From Microlunatus capsulatus (GTDB lineage Bacteria > Actinomycetota > Actinomycetes > Propionibacteriales > Propionibacteriaceae), in assembly GCF_017876495.1 (NCBI RefSeq), contig NZ_JAGIOB010000001.1, forward strand, positions 2,604,001 to 2,668,000: DNA of 64,000 nucleotides. Direction: 5' to 3'. The notes below the pieces were generated by a model, which saw only the letters and a program-made list of their open reading frames with translations, made no database searches and was not told where the DNA came from. Positions within the stretch are counted from its first letter, which is position 1. Every line of letters begins with the position of its first letter. The position numbers were made by a program, and so were the translations under genes. Shown piece by piece: positions 1 through 64,000 of the stretch.

Positions 1-1147
1 GCGGCTCGCCCGTGTAGCGGTGGAGCACCGTGATGTCGCCCGGTGCGGCCGCCAGGTCCTCGGCGAGCGCCCGGATCGGGGTGATGCCCACCCCGGCCCC
101 GACCAGCAGCACGCGCGGCCGGGTGCGGGCCCGGCTGCTGAGCCGGCCGTAGGGGCCCTCGAAGAGCACCCGGGTGCCGGGCCGGAGGGAGGCGAGCCGG
201 GCGCTGCCGGCACCCAGCGCCTTGGCCGTGATGCGGATGCTCCGGCCGTCCGGGGCAGCCGACACGGAGAACGGGTTGCTCCGGCTGGACCCGGGGCCGT
301 CCAGGAAGCGGGCGGAGATGAACTGCCCGGACCGCAGCGGCAGCCGGTCCAGCCGCCGTCCGGACATGTGGACCGAGACGACGTCGCTGGCCTCCCGGAC
401 CACCGAGGTGACCCGCAAGCCGTGCCGGAGGCTGCGGACGAGCGGCAGGCCCACCCGCCAGACCAGCACGGCGCCCGCGGCGCCGGCCCAGAGGGTCCAC
501 CAGTAGACGGTCCGGCCGGGGGAGCTGAGGAACTCGGTGCCCGTCCAGAGCTGGTGCGGCAGCGCGAGCCCCACGCCCAGGTAGGCGTAGAGGTGGAGCA
601 GGTGCCACGACTCGTAGCGGAGGACCCGGCGGGCGGCCCGGACGCTGGTGGCGACCACCGCGACCAGGCACGCCGTCCCGGCCACGGACAGCAGGATCCC
701 GGGCTCGTCGCGGACGAGCGCCCAGGTGGTGCCCGGCAGGGCCGACCAGCGGCCGGAGGCGTAGCCGAGCAGGATCGCCGCGACGTGCAGCAGCATGAGG
801 TCGAAGGACGCGAACCCCACGACGCGGTGGACCCGGGCCAGCCGGTCCCGCCCGAAGGCGTGCTCCAGCGGTGGCAGCCGGGACATCAGCAGGACCTGGA
901 CCAGGAGGAGGTCCGCGGACCACAGGCCCGCCAGCCGCCCCACCGAGGTCAGCCCGTCGCCCCAGCGGGCCAGCTCCTGGACGCCGCCGGCGGCGGTCCA
1001 CCAGGAGGTGACGAGCACGAGGCCCAGCCACAGCACGAGGGCGGAGGCCGTCCGCACCGTCGCGTCCAGCCGGCTCGACGCGTGCCCGGGGAGGGGAGCG
1101 CGCGACGCGGGCGGCGTCACCGCGCGGGCCGGGGCGAGGGCGGTCAC
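1..1147 (-). CDS. Ferric-reductase-like transmembrane oxidoreductase, FAD-binding (C-terminus cut by window edge)
   Basis: The visible 382 residues start at a GTG at 1147. The N-terminal half carries several hydrophobic helices with histidines spaced as in haem-binding ferric-reductase domains (RVHRVVGF, LLHVAA, ESWHLLHLYAY, LPHQLW). A ferredoxin-reductase-type FAD domain follows (SGQFISARF, SNPFSVSAAP), and then the start of the NAD-binding domain (LLVGAGVGITPIRAL). Such proteins pass electrons from NAD(P)H through flavin to haem in the membrane. The start overlaps the stop of the small upstream ORF in a GTGA, which implies translational coupling. The end of the NAD domain lies outside the window. 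The family call is firm; the electron acceptor is not known. Confidence 0.85.
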   Translation of the reverse strand, partial: MTALAPARAVTPPASRAPLPGHASSRLDATVRTASALVLWLGLVLVTSWWTAAGGVQELARWGDGLTSVGRLAGLWSADLLLVQVLLMSRLPPLEHAFGRDRLARVHRVVGFASFDLMLLHVAAILLGYASGRWSALPGTTWALVRDEPGILLSVAGTACLVAVVATSVRAARRVLRYESWHLLHLYAYLGVGLALPHQLWTGTEFLSSPGRTVYWWTLWAGAAGAVLVWRVGLPLVRSLRHGLRVTSVVREASDVVSVHMSGRRLDRLPLRSGQFISARFLDGPGSSRSNPFSVSAAPDGRSIRITAKALGAGSARLASLRPGTRVLFEGPYGRLSSRARTRPRVLLVGAGVGITPIRALAEDLAAAPGDITVLHRYTGEP

Positions 1148-1356
1148 GTGCCCTCCCCGCCGGTCCGCTCACCCGCGCGGCCCCGGGGCACGGCGCCGCC
1201 ACCGCCGGAGACCAGCCAGACCGCCGTGCGCGACCGGCGGCGCGCCGGGTCCGGCGGCCGTGCCGGGTCCGGCGGGGCCGCTGGCGGCTCGGAACGGGGG
1301 TCGGCGGGCGGCTCCCACCGCGAGCCGCTCCGACGGGGGATCGCGGTGCTCGTCAC
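1144..1356 (-). CDS. Small proline/arginine-rich protein coupled to the ferric-reductase-like gene
   Basis: This 70-residue ORF starts at GTG 1356 behind a clear AGGAG ribosome-binding site about six bases upstream. Its TGA overlaps the GTG of the oxidoreductase gene. The protein is basic and proline-rich, with one short hydrophobic patch (RTAVWLVSGGGG), and I recognise no family. The strong RBS and the GTGA overlap support translation. It could equally be a leader ORF whose role is to deliver ribosomes to the downstream gene. Coding preference is hard to judge because all frames here are GC-rich. Confidence 0.45.
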   Translation of the reverse strand: MTSTAIPRRSGSRWEPPADPRSEPPAAPPDPARPPDPARRRSRTAVWLVSGGGGAVPRGRAGERTGGEGT

Positions 1357-1493
1357 GGGTTCTCCTGGCACACCCCAGATCCTGCGGGCCGTCCCTCGCG
1401 GCCACCGGTGAGCCGGCTGTGGGACTGCTGTGGACCCGCGCTCCGCCGGACGCGCTGACCGCCGCCCGGACGAGCCCGGGGACCACCGGCGGT

Positions 1494-1507
1494 AGGAAGG
1501 CCTTCCT
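1494..1507. promoter_or_regulatory. Perfect 14-bp palindrome AGGAAGGCCTTCCT, candidate operator
   Basis: It lies in the 211-bp region between the divergent small ORF/oxidoreductase pair (start 1356) and the surface-protein gene (start 1568). Closely related dyads occur at 4445-4458 and 4715-4728, each just upstream of another gene and each preceded by GGT or GTT. This suggests a common regulator of unknown identity. Confidence 0.4.
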
Positions 1508-1567
1508 GAGCGGTGCCGCCCTGTGGTCTGATGCAGAGGTCTGCCCCCGACCGTCAGGACATCCCCC

Positions 1568-3406
1568 GTGCACCGACGTGCTGACGCCGCCCCCCGGCGT
1601 CCCCTGGCCCCCCGCGCCGCGGCCACCCTGCTCGCGACCGGCCTGGTGCTGGTCGGGGCCGCCCTCCCGGCGCAGGCGGCGCCGGCCGGCTATGCCCGCT
1701 GGGCACCCCTGACCGGAACGTCGGGGAACCTGGTCACGACGATGACCCAGCGCCCGGCCGGCTTCCCGGTCGCCGCCGTGCGCAGCACCGGCGTCGCCGG
1801 CAGCGGCGTCGGCGTGCAGTCCGGCGCCTCGACCTTCCTCGCGCCGCAGACCCCGCCCGGGGCGGTCTACGGCTCCAGCCGTGACCAGGGCTACCTCAAC
1901 CTCCGGCCGGCCGGCCTGAACGCCGGACCGCCCTCGGTCACCACCTACACCTTCGAGCGGCCCACCCCGGCGAGCGGGTGGACCTTCGTCCTCGGCGACG
2001 TCGACGCCGACGCGGTGGTCGTCACCGCGACCGGCGCCGACGGCGCCGCGGTGGACCCGGCCGACCTCGGCTTCAGCGGCGTCTTCAACTCCTGCGCCCG
2101 GGGGGTGACCCCCAAGCCGACCTGCGGCCCGCCCGGGAACGACGGCACCGACCTGCCGAGCTGGGACGAGGGCACCGCCACCCTGCGCGGCAACGAGGGA
2201 GCGCTCGACACCGCCGGCGCGAGCGGCTGGTTCCAACCGCGGACCGCGCTGCGCACCCTCACCTTCCGCTACAGCCAGCGCGCCGGCAGCCCCGTCTACC
2301 AGACCTGGTTCTCCAGCCTGCAGTTCGACCTCGCGGGCACGGTCAGCGCTCCCGACGACCTCGCCGGCGGGCTGCTCGTCGAGCTGTTCGACCCCTCCGG
2401 GGCGAAGGTCGGCGAGACCCGCACCGACGACGACGGCGGCTACCGCTTTCCCGGCCGGGCGCCCTACGACGGCTACCGGGTCCGGTTGACGGCACCGGAG
2501 GGCCTGACCTCCGACAACCCGCTGAGCCGCACCGTCGACCTGGGGGCGGCGGACCGGACCGACGTCGACTTCGCCCTCCGGGCGCTGGAGCCCGTGCCCG
2601 TCTCGGGCACGGTGACCACCGACGACGGCGAACCGCTCGCCGGCGTCACCGTCACGCTCACCGACGCCGGGGGCGGCACCCGCGAGGACGTCACGGACGC
2701 GGCCGGCCGGTACCGGTTCGAGCGCGTCCCGGACGGGGCCGACTACGGGCTCGCCGTCACCCCGCCCCGGGGCGCGACGGCGTCTCCCGTCCGGCGCGAG
2801 GTCAGCGTGCCCGTCGGGTCCGAGGAGCCGGTCAGCCGGCAGGACTTCACCGTCACCCCGGCGGCGGTACCCGCGACCGGGGTGGTCGAGGGCACGGTGG
2901 CCGACGTCGCCGGTGACCCGGTCGCGGACGCCGAGGTCACCCTGGAGCCGACGACCACCGACGCCGACGCGGTGACGGCGACCAGCGACGAGGACGGCCG
3001 CTTCGTCGTACCGGGCCTGGAGCCCGGGCCCTACCGCGCCACGCTGGACCCCCCTGAGGGGTACCGGACGCCGGAGGGGCAGACCGTCGTCGTCGTCGAC
3101 GAGGACCGGGTCGAGCTCGCTTTCGTCCTCGAGCCCGTGGCGACCGGGCCGGAGCCGACGGGACCGGGGCCGACGGAGCCCGCTCCTAGCGAGCCGGGCC
3201 CCACCAGCACGCAGCCGGATCCGCAGCCGGTCGCCTCGACGTCCGCTCCGGCGGTCGGTCCGACCACGGCCGGACCCGCCGGCGACGGCACCGGCGGTGC
3301 ACTCGCCGCGACGGGCGGACCGTCGGCCGGTGCCGGGGTGCTCGCGCTGCTGGCCACGGTGGTCGGCGCCGGGCTGCTGCTGCGGAGCCGCCGTTCGCGC
3401 TCCTGA
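1568..3406 (+). CDS. Secreted, sortase-type surface protein with carboxypeptidase-regulatory-like (SdrD B-like) repeats
   Basis: The protein has 612 residues from a GTG at 1568, with AGGA eight bases upstream. An arginine-rich N-terminus and hydrophobic helix ending in PAQA form a Sec signal peptide. The next ~230 residues look like a beta-rich ligand or adhesin head. Three Ig-like carboxypeptidase-regulatory/Cna-B-like repeats follow, each with the DDDGGYRFPG or DEDGRFVVPG signature (about residues 260-520). A Pro/Thr/Glu-rich stalk comes next, then LAATGG at about residue 579, a hydrophobic helix and an RRSRS tail. That is the layout of a sortase cell-wall anchor, although LAATG departs from canonical LPxTG. 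It is probably an adhesin or matrix protein; the ligand is unknown. Confidence 0.8.
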   Translation: MHRRADAAPRRPLAPRAAATLLATGLVLVGAALPAQAAPAGYARWAPLTGTSGNLVTTMTQRPAGFPVAAVRSTGVAGSGVGVQSGASTFLAPQTPPGAVYGSSRDQGYLNLRPAGLNAGPPSVTTYTFERPTPASGWTFVLGDVDADAVVVTATGADGAAVDPADLGFSGVFNSCARGVTPKPTCGPPGNDGTDLPSWDEGTATLRGNEGALDTAGASGWFQPRTALRTLTFRYSQRAGSPVYQTWFSSLQFDLAGTVSAPDDLAGGLLVELFDPSGAKVGETRTDDDGGYRFPGRAPYDGYRVRLTAPEGLTSDNPLSRTVDLGAADRTDVDFALRALEPVPVSGTVTTDDGEPLAGVTVTLTDAGGGTREDVTDAAGRYRFERVPDGADYGLAVTPPRGATASPVRREVSVPVGSEEPVSRQDFTVTPAAVPATGVVEGTVADVAGDPVADAEVTLEPTTTDADAVTATSDEDGRFVVPGLEPGPYRATLDPPEGYRTPEGQTVVVVDEDRVELAFVLEPVATGPEPTGPGPTEPAPSEPGPTSTQPDPQPVASTSAPAVGPTTAGPAGDGTGGALAATGGPSAGAGVLALLATVVGAGLLLRSRRSRS

Positions 3407-3571
3407 GACAGCCCGGTCAGCGGGAGTCCCGGGCTCCGGCGCCCGGGCTGTCAGCGCCCGGGCTGCGGTGCCGAGGGGCGAGACGGCGGGAGAGTCGTCC
3501 GGGAGGCTGGCCGACGGTGGCGCCGGCCGGGGTGGCCGGCCGCAGGCGGACCTGCGACCGGCCCGTCGAGG

Positions 3572-4354
3572 TCAGGCGGCGGGGGCCGAGCCGATCTCGG
3601 GGTTGTTGGCGATGCCCTCGTCGGCAGCACCGCGCGCGGCGCCGGTGATCAGGGCGTAGCTGGCGCCGGCGATGACGGCGCCGATGATCGGGGCGACGAT
3701 GAACAGCCAGACCTGGCTGATGGCCGCGCCGCCGGCGAACCAGGCGACACCGAGCGAGCGGGCCGGGTTGACCGAGGTGTTGGTGACCGGGATGGACACC
3801 AGGTGGATCAGGGTGAGGCCCAGGCCGATGGCGATCGGGGCGAAGCCCTTGGGCGCGCGGTCGTCGGTGGCGCCCAGGATGATGTAGAGGAAGACGGCGG
3901 TGAGCACGATCTCGGCGATCAGCGCGGCGAGCAGGCCGTAGCCGCCGGGGGAGCGCTCGCCGTAGCCGTTGGAGGCGAAGCCGCTGCCGACGGCGTCGAA
4001 GCCGGCCTTGCCCGAGGCGATGGCGAAGAGCACCGCGCCGGCGACGGAGGCCGCGACGACCTGGGTCACGATGTAGGGGCCGACGCCCTTCCACGCGAAG
4101 CGCTTCGCCACGGCGAGGCCGATGGTGACGGCCGGGTTGAAGTGGCCGCCGGAGACGTGGCCGAAGGCGTAGGCCCCGGTCAGGACGGTGAGGCCGAACG
4201 CGAGGGAGACGCCGAGGAAGCCGATGCCGAGCTGCACGTCGTCCTCGGAGAGGAACTTCGCGGCCAGCACGGCGCTGCCGCAGCCGCCGAAGACCAGCCA
4301 GAAGGTGCCGAGGAACTCAGCGCCGAGCTTGGCGCCGAGAGAGGGTTCGCGCAT
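3572..4354 (-). CDS. aqpZ: Aquaporin Z-type water channel
   Basis: The 260-residue membrane protein has both half-helix signatures, HFNPAVTIG and SVNPARSLG. The second has the selectivity-filter arginine after NPA. Six hydrophobic helices fit the MIP family, and the residue pattern matches water-selective AqpZ rather than glycerol facilitators. ATG 4354 is chosen because AAAGGA precedes it by about six bases and the protein then begins at the usual cytoplasmic end ([19 protein letters not shown]); an upstream in-frame extension is proline/arginine-rich and non-homologous. The gene is monocistronic, and an imperfect AGGAA/TCCT dyad lies about 100 bp upstream at a likely promoter. Confidence 0.93.
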
Positions 4355-4444
4355 GGGGAGTCCTTTCGGATCGCCCCGCGCGGGACCAACGGCGGCCGGG
4401 CGCGCGGGGCGGGGAAGACGAATGTCGGGGAGAACACTAGCGGT

Positions 4445-4458
4445 AGGAAAATGCTCCT
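4445..4458. promoter_or_regulatory. Imperfect dyad AGGAAAATGCTCCT upstream of the aquaporin gene
   Basis: On the minus strand it lies immediately upstream of TACCGCTAGTGT, a plausible -10 region for the aquaporin gene. Its arms (AGGA/TCCT) and flanking GGT match the dyads at 1494 and 4715. Confidence 0.3.
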
Positions 4459-4542
4459 GGAACCCCCTGGACGGTGACCGTCCGGTGAGGTCTGGGCGAC
4501 ACCGGGCCGGGCCGGGACGGGGTGCGGCCGGCTCCGGGTCGC

Positions 4543-4689
4543 TCAGCCGGCCAGCAGGACCAGGACGAACATCGCCGCGCTCATCAGGACGGGGACCAGG
4601 AGGAGTCCCCACTCGCCCGTGGCCGGCGGCGGCGGCGCGTGGTCGTCGACGAGCACCTGCGCGGACGAGACCTCGGTGGAGACGGTCAT
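4543..4689 (-). CDS. 48-residue single-pass membrane protein
   Basis: An ATG at 4689 follows GAAGAGG about eight bases upstream and opens a 48-codon frame ending in TGA at 4543. The protein has a polar N-terminal half with a PPPPATGEW stretch and one strongly hydrophobic helix of about 22 residues that ends the protein ([20 protein letters not shown]). I recognise no family. A TACGAT box at 4740-4735 and the dyad at 4715-4728 precede it, so it has a regulated-looking promoter of its own. It is real by RBS, hydropathy and promoter evidence, but its function is unknown. Confidence 0.6.
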
Positions 4690-4714
4690 CGGCGAACCTC
4701 TTCCGGAGCCGGTT

Positions 4715-4728
4715 AGGAAGGATTTCCT
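4715..4728. promoter_or_regulatory. Dyad AGGAAGGATTTCCT at the promoter of the 48-aa membrane protein gene
   Basis: It sits just downstream of a TACGAT -10-like box on the minus strand, overlapping the expected transcription start, where a repressor would act. It differs from the palindrome at 1494-1507 in the two central positions and one arm base. Confidence 0.4.
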
Positions 4729-4822
4729 CGGCGATCGTAGAGGCGGCCGGACGTGCGGCGCCAGGGGTGTTGCCGGATCGAGACCGAGCGCTGCGGACTC
4801 CGCACGGCGGCGGCGCCGGGGG

Positions 4823-5470
4823 TCAGCGCGGGGCGCCGAGGAGCCCGAGGACGCCGGGCACCAGGTGGGCGCCGAGCTCCTGGGCGCTCAGCGTCGTCGT
4901 CCCGGCGTCGCGCTCGCGCTCCCAGGCGGCGAAGGTGGTGATGACCGTGCGGATCGCCTGGGTGACGCGCAGGCTGGCGTCCGGCTCGACGCCGTCGCAG
5001 GTCAGCTTCTGCAGGCGCTCGAAGACCTCGAGCAGCGTCAGCAGGCCGGTCCCATCCGGGGCGGCGCTCAGCGACGTGCGGAGCGCGGCGGGCAGCTGCA
5101 GCGGGTAGCGGTGCAGCGTCTTCTCGTTGAACCGGGCCCAGTAGCTGGGCGCGTGGTCGTCGAGGTACTGGGCGAGGGGCACGACGTAGGCCGCGACCAG
5201 CTCCTCGAGCCCGTCGGCGTCGCGGCCGTCCAGCAGCGGCCGGCGGTACCGGTCGACCGCCGCGCTGCGGGACTCCCAGACGGCGTCGAAGAGAGCCCGT
5301 CGCGTCCCGAAGTGGTAGGTGATGGCGGAGTTGTGGCGCTGCCCGGCCTCGAGGATGATCGCGCGGTTGGCGGCGCCGGCCTCCCCCTTGAGGGCCACCA
5401 GCTTCTCGGCGGCGTCGAGCAGCCGGTGCCGGGCACCGTCCCGCTCGCGATCACCGCCGTCGGTCTGCAT
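4823..5470 (-). CDS. TetR/AcrR-family transcriptional regulator
   Basis: The 215-residue protein has the family's N-terminal HTH at residues ~12-60 (HRLLDAAEKLVALKGEAG, then the recognition helix region NSAITYHFGTRRALFDAV). An all-helical ligand and dimerisation domain follows. The start ATG 5470 has no Shine-Dalgarno sequence, but TAACCT lies at 5482-5477, six bases before it, which suggests a leaderless transcript. Its neighbours do not point to a clear effector. A target such as the adjacent TIM-barrel gene or the small membrane protein is possible but unproven. Confidence 0.88.
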   Translation of the reverse strand: MQTDGGDRERDGARHRLLDAAEKLVALKGEAGAANRAIILEAGQRHNSAITYHFGTRRALFDAVWESRSAAVDRYRRPLLDGRDADGLEELVAAYVVPLAQYLDDHAPSYWARFNEKTLHRYPLQLPAALRTSLSAAPDGTGLLTLLEVFERLQKLTCDGVEPDASLRVTQAIRTVITTFAAWERERDAGTTTLSAQELGAHLVPGVLGLLGAPR

Positions 5471-5548
5471 CCGCCCAGGTTACCGGCGCGGAAGTGCTCC
5501 TCCCGGTGGCCCCCGGAGCGGCCCCCGCGGGCGGGAGCGGTCCCGGCC

Positions 5549-6400
5549 TCAGGCCCCGGCGGACCCGAAGACCGAGCGGACCACCGCGTGCGCGTCGTCG
5601 AGCCGGCCCCACTCGTCGGGGTCGGGGCCGTCGTGGACCATCGCCAGCGGCCCGGCGTAGCCCGCGTCGGCGAGGATCTGCAGGCAGGTCCGGTACTCGT
5701 CGAGGTCGAGCCGTCCGTCCGGCTCGGTGCGCACCTTCGCCTGGCAGGTCTCCGCGCGGTCGGCGACGGCGGCGAGCTGCGCGTGCCGGTCCGGGCCCTT
5801 CCAGTTGCCGAGGTCCAGCAGCAGGCCCACCCGGCCCTCGGTCCGCGCCAGCAGGTCCAGGGCGGAGGCGGCGTCCGGCAGCAGGGCGTGCCAGTTCTCG
5901 GTGACCAGGGCGAGGTCGGGGTGCCGGTCGGCGAGCTCGCGCAGCCGGCGGGCGCTGGCGGCCAGCGTCGCCTCCTCGGGGTCCTGCTTCCCGGCGACGA
6001 CGCGGGCGCGGGTGGCGCCCAGCAGCTCGGCGGCCTCCAGCCAGCCGGACACCCAGTCCCGCTGGGCGTCGCCGTCGGCGGGGTGGGCCAGGTCGCCGTC
6101 GTCGACGAGCAGGCACTCCAGCACGACGCCCGCGTCGGCGAAGGCCGCGCGCAGCTCGCCGAGGTAGGCCGGGTCGCGGCGGGACAGGTAGAAGTGGCAG
6201 AGCTGGGCGCTGCCGTAGCCGTGCGCGGCCAGGCCGGCTGGCAGGGCGAGCAGGTCCGGCGCCGGTCCCGTCGACTCGGGCAGTCCGCCGAGCGGCATCG
6301 ACCCGGGCGCCACGTAGCGGTCCAGGGTGCGGAAGAGCGACCAGGTGTGCAGGGCCTTGGTCGCGGGGGTGACGGTCGGGGCGGGCGCGGCATCGGGCAT
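5549..6400 (-). CDS. Sugar phosphate isomerase/epimerase-like TIM-barrel protein
   Basis: The 283-residue protein shows the xylose-isomerase-like TIM-barrel pattern: SAQLCHFYLSRRDPAYLGELRAAF, then a strand with a glutamate (ALVTENWHALL), a strand with an aspartate (GLLLDLGNWKGPDRH), and a terminal MVHDGPDPDEW strand. Glu and Asp at these strand ends normally bind a divalent metal. The usual late histidine position reads AKVR, so the substrate or metal site may differ. ATG 6400 has no good Shine-Dalgarno sequence, and the start is uncertain by a few codons. The gene is separated from its neighbours, so its pathway cannot be read from context. Confidence 0.65.
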   Translation of the reverse strand: MPDAAPAPTVTPATKALHTWSLFRTLDRYVAPGSMPLGGLPESTGPAPDLLALPAGLAAHGYGSAQLCHFYLSRRDPAYLGELRAAFADAGVVLECLLVDDGDLAHPADGDAQRDWVSGWLEAAELLGATRARVVAGKQDPEEATLAASARRLRELADRHPDLALVTENWHALLPDAASALDLLARTEGRVGLLLDLGNWKGPDRHAQLAAVADRAETCQAKVRTEPDGRLDLDEYRTCLQILADAGYAGPLAMVHDGPDPDEWGRLDDAHAVVRSVFGSAGA

Positions 6401-6545
6401 GGGGACATCATCGGCCGCACGCCCCGGCGGCGCGGACGCCGGGTGGGCCGGCCGCGGAGGGGTCGGGTGCGGGGGGGTCGGGTGCGCGCCGCCGGCTGCG
6501 GGGGTGCAGGGTCGGGGGCGACGACGTCGTCCCCGAGGAGCTGCC

Positions 6546-6881
6546 ATGACCACCCCGACCCCCGACCCGGGCACCCCGCTGTTCCTGGTCGTCACGATCC
6601 GCCCCCGCCCGGACCGGCTCGCCGAGGCGGAGGCGCAGCTGCACCGGATGCGGGCGGCCTCCCAGGCCGAGGAGGGCTGCGTCTTCATGCACCTGCTCCA
6701 GGGCGGCGTCGACGGGACCGAGGACGAGCCGGGCAGCTGGACGATGGTGGAGCAGTTCGTCTCCCGCGCCGCCTGGGACGAGCACATGGCGTCAGAGCAC
6801 AACCAGCGCGGCAACGCCGAGCTGGAGCCGCTGCTGCGCGCCCCCTCCACCCTGCGGCTGCTGCACGAGCTGGTCCCCTGA
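6546..6881 (+). CDS. ABM-family (antibiotic biosynthesis monooxygenase-like) protein
   Basis: The protein has 111 residues, and ATG 6546 is preceded by GAGGAG at the right distance. The ferredoxin-like ABM fold is visible as LVVTIRPRPDRLAEAEAQL, EEGCVFMHLLQ and WTMVEQFVSRAAWDEHMASEHN. The motif of a residue pair after 'EEGC' and the WxxHxxSxH segment are typical. Members act as small dimeric monooxygenases or aldehyde/quinone-binding proteins; the substrate cannot be told from sequence. A longer in-frame upstream ORF is low-complexity and lacks an RBS, so it was not used. Confidence 0.8.
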   Translation: MTTPTPDPGTPLFLVVTIRPRPDRLAEAEAQLHRMRAASQAEEGCVFMHLLQGGVDGTEDEPGSWTMVEQFVSRAAWDEHMASEHNQRGNAELEPLLRAPSTLRLLHELVP

Positions 6882-6926
6882 CCGACCGCCGTGGCCCTCC
6901 GCTCGCGGCGGGCGTAGGTTGCAGCC

Positions 6927-6942
6927 TGTGATCCAGATCACC
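6927..6942. promoter_or_regulatory. CRP/GlxR-like dyad TGTGATCCAGATCACC at the fucP-like promoter
   Basis: GTGATC-CA-GATCAC is a perfect 6+6 dyad and fits the CRP-family consensus TGTGAN6TCACA with one mismatch. TAGGTT at 6915-6920 looks like the -10 box, which would place the dyad on the transcription start, a repressing position. CRP/GlxR regulation of sugar uptake is common in actinomycetes; assignment here is inference. Confidence 0.5.
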
Positions 6943-6968
6943 TGATCCTCGACGAGAAGTGGTGCGCC

Positions 6969-8315
6969 ATGACGACGACCGACTCCGACCGACCGGACGT
7001 CCAGGACGGGCGCCGCGCCGACGGCAGCCCGAGGCTGGTGTACCCAGCCCTCGTGGTGCCCTTCGTGCTCCTGGTGACCTGCTTCGCCGCCTGGGGATCG
7101 GCGGCGAACCTCACCGACGTGCTCGTCGGCGTCTTCCGCAAGATCTTCACGGGCATGAACAACTTCCAGTCGGGGCTGGTCCAGTTCGCCTACTACGGGG
7201 CCTACTTCACCCTGGCGATCCCGGCCGCCTTCATCAACAAGCGCTACGGCTACAAGACCGGCGTCCTCACCGGGCTCGGCCTGGCCGCGGTCGGCGGGCT
7301 GCTCTTCATCCCGGCCAGCCGGCTGCTGACCTACGGCCTCTTCCTCGCCGCGCTGTTTGTGCTGGCCGCCGGCCTGTCGATCCTCGAGACCTCGGCCAAC
7401 CCCTTCGCGATCGCCATGGGCCCGGAGGAGACGGCGACCCGTCGGCTCAACCTGGCCCAGTCGTTCAACCCCGTCGGCGCCAACATCGGCGTCCTGCTGG
7501 GGGCGGCCCTCATCCTGCCCAACCTGACGCAGGAGGAGGACAAGGCCGGGCTGAGCCCCGAGCAGCTGGTGGCCAGCCAGGAGCGCGACCTCGGCCTGGT
7601 GCTGGGCCCCTACCTCGGCATCGCGCTGGTGCTCATCCTCATCTGGCTGCTGATCTTCTTCCGCAAGGGCATGCACAGCCCCGTCGAGGACGTCGAGGCG
7701 GCGCCGGGCGCGCAGGGCAGTGCGGGCGTGCTCGGCCGGCTGGTCCGCAACGGGCACTACCGCTGGGGGGTCGTGGCCCAGTTCTTCAACGTCGGCGCCC
7801 AGGTCTGCACCTGGTCGTTCACCATCCAGTACGCCGAGGAGGTCGTCGGCTGGAGCGCCGGTGCCGCCGGCTGGGCGCTGCAGGCGAGCCTGCTGCTGTT
7901 CCTCTTCTCACGGTTCCTCATGTTCTACCTGCTGGGCCGGATCCGGCCGACGAAGCTGCTGCTCGTCATGGCCGTGCTCGGCGTCGTCCTCGCCCTGGTC
8001 GGGGTGCTCTCGCCCAACCTCGTCGGCCTGGTCTGCGTCGTCGGGATCTCGCTCTCGCTGTCGCTGATGTTCCCGACCATCTACGGCGTGGCCCTGCAGG
8101 GGCTGGGCGAGGACACCAAGTTCGGGGCGGCCGGCCTGGTGATGGCCATCCTCGGCGGCGCCCTGCTCACCCCGGTGATGGGCGCGGTCGCCGACGCGGG
8201 CGGCTTCGCGATCGCGTTCCTCGTGCCGGCCGTCGCGCTGGCCGCCGTCGCCGGCTACGCCCTGTTCGACCTCACCACGAAGCGGCACAGCGAGGCGCTG
8301 GTCTCCGAGGTCTGA
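6969..8315 (+). CDS. fucP: FucP-like sugar:H+ symporter (MFS)
   Basis: The 448-residue MFS protein has twelve predicted helices and FucP-type signatures: FAAWGSAANLTDVLVGVFRK in helix 1, SGLVQFAYYGAYF, and LETSANPFAIAMGP followed by LNLAQSFNPVGANIG. These match the fucose/glucose permease subfamily, which imports L-fucose or related sugars with protons. Weak AGAAG precedes ATG 6969. The CRP-like dyad and a five-codon GTG...TGA micro-ORF (6928-6945) lie in the leader. No fucose catabolic genes are in the window, so the sugar could be another hexose. Confidence 0.85.
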   Translation: MTTTDSDRPDVQDGRRADGSPRLVYPALVVPFVLLVTCFAAWGSAANLTDVLVGVFRKIFTGMNNFQSGLVQFAYYGAYFTLAIPAAFINKRYGYKTGVLTGLGLAAVGGLLFIPASRLLTYGLFLAALFVLAAGLSILETSANPFAIAMGPEETATRRLNLAQSFNPVGANIGVLLGAALILPNLTQEEDKAGLSPEQLVASQERDLGLVLGPYLGIALVLILIWLLIFFRKGMHSPVEDVEAAPGAQGSAGVLGRLVRNGHYRWGVVAQFFNVGAQVCTWSFTIQYAEEVVGWSAGAAGWALQASLLLFLFSRFLMFYLLGRIRPTKLLLVMAVLGVVLALVGVLSPNLVGLVCVVGISLSLSLMFPTIYGVALQGLGEDTKFGAAGLVMAILGGALLTPVMGAVADAGGFAIAFLVPAVALAAVAGYALFDLTTKRHSEALVSEV

Positions 8316-8351
8316 GGGCCCGCGCCCCCGGGAGGCCGCCGGCAGCGGGCG

Positions 8352-11045
8352 TCAGCCGCCGTTGCCGACGACGGCGGCGCTGCCGGGGGTCCGCTGCAGC
8401 CGCACCCGGTCGGCCTCCAGCCCGGCGGCGTCGTCGGGGGTGACCACCAGCCAGCCGGTGGCGGTCTGCCCCGCGAGCCGGGTCCGGTCCAGCCGGAGGG
8501 GCACGGTCGCGGTGCCGCCGGCCGGCACCGTCACTGCCGGTCCCTGGCCCAGCGCCGGGCGGAACGGCTGGAAGCGCGCCACCGCGGTCACGTCGTCCTG
8601 GCCCGCCCCCAGCTCGCTGAAGCCGGCCAGCTGGACGCCCAGCGGGGGGCTCGCGGCCGTGACGCCGAGGCTGCTGGCCAGCACGGGCAGCAGCACCGTC
8701 GAGCCGTTCGCCGGCGCCGAGCTGGTCCAGCGGTCGACGACGTGGTTCTCCGCGTCGACGGTGAAGCTGGTCAGCGTGCCGTCGGGGACGCCGCGGTCCT
8801 GGTAGCCGGTGTCGCGGCTGAAGACCCGGAAGTCGGCCGCCCCGTCGCCGTCGACGTCGAGGGCGACCAGGGCCGTGCGCGGGCCGTGGGTGGAGGTGCC
8901 GCGGGCCTCGCCGACGGCGAGGACCAGCAGGCGGTCGGCCGGGTCGCCGCTGGGGGCCGGCTCGGCGCGGACGCCGAGGTCGGTGACGTCCGCCGTCTCG
9001 GTGCCGGACGCGTCCCCGGCCGGGTCGCTCAGCAGGGCCTGGTAGACGGTGGCGGTGCCCGCGTGCGAGCCGGCGTTGGTCAGCCGGATCGGCGCCGGGT
9101 CGCCCGTCGCCCCGGCGGTGGCCGACGCGGGTGCGCTGACGGCGGACAGCGGGACGGGTACCGAGAGGAAGGCCGTCCGCAGCACCGGGTGGGCGGCGGT
9201 CGCGGTGCGCGGGGTGGCGACGACGACGCCGTGCAGGGTGCTCAGCGACCCGCGGTCCGACGCCGACGCCCCGGGCAGGGCCGCGACCTCGGCCGCGCTC
9301 AGCGCCAGCGTCGCCGTCACCGTGGCCGTCCGGCCGGCCTTCAACGTCAGGGCGGACGGCGAGAAGGTCAGCGCCGCGCCGCGGACGGGGGAGCTGAAGG
9401 TGGCGCGGAGGCCGTAGCGGACCGACGTCGTCGAGCGGTTCGTGAGCTGGAAGGTCCGCTTCTCGCGGTAGGCGCCGCCCAGCTGGTTCATCCCGAAGGC
9501 CAGGCTGTCGAGCCCCGTCGGGGTCGACGCGTACGTCTTCGCCGCGGCGGCCCGGCGGGCCTGGACCAGCCCGGTGCCCAGCCGGCGGGAGTCGTAGCCG
9601 GTGACGGCCGTCGCCGAGGCGGTCGAGACCAGGACGGCCTTCACCTGCGCCGGCGTCCAGGTGGGGTGGGCCTGCCGGACCAGGGCGGCGACGCCGGCGG
9701 TCTGCGGGGTCGCCATCGAGGTGCCCGACATCCGCGTGCTGCCGCTGCCCGAGCCGGCCAGCGCGGACGGCACCGCGACCCCGGGCGCGGCCAGGTCCGG
9801 CTTCTGGGCGGAGTCGAGCCGGCGGGGTCCCCCGGAGCTGAACCTGGCGACCTTGCCGCGGGTCGCCGACTCGGTGTCGACCGCGGTGACCGCCAGCGCG
9901 CTGTCGGCGGTGGCCGGCGTCGCGGCCAGGTAGGGCCGGGAGCCGTCGTTCCCGACGGCAGCGACCACCAGCACGCCCGCGGCGGTCGCCGCCCGGACCG
10001 CCTGGGTCTGCAGGTCGTCGGCGGTGCCCCAGGAGGCGGCGAAGGACAGGTTGAGGACGTCGACCCCGTCGCGGACGGCCCGGTCGATGGCCGCGACGAC
10101 GACGTCGTCCCCGGCGCCGTGCGCGCAGCCGAAGACCCGGTACGCCCGCAGCGTGGCCTGCGGAGCCGCACCGGGGGCCACCCGGAACGCCTTCTTCAGC
10201 GCCGCCTCGGTGTAGGGACCGGTGTAGGGCCGCCCGGCCGCGGTGACCCCGCCGCCGGCGGCCGTCCCGGCGACGTGGGAGCCGTGGCCCTGGCAGTCCA
10301 GGGGGTCGGCGTCGGGGCGCGGGACGGCGTCGGGGCCGGTGGCCCCGGGGTCGTAGTCGTCGCCCACGAAGTCGTGGCCGCCGACCACCTTGCGGGTGGG
10401 GAAGGTGCCGCGTTCGACGACGGCGCCGTCGTTGCGCTCGTAGGCCACCCGGGTGCCCGGTCCGCCGAAGTCGGCGTGGGTGTAGTCCAGGCCGCTGTCC
10501 ACGACGCCGATGACCTGGCCGCGGCCGGTGCGCCCCAGCCGGTCCCAGGTCTCGTCGGCGGTGGTCGCCTGGTCCGACCGGGCGTTGGCGAGGTGGACGA
10601 CGCGCGCGACCTGCACGGTGCGCACGCCCGGCACCGCGGCCAGCCGGTCGAGGTCGCGGACGCGGACCCGGACCTGGACGGCGTTGAGCACGGTGCCCAG
10701 CCGGGCCCCCACGTCGGCCCCCGCGGCCTCGAGCCGGGGGACGACGGCGTCCTGCACCCGGGTGACCGCACGACGCGCGACCGCTCCTCCGGCGCCTGCG
10801 CGACCCCGGACCCCGGTCGGCGCCGCGTCCAGCTGGACGAGCGCGCTCACCCGCGCGTCGGGGCGCAGGCCCGGGGGCAGCGCGGTGACCCGGCCGGCCG
10901 TGCCCGGGGCGAGCGTGCGCCGGAAGGCGGTGGGCCCGGTCGGCGACCCGGTCGGCGGCGGGGCCGGCGGGGCGGCGACGGCCGGCGGCACCAGCCCGAG
11001 GAGGAGGGCGGCGGCGAGGCCGACGAGGGCGGGACGAGAGCGCAC
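8352..11045 (-). CDS. Secreted S8 (subtilisin-like) serine protease
   Basis: The 897-residue protein starts at GTG 11045, six bases after AAGGAG. It has a Sec signal peptide (LVGLAAALLLGLVPPAVAAPP) and an inhibitor-I9-like propeptide. The catalytic triad is complete: Asp183 (VIGVVDSGLDY), His254 (CQGHGSHVAG) and Ser443 (SGTSMATP). The long C-terminal region (~residues 480-897) is beta-rich with fibronectin/Fn3-like segments and a DVDGDGAADF calcium-like loop. It resembles actinomycete extracellular proteases of about 900-1,100 residues. A longer upstream frame exists but lacks a signal peptide and runs through GC-rich noise. Role: extracellular protein degradation. Confidence 0.93.
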   Translation of the reverse strand: MRSRPALVGLAAALLLGLVPPAVAAPPAPPPTGSPTGPTAFRRTLAPGTAGRVTALPPGLRPDARVSALVQLDAAPTGVRGRAGAGGAVARRAVTRVQDAVVPRLEAAGADVGARLGTVLNAVQVRVRVRDLDRLAAVPGVRTVQVARVVHLANARSDQATTADETWDRLGRTGRGQVIGVVDSGLDYTHADFGGPGTRVAYERNDGAVVERGTFPTRKVVGGHDFVGDDYDPGATGPDAVPRPDADPLDCQGHGSHVAGTAAGGGVTAAGRPYTGPYTEAALKKAFRVAPGAAPQATLRAYRVFGCAHGAGDDVVVAAIDRAVRDGVDVLNLSFAASWGTADDLQTQAVRAATAAGVLVVAAVGNDGSRPYLAATPATADSALAVTAVDTESATRGKVARFSSGGPRRLDSAQKPDLAAPGVAVPSALAGSGSGSTRMSGTSMATPQTAGVAALVRQAHPTWTPAQVKAVLVSTASATAVTGYDSRRLGTGLVQARRAAAAKTYASTPTGLDSLAFGMNQLGGAYREKRTFQLTNRSTTSVRYGLRATFSSPVRGAALTFSPSALTLKAGRTATVTATLALSAAEVAALPGASASDRGSLSTLHGVVVATPRTATAAHPVLRTAFLSVPVPLSAVSAPASATAGATGDPAPIRLTNAGSHAGTATVYQALLSDPAGDASGTETADVTDLGVRAEPAPSGDPADRLLVLAVGEARGTSTHGPRTALVALDVDGDGAADFRVFSRDTGYQDRGVPDGTLTSFTVDAENHVVDRWTSSAPANGSTVLLPVLASSLGVTAASPPLGVQLAGFSELGAGQDDVTAVARFQPFRPALGQGPAVTVPAGGTATVPLRLDRTRLAGQTATGWLVVTPDDAAGLEADRVRLQRTPGSAAVVGNGG

Positions 11046-11400
11046 CGGGACTCCTTCGGTCGACCCCGACGGCGGCCGGCGCCGGGGAGGCGCCGCCGTC
11101 CGAGGTCGCCAGGAGACTAGTGCCCGCGACCGGCGGCCCGGGGTGCGGTCCACAGCCTCGCGGGCGGCCCGCGCGGGGCCGTCCGGCCCCCAGGACCGCC
11201 ATCGCCCCTGGTGACGACACCCCGGGCCGGGCTCGCCGGGGCGGCCCGGACCGCCGACGGGTGGCCGCCGGGAGAGCCATAACGATCTGGTACCGACCGC
11301 TCCGCGAACGGAGGTGCTCGGGGTGTCGCAGCCCGGCCCGGACGCCCGGCCCGCTGAGGATGGTCGCGCCCGCTTCCCCCGAGCACCCAGAGGACCCGCC
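11046..11400. other. 355-bp intergenic region between divergent protease and BLIP-like genes
   Basis: The region must hold both promoters. I see no convincing small gene, only GC-rich sequence with one less GC-rich patch at 11,278-11,300 (ATAACGATCTGGTACCG) that could contain promoter elements. No clear hairpin or operator was identified. Confidence 0.4.
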
Positions 11401-11943
11401 ATGTCCCGACGCCGTCGGCTCCCCGCGACCGCCGCCCTGCTGCTGGCCCTGGTCGGCCTGGTGTCCGGCCTGGGACCGACGTCGGCGCAGGCCGCCGCCT
11501 GGGCCGGTGACCCGCCGACCCGCTGCGTCAGCAGGGCCGCCCTGGACCGGGTCGAGGTCGGCATGACGCTCGCGCGCGCCAAGCACCTGCTGCAGGGTCG
11601 GGCCGTCTGGTGGGGTCCCGAGCACGGCGTCTGGTCGCAGTCCTACCCCAAGGCGTGCAGCAGCACCCGGGCGATGCTCATCCAGGCCGACGACGGCCGC
11701 ATCACCTACGTCGTCAACGCGGGGGAGCGCCAGGACCGGCGGTGCACCACCGCCGCCGAGTTCGACCGGCTGCGCGACGGCATGCCGCGCGCCGAGGCCG
11801 ACCGGGTGCTGCGCGGCAAGCAGTTCGACCTCAAGCGGGCGGGGGAGTGGCAGCCCGTCCCCTGCCAGGGCTGGAGCACGATGCAGGTGACCTTCCGCGG
11901 CGGCCGGGTCGACACGCACCTGCGGGGCTTCTACTTCGGCTGA
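11401..11943 (+). CDS. Secreted protein with two BLIP-like (beta-lactamase-inhibitor fold) repeats
   Basis: The 180-residue protein opens with a signal peptide (RRRRLPATAALLLALVGLVSG...SAQA). The mature part contains two related segments, each with the signature F/L-D-R-hydrophobic-x-x-GM-x-x-A-x-A, followed by a hydrophobic tail and a Trp-rich strand: residues ~48-110 (LDRVEVGMTLARAKHLL) and ~118-178 (FDRLRDGMPRAEADRVL). That is the tandem-repeat pattern of BLIP/SmpA-like folds. Paired cysteines suggest disulfides. ATG 11401 has AGAGGA upstream. The fold is likely; beta-lactamase or other inhibition is not demonstrated by sequence. Confidence 0.65.
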   Translation: MSRRRRLPATAALLLALVGLVSGLGPTSAQAAAWAGDPPTRCVSRAALDRVEVGMTLARAKHLLQGRAVWWGPEHGVWSQSYPKACSSTRAMLIQADDGRITYVVNAGERQDRRCTTAAEFDRLRDGMPRAEADRVLRGKQFDLKRAGEWQPVPCQGWSTMQVTFRGGRVDTHLRGFYFG

Positions 11944-12093
11944 GCGGTCCCGTCCTCGGGTCCTTCGGCCCCTTCCCCTGGGCCGGGAGCGGTGCTTAGG
12001 CTGTCCGCGGTCCTGGCTCCTCGGGGGGTGCCCGCCGTCGGCGGGCTGCGGAGCGGGTCCTCCCCCCGTGCCCTGATCCCCGAAGGACCCGTC

Positions 12094-13011
12094 ATGCTCT
12101 CCACCCCCCGTGCCCCGCGCCGGGTCGCCGCGGCCCTGCTCACCGCCGCCGTCGCCGGGCTCGCCGCCCTCTCCTCCCTGCCCGCCGAGGCCGCCCCGCG
12201 GACGCCGGTCGTGACCGCCGAGGCCCGCGCGGCCGGCGTCCAGCCCGGCAACGCCACGATGGGCTGGCGCCAGCAGTCGCCCACGGCCGGCCGCAGCGCC
12301 CTGCCGTCGGGCCCCTCGCTGTCCACCAGCCGGACCACCGGCCCGGCCGCCGCCGCCGCCAAGGCGAAGAAGAAGGCTTTCGTGCCCAAGGGCGTGCTGG
12401 GCATCGACGTCTCCAGCTGGCAGCGCGACGTCGACTGGGACGCCCAGGTGGCGTCGGGCAAGCTCTTCGCCTACGTCAAGGCGACCGAGGGCACGGGCTA
12501 CAAGAACCCCTACTTCCGGTCGCAGTACACGGGCTCGTACTACGCCGGGATGGTGCGCGGCGCCTACCACTTCGCCACGCCGAGCAGCAGCAGCGGGACG
12601 AAGCAGGCGCAGGTCTTCGTCAAGAACGGCGGCGCCTGGTCGCCGGACGGCCGGACGCTGCCGGGCGTCCTCGACATCGAGTACAACCCCTACGGCGCCA
12701 CCTGCTACGGGCTCAGCAAGGCCAAGATGGTCTCCTGGGTCAAGGCCTTCACGACCGAGTACAAACGGCTGACCACCCGGGACGCCGTCATCTACACCAC
12801 GACCGACTGGTGGACCCGCTGCACCGGGAACAGCAAGGCGTTCTCGGCCACCAACCCGCTGTGGCTGGCCCGCTACGCCACGACCCCGGGCACGCTCCCC
12901 GGCGGCTGGACCTGGGCGACGTTCTGGCAGTACACGGCCACCCCGATCGACCAGAACCGCTTCAGCTCCAGCTACGCCCGGCTGGTCGTGCTGGCCACCG
13001 ACGCCGGCTGA
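12094..13011 (+). CDS. Secreted GH25 muramidase (lysozyme)
   Basis: The 305-residue protein has a signal peptide (AALLTAAVAGLAALSSLPAEA), an Ala/Lys-rich linker and a complete GH25 barrel. Signature strands are GIDVSSWQ (Asp105), YVKATEGTGYKNPYF, GAYHFATPSSS, and LDIEYN with Asp194/Glu196 as catalytic acids, then WLARYATTPG and WTFWQYTA near the end. The enzyme cleaves the MurNAc-beta-1,4-GlcNAc bond of peptidoglycan. ATG 12094 follows GAAGGA. The run of the exported protease, BLIP-like and muramidase genes suggests a cell-envelope or competitor-degradation role. Confidence 0.93.
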   Translation: MLSTPRAPRRVAAALLTAAVAGLAALSSLPAEAAPRTPVVTAEARAAGVQPGNATMGWRQQSPTAGRSALPSGPSLSTSRTTGPAAAAAKAKKKAFVPKGVLGIDVSSWQRDVDWDAQVASGKLFAYVKATEGTGYKNPYFRSQYTGSYYAGMVRGAYHFATPSSSSGTKQAQVFVKNGGAWSPDGRTLPGVLDIEYNPYGATCYGLSKAKMVSWVKAFTTEYKRLTTRDAVIYTTTDWWTRCTGNSKAFSATNPLWLARYATTPGTLPGGWTWATFWQYTATPIDQNRFSSSYARLVVLATDAG

Positions 13012-13020
13012 GCGACAGCC

Positions 13021-13212
13021 TCAGCTGACGTCCTCGTCGGTCTCGTCGGCACCGCCGGCGAGGTCGGCGGGGTCGACGGTGCCCCCGGGGTCGTCCTCGA
13101 CGGTCAGGCTGCCGTAGGCGTCGGGGTCGGTGAGGCCGGAGCCCTCGGGCTCCGGCAGCGAGCCGGGCTCGACGCCCTCGTCGGCGTCACCGGGCACGGT
13201 CTGGTCTGTCAT
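13021..13212 (-). CDS. Small acidic protein of unknown function
   Basis: The 63-residue protein is rich in Asp, Glu, Gly and Pro (DADEGVEPGSLPEPEG, GGADETDEDVS) with no hydrophobic segment, so it is probably a soluble, disordered protein. ATG 13212 is preceded by AGGAG with ideal spacing; a longer frame to 13272 lacks an RBS. It is convergent with the muramidase gene and ends nine bases from it. I recognise no family. Confidence 0.55.
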   Translation of the reverse strand: MTDQTVPGDADEGVEPGSLPEPEGSGLTDPDAYGSLTVEDDPGGTVDPADLAGGADETDEDVS

Positions 13213-13326
13213 CGGAGCTCCTGACCTCGGGGACCGGCCCTCCTCGAGGCTGACCGGCGCTGGTGCGGCCATCCTAGGCGCGGCCGCCGACGCTCCCGCC
13301 CGCCGGACGCCACGATCGGCGGGAGC

Positions 13327-14115
13327 TCAGAAGCCGGGGAAGACCGCCCGCAGGTCGTCCAGCCGGCAGCCGTCGACGTCCACCGCGTCGGCGTGCGCGT
13401 CGTCGAGCCGGCCGTAGACCAGCCGGATGAACGCCTCGGCCGGCAGCGTCACCCGTGCGGGCACGTCCGGTGCCGCGCCGGGCAGCAGCCGCGGTCCGTC
13501 GCCGTCGGCCTCGAGGACGAAGGCGGCGCCCGGCTCGGTCGTGGTGACGGCCACCCGCAGCGGCACCTCGCTGCGCTGGCCGGCGCGGGAGACCAGCTCG
13601 GGCAGGCCGGACAGCAGCGCGACGGTGGCGTCCGGGGTCAGCCGGACGGCGGGGTCGCGGGCCACCAGGACGTCCCAGGTGTGCACGGCGTGCTCGCTGA
13701 GCCGCAGCTGCAGCAGCCCCAGCAGGTCCTGCCGGCCGTTGAACATGTCGACGGCGAACCCCGCGCGCTGCGCGTCGTCGAGACCGACCAGCCGGTCCAG
13801 GAACGCGGCGTTGGCGACGACGGCGTCCGCCGCCTGGTCCTGCGGCGGCTTGGCGTTCCAGGCGGTCCAGATCGCGTCGAGCTCCTCGAACTCCGGGGCG
13901 CCGCGACGACCCAGCCCCGCCTCCAGGCTGAGGTCGGCGATGGCGGCCCCCGAGCCGAGGTGGGAGAGGACGTCGGCGACGGTCCAGCCGGCGTCGTAGG
14001 AGGGGCCGGTCAGCTCCGCCGGAGCCAGCACCGCGACAGCGGCGGCCAGCCGGTCCTGCGAGCGGTGCAGCGCGGCCTCGACCTCGGCGAGGGTCGGCGC
14101 GGGGGGTGTGGTCAC
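13327..14115 (-). CDS. Maleylpyruvate isomerase-family mycothiol-dependent enzyme (DinB-like fold)
   Basis: The 262-residue protein has the MDMPI N-terminal helical bundle. Metal ligands are visible at His52 (VLSHLGSG), Glu141 and His145 (LSEHAVHTW), the His-Glu-His set of mycothiol-dependent isomerases and transferases. A C-terminal SCP2-like domain follows (residues ~170-262). GTG 14115 has TAGGGT seven bases upstream and no Shine-Dalgarno, which points to a leaderless transcript. The substrate is unknown, as for most members of this family. Confidence 0.85.
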   Translation of the reverse strand: MTTPPAPTLAEVEAALHRSQDRLAAAVAVLAPAELTGPSYDAGWTVADVLSHLGSGAAIADLSLEAGLGRRGAPEFEELDAIWTAWNAKPPQDQAADAVVANAAFLDRLVGLDDAQRAGFAVDMFNGRQDLLGLLQLRLSEHAVHTWDVLVARDPAVRLTPDATVALLSGLPELVSRAGQRSEVPLRVAVTTTEPGAAFVLEADGDGPRLLPGAAPDVPARVTLPAEAFIRLVYGRLDDAHADAVDVDGCRLDDLRAVFPGF

Positions 14116-14252
14116 GCTGGGAACCCTACGTCCGGGGCGGCGGCCGTCCCGAGGGCCGGACGGGGGTCCCGGCCCCCCGGCGTCGGAGTCGGCGTCGGCC
14201 GCTCTGCGATGCTGGGAGGCCGGTCCGGCAGGTGCGAGGGGAGTGGTCGTCG

Positions 14253-15551
14253 ATGAGCGCGTGGGTGGAGCACGTCATCTGGTGGCAGGTCTACCCGCTG
14301 GGCTTCGTCGGGGCCGACAAGGAGCTGGCCGGGTCGCACCCCGGGCCGCACCAGCTGGCCCGCCTGCACGGCTGGCTGGACCACCTCGTCGCCCTGGGCG
14401 CCAACGGGCTGGCGCTGGGGCCGGTCTTCGAGTCGAGGACCCACGGCTACGACACCACCGACTACCACCGGGTCGACCCGCGGCTGGGGGACGAGGGCGA
14501 CCTCGACGCGCTCGTCGCCGCCTGCCGGGAGCGTGGCGTCCGGGTGCTGCTCGACGGGGTCTTCAACCACGCGGGCCGCGACTTCCCGCCCGTCCGCGCG
14601 GCCCTGGAGGGCGGCGAGGGCTCCGAGGCCGGCCGCTGGATCCGCTGGAGCGACGGGCACCCGTGGTACTTCGAGGGGCACGACCAGCTGGTGGCGCTGG
14701 ACCACGGGTCGGTCGAGGTGCAGGACCACGTCGTCGACGTCATGACGCACTGGCTGGAGCGCGGCGTGGACGGCTGGCGGCTCGACGCGGCGTACGCCGT
14801 CCCGCCGGAGTTCTGGGCCGCCGTGCTGCCCCGGGTCCGCGAGCGCTTCCCCGACGCCTGGTTCGTCGGCGAGATGATCCACGGCGACTACCAGGACTAC
14901 GTGCACCGCTCGGGCCTGGACTCCGTCACCCAGTACGAGCTGTGGAAGGCGGTCTGGTCCTCGTTGAAGGAGCGGAACCTCTTCGAGCTGGACTGGACGC
15001 TGGGCCGGCACCGCGACCTCGTCGCCCAGCTGCTGCCGCTGACCTTCCTCGGCAACCACGACGTCACCCGGATCGCCACGCAGGTGGCGGACCCGCGGCA
15101 CGTCGCGCACGCCGTCGCCCTGCTGTTCTTCCTGCCGGGCGTGCCCAGCGTCTACTACGGCGACGAGTACGGCCTGCGCGCGGTCAAGGAGGACCGCGCC
15201 GGCGGCGACGACGCCATCCGGCCCGAGATGCCCGGCGCCCCCTCCGAGGTCGCCGACGCGGACGCGGAGACCTGGTCGGTCTACCAGCGGATGATCGGCC
15301 TGCGCCGCCGGCACCCCTGGCTGACCCGCGCGCGGACGGCCACCTCGGGCGTGGCGAACGAGCAGCTGCTGGTGCACGCCTGGCCCGACGGCGGGCCGGA
15401 CGAGGAGGCGGGCGCCCGGCTGACGCTCGCGCTCAACCTCGGCGACGCGCCGTTCCCGCTGCCGGACGGCGCGGCCGCGGTGCTGGAGGCCGGCGACCCG
15501 GTGCAGGACGGCGCGGTCGCGCCGCACAGCTGGGCCGTCGTCGAGGGCTGA
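14253..15551 (+). CDS. GH13 alpha-amylase-family glycosidase
   Basis: The 432-residue protein contains the four GH13 motifs: GVFNHAGRDF (region I), GWRLDAAYA with nucleophile Asp178 (II), VGEMIHGDY with acid/base Glu207 (III), and LGNHDVTR with Asp270 (IV). The protein begins almost directly with the barrel (VIWWQVYPLGF) and is short for the family, with only a small C-terminal beta domain. It lacks a signal peptide, so it acts inside the cell on malto- or iso-malto-oligosaccharides. ATG 14253 has GAGGGGAG upstream. The exact bond specificity cannot be read. Confidence 0.9.
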   Translation: MSAWVEHVIWWQVYPLGFVGADKELAGSHPGPHQLARLHGWLDHLVALGANGLALGPVFESRTHGYDTTDYHRVDPRLGDEGDLDALVAACRERGVRVLLDGVFNHAGRDFPPVRAALEGGEGSEAGRWIRWSDGHPWYFEGHDQLVALDHGSVEVQDHVVDVMTHWLERGVDGWRLDAAYAVPPEFWAAVLPRVRERFPDAWFVGEMIHGDYQDYVHRSGLDSVTQYELWKAVWSSLKERNLFELDWTLGRHRDLVAQLLPLTFLGNHDVTRIATQVADPRHVAHAVALLFFLPGVPSVYYGDEYGLRAVKEDRAGGDDAIRPEMPGAPSEVADADAETWSVYQRMIGLRRRHPWLTRARTATSGVANEQLLVHAWPDGGPDEEAGARLTLALNLGDAPFPLPDGAAAVLEAGDPVQDGAVAPHSWAVVEG

Positions 15552-15562
15552 GCCGGTCGGCT

Positions 15563-15610
15563 CGAGGTGCCCGCTCGTCGAGGTGCCCGCTAGTCGAGGT
15601 GCTCGGCGAA
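15563..15610. repeat. Three tandem 16-bp repeats at the 3' end of the lipoprotein hydrolase gene
   Basis: Three copies of CGAGGTGCCCGCT-type units lie at a 16-bp period. The copy at the right is the coding end of the hydrolase gene (the His-Leu-Asp-stop codons on the minus strand); the other two repeat that end beyond the stop codon. Confidence 0.6.
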
Positions 15611-16690
15611 GAAGGCCTCGGTGCGCTCGATCGAGCGCTGCCACTGGCCCTCGAAGGTGTGGCCCTCGCCCTCGTACATCCGCAGGGTGACGTCGACGCC
15701 CTCGTCCTCGAGCGCGTCGACGGTCGCCCGGGCCCAGCGCGGCGGGCAGGTGTCGTCCTCGGTGCCGTGGTGCACGAGCACCGGCTCGGTGACCCGGTCG
15801 AAGGCCGAGCGCGCCGAGGCCCGGCGCCAGAAGGCGGGGTTGTCGTCGGGCAGCCCGTAGGTGCGGTCGATCTTCCGGTTCGTCGCGGCCCGGTCGCCGT
15901 CGCCGCGGTAGAACTGCTCCCAGTTGTCGGCGGCCAACGAGCTCGTCGAGGCGTAGACGACGGCGGCGTCGACCAGGCCGGGCTGCGCCGCCAGCGCCCG
16001 GAGGGTGACCTCGCCGCCCATCGAGCGGCCGAGCCAGCCGACGCGGTCGCCGTCGAGGTAGCGCAGCTTCGACCGCTTGACCGCGCGGACGGCGTTGATG
16101 GTGTCCACCGTGTAGGGCAGCCGGAGCTGGTGGTCGACGTCGTCGTCGCGGTCGGACCCGGCGTGGTCGCGGTAGTCGGTGTGCAGGACGACGTAGCCCT
16201 GGCGCGCGAGGTAGTCCATCTCCCGGGGCATGCCCTGGCCGGGGAAGTAGCTCCGCGGGTCGATGTAGCCGTGGTTGAGCACCAGGACGGGGAACGGGCC
16301 CTTCCCGTCGGGGACCGCCATCACGCCCGAGATCGTCAGCCCGTCGCCGCGGTAGGTGACGAGGAACCGCTCGTAGGGGCCGACGTCGCCCAGCGAGCGG
16401 CCCACCCGCAGGTCGCGGCCGTCGTACGTCCTCTGCTCCAGCGCCGCCATGGAGATCGGATCGGGCTTCTTCGTGGGCGACGGCGTGGGTGTGGGGGTCG
16501 CGGAGGGCCGGGGCGAGGGGCTCGGGGCGGCGGTGGCCGCCGCGGATCCGCTCGACGTCGGGGAGGCCGGGGAGGCCGGGGCGCTGGAGGCGGAGGTCTC
16601 GGGCGCGGGGGCGCTGCGCGGCTCGGCGGCCGTGCAGGCCGCGGTGAGGGCCAGCAGCAGGACGGTCCCGGCGCCGAGGGTGCGTCTCAT
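15590..16690 (-). CDS. Lipoprotein alpha/beta-hydrolase (prolyl-oligopeptidase/dienelactone-hydrolase-like)
   Basis: The 366-residue protein has a lipobox (LLLALTAAC), a Ser/Pro/Thr-rich linker of ~60 residues, and a catalytic alpha/beta-hydrolase domain. Nucleophile elbow GRSMGGEV, acid in HHGTEDDTCP and base in GEGHTFEG give a full Ser-Asp-His triad; VLNHGYIDPRSYFPGQG forms the oxyanion region. It is exported and membrane-anchored, likely an esterase or peptidase. Its ATG at 16690 overlaps the stop of the upstream Nudix gene (ATGA), so the two are translationally coupled. Confidence 0.85.
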   Translation of the reverse strand: MRRTLGAGTVLLLALTAACTAAEPRSAPAPETSASSAPASPASPTSSGSAAATAAPSPSPRPSATPTPTPSPTKKPDPISMAALEQRTYDGRDLRVGRSLGDVGPYERFLVTYRGDGLTISGVMAVPDGKGPFPVLVLNHGYIDPRSYFPGQGMPREMDYLARQGYVVLHTDYRDHAGSDRDDDVDHQLRLPYTVDTINAVRAVKRSKLRYLDGDRVGWLGRSMGGEVTLRALAAQPGLVDAAVVYASTSSLAADNWEQFYRGDGDRAATNRKIDRTYGLPDDNPAFWRRASARSAFDRVTEPVLVHHGTEDDTCPPRWARATVDALEDEGVDVTLRMYEGEGHTFEGQWQRSIERTEAFFAEHLD

Positions 16691-17160
16691 GCGTCGAGTG
16701 TGCCCGCTCCCTCGCGGGTCGTCCCGCCGTCGACGGGTGCCCCCGCGGCGAGCGCGGCGACCACCCGCTCCACCAGCGGGCGGTCGGGCTCCAGCCAGGC
16801 GAGGTCGGCGACGTCGGCGGCGGTGCTCCAGCACACCGCGTCGTGCGCCTCGCCGGCCACCGGCACGCCCTCGACCAGCTCACACCACCAGGCCCGCAGC
16901 ACCAGTCCGGGGGTCAGCGGCCAGGTCGGCCCGTGCCCCGAGACCAGCTCGGCGCCGAGCCGGACGGTGACGCCCAGCTCCTCGGCCAGCTCGCGGTGCA
17001 GGGCGTCCTCGGGGGTCTCCCCGGCCTCGACCTGGCCGCCCGGCAGCTCCCACCGCCCGGCCAGCTCCGGGGGCCGGGTCCGGCGGGCGGCCAGCACGCG
17101 GGCGGGCCGGTCGAGGCGGTCGACGAGCACCGCGCCGACGACGAGACGGGGTGGGGGCAC
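16687..17160 (-). CDS. Nudix hydrolase (MutT-like)
   Basis: The 157-residue protein has the complete Nudix box GGQVEAGETPEDALHRELAEELG, with the REUXEE core that binds Mg2+. The RWELPGGQ context and length resemble MutT/CTP-pyrophosphohydrolase-like proteins that clean oxidised or modified nucleotides. GTG 17160 has no Shine-Dalgarno, but TAGCGT lies six bases upstream (17172-17167), so the transcript is probably leaderless. Its stop overlaps the start of the lipoprotein hydrolase gene; the functional link between the two is obscure. Confidence 0.88.
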   Translation of the reverse strand: MPPPRLVVGAVLVDRLDRPARVLAARRTRPPELAGRWELPGGQVEAGETPEDALHRELAEELGVTVRLGAELVSGHGPTWPLTPGLVLRAWWCELVEGVPVAGEAHDAVCWSTAADVADLAWLEPDRPLVERVVAALAAGAPVDGGTTREGAGTLDA

Positions 17161-17227
17161 CGCGCCACGCTAGCGGGCGGAACAGAACCGGCCGAGCCGG
17201 TGTTGGCGCCTCCGGCGGGGTACAGGT

Positions 17228-17239
17228 GAAAGCGCTTGC
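17228..17239. promoter_or_regulatory. LacI-family-like operator GAAAGCGCTTGC
   Basis: The core AAGCGCTT (17230-17237) is an exact palindrome with the central CG typical of LacI-family sites. It lies ~170 bp upstream of the DHA2 exporter gene and ~70 bp from the Nudix start. It differs from the operator at 20046, so a different LacI-type regulator may be involved. Confidence 0.35.
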
Positions 17240-17406
17240 TCCCCGCGGACCGGTCCTCCTAGCGTGGGTCCCGGTCCGCACCCGGACGAGCCACCCGATG
17301 AGTCCGACCGCTGCGGCGGGTCGGAGGGGTGGCGGTCCGCGGGGGAGCAGGACGGCTCGGCACCGGCGCCGGCAGACGGAGCAGCGACGACGAGAACGGG
17401 TGGGCC

Positions 17407-18915
17407 ATGACGGCGATCGACGAGACGACGGGGACCGGGGCCGGCGGCCGGGCCGGCAGCCGGGGAGCGGCGATGCCCGCCGCGCACCGGACGGTGATCA
17501 TGACGCTGTTGGTGGCCACCTTCGTCGTCATCCTCAACGAGACGATCATGGGCGTCGCCCTGCCGCACCTGATGAGCGACCTCCAGGTCAGCGCGTCCAC
17601 GGTGCAGTGGCTGTCGACGGCGTTCCTGCTGACGATGGGCGTGGTCATCCCGACCACCGGGTTCCTGCTCCAGCGGCTGGCCACCAAGACCGTCTTCGTG
17701 CTGGCGATGAGCCTCTTCTCCGCCGGCACCCTGCTGGCCGCGGTCTCCCAGGGCTTCTGGATGCTGCTGGCCGCCCGCGTCGTCCAGGCCAGCGGCACCG
17801 CGATCATGCTGCCGCTGCTGATGACGACGATCCTCACGCTGGTGCCCGTCGCCCGCCGCGGCGTCGTCATGGGCAACGTCAGCATCGCCATCTCGGTCGC
17901 GCCGGCCATCGGCCCGACGGTGTCGGGGATCATCCTCCAGTACCTGTCGTGGCGCTTCATGTTCGTCATCGTGCTGCCCATCGCCCTCGCGGCCCTGGTG
18001 CTCGGCGCCCGCCTGCTCGGCAACGTCAGCGAGCCGGGCCGCCAGCGGCTCGACGTGGTCTCGGTGCTGCTGTCGGTGCCCGCGTTCGGCGGTCTGGTCT
18101 ACGGCCTCAGCCGGTTGGGCGAGGCCGGGGGAGAGAGCCTCAGCACCGCGCTGGTCTTCCTGGCCGTCGGCGTCCTCTGCCTGGTGGCCTTCGGCTGGCG
18201 GCAGCTGCGGCTGGCCCGCGGCGGCGACCCGCTGCTGGACCTGCGCGCCTTCCGCTTCCCGATGTTCAGCGTCAGCCTCACCATGCTCTGCATCGCGATG
18301 ATCTCGCTGTTCGGCGTGATCATCCTGCTGCCGATCTACCTGCAGAACGTCCGCGGGCTCGACTCGCTGCAGACCGGCCTGCTGCTGCTCCCGGGCGGCC
18401 TGCTGATGGGTCTGCTCGGCCCGGTCGTCGGCCGGCTGTTCGACCGCTGGGGCCCGCGCGGTCTGTCCACCTTCGGGGCGCTGCTGCTCGTCGTGACGAT
18501 GTGGCGGCTCAGCACCGTCGACGCCGGCACCCCGGTGGGGCTGCTGGTCGGGTACCACCTGGTGATGTCGCTGGGCCTGGCCTGCCTGTTCACGCCGGCG
18601 TTCACCACGGCGCTCAACCCGCTGCCGCCGTCCCTGTACTCTCACGGCAGCGCGATCCTCTCCACCCTGCAGCAGGTCGCCGGTGCGGCCGGGACCGCGC
18701 TGCTCGTCGGCATCATGGCCGGCCGCAGCGCGACGCTGGTCGAGGCCGGGGCCGCCGCGGTCGACGCCCAGAGCGGGGGCCTGCAGACGGCGTTCCGCGT
18801 CGCCATGGTCGTCGGCCTCGGCGCCGTCGCCTGCGCGCTGTTCCTCCGCAACGAGAAGCCGGCCGGGGCCGAGCCCGGCAGCGAGCCGGCGGACGCCCCC
18901 GCCCGCCTGCACTGA
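17407..18915 (+). CDS. DHA2-family (EmrB/QacA-like) MFS exporter
   Basis: The 502-residue protein has fourteen predicted helices and DHA2 signatures: LNETIMGVALPHLMSDLQVSASTVQW (helix 1 and loop), TGFLLQRLATKTVF (motif A-like), and the antiporter motif C region AIGPTVSGIILQY. Family members expel hydrophobic drugs or metabolites by proton antiport. ATG 17407 was chosen because the upstream in-frame extension is charged and lacks homology; the RBS is weak. A LacI-like operator sits upstream. The substrate cannot be inferred. Confidence 0.88.
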   Translation: MTAIDETTGTGAGGRAGSRGAAMPAAHRTVIMTLLVATFVVILNETIMGVALPHLMSDLQVSASTVQWLSTAFLLTMGVVIPTTGFLLQRLATKTVFVLAMSLFSAGTLLAAVSQGFWMLLAARVVQASGTAIMLPLLMTTILTLVPVARRGVVMGNVSIAISVAPAIGPTVSGIILQYLSWRFMFVIVLPIALAALVLGARLLGNVSEPGRQRLDVVSVLLSVPAFGGLVYGLSRLGEAGGESLSTALVFLAVGVLCLVAFGWRQLRLARGGDPLLDLRAFRFPMFSVSLTMLCIAMISLFGVIILLPIYLQNVRGLDSLQTGLLLLPGGLLMGLLGPVVGRLFDRWGPRGLSTFGALLLVVTMWRLSTVDAGTPVGLLVGYHLVMSLGLACLFTPAFTTALNPLPPSLYSHGSAILSTLQQVAGAAGTALLVGIMAGRSATLVEAGAAAVDAQSGGLQTAFRVAMVVGLGAVACALFLRNEKPAGAEPGSEPADAPARLH

Positions 18916-18940
18916 GGTCCGACGGGTCCCGCCGGCGGGG

Positions 18941-19987
18941 TCAGCCCCCGCCGGTGGAGCCCCGCACGACCAGCCGGTGCGGCACGACGTAGGCCTGGCC
19001 GGGCGTCCGGTCGCCCTCGATCCGGCGGATCAGCGCGTCCAGCGTGGCGTCGGCCAGGGCCGGCAGGTCGGGCGCGACGGTGGTCAGGCTCGGCGTGACG
19101 TACTCGCCGTCGACGATGCCGTCCCAGCCCAGCACGGCCACGTCGTCGGGCACCCGGACCCCCCGCCGCTGCAGGGCCCGGATCGCCCCGATCGCCATCA
19201 GGTCGCTGGCGCAGACCAGGGCGTCGACGTCGGGGGCGCGGTCCAGCACCTCCTGCACGCCGGCGTCGCCCGACTCGCGGGTGAAGCGGGCGCCGGGGGC
19301 GACGCCGCCGTCGGGGGGCCGCAGCCCGTGGGCGGCCAGCCCGGCCGCGTATCCGCCGCGCCGCACCTCGCCCAGCGCACCCGGCCGGCCGGGCTGCGCG
19401 CCGAGGAACCCGATCCGCCGCCGGCCCTGCTGCACCAGGTGGTGGACGGCGTCGGCGGCCGAGCCGGGGTTGTCGATGGCGACGTAGTCGGCGGTGCTGG
19501 CGGGCAGGAACTGCCCCAGCATGACCATGGCGACGTCGTGGCTGCGCGCGGCCAGGTGCTCGGGGTTCAGCGCGAACGGGCTGAAGATGACGCCGTCGAT
19601 CCCGTGCCCCGGGTAGCCGTTGGCCGCCTCCAGCTCCTGCTCCACCCGGCCCGAGGTCTCGTCGATGAGCAGCCGCAGCCCGCGCGGTGAGGCGGCGGTG
19701 ATCAGCGCGTGGGCCAGGCCGCCGAGGTAGGGCTCGTCGATCCGCGGCACCACCAGGGCGATGAGGCCGCTGCGCCCGCTCTGCAGCTGGCGGCCGGCGC
19801 GGGAGGGCCGGTAGTCCAGCTCGGCGATCGCGGCCAGCACCCGGTCGCGCGTCTCCTGCTTCACGTAGGGCCGCTCGTGGACGACGTTCGTCACCGTCTT
19901 CAGCGAGACGCCGGCCATCGCCGCCACGTCCTTGATCCGGGCCGGACGGCCGACGCCCGGTGGGGGCACGGCGTCGGGTCCGGTCAC
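18941..19987 (-). CDS. LacI-family transcriptional regulator of the sugar ABC operon
   Basis: The 348-residue protein has an N-terminal LacI HTH (RIKDVAAMAGVSLKTVTNVVHERPYV) with the hinge helix (RAGRQLQSGRSG), then a periplasmic-binding-protein-like sugar domain (DGVIFSPFALNPEHL, DALVCASDLMAIGAIRAL, VAVLGWDG). GTG 19987 is preferred because GAGGGG stands five bases before it; a second GTG at 19993 lacks spacing. It is divergent from the sugar-uptake operon. The palindrome at 20046-20059 between them is its likely operator, so the protein probably represses both itself and the operon until the sugar appears. Confidence 0.9.
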   Translation of the reverse strand: MTGPDAVPPPGVGRPARIKDVAAMAGVSLKTVTNVVHERPYVKQETRDRVLAAIAELDYRPSRAGRQLQSGRSGLIALVVPRIDEPYLGGLAHALITAASPRGLRLLIDETSGRVEQELEAANGYPGHGIDGVIFSPFALNPEHLAARSHDVAMVMLGQFLPASTADYVAIDNPGSAADAVHHLVQQGRRRIGFLGAQPGRPGALGEVRRGGYAAGLAAHGLRPPDGGVAPGARFTRESGDAGVQEVLDRAPDVDALVCASDLMAIGAIRALQRRGVRVPDDVAVLGWDGIVDGEYVTPSLTTVAPDLPALADATLDALIRRIEGDRTPGQAYVVPHRLVVRGSTGGG

Positions 19988-20045
19988 GGTCACCCCTCGT
20001 TTCTACCCGAGATCTTGACAATCCGACACCGTTCCGGCCATCGTC

Positions 20046-20059
20046 TTCTAACGTTAGAA
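20046..20059. promoter_or_regulatory. Perfect LacI-type operator TTCTAACGTTAGAA
   Basis: The 14-bp palindrome with central CG lies in the divergent region between the LacI-family regulator gene and the ABC binding-protein gene. TTGACA at 20015-20020 may be a -35 box for the operon. Confidence 0.6.
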
Positions 20060-20182
20060 CATGCGCGGCGACGGAGCCCGCCGCCGGGTCGTCCCCGGGC
20101 ACCTCCGTCGCTCGGCCGCGCCCTCCCGCTCACGCTCCCGTCGTCCGACATCGCTGATCCACCCCCTGACAAGGAAGTCACC

Positions 20183-21481
20183 GTGGCTGCTCGCAGACCC
20201 CTGCTCGTGCTCGTCCCCGCTCTCGCGCTCACCCTCACCGCCTGCTTCGGCGGCTCGCCCGCCGCCGAGGAGTCCGCGGCCCCGCAGGTCTCCAGCGGGC
20301 CGGTCGAGATCCGCTACCTGGTCGGCCAGCCCGAGGACGCGGCCGACCTCAAGCTCATGAAGGAGGACATCGCTGCGTTCGAGGCGCAGAGCGGCGGCAT
20401 CACCGTCAAGCTCGACGTGCTGCCCTCGGAGACCATCCGCACCGTCCTGCAGACCCAGCTGCGCTCGGGCAACGGTCCCGACGTCTTCGGCTACGACACC
20501 GGCCCCGGCTTCGCGGGCGCGCTGGCCAAGGCCGGCCTGGTGCACGACCTCACCGGCGCCTACGAGAAGTACCAGTGGCCCGTCTACGACTTCGCCAAGC
20601 AGCGGGTCACGTTCGACGGCAAGCTCGTCGGCATCCCCAGCCAGATGGAGGAGGTCGGCCTGTTCTACAACAAGGACCTCTTCGCCCAGAACGGCCTGGC
20701 CGAGCCGACGGACCTGGCCGACCTGATGGCCAGCGCGACGAAGCTCGAGCAGGCCGGCGTCATCCCGTTCGGGGTCAGCGACAAGGAGGGGTGGCAGGGC
20801 GGCCACCTGCTGAGCATGGCCCTCTCCAGCGAGGTCGGCAGCGACGGCATGGACAAGCTGCTCGCCGGTGAGACCCCCTGGACCGATCCGGCCGTCGTCG
20901 GCGCCCTGCGGACCTGGTCGGACATGGCCCAGCAGGGCCTGCTGACGCCGTCGCCCACCGCCGTCGGCTACGACAACGGCAACGCGCTGTTCTACTCCGG
21001 CAAGGCCGCGATCAACCCGACCGGCTCCTGGCTCGCCCAGGACATCGAGCGCAACGCCAAGTTCGAGGTCGGCTTCATCCCGTTCCCGGCCTCGGGCGGC
21101 CCCGGCATCTTCAGCGGCGGCCTGGGCTCGGGCACGTTCATCTCGGCGGGCAGCAAGAAGCTGGACGCGGCCGAGAAGTTCCTCGACTACGGGATGACGG
21201 CCGAGCACGGGCGCTGGGCGGTGGAGAACCTGCAGGACATCCCCGCGTTCCCCATCGACACCAGCGGCATCGAGGCGTCGCCGCTGTTCACCCAGATCCT
21301 GGCCGACACCGCGAAGATCGCCGACGGCTCCGGAGACTTCGGCTACAACATCGACGTCCTCACCAACGACACCTTCAACAACGCGATGTGGAAGGGCATG
21401 CAGGGCCTGATGACCGGCCAGTCGACGCCGGAGAAGGTGGCCGAGCAGCTGCAGAAGAACTTCAAGAAGCCGGCCAGCTGA
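20183..21481 (+). CDS. Sugar ABC transporter substrate-binding lipoprotein
   Basis: The 432-residue protein starts at GTG 20183 behind AAGGAAG. It has a lipoprotein signal ending in LTACFGG and the family-1 solute-binding fold (IAAFEAQSGGITVKLDVLPSETIRT, GNGPDVFGYD, LFYNKDLFAQNGL, FYSGKAAINPTGSW, FISAGSKKLDAAEKF). It sits outside the membrane, captures a sugar or glycoside and delivers it to the two permeases encoded next. The ligand is not readable from sequence; the ycj-like operon context suggests a disaccharide or glycoside. Confidence 0.92.
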   Translation: MAARRPLLVLVPALALTLTACFGGSPAAEESAAPQVSSGPVEIRYLVGQPEDAADLKLMKEDIAAFEAQSGGITVKLDVLPSETIRTVLQTQLRSGNGPDVFGYDTGPGFAGALAKAGLVHDLTGAYEKYQWPVYDFAKQRVTFDGKLVGIPSQMEEVGLFYNKDLFAQNGLAEPTDLADLMASATKLEQAGVIPFGVSDKEGWQGGHLLSMALSSEVGSDGMDKLLAGETPWTDPAVVGALRTWSDMAQQGLLTPSPTAVGYDNGNALFYSGKAAINPTGSWLAQDIERNAKFEVGFIPFPASGGPGIFSGGLGSGTFISAGSKKLDAAEKFLDYGMTAEHGRWAVENLQDIPAFPIDTSGIEASPLFTQILADTAKIADGSGDFGYNIDVLTNDTFNNAMWKGMQGLMTGQSTPEKVAEQLQKNFKKPAS

Positions 21482-21482
21482 G

Positions 21483-22403
21483 GTGGCGGTCCTCACCTCG
21501 CACGCCCCGGCGGTGACCCGGAGGGCCCAGCGCCGGCTGGGCGTCCTCCTGGTCCTCCCGGTGGTGGCGCTCACGGTCGTGTTCTTCCTGCTGCCGCTGG
21601 CCAACGCGCTCGTCTACTCCGTCGTCGACTTCGACGGCGTCAGCTCCAACCCGCCCTTCGTCGGCCTCGCCAACTTCCGCGAGATGTTCGCCGACGACGA
21701 GGTGTGGCACGCGCTGTCCAACAACGCGATCTGGATCGTGATCGGCACCGTCGCCCCGATCGCGATCGGGCTGCTGATCGCCCTGCTGCTCTGGGGTGTC
21801 GAGCGGGGGAGCGTGCTCTACCGGCTCTGCTTCTTCCTGCCCTACGTGCTGCCCGGCATCGCCATCGGCATCGTCTGGGGCTGGATCTACGACCCGGTGC
21901 AGGGGCTGCTCAACAAGACGCTGGCCGCCGTCGGGCTCGGCTCGCTGGCCCGTGGCTGGCTGGGCGACCCGCGCTGGGCGCTCTACGCCGTCCTGGTCAC
22001 CGCCATCTGGGGGGCCACCGGCTTCGCCGTCGTCATCTTCATCTCGGCCCTGCGCAACGTCGACGTCGAGCTGGTCGACGCCAGCCGGATCGACGGCGCG
22101 GCGGGCCCGGCCCGGCTCTGGTACGTGATCCTGCCGCAGATCATGCCGGTGTTCCTCATGGTGCTGACCCTCACCCTGGTGGGCGGGTTCAGCGTCTTCG
22201 ACATCATCTTCATCATGACCGGCGGCGGTCCCGCGGACGCCACCAACGTGATCGGCACCTACTCCTACACCCAGGCCTTCCAGCTCAGCCGGATCGGCTA
22301 CGGGACCACGCTCGCGCTGCTGATCACGGTGCTCTCGGTGCCGTTCGCGGTGGCGCTCAACCGCCTGCAGCGCAAGCTGTCGCTGCAGGGGACGGGGGCC
22401 TGA
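21483..22403 (+). CDS. Sugar ABC transporter permease (MalF-like)
   Basis: The 306-residue protein has six predicted helices and the EAA loop ELVDASRIDGAAGPARLWYVILPQIMP, which contacts the ATPase. GTG 21483 starts one base after the binding-protein stop codon. Its stop overlaps the next permease start (TGATG). No ATPase gene is present in the operon; a shared MsiK-type ATPase encoded elsewhere would be needed, as is usual in actinomycetes. Confidence 0.92.
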   Translation: MAVLTSHAPAVTRRAQRRLGVLLVLPVVALTVVFFLLPLANALVYSVVDFDGVSSNPPFVGLANFREMFADDEVWHALSNNAIWIVIGTVAPIAIGLLIALLLWGVERGSVLYRLCFFLPYVLPGIAIGIVWGWIYDPVQGLLNKTLAAVGLGSLARGWLGDPRWALYAVLVTAIWGATGFAVVIFISALRNVDVELVDASRIDGAAGPARLWYVILPQIMPVFLMVLTLTLVGGFSVFDIIFIMTGGGPADATNVIGTYSYTQAFQLSRIGYGTTLALLITVLSVPFAVALNRLQRKLSLQGTGA

Positions 22404-23308
22404 TGGCCACGACGACGCAGGCGCTCCCCGTCCTGCCGGACCTGCCGCCCGAGCCCCGGGGGGCCACGGTCCACCGCGTCTCGGGCCGGCGTCGCGCCGG
22501 GCTGGCGCTCCGGCACCTGCTGCTCATCGTCATGTCGGTGACGACGGTCATCCCCGTGCTGCTCGTGGTCTCGACGGCGCTCAAGACCGACGCCGAGGTG
22601 AAGGTCGACCCCTTCGGGCTCTTCACGTCCTTCTCCATGGAGTCGATCGTCCGGGCCTGGACCGAGGGGCAGTTCAGCGACTACCTGCTCAACAGCGTCC
22701 TGCTCGCGGTGCCCAGCACGGTGCTGATCATCGTGGTCTCGACGATGGCCGGCTACACCTTCGCGCGGCTGCCGTTCCCCGGGCGCACGCTGCTCTTCTA
22801 CGTGGTGGTGCTGGGGCTGCTCGTCCCCTTCTTCACCTACATGATCCCGCTCTACTTCCAGCTGCGCTCGATGGGCCTGCTGGACACCCTGCCCGGGGCC
22901 GTGCTGGTGCTCACCTCGACGGGCACCTCGTTCGGCACCTTCTTCATGCGGGCGTTCTTCTCCGACCTCCCCGAGGAGCTGGAGCAGGCTGCCCGCATCG
23001 ACGGCTGCTCGGAGTGGCGGATCTTCACCTCGGTGATGCTGCCGCTGGTCAGCTCCGGCATCGGGTCGCTGGCGGTGTTCACCTTCATCAGCACCTGGAA
23101 CAACTTCCTGGTGCCGCTGCTCTACCTGCCCGGCGGCGGCTACCGGCCGCTCACCACTGCCCTGTACGCCTTCACCGGCGGCCGTTCCATCGACATCGCC
23201 CCGCTCGCGGCGGGCACCCTGATCACGATCCTGCCGATCATCGTGCTCTTCGTCGTCCTGCAGAAGCAGGTGACCGCCGGCTTCATCTCCGGCGCCGTCA
23301 AGGGCTGA
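22403..23308 (+). CDS. Sugar ABC transporter permease (MalG-like)
   Basis: The 301-residue protein has six predicted helices with the EAA loop ELEQAARIDGCSEWRIFTSVMLPL and the typical C-terminal ILPIIVLFVVLQKQVTAGFISGAVKG. It overlaps the upstream permease by one base (TGATG), indicating coupled translation and heterodimer formation. The gene is followed by a large inverted-repeat structure (23313-23421). Confidence 0.93.
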   Translation: MATTTQALPVLPDLPPEPRGATVHRVSGRRRAGLALRHLLLIVMSVTTVIPVLLVVSTALKTDAEVKVDPFGLFTSFSMESIVRAWTEGQFSDYLLNSVLLAVPSTVLIIVVSTMAGYTFARLPFPGRTLLFYVVVLGLLVPFFTYMIPLYFQLRSMGLLDTLPGAVLVLTSTGTSFGTFFMRAFFSDLPEELEQAARIDGCSEWRIFTSVMLPLVSSGIGSLAVFTFISTWNNFLVPLLYLPGGGYRPLTTALYAFTGGRSIDIAPLAAGTLITILPIIVLFVVLQKQVTAGFISGAVKG

Positions 23309-23312
23309 GTGA

Positions 23313-23421
23313 TCCTGCTCGCGCCCGGTCAGGCCCTCCAGACCCTGTCTTCCTCCCTCGCGAGCAGGACGAAGAGCGTGTCCTGCTCGCTCCGTCGTCC
23401 AGACAGGGCCCGGGCCTGACC
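23313..23421. repeat. Nested inverted-repeat structure after the permease genes
   Basis: GCGAGCAGGAC (23360-23370) and GTCCTGCTCGC (23380-23390) form an 11-bp perfect hairpin. It is enclosed by a second stem pairing 23327-23336 with 23412-23421 and 23343-23349 with 23402-23408. A third copy, TCCTGCTCGCG at 23313-23323, can instead pair with 23359-23369. It could be a terminator, attenuator or mRNA-stability element; there is no U-tract. Confidence 0.6.
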
Positions 23422-23497
23422 TGCCCGACGCTCGCAGGTGTCCGTCCGTCCCCTCGCCCGTCCCCCTCCCAACCACCCCATCAGGAAGAGAGCTCGC

Positions 23498-24556
23498 ATG
23501 CCCTCCGTCATCCGCTTCACCTCCCCGCACGCGTCCGAGGTGGTCGAGGAACCCCTCGCCCCGCTCGGCGCCGACGAGGTGCGGCTCCGCACGCTCTACT
23601 CCGGCATCTCCGCCGGCACCGAGCTGACCGCCTACCGGGGCAGCAACCCGTACCTGACGAAGCGGTGGGACGAGGAGCGGCGGCTCTTCGTCGACGGCTC
23701 GACGAGCTTCTCCTACCCGGTCGACGGCTGGGGCTACGAGGAGGTCGGCGAGGTCGTCGAGCTGGGGTCCGAGGCCGCGGGGCTCGCCCTCGGCGACCGG
23801 GTCTGGGGGACCTGGGGCCACCGCGCCGCCACCGTGCAGAAGGCCGAGCGCGCCGCCCAGCGCGTCCTCGACCCGGGCGCCGACCCGCGGGTCGGCATCT
23901 TCTCCCAGATCGGCGCCATCGGGCTGAACGTGGTGCTGGACGCCGACATCCACATCGGCGAGACGGTCGCGGTGTTCGGGCTCGGGGTGCCCGGCCAGAT
24001 CGCCGCGCAGCTGGCCCGGCTCAACGGGGCCCGCGTGATCGGCGTCGACAACCTGCCCGCGCGGCGGGAGCTCGCGCTGGAGCTCGGGGCTGACACCGTC
24101 CTCGACGCCACCGAGGGGAGCGTGGCCGAGCGGATCCGCGAGCTGACGGGCGGCCGGGGCGCGGACGTCTGCCTCGAGGTCACCGGCAGCTACCGGGCCC
24201 TGCACGAGGCGGTCCGCTCGGTCGCCTACAGCTCGCGCGTCTGCGCCGCCGGCTTCATGCAGGGCGACGGCATCGGGCTGCGGCTGGGGGAGGAGTTCCA
24301 CCACAACCGCGTGCAGCTGGTCTGCTCGCAGATCTCGGGCGTCGCGCCCTCGCTGCAGCACCGCTGGGACGGCACCCGGCTGGCCCGGACCGCGATCGAC
24401 CTCGCCGTCTCCGGCCGGCTGCGGCTGACCGAGCTGATCTCCCACGAGATGCCGATGGCGCAGGCGCCGGAGGCCTTCCGGATGCTCGACGAGCACCCCG
24501 AGCAGGCCCTGCAGGTCGTCCTCAGCTTCGACGAGGCGCTGGAGGTGGCCGCGTGA
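23498..24556 (+). CDS. MDR-family (zinc-type) dehydrogenase, YcjQ-like by context
   Basis: The 352-residue protein has the medium-chain dehydrogenase fold: GroES-like N-terminal domain (LYSGISAGTELTAYRG), then a Rossmann nucleotide site (VAVFGLGVPGQIAAQLARLNGARVIGVD). ATG 23498 has AGGAAGAG upstream. It lies in the sugar operon just before a TIM-barrel epimerase, matching the order ycjQ-ycjR of E. coli, where the dehydrogenase oxidises a glycoside at C3. Oxidation of a sugar hydroxyl with NAD(P)+ is therefore the likely reaction. It ends in a GTGA overlap with the next gene. Confidence 0.8.
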   Translation: MPSVIRFTSPHASEVVEEPLAPLGADEVRLRTLYSGISAGTELTAYRGSNPYLTKRWDEERRLFVDGSTSFSYPVDGWGYEEVGEVVELGSEAAGLALGDRVWGTWGHRAATVQKAERAAQRVLDPGADPRVGIFSQIGAIGLNVVLDADIHIGETVAVFGLGVPGQIAAQLARLNGARVIGVDNLPARRELALELGADTVLDATEGSVAERIRELTGGRGADVCLEVTGSYRALHEAVRSVAYSSRVCAAGFMQGDGIGLRLGEEFHHNRVQLVCSQISGVAPSLQHRWDGTRLARTAIDLAVSGRLRLTELISHEMPMAQAPEAFRMLDEHPEQALQVVLSFDEALEVAA

Positions 24557-25347
24557 TCCGGCTGGCGGCGCAGGAGGCGACCCTGCCGGGCGCCAACCTG
24601 GAGGAGCAGTTCCAGTTCGCGCTCGACTGCGGCTTCGACGGCATCGAGCTGTCCGGCCGCGGCGACGGCGTCTTCGGGGCCCGGGTCGACGAGCTGCGCC
24701 GGGCGCGCGACGCCGGGGTGCAGATGTGCTCGGCGGTGATGCACACGCCGACGTTCCTGGGCAGCTTCGAGCCCGCGGCCCGGGCGACGGCGATCGCGGA
24801 CCTCAAGGTGCTGCTCAGCACCATCGCCGAGGCCGGCGGGCTGGGCATCGTCAGCCCCAACGCCTTCGGGGTGTTCAGCCGCAAGCTGCCCCCGTTCACC
24901 CCGCCGCGGAGCCAGGAGGAGTCGCGCCGGCTGCTCGTCGAGGCCCTCGTCGAGCTGGGCGAGCACGCGGTGGGCGCCGGGTCGGTGCTGTTCCTCGAGC
25001 CGCTCAACCGCTACGAGGACTACCTGGTCAACACCCTCGCCGACGCCGTCTCGGTGGTCGAGGAGGTCGGCTCGCCCGGTGTCGCCGTGATCGCCGACAC
25101 GTATCACATGTCCATCGAGGAACCTGACTGCGCGGCCTCGATCGAGGCGGCCGGCGCGCACATCCAGCACGTCCAGCTGGGCGACAGCAACCGGCTGGAG
25201 CCGGGCGCCGGGCACTACGACTGGCCGGCCACGCTGGCCGCGCTCGACCGGATCGGCTTCGACGGCTGGCTGGCCATGGAGTGCGGCCTCAGCGGCCCGA
25301 CGGGCGACGTCCTGCCGGGTGTCGCGGAGATCCTCCGCGCTCGTTGA
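24553..25347 (+). CDS. Sugar phosphate isomerase/epimerase-family TIM-barrel, YcjR-like by context
   Basis: The 264-residue TIM-barrel has metal ligands at strand ends: Glu in [12 protein letters not shown], Asp in [13 protein letters not shown], His in [12 protein letters not shown] and Glu in [10 protein letters not shown]. This E-D-H-E set binds Mn or Zn in the family. GTG 24553 overlaps the dehydrogenase stop (GTGA). Following an MDR dehydrogenase, it probably epimerises or isomerises a 3-keto sugar. Its last codons are the first of three tandem 30-bp repeats. Confidence 0.82.
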
Positions 25348-25413
25348 CCAGGGGCGGAGATCCTCCGCGCTCGTTGATCAGGGGCGGAGATCCTCCGCGC
25401 CCGCTGACCCCGG
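25324..25413. repeat. Three tandem 30-bp repeats duplicating the 3' end of the epimerase gene
   Basis: Units begin at 25324, 25354 and 25384. Each carries GCGGAG-ATC-CTCCGC, a small hairpin. The first unit encodes the last residues and stop codon of the epimerase; the other two repeat that end downstream with small changes. Confidence 0.75.
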
Positions 25414-25423
25414 GGAGGGGGAG

Positions 25424-25471
25424 GACGCTGCTGCGCCGTGCCGCGTACTCACGGCACGGCGCAGCAACGTC
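25424..25471. terminator. Strong hairpin, probable terminator of the sugar operon
   Basis: GACG plus TGCTGCGCCGTGCCG (25424-25443, one mismatch) pairs with 25452-25471 around an 8-nt loop, giving a 19-bp-paired stem. It stands between the epimerase repeats and the SDR gene starting at 25491. There is no T-run, as is common for actinomycete terminators. Confidence 0.7.
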
Positions 25472-25490
25472 TCCGTGGGAGGCTGGCGCG

Positions 25491-26234
25491 GTGAGCGCAC
25501 AGGTGGCCGTGGTGACCGGGGCAGGCAGCGGGATCGGGGCGGCGGCGGCGACCGCGCTGGCCGATGCGGGCTGGCGGGTGGTGCTGGCCGGCCGCCGGGC
25601 CGAGACGCTCGCGGAGGTCGCCGCGACCCGGCCTGACCGGCTGCACCCCGTCGTCGCCGACGTCACCGACGAGGACTCGGTCCACGCGCTCTTCGGCACC
25701 GTCGTCGCCGACCACGGCCGCGTCGACCTGCTCTTCAACAACGCCGGCCGCGGCTCCTTCGAGCAGACGCTCGACGAGATCTCGCTGGAGGACTGGCGGG
25801 CCGTCGTCGACGTCAACCTCACCGGGGCGTTCCTCTGCACCCGGGAGGCGTTCCGGGTCATGCGGTCCCAGGACCCCCGGGGCGGGCGGATCATCAACAA
25901 CGGCTCCATCTCCGCCACCACCCCGCGGCCCCGCTCCGCGCCGTACGCCGCCACCAAGCACGCCGTCTCCGGCCTGACCAAGGCGACGGCGCTCGACGGC
26001 CGCCCCTTCGACATCGCCTGCGGCCAGATCGACATCGGCAACGCGGCCACCGACATGACGGCGCTGATGGCCGACGGCATCCTGCAGGCCGACGGCAGCC
26101 GCCGGCCCGAGCCCCGGATGGACGTCGCCGACGTGGCCCGCGCCGTCGTCTACATGGCCTCGCTGCCGCTCGGCGCGAACGTCGCGCAGATGACGGTGAT
26201 GGCCACCGCGATGCCCTTCCTGGGACGGGGCTGA
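25491..26234 (+). CDS. Short-chain dehydrogenase/reductase (SDR)
   Basis: The 247-residue classical SDR has cofactor motif TGAGSGIG, then NNAG, and catalytic Ser/Tyr/Lys ([22 protein letters not shown]). GTG 25491 lies 19 bases after the terminator hairpin, so the gene is probably transcribed separately from the sugar operon, though its position suggests a link to sugar or polyol oxidation. The substrate is unknown. Confidence 0.9.
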
Positions 26235-26286
26235 GAGCGCTCCGCCGGGCCCGGCCCCGGCCCCGGGCCGGGTGTACTTTCGGCAC

Positions 26287-26784
26287 ATGAGCTCCGAGCA
26301 GGACAGCACCGCCGCGCAGCGGGCCGAGGTCGCCCAGCTGGTCGAGAAGTCGCGGATCGCGCTGGTGACCACGGTCGCCGAGAGCGGCAAACTGGTGAGC
26401 CGCCCGCTGGCCGTGCAGCACCGCGACTTCGACGGCGAGCTGTGGTTCTTCACCCAGGACCCCTCGCACAAGACCGAGCAGGTCGCCCGCAACCCGCAGG
26501 TCAACGTGTCCTTCTCCTCCGACGACGGCTGGGTCTCGGTGAGCGGCACCGCCTCGGTCACCCAGGACCCCGCCCGCATCGACGAGTTCTGGAACAGCCA
26601 CGCCGAGGCCTGGTTCGACGGCGGCCGTCAGGACCCGGCCGTCGCGCTGCTCAGGGTGGAGGCCGACTCGGCCGAGTACTGGTCGGTGTCGGACCCCAAG
26701 CTGGTCACCGCCGTGAAGTACGCGAAGGCCCGGCTCACCGGCCAGCAGCCCGACCTCGGCGAGAACCACGCCGTCGAGCTCTGA
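26287..26784 (+). CDS. Pyridoxamine 5'-phosphate oxidase-family protein (general stress protein 26-like)
   Basis: The 165-residue protein has the split-barrel flavin-binding fold: IALVTTVAESGKLVSRPLAVQHRDFDGELWFFTQ, KTEQVARNPQVNVSF and GWVSVSGTASVTQDP. These FMN/F420-type proteins include B. subtilis YdaG-like stress proteins. TACTTT lies at 26275-26280, six bases before ATG 26287, with no Shine-Dalgarno, so the transcript is probably leaderless. The in-frame GTG at 26272 lies within the promoter and is not favoured. Confidence 0.85.
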   Translation: MSSEQDSTAAQRAEVAQLVEKSRIALVTTVAESGKLVSRPLAVQHRDFDGELWFFTQDPSHKTEQVARNPQVNVSFSSDDGWVSVSGTASVTQDPARIDEFWNSHAEAWFDGGRQDPAVALLRVEADSAEYWSVSDPKLVTAVKYAKARLTGQQPDLGENHAVEL

Positions 26785-26798
26785 CCGAGGACCCCCCC

Positions 26799-27704
26799 GT
26801 GCCCGTGCCCACCCCGCCGCCTCCCGACCGGCTCCCCGCGCTGCTCGCCGGCGCCGTGCCCGAGCCGGTCCGGGCCGGGCGCTGGCTGACCCGAGGCACC
26901 CTGGTCAGCGGCATCAGCGGGTTCGGCCTGCTGCTCACCGACGCCGCGCTCGGCGTGGGCGGTGACGCCTTCGGGGCCGCGGGCGGCGCGCTCGTCGTCG
27001 CCGCGCTGGGGGCCGGCGTCGGCGCCCTCGTCGTCCGGTCCGGTGCGCCGGTCTACCCGCACCTCGGCCGGTACCGCGCGCAGTGGCAGGCGGCCGGGGC
27101 GAACGCCCGCCAGCTGGCCATCCTCGACGAGGCGCACCGGCTCCGCGCGGCGACGCCGCCGGTCGGCTACCGGGACCGGCGGACGACGGTGAACCCGCTC
27201 GCCGACGCCTACGCCATCTTCACCTCCCCGGCCTGGCGGGACCCCTGGCTGGCCGACCACCAGCTGCTCATCGACCCGATCGCCGAGGCCGCGGAGATCC
27301 TCGACCACCTGCACCGGGTCACCGGACTGCTGGGCGAGGTGCGCGAGCAGCGCCGCCAGCTGCCCGCCGACTCCGCGGCCGGCCGCACCTACGCCGGCTA
27401 CGAGCGCGCCCTGCTCGGCGCGCTCGACGACGGCCTGCGCCGGTCCCGGGCGCTGACGGCCTACCGGGCGGAGGTGCGGCGGCTCGAGTCCGTGCTCCGC
27501 GTCTCCCGGGCCCTGCCCGCGGCGGAGGCCTTCGGCGACCGCGTCCTCGACGTCGTCTCCCAGTCGGCGCGCCACGAGCTGGCCGCGCAGCAGCTCGACG
27601 ACAGCCGCGAGCAGCTGCGGATGGTCGAGCACGGGCTGCGCGAGATCACCGACCTGCTGGGCAGCGCGCCGGAGCTCCCCGCCCGTCCGCGACCCCCGGG
27701 CTGA
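26799..27704 (+). CDS. Hypothetical membrane-associated protein
   Basis: The 301-residue protein has two hydrophobic segments near the N-terminus (TLVSGISGFGLLLTDAALGV and AAGGALVVAALGAGVGALVV), then a long helical, charge-rich cytoplasmic region (about residues 90-290) with heptad-like stretches. GTG 26799 has GAGGA upstream; a second GTG at 26805 is possible. I recognise no family. It lies alone between the stress protein and the DedA-like gene. Confidence 0.7.
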   Translation: MPVPTPPPPDRLPALLAGAVPEPVRAGRWLTRGTLVSGISGFGLLLTDAALGVGGDAFGAAGGALVVAALGAGVGALVVRSGAPVYPHLGRYRAQWQAAGANARQLAILDEAHRLRAATPPVGYRDRRTTVNPLADAYAIFTSPAWRDPWLADHQLLIDPIAEAAEILDHLHRVTGLLGEVREQRRQLPADSAAGRTYAGYERALLGALDDGLRRSRALTAYRAEVRRLESVLRVSRALPAAEAFGDRVLDVVSQSARHELAAQQLDDSREQLRMVEHGLREITDLLGSAPELPARPRPPG

Positions 27705-27730
27705 GCGGCGCCGCTCCCTACACTGGCCGC

Positions 27731-28264
27731 GTGGCGATGGACTTCCTGGCCGGCTGGCCGTACCCCCTCGCCCTCGCCACCCTCTTCGTCGTCGTCCTGC
27801 TCCGGGCCGGCGCCACCTACGCCCTGGGGCGCGGCGCCCACGCCGGCGCCGGCCGCACCCGGCTGGCCCGTCTCGTCCGCCGCCCCGGCTTCCGCCGGGC
27901 CGAGCGGCTGGTAACCCGCTGGGGCGCGCCGGTGGTGACCGCGTCCTTCCTCACCGTCGGGGTCCAGACCCTGGTGAACCTCGCCGCCGGCCTCGCCCGG
28001 ATGCCGCTGCGCCGCTACCTGCCGGCGCTCGTCGTCGGCGGGGCGATCTGGGCCTTCATCTACGCCACCGTCTGGACCGCGGGTCTCGCGGCCTGGCGCC
28101 GGCTCTGGGAACTGTCACCGGTGACTGCCATCGTGGTGGGCACGGCGGCGGTGCTCGCGCTCGCGGGCTACGTTGTCCGGCAGGCCCGACGACGAGCGGA
28201 GGAACCCGATGACGACGCAGCAGCCGACGAGGGTGAGCTGGCAGCTCACGATCGACGCCCGTGA
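27731..28264 (+). CDS. DedA-like (VTT-domain) membrane protein
   Basis: The 177-residue protein contains the core of the DedA/SNARE-associated VTT domain: RWGAPVVTASFLTVGVQTLVNLAAGLARMPLRRYLPALVVGGAIWAFIY, with the conserved glycine-rich re-entrant segment and three or four helices. It is shorter than full DedA (~200). TACACT at 27719-27724 stands six bases before GTG 27731 (leaderless start); ATG 27737 is the alternative. The family flips or moves lipids and supports membrane potential. Its 3' end overlaps the next gene by 56 bases. Confidence 0.75.
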   Translation: MAMDFLAGWPYPLALATLFVVVLLRAGATYALGRGAHAGAGRTRLARLVRRPGFRRAERLVTRWGAPVVTASFLTVGVQTLVNLAAGLARMPLRRYLPALVVGGAIWAFIYATVWTAGLAAWRRLWELSPVTAIVVGTAAVLALAGYVVRQARRRAEEPDDDAAADEGELAAHDRRP

Positions 28265-28640
28265 CCCCCATGCCCTGGCCGACTTCTGGGCCGCGGCGCT
28301 GGGCGGCGAGCTCGAGGACAACGCCGAGCTGATCGCCGGCGTGCTGGACCGCGGCTGGGCGCAGGAGTCCGACACCCTGGTGCACCACGGCCGGCGCTAC
28401 TGGCGCGACCTCGTCGCCGTCCGGGGCGCGGGACCGCGGCTGCTGTTCCAGCGGGTGCCCGAGGAGAAGGCAGTGAAGAACCGGTTGCACCTCGACCTGC
28501 ACGTCGGCGAGGAGCGGATCCGGCCCGAGGTGGAGCGGCTGGTCGCCCTCGGCGCCGTCGAGGGCAAGGAGTGGCGCGAGGTCGGCGGGCACTGGATCGC
28601 CATGACCGACCCGGAGGGCAACGAGTTCGACGTCGAGTGA
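28209..28640 (+). CDS. VOC/glyoxalase-fold protein
   Basis: The 143-residue protein has the glyoxalase-like beta-alpha-beta pattern (SWQLTIDARDPHALADFWAAALG, RLLFQRVPEEKAVKNRLHLDLHVGEER, HWIAMTDPEGNEFDVE). The C-terminal MTDPEGNEFDV is diagnostic of the VOC superfamily. ATG 28209 has GGAGG seven bases upstream and starts inside the DedA-like gene, indicating coupled expression. Substrate unknown; members range from dioxygenases to resistance proteins. Confidence 0.88.
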   Translation: MTTQQPTRVSWQLTIDARDPHALADFWAAALGGELEDNAELIAGVLDRGWAQESDTLVHHGRRYWRDLVAVRGAGPRLLFQRVPEEKAVKNRLHLDLHVGEERIRPEVERLVALGAVEGKEWREVGGHWIAMTDPEGNEFDVE

Positions 28641-28660
28641 GCCCCGGCTACGGTGAGCGG

Positions 28661-29572
<912 letters not shown>

Positions 29573-29600
29573 CCGGGGCCGGGTGCGGCCGGAGGAGACC

Positions 29601-30242
29601 TCAGTCCGCGACGCCGTAGAGCCGGTCGCCGGCGTCGCCGAGGCCCGGGATGATGTAGCCGACCTCGTTGAGCTTCTCGTCCATCCCGGCCAGCACGACG
29701 GTGCAGGGCACGGCCAGCCCTTCGAGCAGACCGCGGAGCCGCTCGACGCCCTCGGGCGCGGCGATCAGGCAGATGCAGGTGATGTGGTCGGCGCCGCGGG
29801 CGGCGAGGAACTTCACGGCTGCGGCCAGCGTGCCGCCGGTGGCCAGCATGGGGTCGAGGACGTAGCACTGGCGCCCGGACAGGTCCTCGGGCAGCCGCTC
29901 GGCGTAGGTCGCGGCCTCCAGCGTCTCCTCGTTGCGGACCATCCCCAGGAAGCCGACCTCGGCCGTCGGGACCAGCCGCGTCATCCCCTCGAGCATGCCC
30001 AGGCCGGCCCGCAGGATCGGCACCACCAGGGGCCGCGGGCTGGAGAGCCGCACGCCGACGGCGGTGGCCAGCGGCGTCTGCACCGTCTGCTCACTCACCC
30101 GCACCTCGCGGGTCGCCTCGTAGGCCAGCAGGGTCACCAGCTCCTCGGTCAGCCGCCGGAACGTCGGTGAGTCGGTCGTCCGGTCGCGGAGCACGGTGAG
30201 CTTGTGCGAGACGAGGGGGTGCTCGACGATGCGGAGGTCCAC
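29601..30242 (-). CDS. upp: Uracil phosphoribosyltransferase
   Basis: The 213-residue protein has the UPRT pattern: [30 protein letters not shown], the PRPP-binding loop [17 protein letters not shown], and the uracil-specific C-terminus [15 protein letters not shown]. It salvages uracil to UMP. GTG 30242 has TAACCT seven bases upstream and only C-rich sequence between, fitting a leaderless transcript; the longer in-frame extension is rejected. Confidence 0.96.
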
Positions 30243-30367
30243 GGGGGGAAGGTTAGCGGTCGCGGCCGGGCAGGGTTCGGTGTCGTGCCGGGGCGTGATG
30301 TCTGACACGATGGACCGGACGGCCCGAGGCTGTCGGGACAGCTGGACGAGCGTGGAGGAGGGGCGGG

Positions 30368-31006
30368 GTGTCGGACTTCGACGACGAGGAGTACGAGTCG
30401 TTCGACCTGGACGGACCCGGCTCGGACACACGGCCGCGGACGGCGGCGCCCGCAGCGGCACCCGTCGTCGTGGACGTCGAGGACGACGACGACGAGGACG
30501 ATGACGACGACGACCTCGAGGACGCCGCCGACGACGAGATCGACTTCGTCGTCGCGGCCTACCGCGAGGAGGGCCAGGTGCTGGTCCAGGCGATGGACGC
30601 CGACCTGGCCAACGACCTCGAGGAGCTGATCGCCCAGCTGCGCCGGCTCCCCGGCGACGCGGGCGCGCTCGGCTTCGTCAGCCTCGTCGAGGAGGTCTTC
30701 GTCCTGGTCCGGGTGCGCGGCCAGCACGTGCAGGTCCTGCTGAACGACGCCGCCGCGGCGGCCGACTGGCCGATCGCCCACGACGTCGCCGACCTGCTCG
30801 ACGAGGACATCCCCGATCCCGACGACGACAGCGAGCCGATGGGCGACCTCGGCATCGTCGCCGACCTCGGGATGAGCGACTTCGACATGGCCGCCCTCAT
30901 CGAGGACCTCGACCTGGGCAGCGACCAGATGCTCGTCGAGATCGCCGACAAGATCGGCCTCAACCCCCAGTTCCGCCGGGTCGCCGAGGCGGCCGCGCAG
31001 TCCTGA
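30368..31006 (+). CDS. tRNA adenosine deaminase-associated protein
   Basis: The 212-residue protein has an acidic, disordered N-terminus with a long Asp run (residues ~35-55). A conserved domain follows ([53 protein letters not shown]-like end). This family is found next to tadA in actinomycetes and is annotated by that association; its activity is not known. GTG 30368 has GGAGGAGGGG upstream. tadA follows ten bases later, so the two form an operon. Confidence 0.88.
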
Positions 31007-31016
31007 GCGGGCAGCC

Positions 31017-31496
31017 GTGAGCGCACCGGTGCCGGGGTCCGCCCCGGCCGGCGGCTGGGCGCCGCCCATGCGGCTGGCGCTGGCCGAGGCGCAGCGGGCG
31101 CAGGAGCACGGCGACGTCCCGGTCGGCGCGGTGGTGCTGGGCCCCGACGGCGGGCTGCTGGCGGCGGCCGGCAACGAGCGCGAGCTCACCGGGGACCCGA
31201 CGGCGCACGCCGAGGTCCTCGCGCTGCGCCGGGCGTCGGCGGTGCTGGGGGAGTGGCGGCTGGCCGGCTGCACCCTCGTCGTCACCCTCGAGCCCTGCAC
31301 GATGTGCGCCGGCGCCCTGGTGCTGGCCCGGGTCCCGACGCTGGTCTTCGGGGCCTACGACCCCAAGGCCGGGGCGGTCGCGTCGCTGTTCGACGTCGTC
31401 CGCGACCCCCGGCTGAACCACCGGGTCGAGGTCCGCGGCGGCATCCTGGCCGACGCCTGCGGGGAGCTCCTGCGGGACTTCTTCCTCACCCGCTGA
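31017..31496 (+). CDS. tadA: tRNA(Arg) adenosine-34 deaminase
   Basis: The 159-residue cytidine-deaminase-fold enzyme has zinc ligands His64 (TAHAEVL, with catalytic Glu66), Cys94 and Cys97 (EPCTMCAGAL). The YDPKAGAVASLFDVVRDPRLNHRVEVRGG segment is typical of TadA. It converts A34 to inosine in tRNA-Arg. GTG 31017 starts soon after the partner gene's stop. The tRNA-Ser gene follows. Confidence 0.95.
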   Translation: MSAPVPGSAPAGGWAPPMRLALAEAQRAQEHGDVPVGAVVLGPDGGLLAAAGNERELTGDPTAHAEVLALRRASAVLGEWRLAGCTLVVTLEPCTMCAGALVLARVPTLVFGAYDPKAGAVASLFDVVRDPRLNHRVEVRGGILADACGELLRDFFLTR

Positions 31497-31547
31497 GCGC
31501 GCGCCTCGATTGGCGTGACCGGCCGGTCGTTGAGTAGCCTCTACGGC

Positions 31548-31635
31548 GGTGGCGTGTCTGAGCGGCCTAAAGAGCGCGCCTCGAAAGCGCGTGAGGGTAA
31601 AACCTCCGAGAGTTCAAATCTCTCCGCCACCGCCA
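31548..31635 (+). tRNA. tRNA-Ser (anticodon CGA)
   Basis: The acceptor stem GGTGGCG pairs with CGCCACC (31625-31631). Anticodon stem CGCGC/GCGCG holds the loop CTCGAAA, whose middle triplet is CGA (reads UCG). A long variable arm (GAGGGTAAAACCTC) is typical of serine tRNAs, and GAGAG-TTCAAATC-CTCTC forms the T arm. CCA is encoded at 31633-31635. The 3' half, from the anticodon loop on, is duplicated at 53823 and is the integration site of the mobile element. Confidence 0.95.
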
Positions 31636-31637
31636 GC
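31580..31637 (+). repeat. attL: 58-bp direct repeat in the tRNA-Ser 3' half
   Basis: The 58 bases from CTCGAAAG (anticodon loop) to GCCAGC are identical to 53823-53880. The repeat restores an intact tRNA on this side, as expected for integration into a tRNA 3' end. Confidence 0.92.
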
Positions 31638-31650
31638 CTGACCAGGCAAG

Positions 31651-31683
31651 ACGCCGGCGCAGCCCTCGGGGCGGCGCCGGCGT
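31651..31683. terminator. Hairpin terminator after tRNA-Ser, left copy
   Basis: ACGCCGGCGC (31651-31660) pairs perfectly with GCGCCGGCGT (31674-31683), and the loop allows further GC pairing. A near-identical hairpin follows attR at 53889-53921. Confidence 0.7.
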
Positions 31684-31690
31684 TCTGGTC

Positions 31691-31714
31691 TCTAGTCTCA
31701 GTTCTAGTCTCAGT
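31691..31714. repeat. Two tandem 12-bp repeats TCTAGTCTCAGT, candidate integrase arm sites (left)
   Basis: Exact adjacent copies lie at 31691-31702 and 31703-31714, 54 bp inside attL. Variant copies lie near attR at 53704-53727. Direct repeats at both element ends fit tyrosine-integrase arm-type sites. Confidence 0.5.
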
Positions 31715-31777
31715 TGGCCCCGTAGTGACGGGTGCTCTCCGCCCACGCGATGTCGCTGAGCAGTGGAGGATGGGGGC

Positions 31778-32020
31778 ATGGCGAAGTACGACGATCTGCG
31801 GCGCTACCTCCGGGACAGGCAGACGTCACCCTGGAGAGCCAGCTTCGAGGAAGTAGTTGAGCTGGTCCCAGGGGGCCTGCCGAGCAGCGCCTACAACCAC
31901 CCTGCTTGGTGGTCGAACAGCGACAGTCATCCGGAGGCAGTCGCCTGGCTGGCCGCTGGTTGGAAAACGGAGAGCGTGAACTTGTCGGCGCGCAGAGTGA
32001 CTTTCCTCAGGTCAACATGA
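31778..32020 (+). CDS. DUF7662-type protein
   Basis: The 80-residue protein reads YDDLRRYLRDR...FEEVVELVPGGLPSSAYNHPAWWSN and HPEAVAWLAAGWKTESVNL. This is a short domain seen alone or near DNA-processing genes, with conserved AWW and AGW. GGAGG precedes ATG 31778 by eight bases. Its TGA overlaps the start of the next gene (ATGA), so the two are made together. Function unknown. Confidence 0.75.
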   Translation: MAKYDDLRRYLRDRQTSPWRASFEEVVELVPGGLPSSAYNHPAWWSNSDSHPEAVAWLAAGWKTESVNLSARRVTFLRST

Positions 32021-32685
32021 GCGACGGGCTCGTCGCTGAGGTTGCGCTCCTCCTTGCGTTCCTGGAGGAGGTGCCCCTCACAGATGCAGTCCGCAATCTC
32101 GAACACGAGCTCGACGGTTGCGATGGTAAGTCCGCGGCCGCCCGAGCTGCGGCGGCCGGGGTCAGCCTGGAGCTGCTTGCAGCGGCCGTGGCCACCCGGC
32201 GGAAGCTTGGGCGGGTCAACGACTTGATCCACGCATCTGCCATCGCCTTGATGTTGCCGACGCTGCTGGACGACGACGAGGTGGTGCAGGGTCGTCCCTC
32301 ACTCGCGGCTGGCAACGACCCAACCCGGCCCTACGACTTGCAGACGAACAAGCGGATAGCTGAGTTCAAGCTGGCGCAGTGGGCGGGAGCAGACGCGATG
32401 AGGAAGCGCAAAGTCTTCAAGGACCTCGTCCACCTGGCGTCGGACGACTCCGGGCGGCGAGTGCAGCTCCTAGTTGTCGGTCAGGCCCCGATCAAGTTCC
32501 TGCGCGAGTCCACCTCGCCTGCCCGGTGGGGACTAGATCGCGCCACAAGCACGCGAGCCCTGTTCGAGCAGCGATTCGGACCACTCCCAATGCCTATCCA
32601 TGAATTCACCGCTGGTCCAGCAGCCCACGTTGAACTCGTTGACTTGGAGCCTCACTTGCCCGAACTGATCGGTGCCCTCGTATAG
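32017..32685 (+). CDS. Putative PD-(D/E)XK-like nuclease, partner of the DUF7662-type protein
   Basis: The 222-residue protein has a helical N-terminal half and a C-terminal region with Asp107 (RPYDLQTNKR), then Glu116-Phe-Lys118 (RIAEFKLAQW), then a hydrophobic strand (VQLLVVG). Asp, eight residues, Glu-X-Lys and a following strand is the pattern of PD-(D/E)XK nucleases. I recognise no named family, so the nuclease call is inference from the motif. It starts within the stop codon of the DUF7662-type gene. Position at the element's left end next to a PIN gene fits a defence role. Confidence 0.6.
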   Translation: MSDGLVAEVALLLAFLEEVPLTDAVRNLEHELDGCDGKSAAARAAAAGVSLELLAAAVATRRKLGRVNDLIHASAIALMLPTLLDDDEVVQGRPSLAAGNDPTRPYDLQTNKRIAEFKLAQWAGADAMRKRKVFKDLVHLASDDSGRRVQLLVVGQAPIKFLRESTSPARWGLDRATSTRALFEQRFGPLPMPIHEFTAGPAAHVELVDLEPHLPELIGALV

Positions 32686-32788
32686 CAGGAGTCCAGGAGA
32701 AAGTCCACAGTGAGGGGCTGCAAGGTCGTTCCGGACCGGACGTTGCTAGATGCGTTTGGCTTATACCGGTCGTCAATCCTAACCGATT

Positions 32789-34168
32789 TTAGCTGTCATC
32801 TTTCTGCGGTTGGACTGCCTGACCCTGATGGATCGATATGAGAGCGGCTACGGTCGATGGCACGCGGTATCCGTCAACCCATCCGAACCCGTAGTCTCCT
32901 GCATCGTAAACGGGTACCAAGACGTCCTCGGCATCAGTGGAGATGATTCCAGCAGTGCGCATTTCCTCCACGATGCGGTTGACTGGCCGCGTGAAACCCT
33001 TAAGCTGCCGCTCCGGCTCATATTCGCCGATTTCGTACACCTCTTGCCGGCTGATATATCCACCGTTCAACGCCGCCCGCCGCAGTACAGCCTGCTGGAC
33101 GGGAGCACCTCGGCCGAGGCGTTTGAGGAGCATGTCGATGCCGACTGCGTTCCAGTGGGTGGGAGCAGTCGCTGTGTAGAAGCCGGCATCGCCTGCTGGC
33201 GCGTCGGTCGCGGGGTCCTCGCCGTCGGGCATCACGGAAGGTTCGTCCCTCCTCGTCGCGCGCTCAATATTGGTCACGGAGCTGGGCTCTACCTCGACAG
33301 AAAGGACGCTCGCGAAAGTCAGTAGCCGATCGGGTTTGATCATGTAGAGGGCCGTGCCACTCCTGGACCTGAGTTCTCGCGCTAGTTCAATACGGGGTCC
33401 GCGAGGAGTCCCACTCTCGTATCTCCACCAGTCTCGCTTTACGTCGCCGGTGACGAAAAGAACATCTAGTTTGCGTTTCTCCGCTTCGAGAAGTGTCTGT
33501 GACCAGACTAGGTAATCACCCGCCGCCCCCTCCGGGCCCAGATCAGCCTTTTTGACATCTGCGAACCCCGGTGGCTCCCCTGCGGCGGCACGACGCTGGC
33601 CCTCCTTGATTGCAGCCTCTCGCTCTCGCTTTGGCATCGGCTCCCCAACTCGACCTCGAAGCACCGGCTCAAGCATCTCTAGGACTGGATCTTGCGCCGT
33701 GCTTCGCGCTCGCGCGACTTCGTCCTCATCAGCTACCGCGTCTAGCAGTTGGCTAAGCCGCTCGAAGGCATCTCCGAGTTCGGCTTTTGCTACTTTGACT
33801 TCGTCCTCCGACAGGGCGGCCTTATTCACCCAGGCGCCGAGTATCTCGAAGACTTGGTCGCGGTGTCTTGCGACCGACGATATGCTCTCATTAACTTCGG
33901 AGATTGGGCTTCCAAGGGCACGTTCCCGGTTGCGCCAGAACTCTTCCAGAACGTGGTTCGGTATCCAGAAGCGATCGCCGAGGGCCGCCATGACCGCCAC
34001 CACTGACTTTCGAGTGTCGACACTGTACCTGTAAAGGTTCAGAAGGACGTTTGTGTCGAATACCACTAGAGCGCGCTTTAGCAGATCCCGGTAGTCGTCG
34101 GCCGAGGGTGTTCGATAGGCTTCGAAACCATCAAAGAGTCCAAGGGAAGTTCCGTTCGCCGGCTGCAT
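32789..34168 (-). CDS. PIN-like domain protein (probable ribonuclease)
   Basis: The 459-residue protein starts with a PIN-like domain: Asp38 in LVVFDTNVLLNLYRYS, a Glu in HVLEEFWRNRE, and Asp in VLFVTGDVKRDWW, the acidic set that binds metal. The segment KKADLGPEGAAGDYLVW carries another acidic pair. The C-terminal ~150 residues hold a separate helical/winged-helix-like domain (QQAVLRRAALNGGYISRQEVYEIG). It resembles large stand-alone 'PIN-like domain' proteins rather than VapC toxins. No Shine-Dalgarno precedes ATG 34168; TACCAT is six bases upstream. Base composition is clearly lower in GC than the chromosome. Confidence 0.8.
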   Translation of the reverse strand: MQPANGTSLGLFDGFEAYRTPSADDYRDLLKRALVVFDTNVLLNLYRYSVDTRKSVVAVMAALGDRFWIPNHVLEEFWRNRERALGSPISEVNESISSVARHRDQVFEILGAWVNKAALSEDEVKVAKAELGDAFERLSQLLDAVADEDEVARARSTAQDPVLEMLEPVLRGRVGEPMPKREREAAIKEGQRRAAAGEPPGFADVKKADLGPEGAAGDYLVWSQTLLEAEKRKLDVLFVTGDVKRDWWRYESGTPRGPRIELARELRSRSGTALYMIKPDRLLTFASVLSVEVEPSSVTNIERATRRDEPSVMPDGEDPATDAPAGDAGFYTATAPTHWNAVGIDMLLKRLGRGAPVQQAVLRRAALNGGYISRQEVYEIGEYEPERQLKGFTRPVNRIVEEMRTAGIISTDAEDVLVPVYDAGDYGFGWVDGYRVPSTVAALISIHQGQAVQPQKDDS

Positions 34169-34385
34169 GCCCCGATGGTACTTGCTGACAAACTGAGCTG
34201 TACCGGGGGCTTACTGCCGAGCCCAGCCGCATCTGCCGCTCCTGGGCATGCTGCGGGAGCGCGGCCTGGATCCTTGGTTGGGCGGCCAACGCCGCCGGTG
34301 AGGTCAAGCGGTCTCTGGAGGGGAACTGTTGAACCGGTCTCTGTCGCCCGGATGCAAGGGAAGTGTCAGCGCTGCAGCCGAGCTG

Positions 34386-35657
34386 CTACTGGGGTAGCCC
34401 TCGGCCGGCAGCAGGAGCTGGTGCAGGAACGTCCTTCTGACTCGCCCAGAGGAGGCTGTCGAGCCTAGCCGCTAGGTCCGTCTGAATGGGCGCGATGACA
34501 TGGGCATATCGGCTGACCATCGCCGTCGTCGACCAGCCAAGCACGCTCATGATGGTGCGCTCATGCACCCCGAGGAGCAGGAGCACGGTCGCGGCGGTGT
34601 GCCGCGCGTCGTGCAGCCGGCCGTCCCTGACGCCGCCGGCCACGAGGAGCTTCTTCCACCGGTCCCAGTCAGTTCTCGGGTTGATCGGCTCGCCGAGCTC
34701 TGTGGCAAAGATCCATCCCTGGTTCAGCCACAGCTGGCCGGCCGTCTGCCGCTCGAGCTCCTGGGTGGCGGCGTGGGCCCGAAGCAGATCCAGGATGGCC
34801 GCCGGGAGAGGGACGAACCGCTTGCCCGCCTTCGACTTGGTGGTGTCGGCGTCCGGACGAAGCGCCTGCCGCTGCGGGCAGTGGCCCCCGTACTTATGGG
34901 CACAGCTGCCGCCGCAGCCGTGGGCCCATCGAGGCCGGACACGGCTACGCCTGATGGTGAGAATGGCGCGATCCCAGTCGACGTCCTCCCACTTCAGGCC
35001 GAGCGCCTCGCCCTGGCGAAGCCCGAGGGCGAGGGCGACGACCCAGCGGGTGCCGTTGCGTTCCTGGCCGGCAGCGGCGAACAGCAGTTGGACCTCGGCG
35101 ACCGTGTACGGCTCCACCTCGTGGTCCTCGACGGTCGGTGTCTTGGCCAACTCAGCGGGGTTTCGGGTGATGTAGCCGCGTCGAACGGCCTCGTTCAGCG
35201 CCGCCCGGAGCGTCCGGTGGACCTGGTGAACTCGCCCGGGACTCATCAGCGTGCCGCGCCGGGTCGGCAGCTTGAGCATGGCGACGTAGAGCCGTTCCAG
35301 GTGTTCGGGCTTGAGGGCGTCGAGCCGGTGGCGGCCGAGGCCGGGGACCAGGTGTTTGCGCACCGCGGCCCGATAGCCCTCGTAGGTATCTTGCTTGACG
35401 AAGGGTCGGGCGATGTTCTCCAGCCAGTGTTCAAGCCAGTCCTCGACCGTCCACCGCTCTGACACCTTCCCGAGCTGGCCCTGGTCCCGCGCTTTCTCGA
35501 GCGCCCTCACCTTCTCGACGACCACGGACTTGGAGCGGGACATGACGTGCCGCCTATCGACCCGTCCCTCCTCGGTCAGACCGACAGTGACGCGACCGTG
35601 CCAGTGCCCGTCGGCGCCCTTGTAGATCGTCGAGCGCCGGTTGCCCTGGCGCGTCAT
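34386..35657 (-). CDS. int: AICE tyrosine recombinase (integrase)
   Basis: The 423-residue protein has an AP2-like arm-binding N-terminus (STIYKGADGHWHGRVTVG), a SAM-like core-binding domain (WTVEDWLEHWLENI), and a catalytic domain. Active residues are Arg214 (LGLRQGEALG), His349 and Arg352 (RLHDARH), and Tyr384 (VSRYAHV). A Cys/His-rich insert (WAHGCGGSCAHKYGGHC, ~residues 245-260) suggests an extra zinc site. It would recombine the tRNA-Ser attB with the element's attP. Its start overlaps the excisionase gene end (ATGA). Confidence 0.95.
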   Translation of the reverse strand: MTRQGNRRSTIYKGADGHWHGRVTVGLTEEGRVDRRHVMSRSKSVVVEKVRALEKARDQGQLGKVSERWTVEDWLEHWLENIARPFVKQDTYEGYRAAVRKHLVPGLGRHRLDALKPEHLERLYVAMLKLPTRRGTLMSPGRVHQVHRTLRAALNEAVRRGYITRNPAELAKTPTVEDHEVEPYTVAEVQLLFAAAGQERNGTRWVVALALGLRQGEALGLKWEDVDWDRAILTIRRSRVRPRWAHGCGGSCAHKYGGHCPQRQALRPDADTTKSKAGKRFVPLPAAILDLLRAHAATQELERQTAGQLWLNQGWIFATELGEPINPRTDWDRWKKLLVAGGVRDGRLHDARHTAATVLLLLGVHERTIMSVLGWSTTAMVSRYAHVIAPIQTDLAARLDSLLWASQKDVPAPAPAAGRGLPQ

Positions 35658-35896
35658 GCGGCGTCGCCGCCGCGGTTACCGCGTAGCTGGTCGAGGAAGG
35701 TCACCAGGGCGTCGGCAGGCACGCGGCGGAGCCGGCCGATGCGAACCGACTCGACGGCGCCGGAGCTGACGAGGGCGTACATCACAGTGCGTCCGATACC
35801 GAGTCGCTGAGCGGCCTCCTCGACGGTCAGCACCAGGGGAAGCGAACTGGCAGCCGGACGGATGGGGAACAGGGCGGTGAGCTCGTCGTCGGTCAT
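35654..35896 (-). CDS. xis: Excisionase (MerR/HTH_17-type)
   Basis: The 80-residue protein has a winged-HTH excisionase core (VLTVEEAAQRLGIGRTVMYALVSSGAVESVRIGRLRRVPADALVTFLDQL). GAGGAG precedes ATG 35896 by eight bases. The stop overlaps the integrase start, so the two are coupled. Xis binds the att ends and turns the recombinase towards excision. A GTG three codons upstream is possible but too close to the RBS. Confidence 0.9.
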   Translation of the reverse strand: MTDDELTALFPIRPAASSLPLVLTVEEAAQRLGIGRTVMYALVSSGAVESVRIGRLRRVPADALVTFLDQLRGNRGGDAA

Positions 35897-35909
35897 CTCT
35901 GACACTCCT

Positions 35910-37265
35910 CTAGGCCGTGCTGCAGGTGGGGTGGGTGTGGGTGCCGTCGTCGTAGCTGAGCGGTTCGCGGCAGCTGATGCAGACGGCCGGTGAGGTCGAG
36001 GTCGGGTACCCGTCCCATCCGTCCCGCCGTCCCGCAGGCGTGGTTCTGGGACGGTTGGACGGTCGTGGGACGGATGACCCGTCCCAGGAGCCGCTATCCG
36101 TCCCAAGTTCGCGCTCGTGGGACGGCGGGACGGATGGGACGGGAAGGCCGCCCGGGTGAGCCGGAGGGCAGTAGCGGGACCAAGCGTCGGCGAAGGTCTC
36201 GGCGAGGTAGCCCTTGGTCTGGGAGCCGTCCTCCCATCGGCGGTTTGCCGAGCTGATGCCGAAGTCGCGGAGCATTATGCCGAGGGATCGTCCGGTAAGC
36301 CCATCGTGGCCGAGGGTCGCCCAGGGCGCTTCGTCGTCGTCGCGGAGTCGGCTGACGAGGGTGGCGGTCGGTAGGCCGGCTGCGGCGCCGAACGCGGTGC
36401 GGCAGTCCATCAGCAGCCGGACGCGTAGGGAAACGTGCTCTTCGTCGCTGTCGCCGTTGCTCAGGGCCAGGCAGGCCATCCGGGCGGTTGCGGGCCAGTG
36501 GCCGCCAGCGAGGTCGGCGACGGCGACGAGTGGCTCCCAGGTGTCGGCCGCCCTGTCCTCGACCGGGAGGGCGGGGACGGCCGCGCTGAGCTGGTCCAAC
36601 TGGGCGCGGACCCACTGGTGCAGCTCAGACTTGATCCCGCTGAGAGCTGGACCATCGCGGCGGGCTCGGAACGGCTGGACCGTCTCGTCTGGTGCTCGCC
36701 GCCGCATCGTGACCAGCACGGCGCGGTCCTCGATCGTGTCGGGCATGTTGCCGATGCCGGCCAGGGCGGCCATGGCGAAGGTGGCGATGCGGTCGACCTC
36801 GCGGCGGGAGGCGTCCCAGCGGATCGCGGGCCGGCCCCGCTGGTGGCCGGCGTTCAGGAGGCCGCGGAGGTCCTCGTGCTCGCCGGCGCGGGGCCCGAAG
36901 ATCGTGTCGGCCTCGTCGATGAGCAGGGTGGGTGGGTCGGTCGGGTTCTCACCGATGGACCGGTAGACGGCTGAGGGGGAGGCGTTGGTCGTCATCAGCG
37001 GGAGGTGACACAGGGCCTCGACCAGGTCGAGCAGCCGGGACTTGCCGCAGCGCTTCTCCGGGGCCTTGATCACCAGTCGCGGGGCGGCGTTCCAGGCAGG
37101 CATGCCGTGAGTGGCGGCCACCCAGAGGACGACCGCGGTGGCGGCTTCGTCGGACGGCATCACGACGTAGCGACGGAGGGCGTTCAGCACCTGGTCCAGC
37201 ACCTCGGCGCCGTCGACGGCGGCGGTCGGCTCACCAGCGGCCGTGGACGCGGTCGGTCTGGTCAC
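35910..37265 (-). CDS. DUF3631-domain replication ATPase of the AICE
   Basis: The 451-residue protein has a Walker A-like motif (KAPEKRCGKSRLLDLV), a Walker B motif (TLLIDEADTIFG), and an RDGPALSGIKSELHQW region typical of DUF3631, found in phage and plasmid replication proteins as the helicase-like partner. The C-terminal ~80 residues are low complexity and end with a Cys/His tail (CISCREPLSYDDGTHTHPTC, zinc-ribbon-like). It overlaps the prim-pol stop (ATGA). The coding region contains the GGGACGG repeat cluster at 36009-36143, so it may also carry the replication origin. Confidence 0.85.
   Translation of the reverse strand: MTRPTASTAAGEPTAAVDGAEVLDQVLNALRRYVVMPSDEAATAVVLWVAATHGMPAWNAAPRLVIKAPEKRCGKSRLLDLVEALCHLPLMTTNASPSAVYRSIGENPTDPPTLLIDEADTIFGPRAGEHEDLRGLLNAGHQRGRPAIRWDASRREVDRIATFAMAALAGIGNMPDTIEDRAVLVTMRRRAPDETVQPFRARRDGPALSGIKSELHQWVRAQLDQLSAAVPALPVEDRAADTWEPLVAVADLAGGHWPATARMACLALSNGDSDEEHVSLRVRLLMDCRTAFGAAAGLPTATLVSRLRDDDEAPWATLGHDGLTGRSLGIMLRDFGISSANRRWEDGSQTKGYLAETFADAWSRYCPPAHPGGLPVPSVPPSHERELGTDSGSWDGSSVPRPSNRPRTTPAGRRDGWDGYPTSTSPAVCISCREPLSYDDGTHTHPTCSTA
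36009..36143. repeat. GGGACGG/CCGTCCC heptamer cluster with a 25-bp perfect inverted repeat
   Basis: The 25 bases 36009-36033 are the exact reverse complement of 36119-36143. Each arm holds three heptamers (for example CCGTCCC at 36010, 36019 and 36027), and the ~85 bp between arms add at least three more, in both orientations. The cluster lies inside the coding sequence of the replication ATPase. Such iteron-like arrays are typical of replication or transfer origins. Confidence 0.65.
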
Positions 37266-38215
37266 GCCGCGCTCCGGTTGCGCGGCCCGGTGCGAGGCGT
37301 CAGGCCGCCGCGGTGCAGACCGCTGGTGATGGTGGCCATGGCCTCGGCGGTGGTGAAGGCGCCGGCGGCGATGTGGTCGGCACAGGCCAAGTGCAGCTGG
37401 TACCGGATCGGCGCCTCGTCGAGGAGGCCGCCGGCCACCAGCTGACCGAGGGCGACGGAGGCGCAGAACAGCGCGTGGTTGCGCTGGCCAGCTCGCGCGG
37501 CGCGTACGGCGTCGACCTCGGCCCTGACCGCGGCGCTGGCGTAGCCGGCCGGGACGGTCCGGCCTGCCACGTGAGGAGGGGAGGCGGAGGAGCCGCCGGC
37601 CCTACGGCTGAGCGCGGCGGTCAGCCAGTCGGGAAGTGGTGCCAGGGGTAGGGCGGCGGTCGTCGTGTAGCGGCGGCCGTCAACTAGCTGCGTGGGTGGT
37701 GCGACGACGTAGCCACCTTGACCACGGGTGTCTATGAGCCAACCGAGGCGGCCGGCGGTGCTGGCGAGCTGGGCGTTCCTGGGGGCTCGGTAGTAGCGGT
37801 GGAAGCCACCCGACGGGGTTGAGACCGTGTGTGTGTCGGGCAGCTCGCGTGCATGCGCCAGCTCGGCCAGCACGTCCTCCCCGGTGACTGCCGCGCGATG
37901 ACGCCACACGGACGGAGCATCAGCACCAGGCTTGGGGCGGTCGGTGTCGATCACGAGCAGCCCTGACGGCCCGCAGGCGATGCCGATGCCGAAGGGGTGC
38001 CGGTTCCAAGCGCGGCTGATCCGCAGTTCGCTGTTCGTCGCTCGCTGCTCCCATCCCTGGTGGCCGTGCCGGCAGAAGGGGTCAGAGCGGTCGCAGCGGG
38101 CCGCTGAGTGGTTGGGGCAGGCCGGCCGCTTGCTGCCGGGCAGGAGAGGGAACACGTGCCAGCCGCGAGCTGCGTACTTGAGAGCGGCTGCGGTCCGTTT
38201 GTTGTGGTCGATCAC
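37262..38215 (-). CDS. Bifunctional primase/polymerase (prim-pol) replication protein
   Basis: The 317-residue protein has the prim-pol N-terminal domain: ALKYAARGWHVFPLLPGSKRPAC, the catalytic Asp pair in LLVIDTDRP, TVSTPSGGFHRYYRAP, IDTRGQGGYVVAPPT. The cysteine/histidine-rich stretch NHSAARCDRSDPFCRHGHQGWE is the usual zinc site. With the DUF3631 ATPase it forms a split RepPP-type replication module. ATG 38215 has TCAACTGTG upstream; no clear Shine-Dalgarno. Its stop overlaps the next gene start. Confidence 0.9.
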   Translation of the reverse strand: MIDHNKRTAAALKYAARGWHVFPLLPGSKRPACPNHSAARCDRSDPFCRHGHQGWEQRATNSELRISRAWNRHPFGIGIACGPSGLLVIDTDRPKPGADAPSVWRHRAAVTGEDVLAELAHARELPDTHTVSTPSGGFHRYYRAPRNAQLASTAGRLGWLIDTRGQGGYVVAPPTQLVDGRRYTTTAALPLAPLPDWLTAALSRRAGGSSASPPHVAGRTVPAGYASAAVRAEVDAVRAARAGQRNHALFCASVALGQLVAGGLLDEAPIRYQLHLACADHIAAGAFTTAEAMATITSGLHRGGLTPRTGPRNRSAA

Positions 38216-38339
38216 AGTTGAGGTCTTCTCTGAGGGCGTACGGATCAGGCGCGCCGGCGGTAGCGGCCTGCGCGGTGGTGGTCGAGCTGGCGAGGGTTGA
38301 GCGGGAGATGCCCGGCGGCCGGTCGGCGGCCGCTACGCG

Positions 38340-40502
38340 CTACTTCCCTGGTGGGGAGGCGGTCGATTCGGTAGCGGCGCCGCTACCGGTAGCAGCTGTG
38401 GCGGGTGCCTCAGAGGTGTCGGGCGGCACGTCGTCGCGGTCGCCCAGGGCCCCCGCGAGGGTGGCGCGGGAGGGGCCGCGGCGGTTCACGGGGCGGCCAT
38501 CGAAGACCCGCTTCACCTGGATCGAGCGGAGCCCATGAGGACGGACGGCGGCCGAGACCTGCTCGCCGGTCCACGCGCCGTAGAGGCCGGGGTGAGCCGC
38601 GCTCAGGCGGTCGGCCAGATCGTCCCACCAGACCTTGTCCTCCTCAAGTGGCCAGGCCGCCGCCAGATGGTCCAGCACCGAGGACGTGTCGGTGTCGGGC
38701 TCGGGGTCGAGCCCTGCTGCGTGGCCGGTCAGGAGGCCCGCAGTAAGTCGAGCTGCGCGAGCGCGTGCGACGACGGGCTCGGCGGCCGGGGCATCGAGGT
38801 AGGCCACGCGGACGATGACTGGTTCGTCGCCCTCGCCGGCCAGGAAGCCGACGCCGCGATCGGTGCGGGCGAAGGTGGTTGTCCGGACGCCGGCCTTGTA
38901 CATGCTCGTGCCGAGCACCATGTCGTTCTCGACCTGGCCGGCGACTTTGAGGCAGAACCGCAGGACGGCGTTGGAGGAGATCCCGGTGGGGAGGCTCTTG
39001 GCGTCGACGCGCTGGGTGGCCAGGAGGACGATGATGCCGGCGGCCGGGCCACGCTTGCCGAGGTCGGTCACGAGGGCGACGGTCTCGGGGTCGTCGTCGA
39101 AGGCGAGCTGGCACTCGTCGATCACGAGCACGACCGGCCAGAGCCCGAGCTCGCGGCGGTCGGACAGGGCGCGGGTCACTTTGCCCTCGGGGCACACCTC
39201 CCGGGGGAGGCTGCGCAGCTGCTTGTAGCGCCGGCCCATATCGGCGTGGATCGCCCGGAGGTCGGCCTTGAAGTAGCTCAGGTCGTCGGGGTCGTCGCCC
39301 ACCCGGAAGCGGTGGGCGACCGGCTCGATGGCGAGGAAGTCGGCGCCACCTTTGAGGTCGTAGACGTGCAGCTCGGCGGTGGGGTCGAGCGCGGCGGCCA
39401 GCGTGAGCAGGCGGAGCAGGAACGTCTTCCCCATCCGGGGCAGGGCGCCGATGACCATCAGCGCGAACACGAGGGTCACGGTGACCGGCCGGCCCCGGGG
39501 GTCGGCGCCGAAGGTGACGGGCGCGAAGAGGTCGACCCGTCCAGCCTTGCTTAGCGGCCAGGGAACGGGCTTCGCCTTGCTCATCGGCTTGTCGCCCACC
39601 CACAAGATGAGCCGGCCGGCGTGGGTGTCGTGGTCGGTCGAGGGCCAGACCGAGGAGAGCGGCCGGCGTAGGCCCGAGGCGAGCCGGTCGCGGCGCTCGA
39701 TCACGTCGCCGGCCGTGACTCCGGGCGGCAGGTCGAGGTCAGCGCGGAAGCCGGGGCCGTCCCGAACGACAGGCGACGGGAACCGGACCGCGCTCTCCCC
39801 GCCGCGGGTGATGGCCTTGTTCAGCTCGCCGATCCCAAGCGACCCGAGCGCGGTCAGGATGAGGTCAGCCGTCAGCCGAGGGACAGCTTCGGAGTCGACC
39901 GCTCGGGAGGTGACCGGCCGGTCGGGTGACCGGCCGAGCAGTCCGAGCAGCGAGAGGAGGCCGACGGTGCCCGCGAGCAGACCGCCCGGAGTCGCCGCCT
40001 GCGTGCCGCTCCACACGATCAGGCCGGCTAGTACCAGGACCACCGCGGAGAGCCCGGCGCGACCGGAAGCTGTCCGTCGGTGCTGCTCGCTCAGCCGCAG
40101 GAACACGGCGGGGTCGGCGCCCGGCGCGGTCATCTGAGCGCGCACAGTTCGACCGTCAGCGTCGAGCGCCCAGGAGAACCAGCCACGGGTTAGCCGAGCC
40201 AGTCCTAGAGGGGAGCGCGCCGTCAGTCGCAGCCAGTAGAGCGGGAGCCGCAGCGCATGAAATGCGGCGACGTGAGCGGAGCGCCTGGCATTCCATGCGG
40301 CAGCGTCACGGAAGGCGGTGCGCGAGTGAAGCCAGGACGGGAGGACCGGAAGGGGCTCGGTCGGAGGACCGGCGCCACCGCGACTGTCGACGAGGGGCGG
40401 CTTGGCAGCGACGGCCGGTCCGCCTTGAGGCTCGACGAGCTGGACCAGCGGGGGAGCCGGCTCCGCTGGGGCCGCCGGGTCGCCCATAGCCGGCTCGGCC
40501 AT
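38340..40502 (-). CDS. FtsK/SpoIIIE-family (TraB-like) conjugative DNA translocase
   Basis: The 720-residue protein has an N-terminal proline-rich region, two hydrophobic helices near residues ~165-210, and a C-terminal motor. Walker A is ALPRMGKTFLLRLL (Lys359), Walker B is WPVVLVIDECQLAF, with LATQRVDAKSLPTGISSNAV typical of FtsK/TraSA. A winged-helix-like tail follows. One such hexamer moves double-stranded plasmid DNA between mycelia in AICEs. The start TGATG overlaps the stop of the small membrane protein gene. Confidence 0.93.
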   Translation of the reverse strand: MAEPAMGDPAAPAEPAPPLVQLVEPQGGPAVAAKPPLVDSRGGAGPPTEPLPVLPSWLHSRTAFRDAAAWNARRSAHVAAFHALRLPLYWLRLTARSPLGLARLTRGWFSWALDADGRTVRAQMTAPGADPAVFLRLSEQHRRTASGRAGLSAVVLVLAGLIVWSGTQAATPGGLLAGTVGLLSLLGLLGRSPDRPVTSRAVDSEAVPRLTADLILTALGSLGIGELNKAITRGGESAVRFPSPVVRDGPGFRADLDLPPGVTAGDVIERRDRLASGLRRPLSSVWPSTDHDTHAGRLILWVGDKPMSKAKPVPWPLSKAGRVDLFAPVTFGADPRGRPVTVTLVFALMVIGALPRMGKTFLLRLLTLAAALDPTAELHVYDLKGGADFLAIEPVAHRFRVGDDPDDLSYFKADLRAIHADMGRRYKQLRSLPREVCPEGKVTRALSDRRELGLWPVVLVIDECQLAFDDDPETVALVTDLGKRGPAAGIIVLLATQRVDAKSLPTGISSNAVLRFCLKVAGQVENDMVLGTSMYKAGVRTTTFARTDRGVGFLAGEGDEPVIVRVAYLDAPAAEPVVARARAARLTAGLLTGHAAGLDPEPDTDTSSVLDHLAAAWPLEEDKVWWDDLADRLSAAHPGLYGAWTGEQVSAAVRPHGLRSIQVKRVFDGRPVNRRGPSRATLAGALGDRDDVPPDTSEAPATAATGSGAATESTASPPGK

Positions 40503-40705
40503 CACTGCACCGCCGAACTGAAGGCACGCACGACCGAGTTCGACAACGAGTTGAGGCCGGACAGGATCGGCGGTCCGACGGTGGTCGAGGCCAGCGCGAG
40601 ACCGAACAGCACTCCGACGATGACGCCGGAGACCTTCTGCTTGCCCCACCGCACCAGACCGAAGGCGAGGAGACCGAGCAGGAGGACCAGGGGGATGGAG
40701 AGCAC
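40502..40705 (-). CDS. Small membrane protein of the transfer operon (Spd-like)
   Basis: The 67-residue protein has two hydrophobic helices (LVLLLGLLAFGLVRWGKQ and VSGVIVGVLFGLALASTTVG). GTG 40705 follows AAAGGA. It ends within the TGATG overlapping the translocase start. Small spd membrane proteins in pSAM2-like elements help plasmid spread; position and size fit, but sequence similarity is not diagnostic. Confidence 0.7.
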   Translation of the reverse strand: MLSIPLVLLLGLLAFGLVRWGKQKVSGVIVGVLFGLALASTTVGPPILSGLNSLSNSVVRAFSSAVQ

Positions 40706-40800
40706 GAGTGTTCCTTTCGAGGGGTGCCGGCGCCGGTTGCGACCGGTCAGGGGTGCTCGGCCGGGGGGATGCCGGGGACGAGCTATGGCAGTTAGAGTCA

Positions 40801-40854
40801 GGACCAAGAGAGACCCATGAGTGGACCATAAGCATACCAAGAGGGGACCGTCAA
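40801..40854. promoter_or_regulatory. Phased ACC-containing repeats, candidate operator of the GntR regulator
   Basis: Five imperfect decamers (starts near 40801, 40811, 40823, 40834 and 40845; for example GGACCAAGAG, GGACCATAAG, ATACCAAGAG) recur at 10-12 bp, about one helical turn. They lie between the divergent transfer operon and the GntR gene. Confidence 0.45.
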
Positions 40855-40860
40855 CGACCG

Positions 40861-41205
40861 ATGCCGAAACCTCCCGTACGTGCGCACGAGCTCACGGCCC
40901 AGCTGGCGACGCAGATTCGGGCTGGGGAGCCAGCGCCTGGTTCGTGGCTGCCGTCTGAGCGGCAGCTGGCCGAGGCTCACGCCGTCAGCCGCACGACTGC
41001 TCGCGCCGCCCTGCAGAACCTCGCCGAGCTCGGCTTGGTGCGGGCGGTGCCCGGCTCCGGTGTGCAAGTGCAGCAAGTCGCGGAAAGCGTCACCGAACCC
41101 GAGATGCAGCGCACACTCGACCAGATCAGCGTGCAGCTCGACGAGATCAAGGCTCGACTGGCCCGACTCGAGGCGGCCGCCGGCGATGGCGAGCCGACGG
41201 CTTGA
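40861..41205 (+). CDS. GntR-family regulator of the AICE (KorSA-like)
   Basis: The 114-residue protein has the GntR winged helix (AQLATQIRAGEPAPGSWLPSERQLAEAHAVSRTTARAALQNLAELGLVRAVPGSGVQV) and a short C-terminal coiled coil (MQRTLDQISVQLDEIKARLARLEAA), without an effector domain. Such short GntR proteins (KorSA in pSAM2) repress transfer genes. ATG 40861 has no strong Shine-Dalgarno. It is divergent from the transfer operon, with phased repeats between. Confidence 0.85.
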   Translation: MPKPPVRAHELTAQLATQIRAGEPAPGSWLPSERQLAEAHAVSRTTARAALQNLAELGLVRAVPGSGVQVQQVAESVTEPEMQRTLDQISVQLDEIKARLARLEAAAGDGEPTA

Positions 41206-41218
41206 GAGGCGGGGTGTC

Positions 41219-42766
41219 ATGACCACGAGTCAAGTCGGCGAGGGCCCGCCCGACCATGCACCCGCGCTGGTCCAGCACCGCCCTGGCACTGCCCTGGTGA
41301 CGGTCGTGACGCACTGGACCGCCGGGAAGGCGACTGTGCTCCAGGCCGCGACGCGCATGTCCCAGGAGGCGTTCGCCGGCTATCTCGGAGTCAGTCCGCG
41401 CACTGTTGCCAAGTGGCGCGAACGGCCCGAGGCTGACCTGCGGCCGACGACCAGCGAGCTGCTCGACACGGTCCTCAGCAGGCTCGATGACCTCACGCGC
41501 GAACGCTTCACGCTGCTCCTCGCTGCCGAGCCGGTGACCGTGTCGGGCGGCCTGGTCGAGTCGCCAAACGGCACGGGGCCGGCGCCGGCTCGGCCGACGC
41601 CCGACGCGGTTGTGCAAGCGAGTCAAGCCCGCTGGCTCGACGTTCGGCAGTACCTCACCGAGAGCGGTATCGGGTTGGCGTCACGGACCGCCGCTCTCTA
41701 CGACCCCGTGCTCCGGATCGACCAGCTGCCAGCGCTGAGCGCCGCAGCGTGGCTCCCTGAGCGCCCCGTGCCGCTCGAAGCAATCACGTTGCGCTGGGAA
41801 GCCGAGCCGCCAGCCCCTCGAATCACGGGAGAGCAGGCCGAGGCGCGGCAGACCTTGCCGCTGCGTGCGCCAGGCCGCGCCTTCGAGCGCTACACAACCG
41901 CTATTCGCTACCTCAAGTCGCCAGCCCTCTTCGAGAACCGGCACAGCTACCGCCTGCTGAACGTCGACTGGCGCGGCGGCGGGGGAGAATTGACATTCGG
42001 TCTCTCAACGTTCTTCGACAAGCTCGACAGCGCGGAGCCTTTCGCGCACGAGGCGGCGACCGCGGAGCTGGCGGGCCAGCTCGACTGGACACAGCTGCCG
42101 TACCGCTCGCTGGTGACCGACCCGTTCGACTTGGCCGATCGGCCCGTCAACCCGGGCATCAGCACCCTGACCATCCGGTGGGACCGGGAAGCCGGCAAGG
42201 GGACGTTCTTCCTGCTTCAGCGCAACCCGTCCCAGGTGACGAACGGCCGGCACTACAGCTTGCTCCCGGCGGGCGAGTTTCAGCCCGCCAGCATCTCGAC
42301 CGAGAGCGTCGCTACGGACCTTGATCTGTGGCGGAACATGGTGCGCGAGTACAGCGAGGAGATGCTCGGTCAGCCGGAGCATGACGGCAGCAGTGGTCGG
42401 CCGATCGACTACGACACATGGCGCTTTTACCGCGACATGTCGGCCGCGCGCACCTCTGGCGAGCTGCGTGTCTACGCTCTGGGCATCGTGCTCGATGCTC
42501 TGAGTTTGAACTCGTCGATCGCAACGGTCGCGGTCGTTGAGAGCCGAGCCTTCGATCGCCTCTTCCGCGATCTGGTGGACACGAATGCCGAAGGCACCTT
42601 GATCAAGTCCCTTCCTTCGAACAGGACAGTGAGCGGGCTGCCGTTCGACCCGCACACGGTGCACCAGCTGACGTCATCGGAGCCGCTGGGCCAGACCAGT
42701 GCGGCCTGCCTCGCTTTGGCTTGGCAGCATCGAGCTGTTCTGTTGATGGACTCGCGGGCCGCCTGA
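41219..42766 (+). CDS. HTH regulator fused to a large domain with a Nudix-like motif
   Basis: The 515-residue protein opens with an XRE-type helix-turn-helix (MSQEAFAGYLGVSPRTVAKWRER, ~residues 45-70). After a linker there is a long beta-rich region, and near residues ~350-385 the pattern SLLPAGEF...LWRNMVREYSEEMLG, which carries the Nudix core RExxEExxG at reasonable spacing. pSAM2 encodes a Nudix protein (Pif) that limits transfer, so a fused control protein is plausible. The Nudix assignment rests on the motif only. It follows the GntR gene by 13 bases. Confidence 0.7.
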   Translation: MTTSQVGEGPPDHAPALVQHRPGTALVTVVTHWTAGKATVLQAATRMSQEAFAGYLGVSPRTVAKWRERPEADLRPTTSELLDTVLSRLDDLTRERFTLLLAAEPVTVSGGLVESPNGTGPAPARPTPDAVVQASQARWLDVRQYLTESGIGLASRTAALYDPVLRIDQLPALSAAAWLPERPVPLEAITLRWEAEPPAPRITGEQAEARQTLPLRAPGRAFERYTTAIRYLKSPALFENRHSYRLLNVDWRGGGGELTFGLSTFFDKLDSAEPFAHEAATAELAGQLDWTQLPYRSLVTDPFDLADRPVNPGISTLTIRWDREAGKGTFFLLQRNPSQVTNGRHYSLLPAGEFQPASISTESVATDLDLWRNMVREYSEEMLGQPEHDGSSGRPIDYDTWRFYRDMSAARTSGELRVYALGIVLDALSLNSSIATVAVVESRAFDRLFRDLVDTNAEGTLIKSLPSNRTVSGLPFDPHTVHQLTSSEPLGQTSAACLALAWQHRAVLLMDSRAA

Positions 42767-43046
42767 TCGAAGTGCCTCGCATTCTCAGCCCGGCCCACAG
42801 TCAGGTTGGACCGTCGGGCGCGGCCCACAGCGTCCCTGTGCCCCAGCGGGCTGGCGTCGCCCCATCTGTGCAACAGGCAGCCGCTGCCGATGGAGCCTTG
42901 AGGTGCCGGGCGGAGAAGGCGTCGTCCGCTGCTCAGCTCGGACCGTCTGGCCTTCCCACTTGTTGGCGCCGCCGCCACATGCCCGTAACGGGTAGCTCGG
43001 AGCCCAGCAGGATGCAGACTCATACCTCACCGTCGAGAGGGATCAG

Positions 43047-44822
43047 ATGACACCGGTCGGGTTCGAAAACAAGGTGGCCTTCGTTTGGAAGGTTGCTGAC
43101 AAGCTGCGTGGCACCTTCAAGCAGCACGAGTACGGATCGGTCATGCTGCCCCTGCTCGTCCTGCGGCGCATGGACGCCGTGCTGGCGCCCACCAAGGAGG
43201 CCGTAGTCGCCAAGGCCGCCGGAATGGCGGCCATCGGGGAGGGTCAGGACGCCATCCTCAAGGCGGTCGCAAAGCAGCGGTTCTACAACACCTCACCCCT
43301 CACGTTCTCGTCGATGCTCAGCGACGATAAGAACCTGGTCGAGCAGCTCGCTGGCTACATCCGCCGACTCTCGACGGACGCATACGCTGTCATGGAGGCG
43401 TACAACGTCGACGACAAGATCACCCGCATGGACCGCGCCGGGATTCTCTACGCCGTACTCTCCAATTTCGCCGACCTAGATTTGCGGCCGAGTGTGGTCA
43501 GTAACGAGGCGATGGGCTACATCTTCGAGGAGCTGCTACGTAAGTTCTCAGAGATGAGCAATGAGACGGCCGGGGAACACTACACTCCGCGCGAAGTCAT
43601 CACGCTCATGGTCGAGTTGCTGTTGGATGAGAAGACCTCGTCAGAGCTGACCCAGAACCCTAAGCCCGTCCGCACCGTCTACGATCCCGCGGCTGGCACC
43701 GGCGGCATGCTGATGGGGGCCCTGCATCAGATCATGGAGCGCAACCCCAACGCCGTAGTCAAGGTCTACGGCCAGGAACTCAACGATGAGACCTGGGCCA
43801 TCGCGCAGTCAGACCTAATGATGCAGGATATCGAGCCAAACCAGATGGCCAATGGCAACAGCCTCACCGCCGACGCTTTCGACCGCGCCTTCGACTTCAT
43901 TCTGGCCAACCCGCCCTATGGGGTCGACTGGAAGAGCTATGCCGGGCCGATCAAGGATGAGCACGCCGCCTTGGGCCACTCTGGCCGATTCGGCGCTGGG
44001 TTGCCGCGCGCATCGGATGGGTCGCTACTCTTCCTGCAGCACATGCTTTGGAAGATGAAGCCGACCGGCTCGCGAGTCGGCATCGTGCTCTCGGGCTCGC
44101 CACTGTTCTCCGGCCAAGCCGGATCAGGGGAGTCGGAGATCCGCCGATGGATCCTAGAGAACGACTGGCTTGAAGGGATCGTCGCGTTGCCGGATCAGAT
44201 GTTCTACAACACCGGAATTTCGACGTACGTGTGGATCCTGACTAACAAGAAGGCGGAGGCCGACCGGGGCCGAGTGAGGTTGATTGACGGACGCGCACTC
44301 GGCACGAAGATGCGGAGGTCGCTCGGCGACAAGCGCAAGGAACTCACACCGGAGGCGATCGCCGAGATCGCTCAACTCTACGGCGGCGCTGGTGGCGAGT
44401 TCGCCAACGAGGCGCGGGTCAAGATGTTGGAACGGGAGACATTCGGTTTTCAGCGAATCACCGTCGAGCGACCGTTGGTAGACGAGAACGGTGCTCCCCG
44501 GCTGAAGAAGGGTAAGGCGCAGCCGGACGCTGGCCTCCGTGACCAGGAGAACGTACCACTGCCGGCCGGATGGTTTGACCTTGGCGAGCACGAGCGCAGC
44601 AAGGCGTTGTACGAGGCCGCGGAGCAGCACCTGACAGACGAAATCCACCCTTACGCACCCGACGCCTGGATTGATCACACGAAAACCAGGATAGGTGTCG
44701 AGATTCCCTTCAACCGACAGTTTTACGTCTACACGCCGCCGCGGCCGGTGGAGGAGATTGCCTCCGAAATCAAGGAATTGGAGGGCCAGATCCAATTGTG
44801 GATGAGCGGGGTGGAGCTGTGA
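43047..44822 (+). CDS. hsdM: Type I restriction-modification methyltransferase subunit
   Basis: The 591-residue protein has an N-terminal HsdM helical domain (VWKVADKLRGTFKQHEYGSVMLPLLVLRRMD), SAM-binding DPAAGTGG (Asp213) and catalytic NPPYG (Asn288), the N6-adenine methylase motif. FDFILANPPYG and GIVLSGSPLFSGQAGSGESEIR follow typical HsdM order. GAGAGGGATCAG precedes ATG 43047. The stop overlaps hsdS by GTGA. It methylates the recognition site and forms the M2S core with HsdS. Confidence 0.96.
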   Translation: MTPVGFENKVAFVWKVADKLRGTFKQHEYGSVMLPLLVLRRMDAVLAPTKEAVVAKAAGMAAIGEGQDAILKAVAKQRFYNTSPLTFSSMLSDDKNLVEQLAGYIRRLSTDAYAVMEAYNVDDKITRMDRAGILYAVLSNFADLDLRPSVVSNEAMGYIFEELLRKFSEMSNETAGEHYTPREVITLMVELLLDEKTSSELTQNPKPVRTVYDPAAGTGGMLMGALHQIMERNPNAVVKVYGQELNDETWAIAQSDLMMQDIEPNQMANGNSLTADAFDRAFDFILANPPYGVDWKSYAGPIKDEHAALGHSGRFGAGLPRASDGSLLFLQHMLWKMKPTGSRVGIVLSGSPLFSGQAGSGESEIRRWILENDWLEGIVALPDQMFYNTGISTYVWILTNKKAEADRGRVRLIDGRALGTKMRRSLGDKRKELTPEAIAEIAQLYGGAGGEFANEARVKMLERETFGFQRITVERPLVDENGAPRLKKGKAQPDAGLRDQENVPLPAGWFDLGEHERSKALYEAAEQHLTDEIHPYAPDAWIDHTKTRIGVEIPFNRQFYVYTPPRPVEEIASEIKELEGQIQLWMSGVEL

Positions 44823-46063
44823 CGGAGATGACACGTCTGGACCGAGTAGCAACGGTCCATGCGCGGATCGGCTGGAAGGCGCTGACGGCCGACGAGTACG
44901 TCGACGATGGATTTGCTTTTCTCTCTACACCGAACATCAAGCAATCAGTAATCGATTATACGAATGTCAACTTCATCTCTGACTTTCGCTACACGGAGTC
45001 CCCGGAACTTCAATTGCAGATCGGCGACGTGCTGCTTGCGAAGGATGGCAGCACGCTGGGTATCGCAAACTGTGTGCGCCACTTGCCGAGGCCTGCAACG
45101 GTCAATGGCTCGATCGCAGTTCTTCGACCCTTCAACGTGGAATCCCGGTACCTAATGTACTGGCTACAAGCCAGCCCGATTCAGGCGCAGATTCAGCAGC
45201 TCAAGGATGGGATGGGTGTGCCGCACCTATTCCAGCAGGACATACGAAAGCTTCAGGTGCCGGAGTTGAATCGCGGCGATCAGAGGCGCATCGCGGATCT
45301 TCTCGACAACCGAATCGCTCTGATTGACCGGATCGTCGCTGCCCGCCGCGAGCAGATCGGAAAGTTGGTGCAAGCGCGAGAGGCTCATCTGCAGCAGCTG
45401 CACGACAACTTGGTCAGCCAGTACGGCGAGTGTCGTCTTGGGTACCTCCTCGTCGGCCTTGAGCAAGGATGGTCACCCCAGGCAGACTCCGTCCCAGCTG
45501 CACCGCAAGAGTGGGGAGTAATGCGTTCGGGCTGTGTGAACGGCGGACTCTTTCGGCCAGACGACAACAAACGGCTCCCAGATGGTCTTGAGCCTCGGCC
45601 CGAATACGAAATCCGATCCGGAGACTTGCTGATGTCGCGCGCGAGTGGGTCCTTAGACCTTATCGGGAGCGTTGCGGTTGTGCCAGGCGGCACGCGTTCC
45701 CGGCTACTGCTATGTGACAAGATCTATCGAATCGCACCCGCAGAGGGTTGGGATGCCAGGTATCTCGCGCACATAATGCGCACCCGGAGGAGTCGTGAGG
45801 GGATCCGGCTTGGAGTTAGTGGAGCCGAAGGAATGGCTAATAACCTGCCCTCCGGTGTCGTTCGTGATTTGCGCATTCCTTTGGTCCCCAGTGTGCGGCA
45901 GCCGGAGATCATTGACCGCGCTGAAGCAATTCACAAGAGGGAAGCCGTGGTAACGGCCGGACTCACCCGATCGATAAGATTGCTAATCGAGTACAGATCT
46001 TCTCTAATAACGGCCGCCGTGACCGGCGCGACCGATATGCAGCAAGACAGGATCCTGACATGA
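44819..46063 (+). CDS. hsdS: Type I restriction specificity subunit
   Basis: The 414-residue protein has two target-recognition domains, each followed by a long central or C-terminal helix (RIADLLDNRIALIDRIVAARREQIGKLVQAREAHLQQL and the terminal EIIDRAEAIHKREAVVTAGLTRSIRLL). TRD1 begins around VHARIGWKALTADEYVDDG. It sets the DNA site of the complex. The gene is noticeably less GC-rich than its neighbours, as is common for hsdS. GTG 44819 overlaps the hsdM stop; ATG 44828 is an alternative. Confidence 0.93.
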   Translation: MTEMTRLDRVATVHARIGWKALTADEYVDDGFAFLSTPNIKQSVIDYTNVNFISDFRYTESPELQLQIGDVLLAKDGSTLGIANCVRHLPRPATVNGSIAVLRPFNVESRYLMYWLQASPIQAQIQQLKDGMGVPHLFQQDIRKLQVPELNRGDQRRIADLLDNRIALIDRIVAARREQIGKLVQAREAHLQQLHDNLVSQYGECRLGYLLVGLEQGWSPQADSVPAAPQEWGVMRSGCVNGGLFRPDDNKRLPDGLEPRPEYEIRSGDLLMSRASGSLDLIGSVAVVPGGTRSRLLLCDKIYRIAPAEGWDARYLAHIMRTRRSREGIRLGVSGAEGMANNLPSGVVRDLRIPLVPSVRQPEIIDRAEAIHKREAVVTAGLTRSIRLLIEYRSSLITAAVTGATDMQQDRILT

Positions 46064-49038
46064 GCGTGCATCTGGAGTCAGCGTTTGAGGCCAACATCGA
46101 AGCGCATCTGATCACGCATGGCTGGTACCAAATCAACCCTGCGACCTACGACAAGGGGCTGGGCCTATTCGGCGACGAGGTGGTGACCTACGTCGCGGCG
46201 AGCCAACCAAAAGCCTGGCAACAACTGATCAACCGACACGGCGGGGAGGGGATGGCGCGGCAGAGGTTTGTGAAGGTCGTTGCCGACGCCATCAACCACC
46301 GAGGGCCGATCAGCGTTCTGCGTGGGACTGTAAAGGACTCGGGCGTGACCGTGCGGATGTGTTGGTCGAAGCCCGCGAACAGCCTGACTCCCGAACTGCA
46401 GGAGCGATACGACGCAAACCGGTGCGGCGTCGTGCGTCAACTCCACCACTCGGAGTCCAACCCAGCCGACTCACTCGACCTGACGCTCGTGGTGAACGGC
46501 ATCCCGGTGGCTACGGCCGAGCTGAAGAACCCGCTCACGCACCAGACCATCGAGCATGCCATGGCCCAGTACCGCACGAACCGCAACCCGCACGACCTTA
46601 TCTTCGACAAGCGGGCGCTGGTGCATTTCGCCGTCGACCCTCACCGCGTCGCAATGACCACTCGCCTGGCTGGGGACCAGACCCGCTTCCTGCCCTTCAA
46701 CACCGGCTCTGCGGGCCCGGGCAAGCCGGGAGCGGCGGGCAATCCACCTTCCACCCCCTCGGCCACTGAGTCATATGAGACGGCATACCTCTGGGAGCAG
46801 GTGTGGCAGCGCGACGCCTGGCTTGATCTGCTCGCGGCATTTGTGCACGTCGAGAACGGAAACGTCCTGTTCCCGCGCTTCCACCAGTGGCACGCGGTGC
46901 GCTCGATCCTCGCCGCCACCCAGGTCGACGGAGCCGGCGTCGACCGGCTGGTCCAGCATTCAGCCGGATCAGGCAAGTCCAACACCATCGCCTGGACGGC
47001 TCACTCACTGTCACGGCTGCACGGTGACGACGACCACCCGATTTTCGACAAGGTGGTGGTGATCACCGACCGTCGCGTGCTGGACCGCCAGCTGCAGCAG
47101 ACCGTCGCCGGTCTTGACCACACGCCCGGCACCATCGTGCGGATCGACCAGCACTCCAACCAGCTGCGGGAAGCCTTGGAGGGCAACGCGGCGCGGGTGA
47201 TCATCACGACTCTGCAGAAGTTCCCGGTCATCGCCGAGAGCGCCAACGCCGTCGTGGGCCGCCGCTTCGCCGTCATCGTGGACGAGGCGCACTCCTCGAC
47301 GAGCGGCGACGCCGTGCAGAAGCTGAAGAAGGTGCTTGGTGGCGGGCTCGAGGACGCTGAGGAGGGCGAGGCGGAGGCCGAGGCGGCGGAGCTGCAGGTC
47401 GACGATGTCCTGCTGGCCAGCGCGAAGGCGCGCGGTAAGCAGCAGAACTTGTCGTTCTTCGCCTTCACGGCGACTCCGAAGCCGAAGACGCTCGACACCT
47501 TCGGCATGCTCGGCGAAGACGGGCACCGGCACCCCTTCCACACGTACTCGATGCGGCAGGCGATCGACGAGGGCTTCATCCTCGACGTGCTGGCCAATTA
47601 CACGACGTACTCCACCTACTACAAGCTCGCCCACGCCCACCCACGGAACGACCCGGAGATGCAGGCGTCGAAGGCCAAGGCGGCGTTGGCGCGGTTCGTC
47701 TCCTTGCACCCTTACCAGCTTGAGCAGAAGGCCGAGGTGATCGTCGAGCACTTCCGGCAGAAAACGGCGGGCAAGATCGATGGCGGCGCGAAGGCGATGG
47801 TTGTGACTCGGTCCCGGCTGCACGCGGTGCGCACCAAGCAGGCGCTCGACGCCTACATCAAGCGCAAAGGCTACGACGCAGGAGCGCAGCCGCTGCGGAC
47901 GCTCGTCGCGTTCTCCGGCAGTGTCAAGGACCCCGACTCACCGGAGGATGAGTTCACTGAGCCGGGCATGAACGGCTTCCCTGAGAGCCAGCTGCCTCAG
48001 CGGTTCCGGGAGGACGGATACCAGGTGCTTGTGGTGGCGGAGAAGTACCAGACCGGCTTCGACGAGCCCCTGCTGCACACGATGTACGTCGACAAGAAGC
48101 TGGCCGGAGTCAAGGCGGTCCAGACCCTCTCGCGGCTCAACCGCACCCGACCTGGCAAGGTGGACACCTTCGTCCTCGACTTCGCCAACAGCGCGGAGGA
48201 GATTCAACACTCTTTTGAGCCGTTCTACGAGGAGACCTTGGCTGCGCCTACGGATCCGAATGTGCTCTACACGATGGAGCACGATCTGAAGGCCGCTCAG
48301 GTGCTGGCGCCCGCCGAGATGGACGCGGCGGTCGCTGCACTCCTTTCGGGCGACCCGGCGCAGCAGTCGCTGCTCTACGGAAACCTGAGCCCTGCCGTTG
48401 GCCGATTCACGCTGCTTGACGAGGACCAGCAGGAGGAGTTCCGCGCCACACTGCAAAGCTTCACTCGCGCGTACGCCTTCGTCGCTCAGGTGATGCCCTG
48501 GACCGACGCCGAGCTGGAGAAGCTGTATCTCTACGGCAAGGCACTGCTCACCGAGCTTCCTACCGGTGACAACGACCCGATGCCGCAGCTCAGCAAGTCG
48601 GTTCAGCTGACCCATCTCCGGATTGCCGTCAGCTCCGACTCTTCCATCGAGCTCAGTGGAGACGACGAGCCCGGAGTTGCGCTCCCCGGGCAGGGGAAGG
48701 GCAAGCAGGCCGAGCCCGTGCTCGACAAGCTCTCGGCCCTGATCGCCGTGATGAATGACAAGTTCGGTACCGGTCTCGACGACGGCGACCGGGTGTGGGT
48801 AGACCAGCAATGGGTGGTGGTCAAGACCGACGACGACATGCGCACCGTCGCCCAAAATAACGACCGCAGCCAGTACGAGCTGGTGCTGACCGAGAAGATC
48901 AAGCAACTGCTGGTAGACCGGCAGGACAAGAACGGCCAGCTTTTCGACCTCTTCTTCGCCAACCCTGACTTCCAGGACATGATGCTTGAGTACCTCGGTG
49001 GGACCTACGACGAGTTCAGGCGGGAGATGGCGGTCTAA
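46060..49038 (+). CDS. hsdR: Type I restriction endonuclease motor subunit
   Basis: The 992-residue protein has the N-terminal nuclease motif Asp140 and Glu154-X-Lys156 (SLDLTLVVNG, TAELKNPL), an SF2 helicase with Walker A AGSGKS (Lys306) and DEAH at 408-411 (VDEAHS), and motif VI-like LNRTRPGK. It pumps DNA and cuts at a distance when the site is unmethylated. Its ATG overlaps the hsdS stop (ATGA); M, S and R are therefore one coupled unit. Confidence 0.96.
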   Translation: MSVHLESAFEANIEAHLITHGWYQINPATYDKGLGLFGDEVVTYVAASQPKAWQQLINRHGGEGMARQRFVKVVADAINHRGPISVLRGTVKDSGVTVRMCWSKPANSLTPELQERYDANRCGVVRQLHHSESNPADSLDLTLVVNGIPVATAELKNPLTHQTIEHAMAQYRTNRNPHDLIFDKRALVHFAVDPHRVAMTTRLAGDQTRFLPFNTGSAGPGKPGAAGNPPSTPSATESYETAYLWEQVWQRDAWLDLLAAFVHVENGNVLFPRFHQWHAVRSILAATQVDGAGVDRLVQHSAGSGKSNTIAWTAHSLSRLHGDDDHPIFDKVVVITDRRVLDRQLQQTVAGLDHTPGTIVRIDQHSNQLREALEGNAARVIITTLQKFPVIAESANAVVGRRFAVIVDEAHSSTSGDAVQKLKKVLGGGLEDAEEGEAEAEAAELQVDDVLLASAKARGKQQNLSFFAFTATPKPKTLDTFGMLGEDGHRHPFHTYSMRQAIDEGFILDVLANYTTYSTYYKLAHAHPRNDPEMQASKAKAALARFVSLHPYQLEQKAEVIVEHFRQKTAGKIDGGAKAMVVTRSRLHAVRTKQALDAYIKRKGYDAGAQPLRTLVAFSGSVKDPDSPEDEFTEPGMNGFPESQLPQRFREDGYQVLVVAEKYQTGFDEPLLHTMYVDKKLAGVKAVQTLSRLNRTRPGKVDTFVLDFANSAEEIQHSFEPFYEETLAAPTDPNVLYTMEHDLKAAQVLAPAEMDAAVAALLSGDPAQQSLLYGNLSPAVGRFTLLDEDQQEEFRATLQSFTRAYAFVAQVMPWTDAELEKLYLYGKALLTELPTGDNDPMPQLSKSVQLTHLRIAVSSDSSIELSGDDEPGVALPGQGKGKQAEPVLDKLSALIAVMNDKFGTGLDDGDRVWVDQQWVVVKTDDDMRTVAQNNDRSQYELVLTEKIKQLLVDRQDKNGQLFDLFFANPDFQDMMLEYLGGTYDEFRREMAV

Positions 49039-49244
49039 CTTGCGTGCCCCAAAGGGCGGCTGACGCCTGAACGTAGCCGCGAGATGCGCCGGGGCTACGC
49101 CACGTCCGGCGTGGACAGATTGGGCGCCCGTCGATGCCAGGCTCTCCCGAACTGGCTCCATCAGAACCGGCCGGTGCAGCAGGATTGGCAGACACGGGGA
49201 GCCAGAGTCCTCACGCTGCCCCCGCGCCCGCTAGCGTCAAGTGG

Positions 49245-50750
49245 GTGAGCGTCGCGCCTGGGGCACCGTTGTGGTCAGGACCCGGCCCGAATGCTCTGGG
49301 CGGTCGGTACCCGGGCCGGTATCCGTTAGCGGTGGAGTCGTTCGCGTTGGCGGCGGTGGCGGAGCTGCTGCCTGGGGCGACGACGGTCACCCCGCACGCC
49401 CGGTACTTCGCGTTGCATGCTCTGGTCGGCGTCGAGGGTGATGAGCAGGATCTTGGCGTCGAGGAACGGCTGGCGCTGCTGCGGCGGTGCGAGGTGGTGG
49501 TTGGCGCAGCCGCCACCATGCACGCCCGGTTACGTCCGGAGCTGCATGAGGGGTTGGCGGCGGCTCACGGTGCGGACGTGATCGCCCCGCAACTGGTCGA
49601 GGGTGGGACGGTCGATGTATCAGGGCTGGCCGAGCCCGGCCAGTACGCCGCATCGGCTCGAGGCTTCCTGGGCCCCTACTTGGCCAGTGAACGCACCCTC
49701 GGGTTAGTCGTCGATGTCGGCTCGGCGGTCGGCGCCGGCCCGCGCGCTCGGCGCCGTCTGCTGCGGGACGCGTTTCCCGACCTCCTCAGTCTGGCCGGCC
49801 GGGACAGTGTGGCGGTGGCTGAGTTGCAGGATCGGCCCGAGTGGTGCGTGTGCGGGGTCTCCGCGGCGGAGCGGGACTGGCTGCGCAGCGTCTTCGTGGC
49901 GCCGGAGATGCCGGCTGTGAGCGACGAGCGACGGTCGCAGACACTGCGCCTGCTGGCCCGGCTGGTCGAGCTGCACACGCCAAGGCAACTGACGGTCCAA
50001 GCCGCGGAGAAGTTGGTTAGCGACCGTGCAACGTACACCGACTCCGTTGTGGCTGGCCTCGAGGTGGCGGCGGCGTGGCGAGGAGTCATCTTGCGCTCCT
50101 GGTACGTGGAGGCCTGGCGGTCCCTGTGGGCGTGGACGATCAACTCGATGCCGGCGGCGGTGCCGGCCGGTCAGCTCGGCGACCGCCTCGCCGACACCCT
50201 CACCGAGCACCTGACCGCCCCACGGCTGGGTGCGCTGATCGAGGCCCTGCCCGACGGGGTCGGCGCCGACGGGCAGCCGACGGCAGCGGACCGGGAGCCG
50301 CCGATCACCGATCTACCGCGCGGCTGCCGCGAGCTGGCTCAGCTCATCATCGGCGCACGCCGCGCCGGCCGGCTGCCGCAGCGGGTCGCCGACTACTTCG
50401 AGGACCCACTCGCGGAGCGACGGAACCGTCAGCTCACCCCGACCGCCTTCGCGGACTGGTTGGATCAGCGCCGCGATCAGTCGTCCGCGGACGTGGCGCG
50501 CGAGCTCACCGCCATGCTGCTGCACCGCTCCCAGCGGGTGGCGCTGTCCAAGGGCCGATTCCACACCGACGGCTGGAAGATCCCCACCCGCCTGGCCAGC
50601 ATCGACGGCCGGCTCGTCACCGACTCCCTCGAGCCGGGCGGTGGGATCTCACTGCGCTGGGAGACCGCCGCGCAGGTGATGATCGGACTCGGCATCACCT
50701 GCTGGTCCGACACCAAGAACCGCTGGACTCTCACCGACGGCGCACCATGA
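49245..50750 (+). CDS. Unrecognised protein coupled to a PLD-like protein
   Basis: The 501-residue protein is soluble, alanine- and leucine-rich and mostly helical, with a hydrophobic helix-like stretch (SWYVEAWRSLWAWTINSMP, ~residues 285-305). I recognise no domain. GTG 49245 is proposed because TAGCGT stands seven bases upstream (49232-49237); no Shine-Dalgarno is present. An in-frame extension reaches ATG 49134. The stop overlaps the next gene start (ATGA), so the two form a tight pair. It lies 200 bp after hsdR but probably has its own promoter. Confidence 0.65.
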   Translation: MSVAPGAPLWSGPGPNALGGRYPGRYPLAVESFALAAVAELLPGATTVTPHARYFALHALVGVEGDEQDLGVEERLALLRRCEVVVGAAATMHARLRPELHEGLAAAHGADVIAPQLVEGGTVDVSGLAEPGQYAASARGFLGPYLASERTLGLVVDVGSAVGAGPRARRRLLRDAFPDLLSLAGRDSVAVAELQDRPEWCVCGVSAAERDWLRSVFVAPEMPAVSDERRSQTLRLLARLVELHTPRQLTVQAAEKLVSDRATYTDSVVAGLEVAAAWRGVILRSWYVEAWRSLWAWTINSMPAAVPAGQLGDRLADTLTEHLTAPRLGALIEALPDGVGADGQPTAADREPPITDLPRGCRELAQLIIGARRAGRLPQRVADYFEDPLAERRNRQLTPTAFADWLDQRRDQSSADVARELTAMLLHRSQRVALSKGRFHTDGWKIPTRLASIDGRLVTDSLEPGGGISLRWETAAQVMIGLGITCWSDTKNRWTLTDGAP

Positions 50751-53410
50751 CCGTCGGCGCGACCGACAGCAGAGCGCCGGCGACGATGAACCTCGCCCAG
50801 CTCCTCCATACGGTCGCGGCCGGCGACGCGTGGCCGCTTGAGGAGGCGCTGTTCCTCACGTTCGGGTTCGATTCCGGCTTCTTCGAACGCGGGATCCTGG
50901 GCCGCTGCCGCGCCGCCGGCGCGGTGGTCACCGTCATCGCCGACGGTACGGTGTGGGCGCCGGACCCGATTGCGCTGAGGTCGGCTGGGCAGGAGTACCT
51001 CCTCGGTCTTGCCGCGACACCACGGGCGTTCCACCCGAAGCTGATGCTGCTTCAAGGCGGTGACGGCGCCCTGGCCGCGATCGGCTCCGGCAACCTCACC
51101 ACCAGCGGCTGGCAGTACAACACCGAGTTGTGGCGCTGCCTGGAGGCAACAGCGGCGGGCGCCCCCACCCAGCCGCTGCTCGAGCTCGCAGAGTGGCTAG
51201 ACCAGCTCACCACCACCGCCACCTTGGCCGGCCCGCATCGCGACGCGGTCCACAGGTCTACCGACCGACTCCTTGCCCTGCTGACCCGTGTCCCTGAGCA
51301 GTCCAGCACCGTACGGGTGCTACCCCTCGACCGACCTGTCATCGAAGGACTCCCTCAGGGACCCGTCGACGAGCTCCTCCTCGCGGCCCCGTTCATTGAC
51401 CCGGCCGCCGACGCCATCCACGCCCTGCTAAAGCGCCTACAGCCCCGCCAGGCCACGATCGTGCTGCAGGAGCACCGGGGCGTGTTCGACCCCGCCACCC
51501 TCACCTCGGTGCTGGCCGCCGCGACGGGGTCAGTGACCGTTATCGCTGACCGCTCCACCCGTTACCGGCACGCCAAACTCATCGAGTGGCGCACCGGCAC
51601 CCAACGGTGGGCGCTCACGGGCAGCGCGAACCTCACCGGCAGCGCCCTGCTGCGCCCACCCGGGCGGGGCGGCAACATCGAGTTGACAGTCCTCGAGGAG
51701 CTCACCAAACCGGTGTGGCCACCAACAGCTGGCGCCCGAGACCGTGACCGCGAGGTCGTCACCCTGGCCGACCTCCCGGCCCCCGCCGAACCGCACAAAC
51801 CGACCGCGACGGCGACACCGGCGGGCCTTCCGCTGCTGCTCAGTGTCGTCTGGGAGGGCCGTGACCTCGACCTCGAGCTCAGCAAAGCCTGTCCCCCCGA
51901 GGTCGAGGTGCAGTCGCGGAACCATCCCATCGACGGCGAATGGCGCAGCCTCGGCGCCATCCCCGTCGGCGTGCGACGCCACCACCTCCCCGGGGTCGGC
52001 GTCGACGACGTCGCCCACCTCCGACTCAGCACCAGTGGCGTGGACCTGGTCGTCGGGCAGCCCGTCCCGGTCACCAACCTGCCCCGCGCCACCCAGCCTC
52101 CGCTGCTCGGCCCCGGCCAGCGCCGCCGCATCAGCACCGCCGAGGACCTGCTCGGCGACGACCTCGGCTACCTAGCCGCCTTCGCCGACCAACTCACCGC
52201 TCTCGCCAACGAACGCCGCCGCGCCTCCCCCGCCACTACCCGGAGCGCGACCGCCGTCACCGAACGGGTCACCGACCCCGACGACACCCAAGGCGTCGAA
52301 GCGCTGTGGCGGTGGGAGAAGGCCGCCCGCGGCCTGCACGGACCCGCGCTCACCGGTTTCGCGCTCGGCCTCCCACCTGCCGCCCCTGGCGATGCCTGGG
52401 AGGACTTTGACACCCCTGTCGGCGAGCTCGCCACCGACAGCGCGATCACCAGCACCCTCAGCGAGACGATCAGCGACGACACCGACAACGAGCCGGTCGA
52501 CCACCGCCACCAGCAGCCCGCCATGCGCCGCGCCCGCCGCCACTGGGTCCACGGCTACGCCGACCTCGCCCACCGCGAGAACCGCAACCGGCTCCGCACC
52601 CCCAACCCGGCGTCGCACTCACAACTGTCGACCCTGTCCTGGCTCGCCGTCACCCGTCTCGCCCTGGTCTTCTCCTGCGCCGGCAACTGGCCCGACGACG
52701 ACGAGACCCCCGCCCAGCACCTCGCCGAGCTCCTCACCACCCTGTTGGCCGGAGCGTCCGCCGAGGACCACCTCGACGAAGCCGTGGCACTCGCCGCGGT
52801 GGCCGTCGCAGTCGTCCGCCAACGCGCCGGCACCAGCGCCACCGGGCCTGTCGCCGTCGCCGCGCGCCGAGTCGAAGCCGCAGCCCAGCCCGTCTTGACC
52901 CAACACCAGCCGACACCAGCGCTGCTAGCCGAGTACTGCCGCTGCCTGCGCACGCCCGCCGGCCTGCCGCTCGCCCCCGAGACCGTCGACGGCCAGCTCG
53001 ACGCCTGGCTGCACCATCCCCTGCACCGCGCCATCCAGCTCGCCCAGACCCGCGGCTGGGACTGCGTCGAGGCCTCGTCCCAGCTGCTGCAGGTCACCGG
53101 CACCATCAGCGACCCCATCACCGCCGCCCTGGCGCTGCTCGCCGGATCAACCGGGCCGCTCGCCATCGACGCCCGCTCCGCCACCCGGCCGCTGCGCGGC
53201 ATCACCATCTGGGCGTCACCGGACCTGTACACGATCCGGCTCCAGCCCAAACCCCTCTGGGAGCACTACACCCACCCCAACATCGAGGCCATCCAGACCA
53301 GCTGGAGCAACGGCGAACGCAGCCGCTACCGCCAAGCTCACGGCCCCACCCAGCAACCGATCACCGCAGCGCTCCAGTGGCTCGACACCCTCGGCATCGA
53401 CTTGGTTTAG
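50747..53410 (+). CDS. Large phospholipase-D-like (two HxK motifs) protein, probable nuclease
   Basis: The 887-residue protein has two PLD-type half-sites. Site 1 is His96-X-Lys98 (RAFHPKLMLL) with Asn116 in GSGNLTTSG; site 2 is His275-X-Lys277 (YRHAKLIEW) with Asn295 in GSANLTGSA. Both lack the downstream Asp of classic HKD motifs, as in Tdp1-like nucleases. The remaining ~550 residues hold helical segments and no recognised ATPase or helicase. It is translated with the preceding gene through an ATGA overlap. Neighbourhood suggests a DNA-targeting defence effector; this is inference. Confidence 0.75.
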   Translation: MTVGATDSRAPATMNLAQLLHTVAAGDAWPLEEALFLTFGFDSGFFERGILGRCRAAGAVVTVIADGTVWAPDPIALRSAGQEYLLGLAATPRAFHPKLMLLQGGDGALAAIGSGNLTTSGWQYNTELWRCLEATAAGAPTQPLLELAEWLDQLTTTATLAGPHRDAVHRSTDRLLALLTRVPEQSSTVRVLPLDRPVIEGLPQGPVDELLLAAPFIDPAADAIHALLKRLQPRQATIVLQEHRGVFDPATLTSVLAAATGSVTVIADRSTRYRHAKLIEWRTGTQRWALTGSANLTGSALLRPPGRGGNIELTVLEELTKPVWPPTAGARDRDREVVTLADLPAPAEPHKPTATATPAGLPLLLSVVWEGRDLDLELSKACPPEVEVQSRNHPIDGEWRSLGAIPVGVRRHHLPGVGVDDVAHLRLSTSGVDLVVGQPVPVTNLPRATQPPLLGPGQRRRISTAEDLLGDDLGYLAAFADQLTALANERRRASPATTRSATAVTERVTDPDDTQGVEALWRWEKAARGLHGPALTGFALGLPPAAPGDAWEDFDTPVGELATDSAITSTLSETISDDTDNEPVDHRHQQPAMRRARRHWVHGYADLAHRENRNRLRTPNPASHSQLSTLSWLAVTRLALVFSCAGNWPDDDETPAQHLAELLTTLLAGASAEDHLDEAVALAAVAVAVVRQRAGTSATGPVAVAARRVEAAAQPVLTQHQPTPALLAEYCRCLRTPAGLPLAPETVDGQLDAWLHHPLHRAIQLAQTRGWDCVEASSQLLQVTGTISDPITAALALLAGSTGPLAIDARSATRPLRGITIWASPDLYTIRLQPKPLWEHYTHPNIEAIQTSWSNGERSRYRQAHGPTQQPITAALQWLDTLGIDLV

Positions 53411-53822
53411 CAGGGCAAGCGGAGGGCGGCGCTGGGCGGATGCTCAAATCCGAGAGGCATTTCGTGCCTGCCGTCGATACAGTCGCTTATCCAGGCCGGC
53501 CTTGCCCAGCACGGATGCTCGTACTGCGCCCCGCTGAGTGGTCCTCCAGCTGTCGAACCGGTGGAATGAAGACCTCGACAAACCCGTACTCGCACCGTCC
53601 GGCCTAACCGGTAGGCGCCCCCTCGCTGCTCGATGCGCCGGCGGCCCGCCGAGTCACAGGATAAGTTCGCCTGCCAGCCGGGGCTGCGGCCGACCTAGGC
53701 GGACCCAGTCTCACTTCTAGTCTCGTTCAGCACCGTTCGCCCTCGTTCAGCATCCGTCCTCTGGGTTGGTGTGCCCGCCCCACCGGACGCCGCTGTACCC
53801 GACCGGCATGTGGTCAGCAGAT
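53411..53822. other. Right-end non-coding region of the AICE (412 bp)
   Basis: I see no convincing gene. It contains the variant 12-bp arm-type repeats at 53704-53727 and ends at attR. Short frames in it lack RBS and coding character. Confidence 0.5.
53704..53727. repeat. Tandem variant 12-bp repeats near attR, candidate integrase arm sites (right)
   Basis: CCCAGTCTCACT (53704-53715) and TCTAGTCTCGTT (53716-53727) match the two exact repeats near attL in 8-10 of 12 positions and lie 95 bp inside attR. Confidence 0.45.
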
Positions 53823-53880
53823 CTCGAAAGCGCGTGAGGGTAAAACCTCCGAGAGTTCAAATCTCTCCGCCACCGCCAGC
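53823..53880 (+). repeat. attR: 58-bp direct repeat (duplicated tRNA-Ser 3' half)
   Basis: Identical to 31580-31637. It lacks the 5' half of the tRNA, so it is a remnant, not a gene. The hairpin terminator of the original tRNA locus follows at 53889-53921. Confidence 0.92.
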
Positions 53881-53888
53881 TCGGCCAG

Positions 53889-53921
53889 ATGCCGGCGCAG
53901 CCCCTGGGGCGGCGCCGGCGT
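53889..53921. terminator. Hairpin terminator after attR, right copy
   Basis: GCCGGCGC (53891-53898) pairs with GCGCCGGC (53912-53919); closely matches the left copy at 31651-31683. This is probably the original chromosomal terminator of the tRNA gene. Confidence 0.65.
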
Positions 53922-54038
53922 TCTGCTCCCTGGTCTCGGTTCCCCGCCTCCGTGCGATCCCTGGACCGAGCCGCCTGACGTCGGCGGCCCGTCGCCGGCC
54001 GGCACGCGGGGCCGGTGGCCCGGGGGCTGACGCGCCGA

Positions 54039-55268
54039 TCACGCGATCACGTCGCCCGTGCTCAGCCCGTGGTGGAGGACGAGGTTGGCGTCCAGACCGA
54101 GGGCCGTCTCGCGGGCCTTCTCGGCATCCTCGTGACGTCCCAGTCTGGCCAGCAGCAGGGATCGCGTCGCGTGCCACCAGGCGTAGTGCGGCAGGTCGGG
54201 GATCCCGTCCACCTCGGCGAGCCCGGCCGCCGGACCGCAGAGCTCCGCGACGGCTACAGCGCGGTTGAGTCGGACGACCGGCGTGTCGCTGACCGTCAGC
54301 AGGACGTCGTACCACGAGACGATCGCTGACCAGGGCACCGTGGCGTAGCTGGGGGCAAGCACGTGGCAGGCGGCGATGGCCGCCTGGACGACGTAGGGGT
54401 CGGGACGGTCGGGCGTCCGGCTCAGCCCGTGGCCCAGCAGCTCGACGCCGACGCGGATCTTGTCCTGGTCCCACGTGCTCCGGTCCTGGTCGGCGAGCAG
54501 CACCGGATCTCCGTGACCGTCCAGCCTGGCCTCGCGCCGGCAGTCGTGCAGCAGCATCAACGCGAGCACGCCGGACACCGAGGGCTCGTCGGGCATCAGC
54601 TCGTGGAGCAACCACGCCAGCCGCGTGGCTTCGTCGACCAGGTTCGTCCGGATGGCCGTGTCGCCTGCGGAGGCCACGTACCCCTCGTTGAACAGCAGGT
54701 AGACGACCGAGACCACGCCGCGCACGCGGTCGGGGAGCTCGGCCGCCGGCGGGACCCGGTAGGGGATCCGTGCCTGCTTGATCTTCTGCTTGGCGCGAGT
54801 CAGCCTCTTCAGCATCGTCGCCTCTGGCACGAGCAGGGCGTGCGCCACCTCGGCGGTGCTCAGACCGCACAGGGTCCGCAGCGCCAGTGCGACCTGCGCC
54901 TCCGTCGACAGGGCTGGGTGGCAGCAGGTGAAGATCAGACGCAGCAGGTCGTCCGGGACGTCGGAGTCCGGTGGTTCGGCTCGGAAGAGGTTCTGCACCC
55001 GGATCGCCTCCTCCTCCTTGCCGCCCCGGGCGGCTTCCCGGCGCACCAGGTCGAGGGCCCGTCTCCGGGCCGCGACCGTCAGCCAGGCCCGCGGCGCGTT
55101 CGGTATCCCCTCGGCCTCCCACGCGGTCAGAGCACGGAGGGAGGCATCCTGCACGGCGTCCTCGGCGAGCTGGACGTCGTGGGTCATACGAGCCAGCGTG
55201 GCGACCACCCGGGCGCCCGCTTCTCGAACGGTTCGGGCGACGGCAGCCCGGGTGGTCGTCGACGTCAC
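54039..55268 (-). CDS. ECF sigma factor with C-terminal DUF6596-type extension
   Basis: The 409-residue protein has sigma2 (LAEDAVQDASLRALTAWEAEG, PRAWLTVAARRRALDLVRREAA) and sigma4 (QVALALRTLCGLSTAEVAHALLVPEATMLKRLTRAKQKIKQ), then a ~200-residue tetratricopeptide-like C-terminal domain typical of ECF42-type factors. These pair with YciI/DGPF proteins, and exactly that gene precedes it; the GTG at 55268 overlaps its stop (GTGA). The C-terminal domain probably replaces an anti-sigma factor in control. Confidence 0.92.
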   Translation of the reverse strand: MTSTTTRAAVARTVREAGARVVATLARMTHDVQLAEDAVQDASLRALTAWEAEGIPNAPRAWLTVAARRRALDLVRREAARGGKEEEAIRVQNLFRAEPPDSDVPDDLLRLIFTCCHPALSTEAQVALALRTLCGLSTAEVAHALLVPEATMLKRLTRAKQKIKQARIPYRVPPAAELPDRVRGVVSVVYLLFNEGYVASAGDTAIRTNLVDEATRLAWLLHELMPDEPSVSGVLALMLLHDCRREARLDGHGDPVLLADQDRSTWDQDKIRVGVELLGHGLSRTPDRPDPYVVQAAIAACHVLAPSYATVPWSAIVSWYDVLLTVSDTPVVRLNRAVAVAELCGPAAGLAEVDGIPDLPHYAWWHATRSLLLARLGRHEDAEKARETALGLDANLVLHHGLSTGDVIA

Positions 55269-55615
55269 TGGCCGAACTGGAGCACCGGTCGCACCTCGAC
55301 GGCGCCGTCCCAGGCAGCAGGGATCTGCGCCGCCAGCTTGAGCGCCGCGTCCAGGTCGTCCGCCTCGAGCAGGTAGAAGCCGGTGAGCGCCTCCTTGGTC
55401 TCGGCGTAGGGGCCGTCGCTCGTCACCATGTCGCCCCCCTTGCCCCCCTTCACCCGGACCGTGGTCGCGGTGCTCGTGGGGTAGAGCGCGGCGCCTCCAC
55501 GGAGCGCGGCCGCCGCCGCCGCACCGAACTCGTTGTACTCGGCCATCTCGGCCGCGTACTGCGGCTCGGACCAGTCGACATCGCGGCTGTAGATGAGTGT
55601 TGCGTACTGAGCCAT
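55265..55615 (-). CDS. YciI-like (DGPF-domain) protein linked to the ECF sigma factor
   Basis: The 116-residue protein has the YciI/DGPF fold: YATLIYSRDVDWSEP at the start, VTSDGPYAETKEALTGFYLLEADDLDAALKLAAQIP in the centre and GAVEVRPV at the end. The DGP(Y/F)AE motif is diagnostic. AGAGG precedes ATG 55615 by about seven bases; ATG 55618 is equally possible. It is coupled to the ECF gene, the usual pair in actinomycetes, though the partner's exact job is unknown. Confidence 0.9.
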   Translation of the reverse strand: MAQYATLIYSRDVDWSEPQYAAEMAEYNEFGAAAAAALRGGAALYPTSTATTVRVKGGKGGDMVTSDGPYAETKEALTGFYLLEADDLDAALKLAAQIPAAWDGAVEVRPVLQFGQ

Positions 55616-55618
55616 CAT

Positions 55619-56373
55619 CGTTCCTCTCCGATGGGTGGGGCCCTCACGGTCCCGCCTCACCCTAGGGACGATCGAGATCGCCCGAGAAGGACATCTGACT
55701 CCGGGATTTCCTGCATGACGCCACCCGGAGACCCCGACGGCGCCGACCAACTGGCTCACCCCGCAGAGCGCCCCGAAGAGACCCAGCCGCTGGACGAACC
55801 CGGGGCTGCCCGCGAGGCGGAACTCGGTCTTCAGGGACGCCTCGACCTGGGACTTGGCCGCGGGTGCTGATCAGGGCTGCCGCCACGTCGGTCAGCACGG
55901 ACGGGTCCCCCTCGGTGCCCACCGCGGCGGCCACGGGGCCCGGTGGTTCGCCCGTTCTTCCACGAGGACCAGACCCGCTAGGCCGCGAACGGCAGGATCG
56001 GGGGAACAGCCGCACCACCACGTCCAGCGTCAGCGCCAGCGCCACCCGGGCCGACTCTGCCGCGGTGTCGTCGACGGAGCCGTGGGCCCGCTCCTTCACC
56101 CAGCTCCCGGTAGTCGTCGCAGAACGACCGAGGAACCGCTCGGTGACCTTCAAGGCCCCGGTGTCGTCGGAGGGCTCGCACGCGTGGGCACCGGCTTCAC
56201 GACTGCGGGCTCCGCCTGACGGCGGGTCTCCCTGCAGCGTGTGAGCGGATCACCTTCGTGTCACCGCTCCGACGCAGCGTCCGATCGGTGCGGGATGGCA
56301 GATCTAGTAGTTGGCACCCCCTCCCGGGAGGAGGATGTTGGAGGCTGAGCGCCGAGGCGGGAGGTCCGGGTTG
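55619..56373. other. 755-bp stretch without a convincing gene, possibly decayed coding DNA
   Basis: Minus-strand frames near 55,700-56,180 contain short protein-like pieces, for example KSQVEASLKTEFRLAGSPGFVQRLGLFGALCG near 55,750-55,860 and RVALALTLDVVVRLFP near 56,000-56,060. No single frame joins them and no good start/RBS is present. The right end holds the FG-GAP gene promoter region. Confidence 0.35.
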
Positions 56374-57852
56374 ATGAGAACCGTGCGCGTTCTAGCCGCG
56401 GGCACTGCGTGTCTCGCGTTGTCGCTGACCTTGCTCGCACCGCTTGCTGAGGCGGTGCCAGTGGTGCGGCCCTTCGACTTCGACCGGAACGGTCATCCGG
56501 ATCTGGTGGTCGGCGCCCCGGTGATGAGGGTCGGCACGGCGGGCGATGCCGGCGGAGTGGTGGTGTACGGGGCCACCAGCAGAGGACTGTCGACGCGGGG
56601 ACGCGCTCTGACCCAGTCGACCCGCGGCATCCCGGGTGTCGCGGAGCGGGGGGACGCCTTCGGTGCCTCCGTGGCCAGTGCGGACTTCGACCACGACGGT
56701 TACGCCGACCTGGCGATCGGAGCCCCTGACGAGGGGGTCGGTGCGGTGCCGGGGGCTGGTGCCGTCACGGTCGTGTACGGCTCGAGGACGGGCTTGGACC
56801 CGCGTCGATCCGATGCGTTCTCCGCACCGGGCGGCGCTGCTACGGCCGCGCGGTGGGGGGAGTCCCTGGTGGCTGCCGACCTCGATCTCGACGGCTATCC
56901 CGACCTGGTCGTGGGTACCCCCGGAGAAGGTTCCTCGCGAGGTCTCGGGACAGGTGCCGTGCAGGTCCTGCTGGGCGGTGCGCACGGGGTGACGACCGCG
57001 GGCACCACGTTGCTGCGTGGGTTCGACGCCGGCCAGGACGACGGATACGACATGGGGTTCGGAGGCCTGCTGGCGGTGGGCGATCTCGACGGGGACGGAG
57101 ACGGGGATCTGCTGGTGGGTTCGAAGGGCTCGAACCGCGAGGGCAACACCTACCCCGGATCGATCAGCGTCTGCCAGGTGGAGCGAGGTGGACCCGGCGG
57201 GTGCCCACGTCTCACCCACGAGCTCGACCACGGCCTGTCCTCGCTCGCCGTGGGCAACGTCATGCGCGGTCCGCGTGCGGAGGTCGTGGTGGGCTCGGGG
57301 GGCGGCGACATCGACAACCCGAGCGATGGCCAGGTGACGGTGCTCGAGCTCGCTGGCGAGGCGGAGCTGACCGTGGCCAGGACCAGCGTCATCGACCAGA
57401 CCTCGCCAGGTGTCCCTGGCATCAGTGACAGCATGGACGGGTTCGGTGTCTGCGTCGTCGTGGGCCGGCTGGACCGGGACAGCTACTCGGATCTGGTGGT
57501 CGGCGTGCCCGGCAAGCGTTCGGAGCGTGGCGGCGTCGTCGTGGTTCGTGGCGGCGCCAGCGGTTGGCAGACGACGGGCAATCGCCGCTACGACCAGGAC
57601 ACGGTGGGCATCCCGGGAAAGGCAGAACCGCGGGACTTCTTCGGCGGTGGCCTCGCTCTTCTGGACCACGACGGTGACGGGAGCCTGGACCTCACCATCG
57701 GCGCCTTCGGCGAGAACCACCAGGCTGGCGCGGTCACGGTCCTGCGCGGTTCACCCCGCGGGATCACCGTCCGAGGAGCACGCACAGTGGGCACGGACTC
57801 CTTCGGCTACCGGTACAGGAGAGCCTTTTTCGGCGCGCGGCTGTCCTGCTGA
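56374..57852 (+). CDS. Secreted FG-GAP (integrin-like) repeat protein
   Basis: The 492-residue protein has a signal peptide (VRVLAAGTACLALSLTLLAPLAEA) and seven FG-GAP blades with Ca2+-binding loops such as DFDRNGHPDLVVGAPV, DFDHDGYADLAIGAP, DLDLDGYPDLVVGTP, DLDGDGDGDLLVG and DHDGDGSLDLTIGAF. It folds as a beta-propeller and is secreted, probably binding surface ligands. GGGAGG precedes ATG 56374 by nine bases. It appears monocistronic, and its GC content is a little lower than the flanking chromosome. Confidence 0.85.
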   Translation: MRTVRVLAAGTACLALSLTLLAPLAEAVPVVRPFDFDRNGHPDLVVGAPVMRVGTAGDAGGVVVYGATSRGLSTRGRALTQSTRGIPGVAERGDAFGASVASADFDHDGYADLAIGAPDEGVGAVPGAGAVTVVYGSRTGLDPRRSDAFSAPGGAATAARWGESLVAADLDLDGYPDLVVGTPGEGSSRGLGTGAVQVLLGGAHGVTTAGTTLLRGFDAGQDDGYDMGFGGLLAVGDLDGDGDGDLLVGSKGSNREGNTYPGSISVCQVERGGPGGCPRLTHELDHGLSSLAVGNVMRGPRAEVVVGSGGGDIDNPSDGQVTVLELAGEAELTVARTSVIDQTSPGVPGISDSMDGFGVCVVVGRLDRDSYSDLVVGVPGKRSERGGVVVVRGGASGWQTTGNRRYDQDTVGIPGKAEPRDFFGGGLALLDHDGDGSLDLTIGAFGENHQAGAVTVLRGSPRGITVRGARTVGTDSFGYRYRRAFFGARLSC

Positions 57853-57870
57853 TCACCTCGAGCGTGGTCG

Positions 57871-58293
57871 TCACGGCCGCGACCGCAGCCGCCACAGCGC
57901 CCCGGCGGTGGCGGTCTGGACGACCACCACCGCCAGCGCGCCCAGCGCCGAGCCGAGGACCGGGGGCGCGGCCGAGGTGGCCGGCAGGGCGAGCGCGGCG
58001 AGCACCGTCAGCAGCAGCACCGAGGCCGAGCCCAGGGCGGCCTGCGCGGCGAGCGCGCGGCGCAGCCCCGCGCCGGCCGGCTCGACCAGCAGCCCGGCCG
58101 CGGCCCCGCCGACCAGCCCCGTGACGACGGGGACCAGCGCCGTCAGCCCGGGCGGTCCGGGCAGCAGGCCGGAGACGCCCAGCAACCCGCCGGCCAGCAG
58201 CACCCCGAGCACCTGGGCCGGCGGCAGCACGAGGAAGAGCCGCAGGAGCAGCGCCCGCAGCCCGCCGTCCGGGGTGAGGACGGCGGTGCTCAC
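57871..58293 (-). CDS. Hypothetical membrane protein of the Flp/Tad region
   Basis: The 140-residue protein is almost entirely hydrophobic with four predicted helices. I recognise no family. GTG 58293 overlaps the stop of the TadE-like gene (GTGA), so it belongs to that operon. It could be a small accessory membrane protein of pilus assembly. Confidence 0.6.
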   Translation of the reverse strand: MSTAVLTPDGGLRALLLRLFLVLPPAQVLGVLLAGGLLGVSGLLPGPPGLTALVPVVTGLVGGAAAGLLVEPAGAGLRRALAAQAALGSASVLLLTVLAALALPATSAAPPVLGSALGALAVVVVQTATAGALWRLRSRP

Positions 58294-59720
58294 CCCGCCT
58301 CGCAGGCGGGGAAGTCGACCGGCGGCCGGATGCCGTCGGCGCCGGGCACGTCGAGGTAGGTCGCGTCGACCGCCGTCGAGTCGGTCGTCTCCAGGCTGAG
58401 GTCGATGCCGAAGGCGAGGCCCAGCTTCACCTCGGCGGCGAAGCCGGTCTTGTCGCTGACGTTGTCGTACTGGACGTTGCTCACCGTCGCGTTCGTGTAC
58501 ATGAGGTTCTGGAAGGCGTCGCCCGGCACCATCCGGTCGGGGAAGAAGGTCTGCGGGGAGACGGCGGCCTCGGGGTCGGCCTGCGCGGCCAGCCAGGCGT
58601 CGACGAGGTCGCGCTGGTCCTGGGTGGTGACGTCGAGGGTGGTCGTCGTCACGGTCACGTCGCTCGCGGAGCTGGAGTCGGAGGCGTTGCCGCCCAGGTT
58701 CCCCTGTCCCGAGTTGAGGGTCCCGGTGGCCTTGCCCTCGCGGGTGGTGACGAGGCTGACCCGGGTGATCTGGCCGTCCTCGTCGCGGGTGATGGCCATG
58801 CTGGAGCCGAGCACCCCCTTGAGCTCGCCCGCCGCGGGTCCGACCTGGCCGCTGACCTGGCCGTAGACCTCGCCGCCGGTGACGTAGGTGGTGGCGCCGC
58901 TGTCGGCGTCGGTGATGAGCGTCCAGCGGCCGGTGCCACCGAACTTGAGGCCGGCCTGGGCCAGCGTCAGGGCCGGGCCCTCGGTGCTGCCCGGGTCGAA
59001 GGGCAAGCTGAGCCCGACGGATCCGCTGACGTCGGCGTTCACCTCGAAGGTCGAGACCTGCAGGGTGGGCGCGTCGGGCGGGTCGGTGCCGCCGGTGATG
59101 GCCAGGTAGATCGCGTAGCCGCCGGAGCTGTCGTGCTTCAGCGTCTCCTGCTCCACCAGGTACTGGTCGAGCTGCTCGCGCATCTCCTCGGCCTCGTCGG
59201 CGTCCTCGAAGACCCAGGTGCTGCCGTAGTCGACGGTGACGCCGGCCCCGAAGTCGACCTTGGCCCCGCGCTGCACCTTGCCGATGTCCAGCCGGCCGCC
59301 GAAGCCGCCGGTGACGCCCAGCGAGGCGCCGTCGGTGGCGGTGTAGGTGACCGTGCCGTCGCTGTAGGTGGTCTCGACGAAGCCGGCGTTCTCCCCGAAG
59401 CTGATGAACGCGATCTTGATCTGCGCGTTCACCTTCTCCGAGGTCTCGTTCACCTTGCAGCGCGCCGGCTCGGGGTCGAAGGACGGGTCGACCACCGGCG
59501 GCGGGACCTCGGTCGCGGGCGCGCAGCCCGACGCGTCGCCGTCGACGGCGGAGCGGACGACGCAGATCGCGCGGGCGGCGATCCCCGGCACGCTGCTGCC
59601 GACGAGGGCCAGCAGGAGCGCGGCGACGAGCAGGGCGGCCAGGCCGTAGGCGGCGGCGACCTCCAGCGTGGCGGCGCCGCGGGCCGGCCGACCGGTGAGC
59701 CGTGCACCGCGCTGCCGCAT
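58290..59720 (-). CDS. TadE/pseudopilin-like protein with a large secreted domain
   Basis: The 476-residue protein starts with a pilin-like leader and helix (GAATLEVAAAYGLAALLVAALLLALVG), as in TadE-type proteins. Unlike the ~150-residue norm, it carries a ~430-residue beta-rich exported domain with two cysteines. GAGGGG precedes ATG 59720. It neighbours prepilin peptidase and CpaB-like genes, so it is likely a pilus-associated or surface protein; the domain itself is unrecognised. Confidence 0.65.
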   Translation of the reverse strand: MRQRGARLTGRPARGAATLEVAAAYGLAALLVAALLLALVGSSVPGIAARAICVVRSAVDGDASGCAPATEVPPPVVDPSFDPEPARCKVNETSEKVNAQIKIAFISFGENAGFVETTYSDGTVTYTATDGASLGVTGGFGGRLDIGKVQRGAKVDFGAGVTVDYGSTWVFEDADEAEEMREQLDQYLVEQETLKHDSSGGYAIYLAITGGTDPPDAPTLQVSTFEVNADVSGSVGLSLPFDPGSTEGPALTLAQAGLKFGGTGRWTLITDADSGATTYVTGGEVYGQVSGQVGPAAGELKGVLGSSMAITRDEDGQITRVSLVTTREGKATGTLNSGQGNLGGNASDSSSASDVTVTTTTLDVTTQDQRDLVDAWLAAQADPEAAVSPQTFFPDRMVPGDAFQNLMYTNATVSNVQYDNVSDKTGFAAEVKLGLAFGIDLSLETTDSTAVDATYLDVPGADGIRPPVDFPACEAG

Positions 59721-59826
59721 GGGGTCCCCTCGTCGTCGTGCCGGGCCGTGCGGTCCGGTGGCTCGACGCTAGGGGCGGCCGGGGTCGGTGTCGTGGGCCC
59801 GCGGGCCCAACGGCGGGCCCGGCCGG

Positions 59827-60351
59827 CTAGCCGTCCGCGTCGAGGACGAGGGACTCCAGCACGCGGCGCTCCAGCTCCGGGTCGGGCTGCGGGGTGAGGA
59901 AGGAGACGGCGACCGACTGCGGGGAGGGCCAGCGGGCGGCCACCACCCAGGTGCCGGTCAGCTGCGAGCCGCCGTTGTCGGTGAAGGTGTAGCGGGTCAG
60001 CCGGCCGGTGGTGGCGCCCTCGATCTCGACGTCGCGGCTCTCGACGACGGTGAACCCGCGCAGCCCCACCTGGGCCTGCCCGACGAGGGTGCCCATGCCC
60101 TGGGCCGCGCTCGTGTGGTCGCCGAAGTCGCCGGACACCTGGAGCTGCTCGACGGCACCCTCGCCGGGGGTGAAGCCGGCGGTCCACGGTGCCTCGACGG
60201 GCACCGGCGCCGACCACGCCGTCGGCCGGTCGACGCGCAGCCGGCCGTCCTCCACCTCGGTCCAGGCGCCGCTGCCGTCGTCGGCGCAGCCGGCCAGGCC
60301 GCAGAGCAGCAGGACGGCGAGCGCCGCGCCGGTCCGTCGGGTCGCGCGCAT
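59827..60351 (-). CDS. Lipoprotein of the Flp/Tad region
   Basis: The 174-residue protein has a lipobox (LLLCGLAGCADD) and a compact beta-rich domain (RLRVDRPTAWSAPVPVEAPW, RLTRYTFTDNGGSQLTGTWVVAARW). GGAGG precedes ATG 60351 by about five bases; longer frames lack a signal peptide. It is divergent from the prepilin peptidase gene. Fold resembles lipoproteins of the LpqN/PsbP type, with low certainty. Confidence 0.7.
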   Translation of the reverse strand: MRATRRTGAALAVLLLCGLAGCADDGSGAWTEVEDGRLRVDRPTAWSAPVPVEAPWTAGFTPGEGAVEQLQVSGDFGDHTSAAQGMGTLVGQAQVGLRGFTVVESRDVEIEGATTGRLTRYTFTDNGGSQLTGTWVVAARWPSPQSVAVSFLTPQPDPELERRVLESLVLDADG

Positions 60352-60496
60352 GGGGCCTCCCTGTCGTGGTGCCGGGCGGGGACCGGCGCCGGGGTACAGT
60401 CGCGCCGCCTCCGCCACGGGGTCGGGAGACCCGACTCTAGGTCGTCGCGGGGGCAGACCGGTCCCGCGCGTGGCGACCGGCGGGAGGGAGCCAGCC

Positions 60497-61147
60497 GTGG
60501 CGTGGGTCTGGGTGGGCGTGACCGGGCTGCTCGGCGTGCTCGCCGCCGGCTGGCTGCACCGCGGCCACCACCGCCGCCCCGACGACGAGCACCACCGCAG
60601 CGTCCCGCCCTGGGCGGTGCCGCTGGTGGCCGTGGTCGGCGCCGTCGCCGCGGGCCCGTTCCTGGCCGACCAGCCGCCCGTCGTGCTCGCCACGCTCACG
60701 CTCGCCCTGGTCTGGGCCGTGCTGCTGGCCGCCGTCGACCTCGAGGTGCGCCGGCTCCCGGACCGGCTCGTGCTGCCCGCCTACCCCGTCGCCGCCCTCC
60801 TGCTGACCGCCTGCGCGGTGGTCACCGGCGAGCCGGCCGCCCTGCTCCGCGCGCTCACCTGCGCGGGCGCGGGCGTCGCGGCGTTCCTGCTCGCCGCCCT
60901 GCTGAGCCCCGGCGGGGAGGGCCTCGGCCTGGGCGACGTGAAGCTGGCCGGCGTCCTCGGCGGCCTGCTCGGCTGGTGGGGCTGGTCGGACGCGCTGGTG
61001 GGCCTGCTCAGCGGCTTCGTGCTGGGCGGTCTCGCCGCGCTGGTGCTGCTGCTGGCCCGCCGGGTGGACCGCGGCGGCGCCCTCGCGTTCGGCCCGGCCA
61101 TGCTGCTCGGCGCCTACCTCTGCACGGTGCTGGCCCCGCTGGCCTGA
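60497..61147 (+). CDS. Prepilin peptidase (A24, TadV/CpaA-like)
   Basis: The 216-residue membrane protein has the two active-site Asp motifs: AAVDLEVRRLPD and GLGLGDVKLAG (GxGDVK). The N-terminal methylase domain of PilD is missing, as in TadV-type enzymes. GTG 60497 follows GGGAGGGAG. It cleaves pilin leaders for the Flp/Tad pilus encoded next. Confidence 0.9.
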   Translation: MAWVWVGVTGLLGVLAAGWLHRGHHRRPDDEHHRSVPPWAVPLVAVVGAVAAGPFLADQPPVVLATLTLALVWAVLLAAVDLEVRRLPDRLVLPAYPVAALLLTACAVVTGEPAALLRALTCAGAGVAAFLLAALLSPGGEGLGLGDVKLAGVLGGLLGWWGWSDALVGLLSGFVLGGLAALVLLLARRVDRGGALAFGPAMLLGAYLCTVLAPLA

Positions 61148-61284
61148 GCCCTACCCCGGCCGTCCGGACGCCCCGGGCGGTGACCCCGGCCGCCCGTAGG
61201 TTCACGCCGCAGCCGGGCCGCAGGGGCCCGCACCAGCGTGCCGGTCCCGTCGCGGGCCGGCGGACCCGTGGGGGACTTGTGCTG

Positions 61285-62148
61285 ATGATCACCGTGGCCG
61301 GGGCGTCCGGCCTGGACCCCGTCGTCGGCCTCCCGGAGGGCGTCCCGAGCGCCCTCCTCGCCGCCGTCGGGGACCGCCATCGCGGGCCCGTCCTCGTGCT
61401 GAGCCCGCGGCACGCGGCCCGCGGGGCCCGCGAGCAGGCGCACGTCCTGGTCGCCGCCCGGCCTGACCTCCGCGTCGGGGTCCTCGTCCTCGACCACCAC
61501 GCGCTGACGCTGCTGCTGGCCGGTCGGCTGGCGGCCGGCCCGGCCGCCGCCGACGACCCCGGCCGCGCCGTCGCCCTGGTCCGCTCCGTGGCCGCCCGCT
61601 CCCGCAGCCTCGTCTGGTACCCGCGGGCCGGCGGCCGCGCCGGGGCGTGGGACGGCACCCCGCAGCCCGTGCCGGCCGGCGCCCGGCTGCGCTCGCTCCT
61701 CGGCCGGCCCGGCTACCTCGCCGAGGTCGGCGCCGCCGGCCTGCTGCCCGCGCGGCTGGGCCTCGGCCCCGACGCCGGGGCCGCCGGTGCGGCGGTGCTG
61801 CACAGCGCTGGACCGCTGCCCGACGCCCTCGCCCGCCACCTCGACGGCCGGGCCGGCACCGCCGTCGACGCCGGCCCCGCGCCCGGCTGCCCCTACGCGA
61901 GCCCCGGCTCCGTCGAGCTGACCCTGCTGGTCGCCCCGACCGGGCCGGTCCTGCCCGGGCCCGCCTGCCCGGTCTGCGGCGCGGGCACGGGCGCCGCGGG
62001 CTGCGTCTTCTGCGGCACCGCCGCCGTCCCCGCGGCGCTGCCGCCGGTCGCGCCGGCCCCGCCGGCCCCCGCCCCGCCCGCTCCGCCGGTCCCCGCGACC
62101 GGGCCCGCTCCCGCCCGTCCCCTCGTCCCCGCAGGAGGATCCGCATGA
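61285..62148 (+). CDS. Hypothetical protein of the Flp/Tad operon with a C-terminal zinc-ribbon-like motif
   Basis: The 287-residue protein has an N-terminal soluble domain (VLVLSPRHAARGAREQAHVLVAARPDLRVGVLVLD) and, near the C-terminus, CPVCGAG...CVFCG, a four-cysteine zinc ribbon. A Pro/Ala-rich tail ends the protein. GGGGGA precedes ATG 61285. The stop overlaps the CpaB-like start (ATGA). I recognise no family; context implies a role in pilus regulation or assembly. Confidence 0.65.
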   Translation: MITVAGASGLDPVVGLPEGVPSALLAAVGDRHRGPVLVLSPRHAARGAREQAHVLVAARPDLRVGVLVLDHHALTLLLAGRLAAGPAAADDPGRAVALVRSVAARSRSLVWYPRAGGRAGAWDGTPQPVPAGARLRSLLGRPGYLAEVGAAGLLPARLGLGPDAGAAGAAVLHSAGPLPDALARHLDGRAGTAVDAGPAPGCPYASPGSVELTLLVAPTGPVLPGPACPVCGAGTGAAGCVFCGTAAVPAALPPVAPAPPAPAPPAPPVPATGPAPARPLVPAGGSA

Positions 62149-62870
62149 ACCCCCGCCAACGCCGCGGCGTGATGTTGATGGTGCTGTCCGCGCTGGCCGC
62201 CGTCCTCGTCTTCGTCGGGGTCTCCAGCTACGTCGCCGACGTCAACGCCCAGGTCGGCCCGATGGTCACCGTCTACCGCGTCACCCAGGACCTGCCCGCC
62301 TTCACCACGCTGTCCAGCGAGAACACCGAGCCCGCCGAGGTGCCCGAGCGCTGGGCGTCGGCCGGCACGGTGCTGCGCAGCTCCGACGTCGACGGCCGGG
62401 TGACGGCCACGCCGCTGGCCGCCGGCTCCCCCGTCAGCCTCGACGGGCTGGTGCCGCCCAGCGACCTCGACCCGACCGAGCGCGAGGTCGCCGTCAACGT
62501 CGACGCCGTGACCGGGCTGGCCGGGCGGGTCCGCCCCGGCGACCGGGTCGACGTCTACGCCGTGTTCACCGACGTCCCCGGCCTGACCAAGCAGGCCCGG
62601 ATCCTCGTCGAGAACGTCCGCGTCGTCTCCGTCGCCGGCCAGCAGCAGGTCCAGTCGCCCGACGCCAAGAGCCTGCAGAACGTCATCCCCGTCACCCTCG
62701 CGCTGCAGCCCGACGCGGCGCTCGGCGTGACGTACGCCAACACCCTCGCCCAGGAGGTCCGGCTCGTCGGGCTGCCGCCGGGCGTGGCCCAGGACCGCAG
62801 CGAGGAGGACGACACCTTCGACGCGCGCAAGCTCGGCGGCAAGGCCGTCCCCGAGGAGGGAACCCGATGA
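62145..62870 (+). CDS. Flp pilus assembly CpaB/RcpC-like protein
   Basis: The 241-residue protein has one N-terminal helix (VMLMVLSALAAVLVFVGVSSYV), an SAF domain (TQDLPAFTTLSSENTEPAEVPERW) and the CpaB domain (VNVDAVTGLAGRVRPGDRVDVYAVF). It links the pilus secretin side to the cell envelope in the Flp/Tad system. GGAGG precedes ATG 62145 by seven bases. The stop overlaps the next start (ATGA). Confidence 0.9.
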   Translation: MNPRQRRGVMLMVLSALAAVLVFVGVSSYVADVNAQVGPMVTVYRVTQDLPAFTTLSSENTEPAEVPERWASAGTVLRSSDVDGRVTATPLAAGSPVSLDGLVPPSDLDPTEREVAVNVDAVTGLAGRVRPGDRVDVYAVFTDVPGLTKQARILVENVRVVSVAGQQQVQSPDAKSLQNVIPVTLALQPDAALGVTYANTLAQEVRLVGLPPGVAQDRSEEDDTFDARKLGGKAVPEEGTR

Positions 62871-64000
62871 ACCGCGCCGTGATCGCCGTCGCCGACCAGG
62901 TGGTGGTGCAGGAGCTGCGCTCCCTGCTGGACCAGAGCGACATCGACGTCGAGGTGGCCTTCGTGGCCGAGTCGACGTCGGAGATGGTCGCGGCGGTGCT
63001 CACCCACCGGCCCGCGCTGCTCTTCGTGCACGACCGGCTGGGCCCGGGCTCGGTGGCCCCGACGGTCCGCGACCTGACGCTGCGCAACCCGGCGCTCGCC
63101 GTCGTCGTGGTGAGCACGGCCGGCTCGGCCGACACCTACAGCCAGGCCCTCGACGCCGGCGCCCGCGCCGTGCTGGCCGCGCCGTTCGGGCTCGAGGAGC
63201 TCAACCACCGGCTGGCCGCGCTGCTGGAGTGGAGCTCGACGCTGCGCTCGGCGCTGTCCGACCACCCCGAGCCCGGGGGCGCGGGCAGCAGCCGCGGCGC
63301 CCGGGTGGTGGCCGTCGCCGGCGCGAAGGGCGGGGTGGGCGCCACCGTCATCGCCTCCCACCTGGCCTGGGACACCGCGACGACCGAGCCCGGCATGCGG
63401 GTCTGCCTCGTCGACCTCGACGTGGAGAAGGGCGACGTGCCCAGCTACCTCGACGTCAGCCACCGGGTCTCGGTGGCCGACCTGGCCAAGATCAGCGAGG
63501 ACCTCGCCTCCCGCGCCGTCGCCGACACCGTCGTGGTGCACACCAGCGGCCTGCACCTGCTGCTGGCCCCGACCGAGATCCGCGACACCGAGTTCGTCAG
63601 CCCCGAGGCCGTCCGCCGGATCCTCGCCCAGCTGCGCACGCTCTACCACCTCGTCGTGGTCGACACCGGCTCGGCGGTCACCACGACGCAGGCCGCAGCG
63701 GTCGAGTCGGCCGACGTCACGCTCCAGGTCGTGACCGCCGACGTGCCCGCCCTGCGCGCCGCCCGCCGGCAGGTGACGGCCTGGGAGTCCCTCGGCGTCG
63801 CCGACGCCGCCGCGGTCCGGGTGGTCGTCAACCGCTTCGTCCGGCGCAGCGAGATCCAGCAGGACACCATCGACCAGCTGGCCCTGGGGCTGCGCTCCCA
63901 GGTGCTGATCCCCGACCTCGAGCGCGGCCTGGAGCGCGCCGGCAACGCCCGGATGCCGTCGGAGGTCCGCAACGCCGTCTGGTGGCGGAGCCTGCGGGCC
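62867..64000 (+). CDS. CpaE/TadZ-like ATPase (partial, runs off the right edge)
   Basis: The visible ~378 residues have a receiver-like N-terminal domain (VAFVAESTSEMVAAVLTHRPALLFVHD), then a MinD/ParA-type ATPase with a deviant Walker A (VAGAKGGVGATVIASHLA) and YHLVVVDTGSAVT. This architecture is that of CpaE/TadZ, which positions the Flp/Tad pilus at the cell. The gene overlaps the CpaB-like stop (ATGA). The end of the protein and the secretion ATPase expected to follow lie outside the window. Confidence 0.9.
   Translation, partial: MNRAVIAVADQVVVQELRSLLDQSDIDVEVAFVAESTSEMVAAVLTHRPALLFVHDRLGPGSVAPTVRDLTLRNPALAVVVVSTAGSADTYSQALDAGARAVLAAPFGLEELNHRLAALLEWSSTLRSALSDHPEPGGAGSSRGARVVAVAGAKGGVGATVIASHLAWDTATTEPGMRVCLVDLDVEKGDVPSYLDVSHRVSVADLAKISEDLASRAVADTVVVHTSGLHLLLAPTEIRDTEFVSPEAVRRILAQLRTLYHLVVVDTGSAVTTTQAAAVESADVTLQVVTADVPALRAARRQVTAWESLGVADAAAVRVVVNRFVRRSEIQQDTIDQLALGLRSQVLIPDLERGLERAGNARMPSEVRNAVWWRSLRA

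Follow-up and report, generated by a model that had tools for sequence, protein, structure and literature searches.

The 64,000-nucleotide stretch of the Microlunatus capsulatus genome analyzed here (the window) carries an integrated element of the AICE type, in which a mirror-symmetric array of ten short repeats lies at the end of a DUF3631 (RepAM) replication ATPase gene. Judged from comparative sequence evidence, we consider with good confidence that this array serves the Prim-Pol/RepAM replicon of the element as a cis-acting binding site and, most likely, as its origin of replication. The prediction that the DUF3631 protein itself binds the array is held with still higher confidence: the array keeps its position and layout in most DUF3631 loci while the repeated word changes from element to element, and one residue of a predicted winged helix in this protein follows the change.

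Host Element and Gene Neighborhood

The element is a 22.3-kb AICE bounded by 58-bp tRNA-Ser att repeats (Table 1), between which it has the integrase, xis, rep and FtsK-like tra genes that define such elements. The Tra assignment was based on similarity to AICE Tra proteins and on weak EccC matches. The DUF3631 gene adjoins the Prim-Pol gene, which is the arrangement of a RepAM/DUF3631–Prim-Pol replicon; according to PMC3218068, DUF3631 corresponds to the RepAM family of AICE replication proteins. Among the cargo genes are HsdM- and HsdS-like ones of type I restriction-modification (43047-46063, plus strand), and within the element, at 50714-50805 on the minus strand, ARAGORN reported an unusual tRNA-like gene whose anticodon has two bases.

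Table 1. Positions of the features in the window that are discussed in the text.
Feature	Position	Strand	Basis or remark
Attachment-site repeat, 3' part of tRNA-Ser(CGA)	31580-31637	+	Identical 58-bp repeat pair
Tyrosine integrase	34386-35657	-	
HTH_17 excisionase-like protein (Xis)	35654-35899	-	Upstream limit is the ATG at 35899; open frame extends beyond
repAM-type (DUF3631, PF12307) replication ATPase gene, 451 aa, GTG start	35910-37265	-	Pfam E 1.5e-67
Mirror-symmetric iteron array (proposed origin)	36009-36143	.	Repeat count, arm pairing, position/layout kept in 129/155 relatives
Outer arm, 25 nt	36009-36033	.	Perfect inverted repeat of 36119-36143
Outer arm, 25 nt	36119-36143	.	Partner of 36009-36033
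Array sub-groups	Outer triplets 36010-36033 and 36119-36142; inner pairs 36048-36073 and 36079-36104		
C-terminal winged-helix domain of DUF3631 protein, ~residues 277-365, proposed word reader	36171-36437	-	AlphaFold2, Foldseek
Codon of Asn341, strand beta-2 of wing	36243-36245	-	Tracks base 5 of word
Prim-Pol (PF09250) primase-polymerase	37262-38215	-	E 6.9e-45
FtsK/EccC-like translocase, Tra-type	38340-40835	-	Matches below curated cut-offs
GntR regulator	40708-41205	+	
Attachment-site repeat, identical 58 bp, other end of 22.3-kb element	53823-53880	+	

Geometry of the Array

The array occupies the 3' end of the minus-strand ORF, past residue 365, where the DUF3631 domain ends. Ten exact copies of the heptamer GGGACGG were counted in its 135 bp, five per strand (minus strand: 36010, 36019, 36027, 36079 and 36098; plus strand: 36048, 36067, 36119, 36127 and 36136), while about 0.09 copies would be expected there by chance. 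The heptamer-to-heptamer spacings (9, 8, 21, 19, 12, 19, 21, 8, 9) are exactly mirror-symmetric. The 65-nt arms (36009-36073 and 36079-36143) are 78% complementary, with perfect pairing of their outer 25 nt, and the DNA fold reached -60.5 kcal/mol (z = -10 against dinucleotide shuffles). Over the whole window GGGACGG was not enriched (43 observed, 39 expected), and the signal therefore consists in its clustering: a scan of the other 315-bp frames of the window found at most 6 copies of any both-orientation heptamer, compared to 10 at the array. In a genome search the array proved to be single-copy, the sole further match being the array against itself reversed.

The first-pass annotation had reported at least nine heptamers in both orientations within 135 bp and a 25-bp perfect inverted repeat inside a replication ATPase gene. 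Its cluster stands, with ten exact copies and perfectly paired outer arms, while the mirror layout, the change of word between elements and the recognition residue of the DUF3631 protein had escaped it.

Occurrence of the Array Among DUF3631 Relatives

A set of 155 deduplicated DUF3631 loci was examined for the presence of at least five copies of one heptamer, in both orientations, in the 315 bp following the domain, using 155 equal-sized gene-internal and 154 downstream windows, plus shuffles, as controls. The array was present at the same place in 129 loci and was absent by this strict test from 26. None of the gene-internal or downstream control windows had one, and the shuffles gave 1 in 3100, by which chance or GC bias as the cause of the array was ruled out. 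The array-bearing relatives belonged to Kribbella, Frankia, Micromonospora, Dactylosporangium, Kineosporia, Saccharopolyspora, Streptomyces, mycobacteria and viral contigs; in one family, 116 of the 200 genomes sampled had a DUF3631 match.

The words varied among the elements (CCGTCCC, CCGTACC, CCGCTAC, CCGCCAC, CGTCAGA, CGGAACC and others) while the layout was kept, and within one element a single word was used throughout in both orientations, as expected of a site read by one protein. The typical layout consists of three or two sites, two inverted ones, two more and then two or three, the commonest forms being >><<>><< and >>><<>><<<, with spacings of 9 within the outer groups, 18 within the inner pairs, 31-34 between these and 11-13 at the center. 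The spacers paired about the dyad above chance (0.39 against 0.26), a modest extension of the symmetry beyond the words. A constant CAGGTCA/TGACCTG motif was present in 98 of the 129 arrays (76%) and in 9 controls, typically just inside the outer group whatever the word (for example, in L012, L014 and L183), and was absent from the array of the window. Locus L024 (2850-3000) had a mixed array of CCGTACC and CCGTCCC sites beside a Thr341 protein, perhaps a word switch in progress. In the few cases of cohabiting elements the words were often, not always, different. A literal heptamer-triplet scan of viral contigs was unspecific, with DUF3631 in only 3 of about 100 loci; one viral contig (L042, 12881-13046) combined a Prim-Pol match and a both-orientation GGGACGG cluster with no DUF3631 match in the stretch examined.

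Selection on DNA or on the Protein Tail

The ORF stop split the array in 82 of the 129 loci and preceded it in 9, while in the remaining 38 the array lay wholly inside the ORF. In Streptomyces plasmid forms such as L188 and L189 the gene ended after the first sites and the remainder of the array was intergenic. Moreover, the first array sites were read in all three frames across the loci. Such variation in stop and frame indicates that the DNA, and not the protein tail, is under selection, which sustains the earlier suggestion of a selected, iteron-like DNA function: the DNA layout was kept in 129 of 155 loci while reading frame and stop varied. The first-pass annotation had proposed to look for relatives that keep the tail and lose the DNA repeats, and this comparison gave the opposite picture, in which the layout was kept and the tail was reframed or cut by a stop.

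The alternative that a low-complexity tail is selected, with the DNA repeats as a by-product of repeated peptides, would be in line with the last GG-type site, nearly always found in the same reading frame, and with a CxxC...C tail retained after the array in some relatives; however, in 91 of the 129 loci the stop splits the array or leaves it outside the ORF, its first site occurs in all frames, and nothing at the protein level would account for a mirror layout or for copies on the opposite strand, leaving this explanation with a practically negligible probability. The CxxC...C tail of the window (35913-35990, minus strand; CISCREPLSYDDGTHTHPTC) is common to L012 and L020 and is possibly a small zinc-binding end. 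The protein end after the array is thus not meaningless, some elements reading through into this tail, yet it does not explain the repeats.

Identification of the Probable Reader of the Word

The mosaic structure of the Kribbella elements made it possible to compare words with individual proteins. Loci L013 and L014 share Xis (98% identity) and Int (90%) and have the words CCGTCCC and CCGTACC, respectively; the words also differ between L028 and L019 (Tra 91% identical) and between L016 and L017 (Prim-Pol 89% identical). Altogether, identities between different-word elements reached 98% for Xis, 86-91% for Tra, 90% for Int and 86-89% for Prim-Pol. Near-identical proteins accompanying different words are evidence against each of the four as the reader, and Xis, Int and Prim-Pol were rejected on this ground.

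In contrast, residue 341 of the DUF3631 protein was its only column sorting the words perfectly in the discovery set, with Asn in 18 of 18 loci having CCGTCCC and Thr in 9 of 9 having CCGTACC (27/27); the best columns elsewhere scored 0.77 (Prim-Pol), 0.82 (Tra), 0.86 (Int) and 0.89 (Xis). Among the loci added later, 21 of the 22 with N341 had C at base 5, and all 12 with T341 had A (33/34; Fisher p 2.4e-8, in a test treating the loci as independent). The Thr341 locus L224 has the word CCGTAAC, in which A at base 5 is retained, while the single exception, L307, combines N341 with CCGTACC and also has Asp instead of the Arg of its relatives two residues on. In 66 loci column 341 scored 0.98 and the next-best column 0.70.

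In a tree calculated with column 341 left out, base and residue changed five times each, giving four supported independent pairs, all concordant; in the 66-locus tree each changed 15 times, few of these changes being on strongly supported branches. Codon 341 is located some 100 bp from the array, and linkage alone gives some association; linkage alone would, however, make the neighboring columns track the word too, while equally near columns do not and column 341 stands alone. Within the mycobacterial/viral branch, CGTCAGA and TCCGGAC were accompanied by an Arg/His contrast at the neighboring wing position (4/4 and 3/3). The covariation of residue 341 with base 5 strongly implies binding by the cognate initiator, so that the array is predicted to be the RepAM binding site.

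Predicted Structure of the DUF3631 Protein

The C-terminal domain modeled alone gave a confident winged helix (AlphaFold2 pLDDT 92.3), with residue 341 in strand beta-2 of the wing, and the same winged-helix elements were present in the model of the full protein (pLDDT 74.6). The top Foldseek matches of the domain were mostly winged helices, all of them weak (E 1e-3 or worse), while the whole model gave weak matches to initiator ATPases such as ORC, SaPI PriRep1 and D5/E5. In the family alignment the Walker residues G74 K75 S76 and D117 E118 were invariant or nearly so, and no HxH pair of the kind that a HUH rolling-circle initiator should have was found among the invariant columns.

Proposed Function of the Array

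From the array, its DNA conservation and the residue-base covariation we infer the following sequence of events. Each heptamer would be physically bound by the winged helix at the C terminus of the DUF3631 protein, an AAA-type ATPase, with wing residue 341 reading the variable base. With the two arms occupied in mirror image, the ATPase would come together as two complexes that face each other. These complexes may then open the DNA, at which the adjacently encoded Prim-Pol would prime, so that replication would be theta-type and not rolling-circle. Divergence of the words would make each initiator specific to the origin of its own element. Multiple short repeats in or beside a rep gene, as found here, are characteristic of iteron-type theta origins. 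The GC-skew minima of two related circular plasmids, the only two compared, lay some 240-660 bp past the array. Beside the array itself the averaged AT profile rose only weakly (0.39 vs. ~0.33), and no clear AT-rich region for unwinding was seen.

Iterons frequently act in control as well as in initiation, and the array lies between rep and xis-int genes of the same orientation; it might therefore be an autoregulatory or incompatibility site through which the DUF3631 protein regulates the operon encoding it, the xis-int genes downstream or the copy number, with initiation elsewhere. This role appears rather improbable: several array loci (L024, L031, L032, L036, L037 and L183) have no integrase directly downstream, a large dyad of 8-10 sites resembles an assembly site more than an operator, and the similar inverted repeat of pWTY27 belongs to the minimal replicon (PMC3583192). 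A rolling-circle double-strand origin, whose long inverted repeat would form a hairpin nicked by RepAM as predicted for pMEA300, would accord with the very stable fold of the strand in the window, with the spacer pairing about the dyad, and with PMC3218068, which reports a predicted rolling-circle initiator role and putative nick sites for RepAM proteins. The invariant residues, however, are ATPase motifs (K75, D117, E118) and include no HxH pair, and 8-10 directional sites with a partner Prim-Pol better fit the assembly of an ATPase initiator. A nicking origin is accordingly judged very unlikely, and the P-loop signature makes the rolling-circle prediction for RepAM reported there look doubtful.

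The first-pass annotation had left a choice between a replication and a transfer origin. For the latter, the heptamers would be a clt site recognized by the FtsK-like Tra translocase, comparable to the 7-9-bp repeats in pSVH1, pJV1 and pWTY27; known clt loci do consist of short repeats in arrays to which Tra binds (PMC3583192), and the element encodes a Tra-type protein. The word, however, does not track this protein. Besides near-identical Tra in elements with different words, Tra was only 22-25% identical between some same-word elements, its best column falls short of column 341, and arrays occur in loci with no detected Tra, viral contigs included. The transfer origin was rejected on this decoupling and on the arrays lacking a detectable Tra nearby, and is given only a slim residual chance. 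The replication origin, in turn, has advanced from a possible to the most likely assignment, although sequence comparison points to the reader of the word and not to initiation at this place.

Significance

Inverted-iteron origins beside Prim-Pol genes had already been described in a few plasmids of Streptomyces. To judge from the accessible literature, four points are apparently new: the arrays occur across DUF3631 loci, they overlap the gene of the initiator, each element has its own word, and a recognition residue goes with it. The repeats of one element may nevertheless have been described earlier. We favor, with somewhat better than even confidence, the generalization that actinobacterial DUF3631/Prim-Pol elements have a common origin architecture, in which an element-specific word is read via the wing of the initiator by a readable code (N or T at 341 with C or A, and a similar Arg/His contrast with CGTCAGA and TCCGGAC), and in which repeated word switches yield self-specific replicons able to coexist in one host. 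Since the proposed origin overlaps the coding end of its own initiator, word and reader would stay linked through module shuffling. If the wing code is true, origin specificity becomes predictable and re-addressable from sequence, and origin recognition is reduced to a single-residue, single-base test. A likely origin and its reader are thereby assigned to a large and poorly understood group of mobile elements, whose DUF3631 still carries the name of a domain of unknown function, and which may offer a supply of mutually compatible replicons for actinobacterial genetics.

Comparison With Known Systems

The closest counterpart is the Streptomyces plasmid pWTY27, which replicates bidirectionally and whose RepA, encoded beside the Prim-Pol RepB, footprints an inverted repeat of 105 bp with 5+5 short repeats (PMC3583192). 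Both systems have five repeats per orientation in a mirror-image array adjoining genes for Prim-Pol and a partner Rep. The pWTY27 repeat, however, is non-coding and has the word GTGGGAAC/TTCCCAC, its RepA is described as a hypothetical protein of 522 aa, compared with DUF3631 by description only, and neither word diversity nor a recognition residue was reported for it. The plasmid pFP11 (L316, NC_006911) likewise pairs a Prim-Pol with a partner gene; downstream of the Prim-Pol operon (9633-9879) the heptamer GCGTCCC occurs nine times, in both orientations, and the RepA of this plasmid is reported, in a citation given by PMC3583192, to bind the iterons. Its array is non-coding and less regular, and the 573-aa partner has no detectable similarity to DUF3631; similar arrays therefore extend beyond the DUF3631 Rep family.

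The pMEA300-type AICE replicons share the Rep family, the Prim-Pol association and the AICE organization with the element described here, but differ in the rolling-circle mode predicted for them, and neither an iteron array nor word specificity was found for them in the passages of PMC3218068 consulted. The weak fold matches relate the DUF3631 protein to ORC/Cdc6, SaPI PriRep1 and phage P4 alpha, with which it may share the logic of an ATPase whose C-terminal winged helix sits on repeated sites, although no sequence relationship is shown and all Foldseek E-values were 1e-3 or worse. Finally, the clt loci of Streptomyces conjugative plasmids also consist of clustered 7-9-bp repeats read by a winged helix; the reader there is Tra, which does not track the word at the DUF3631 arrays.
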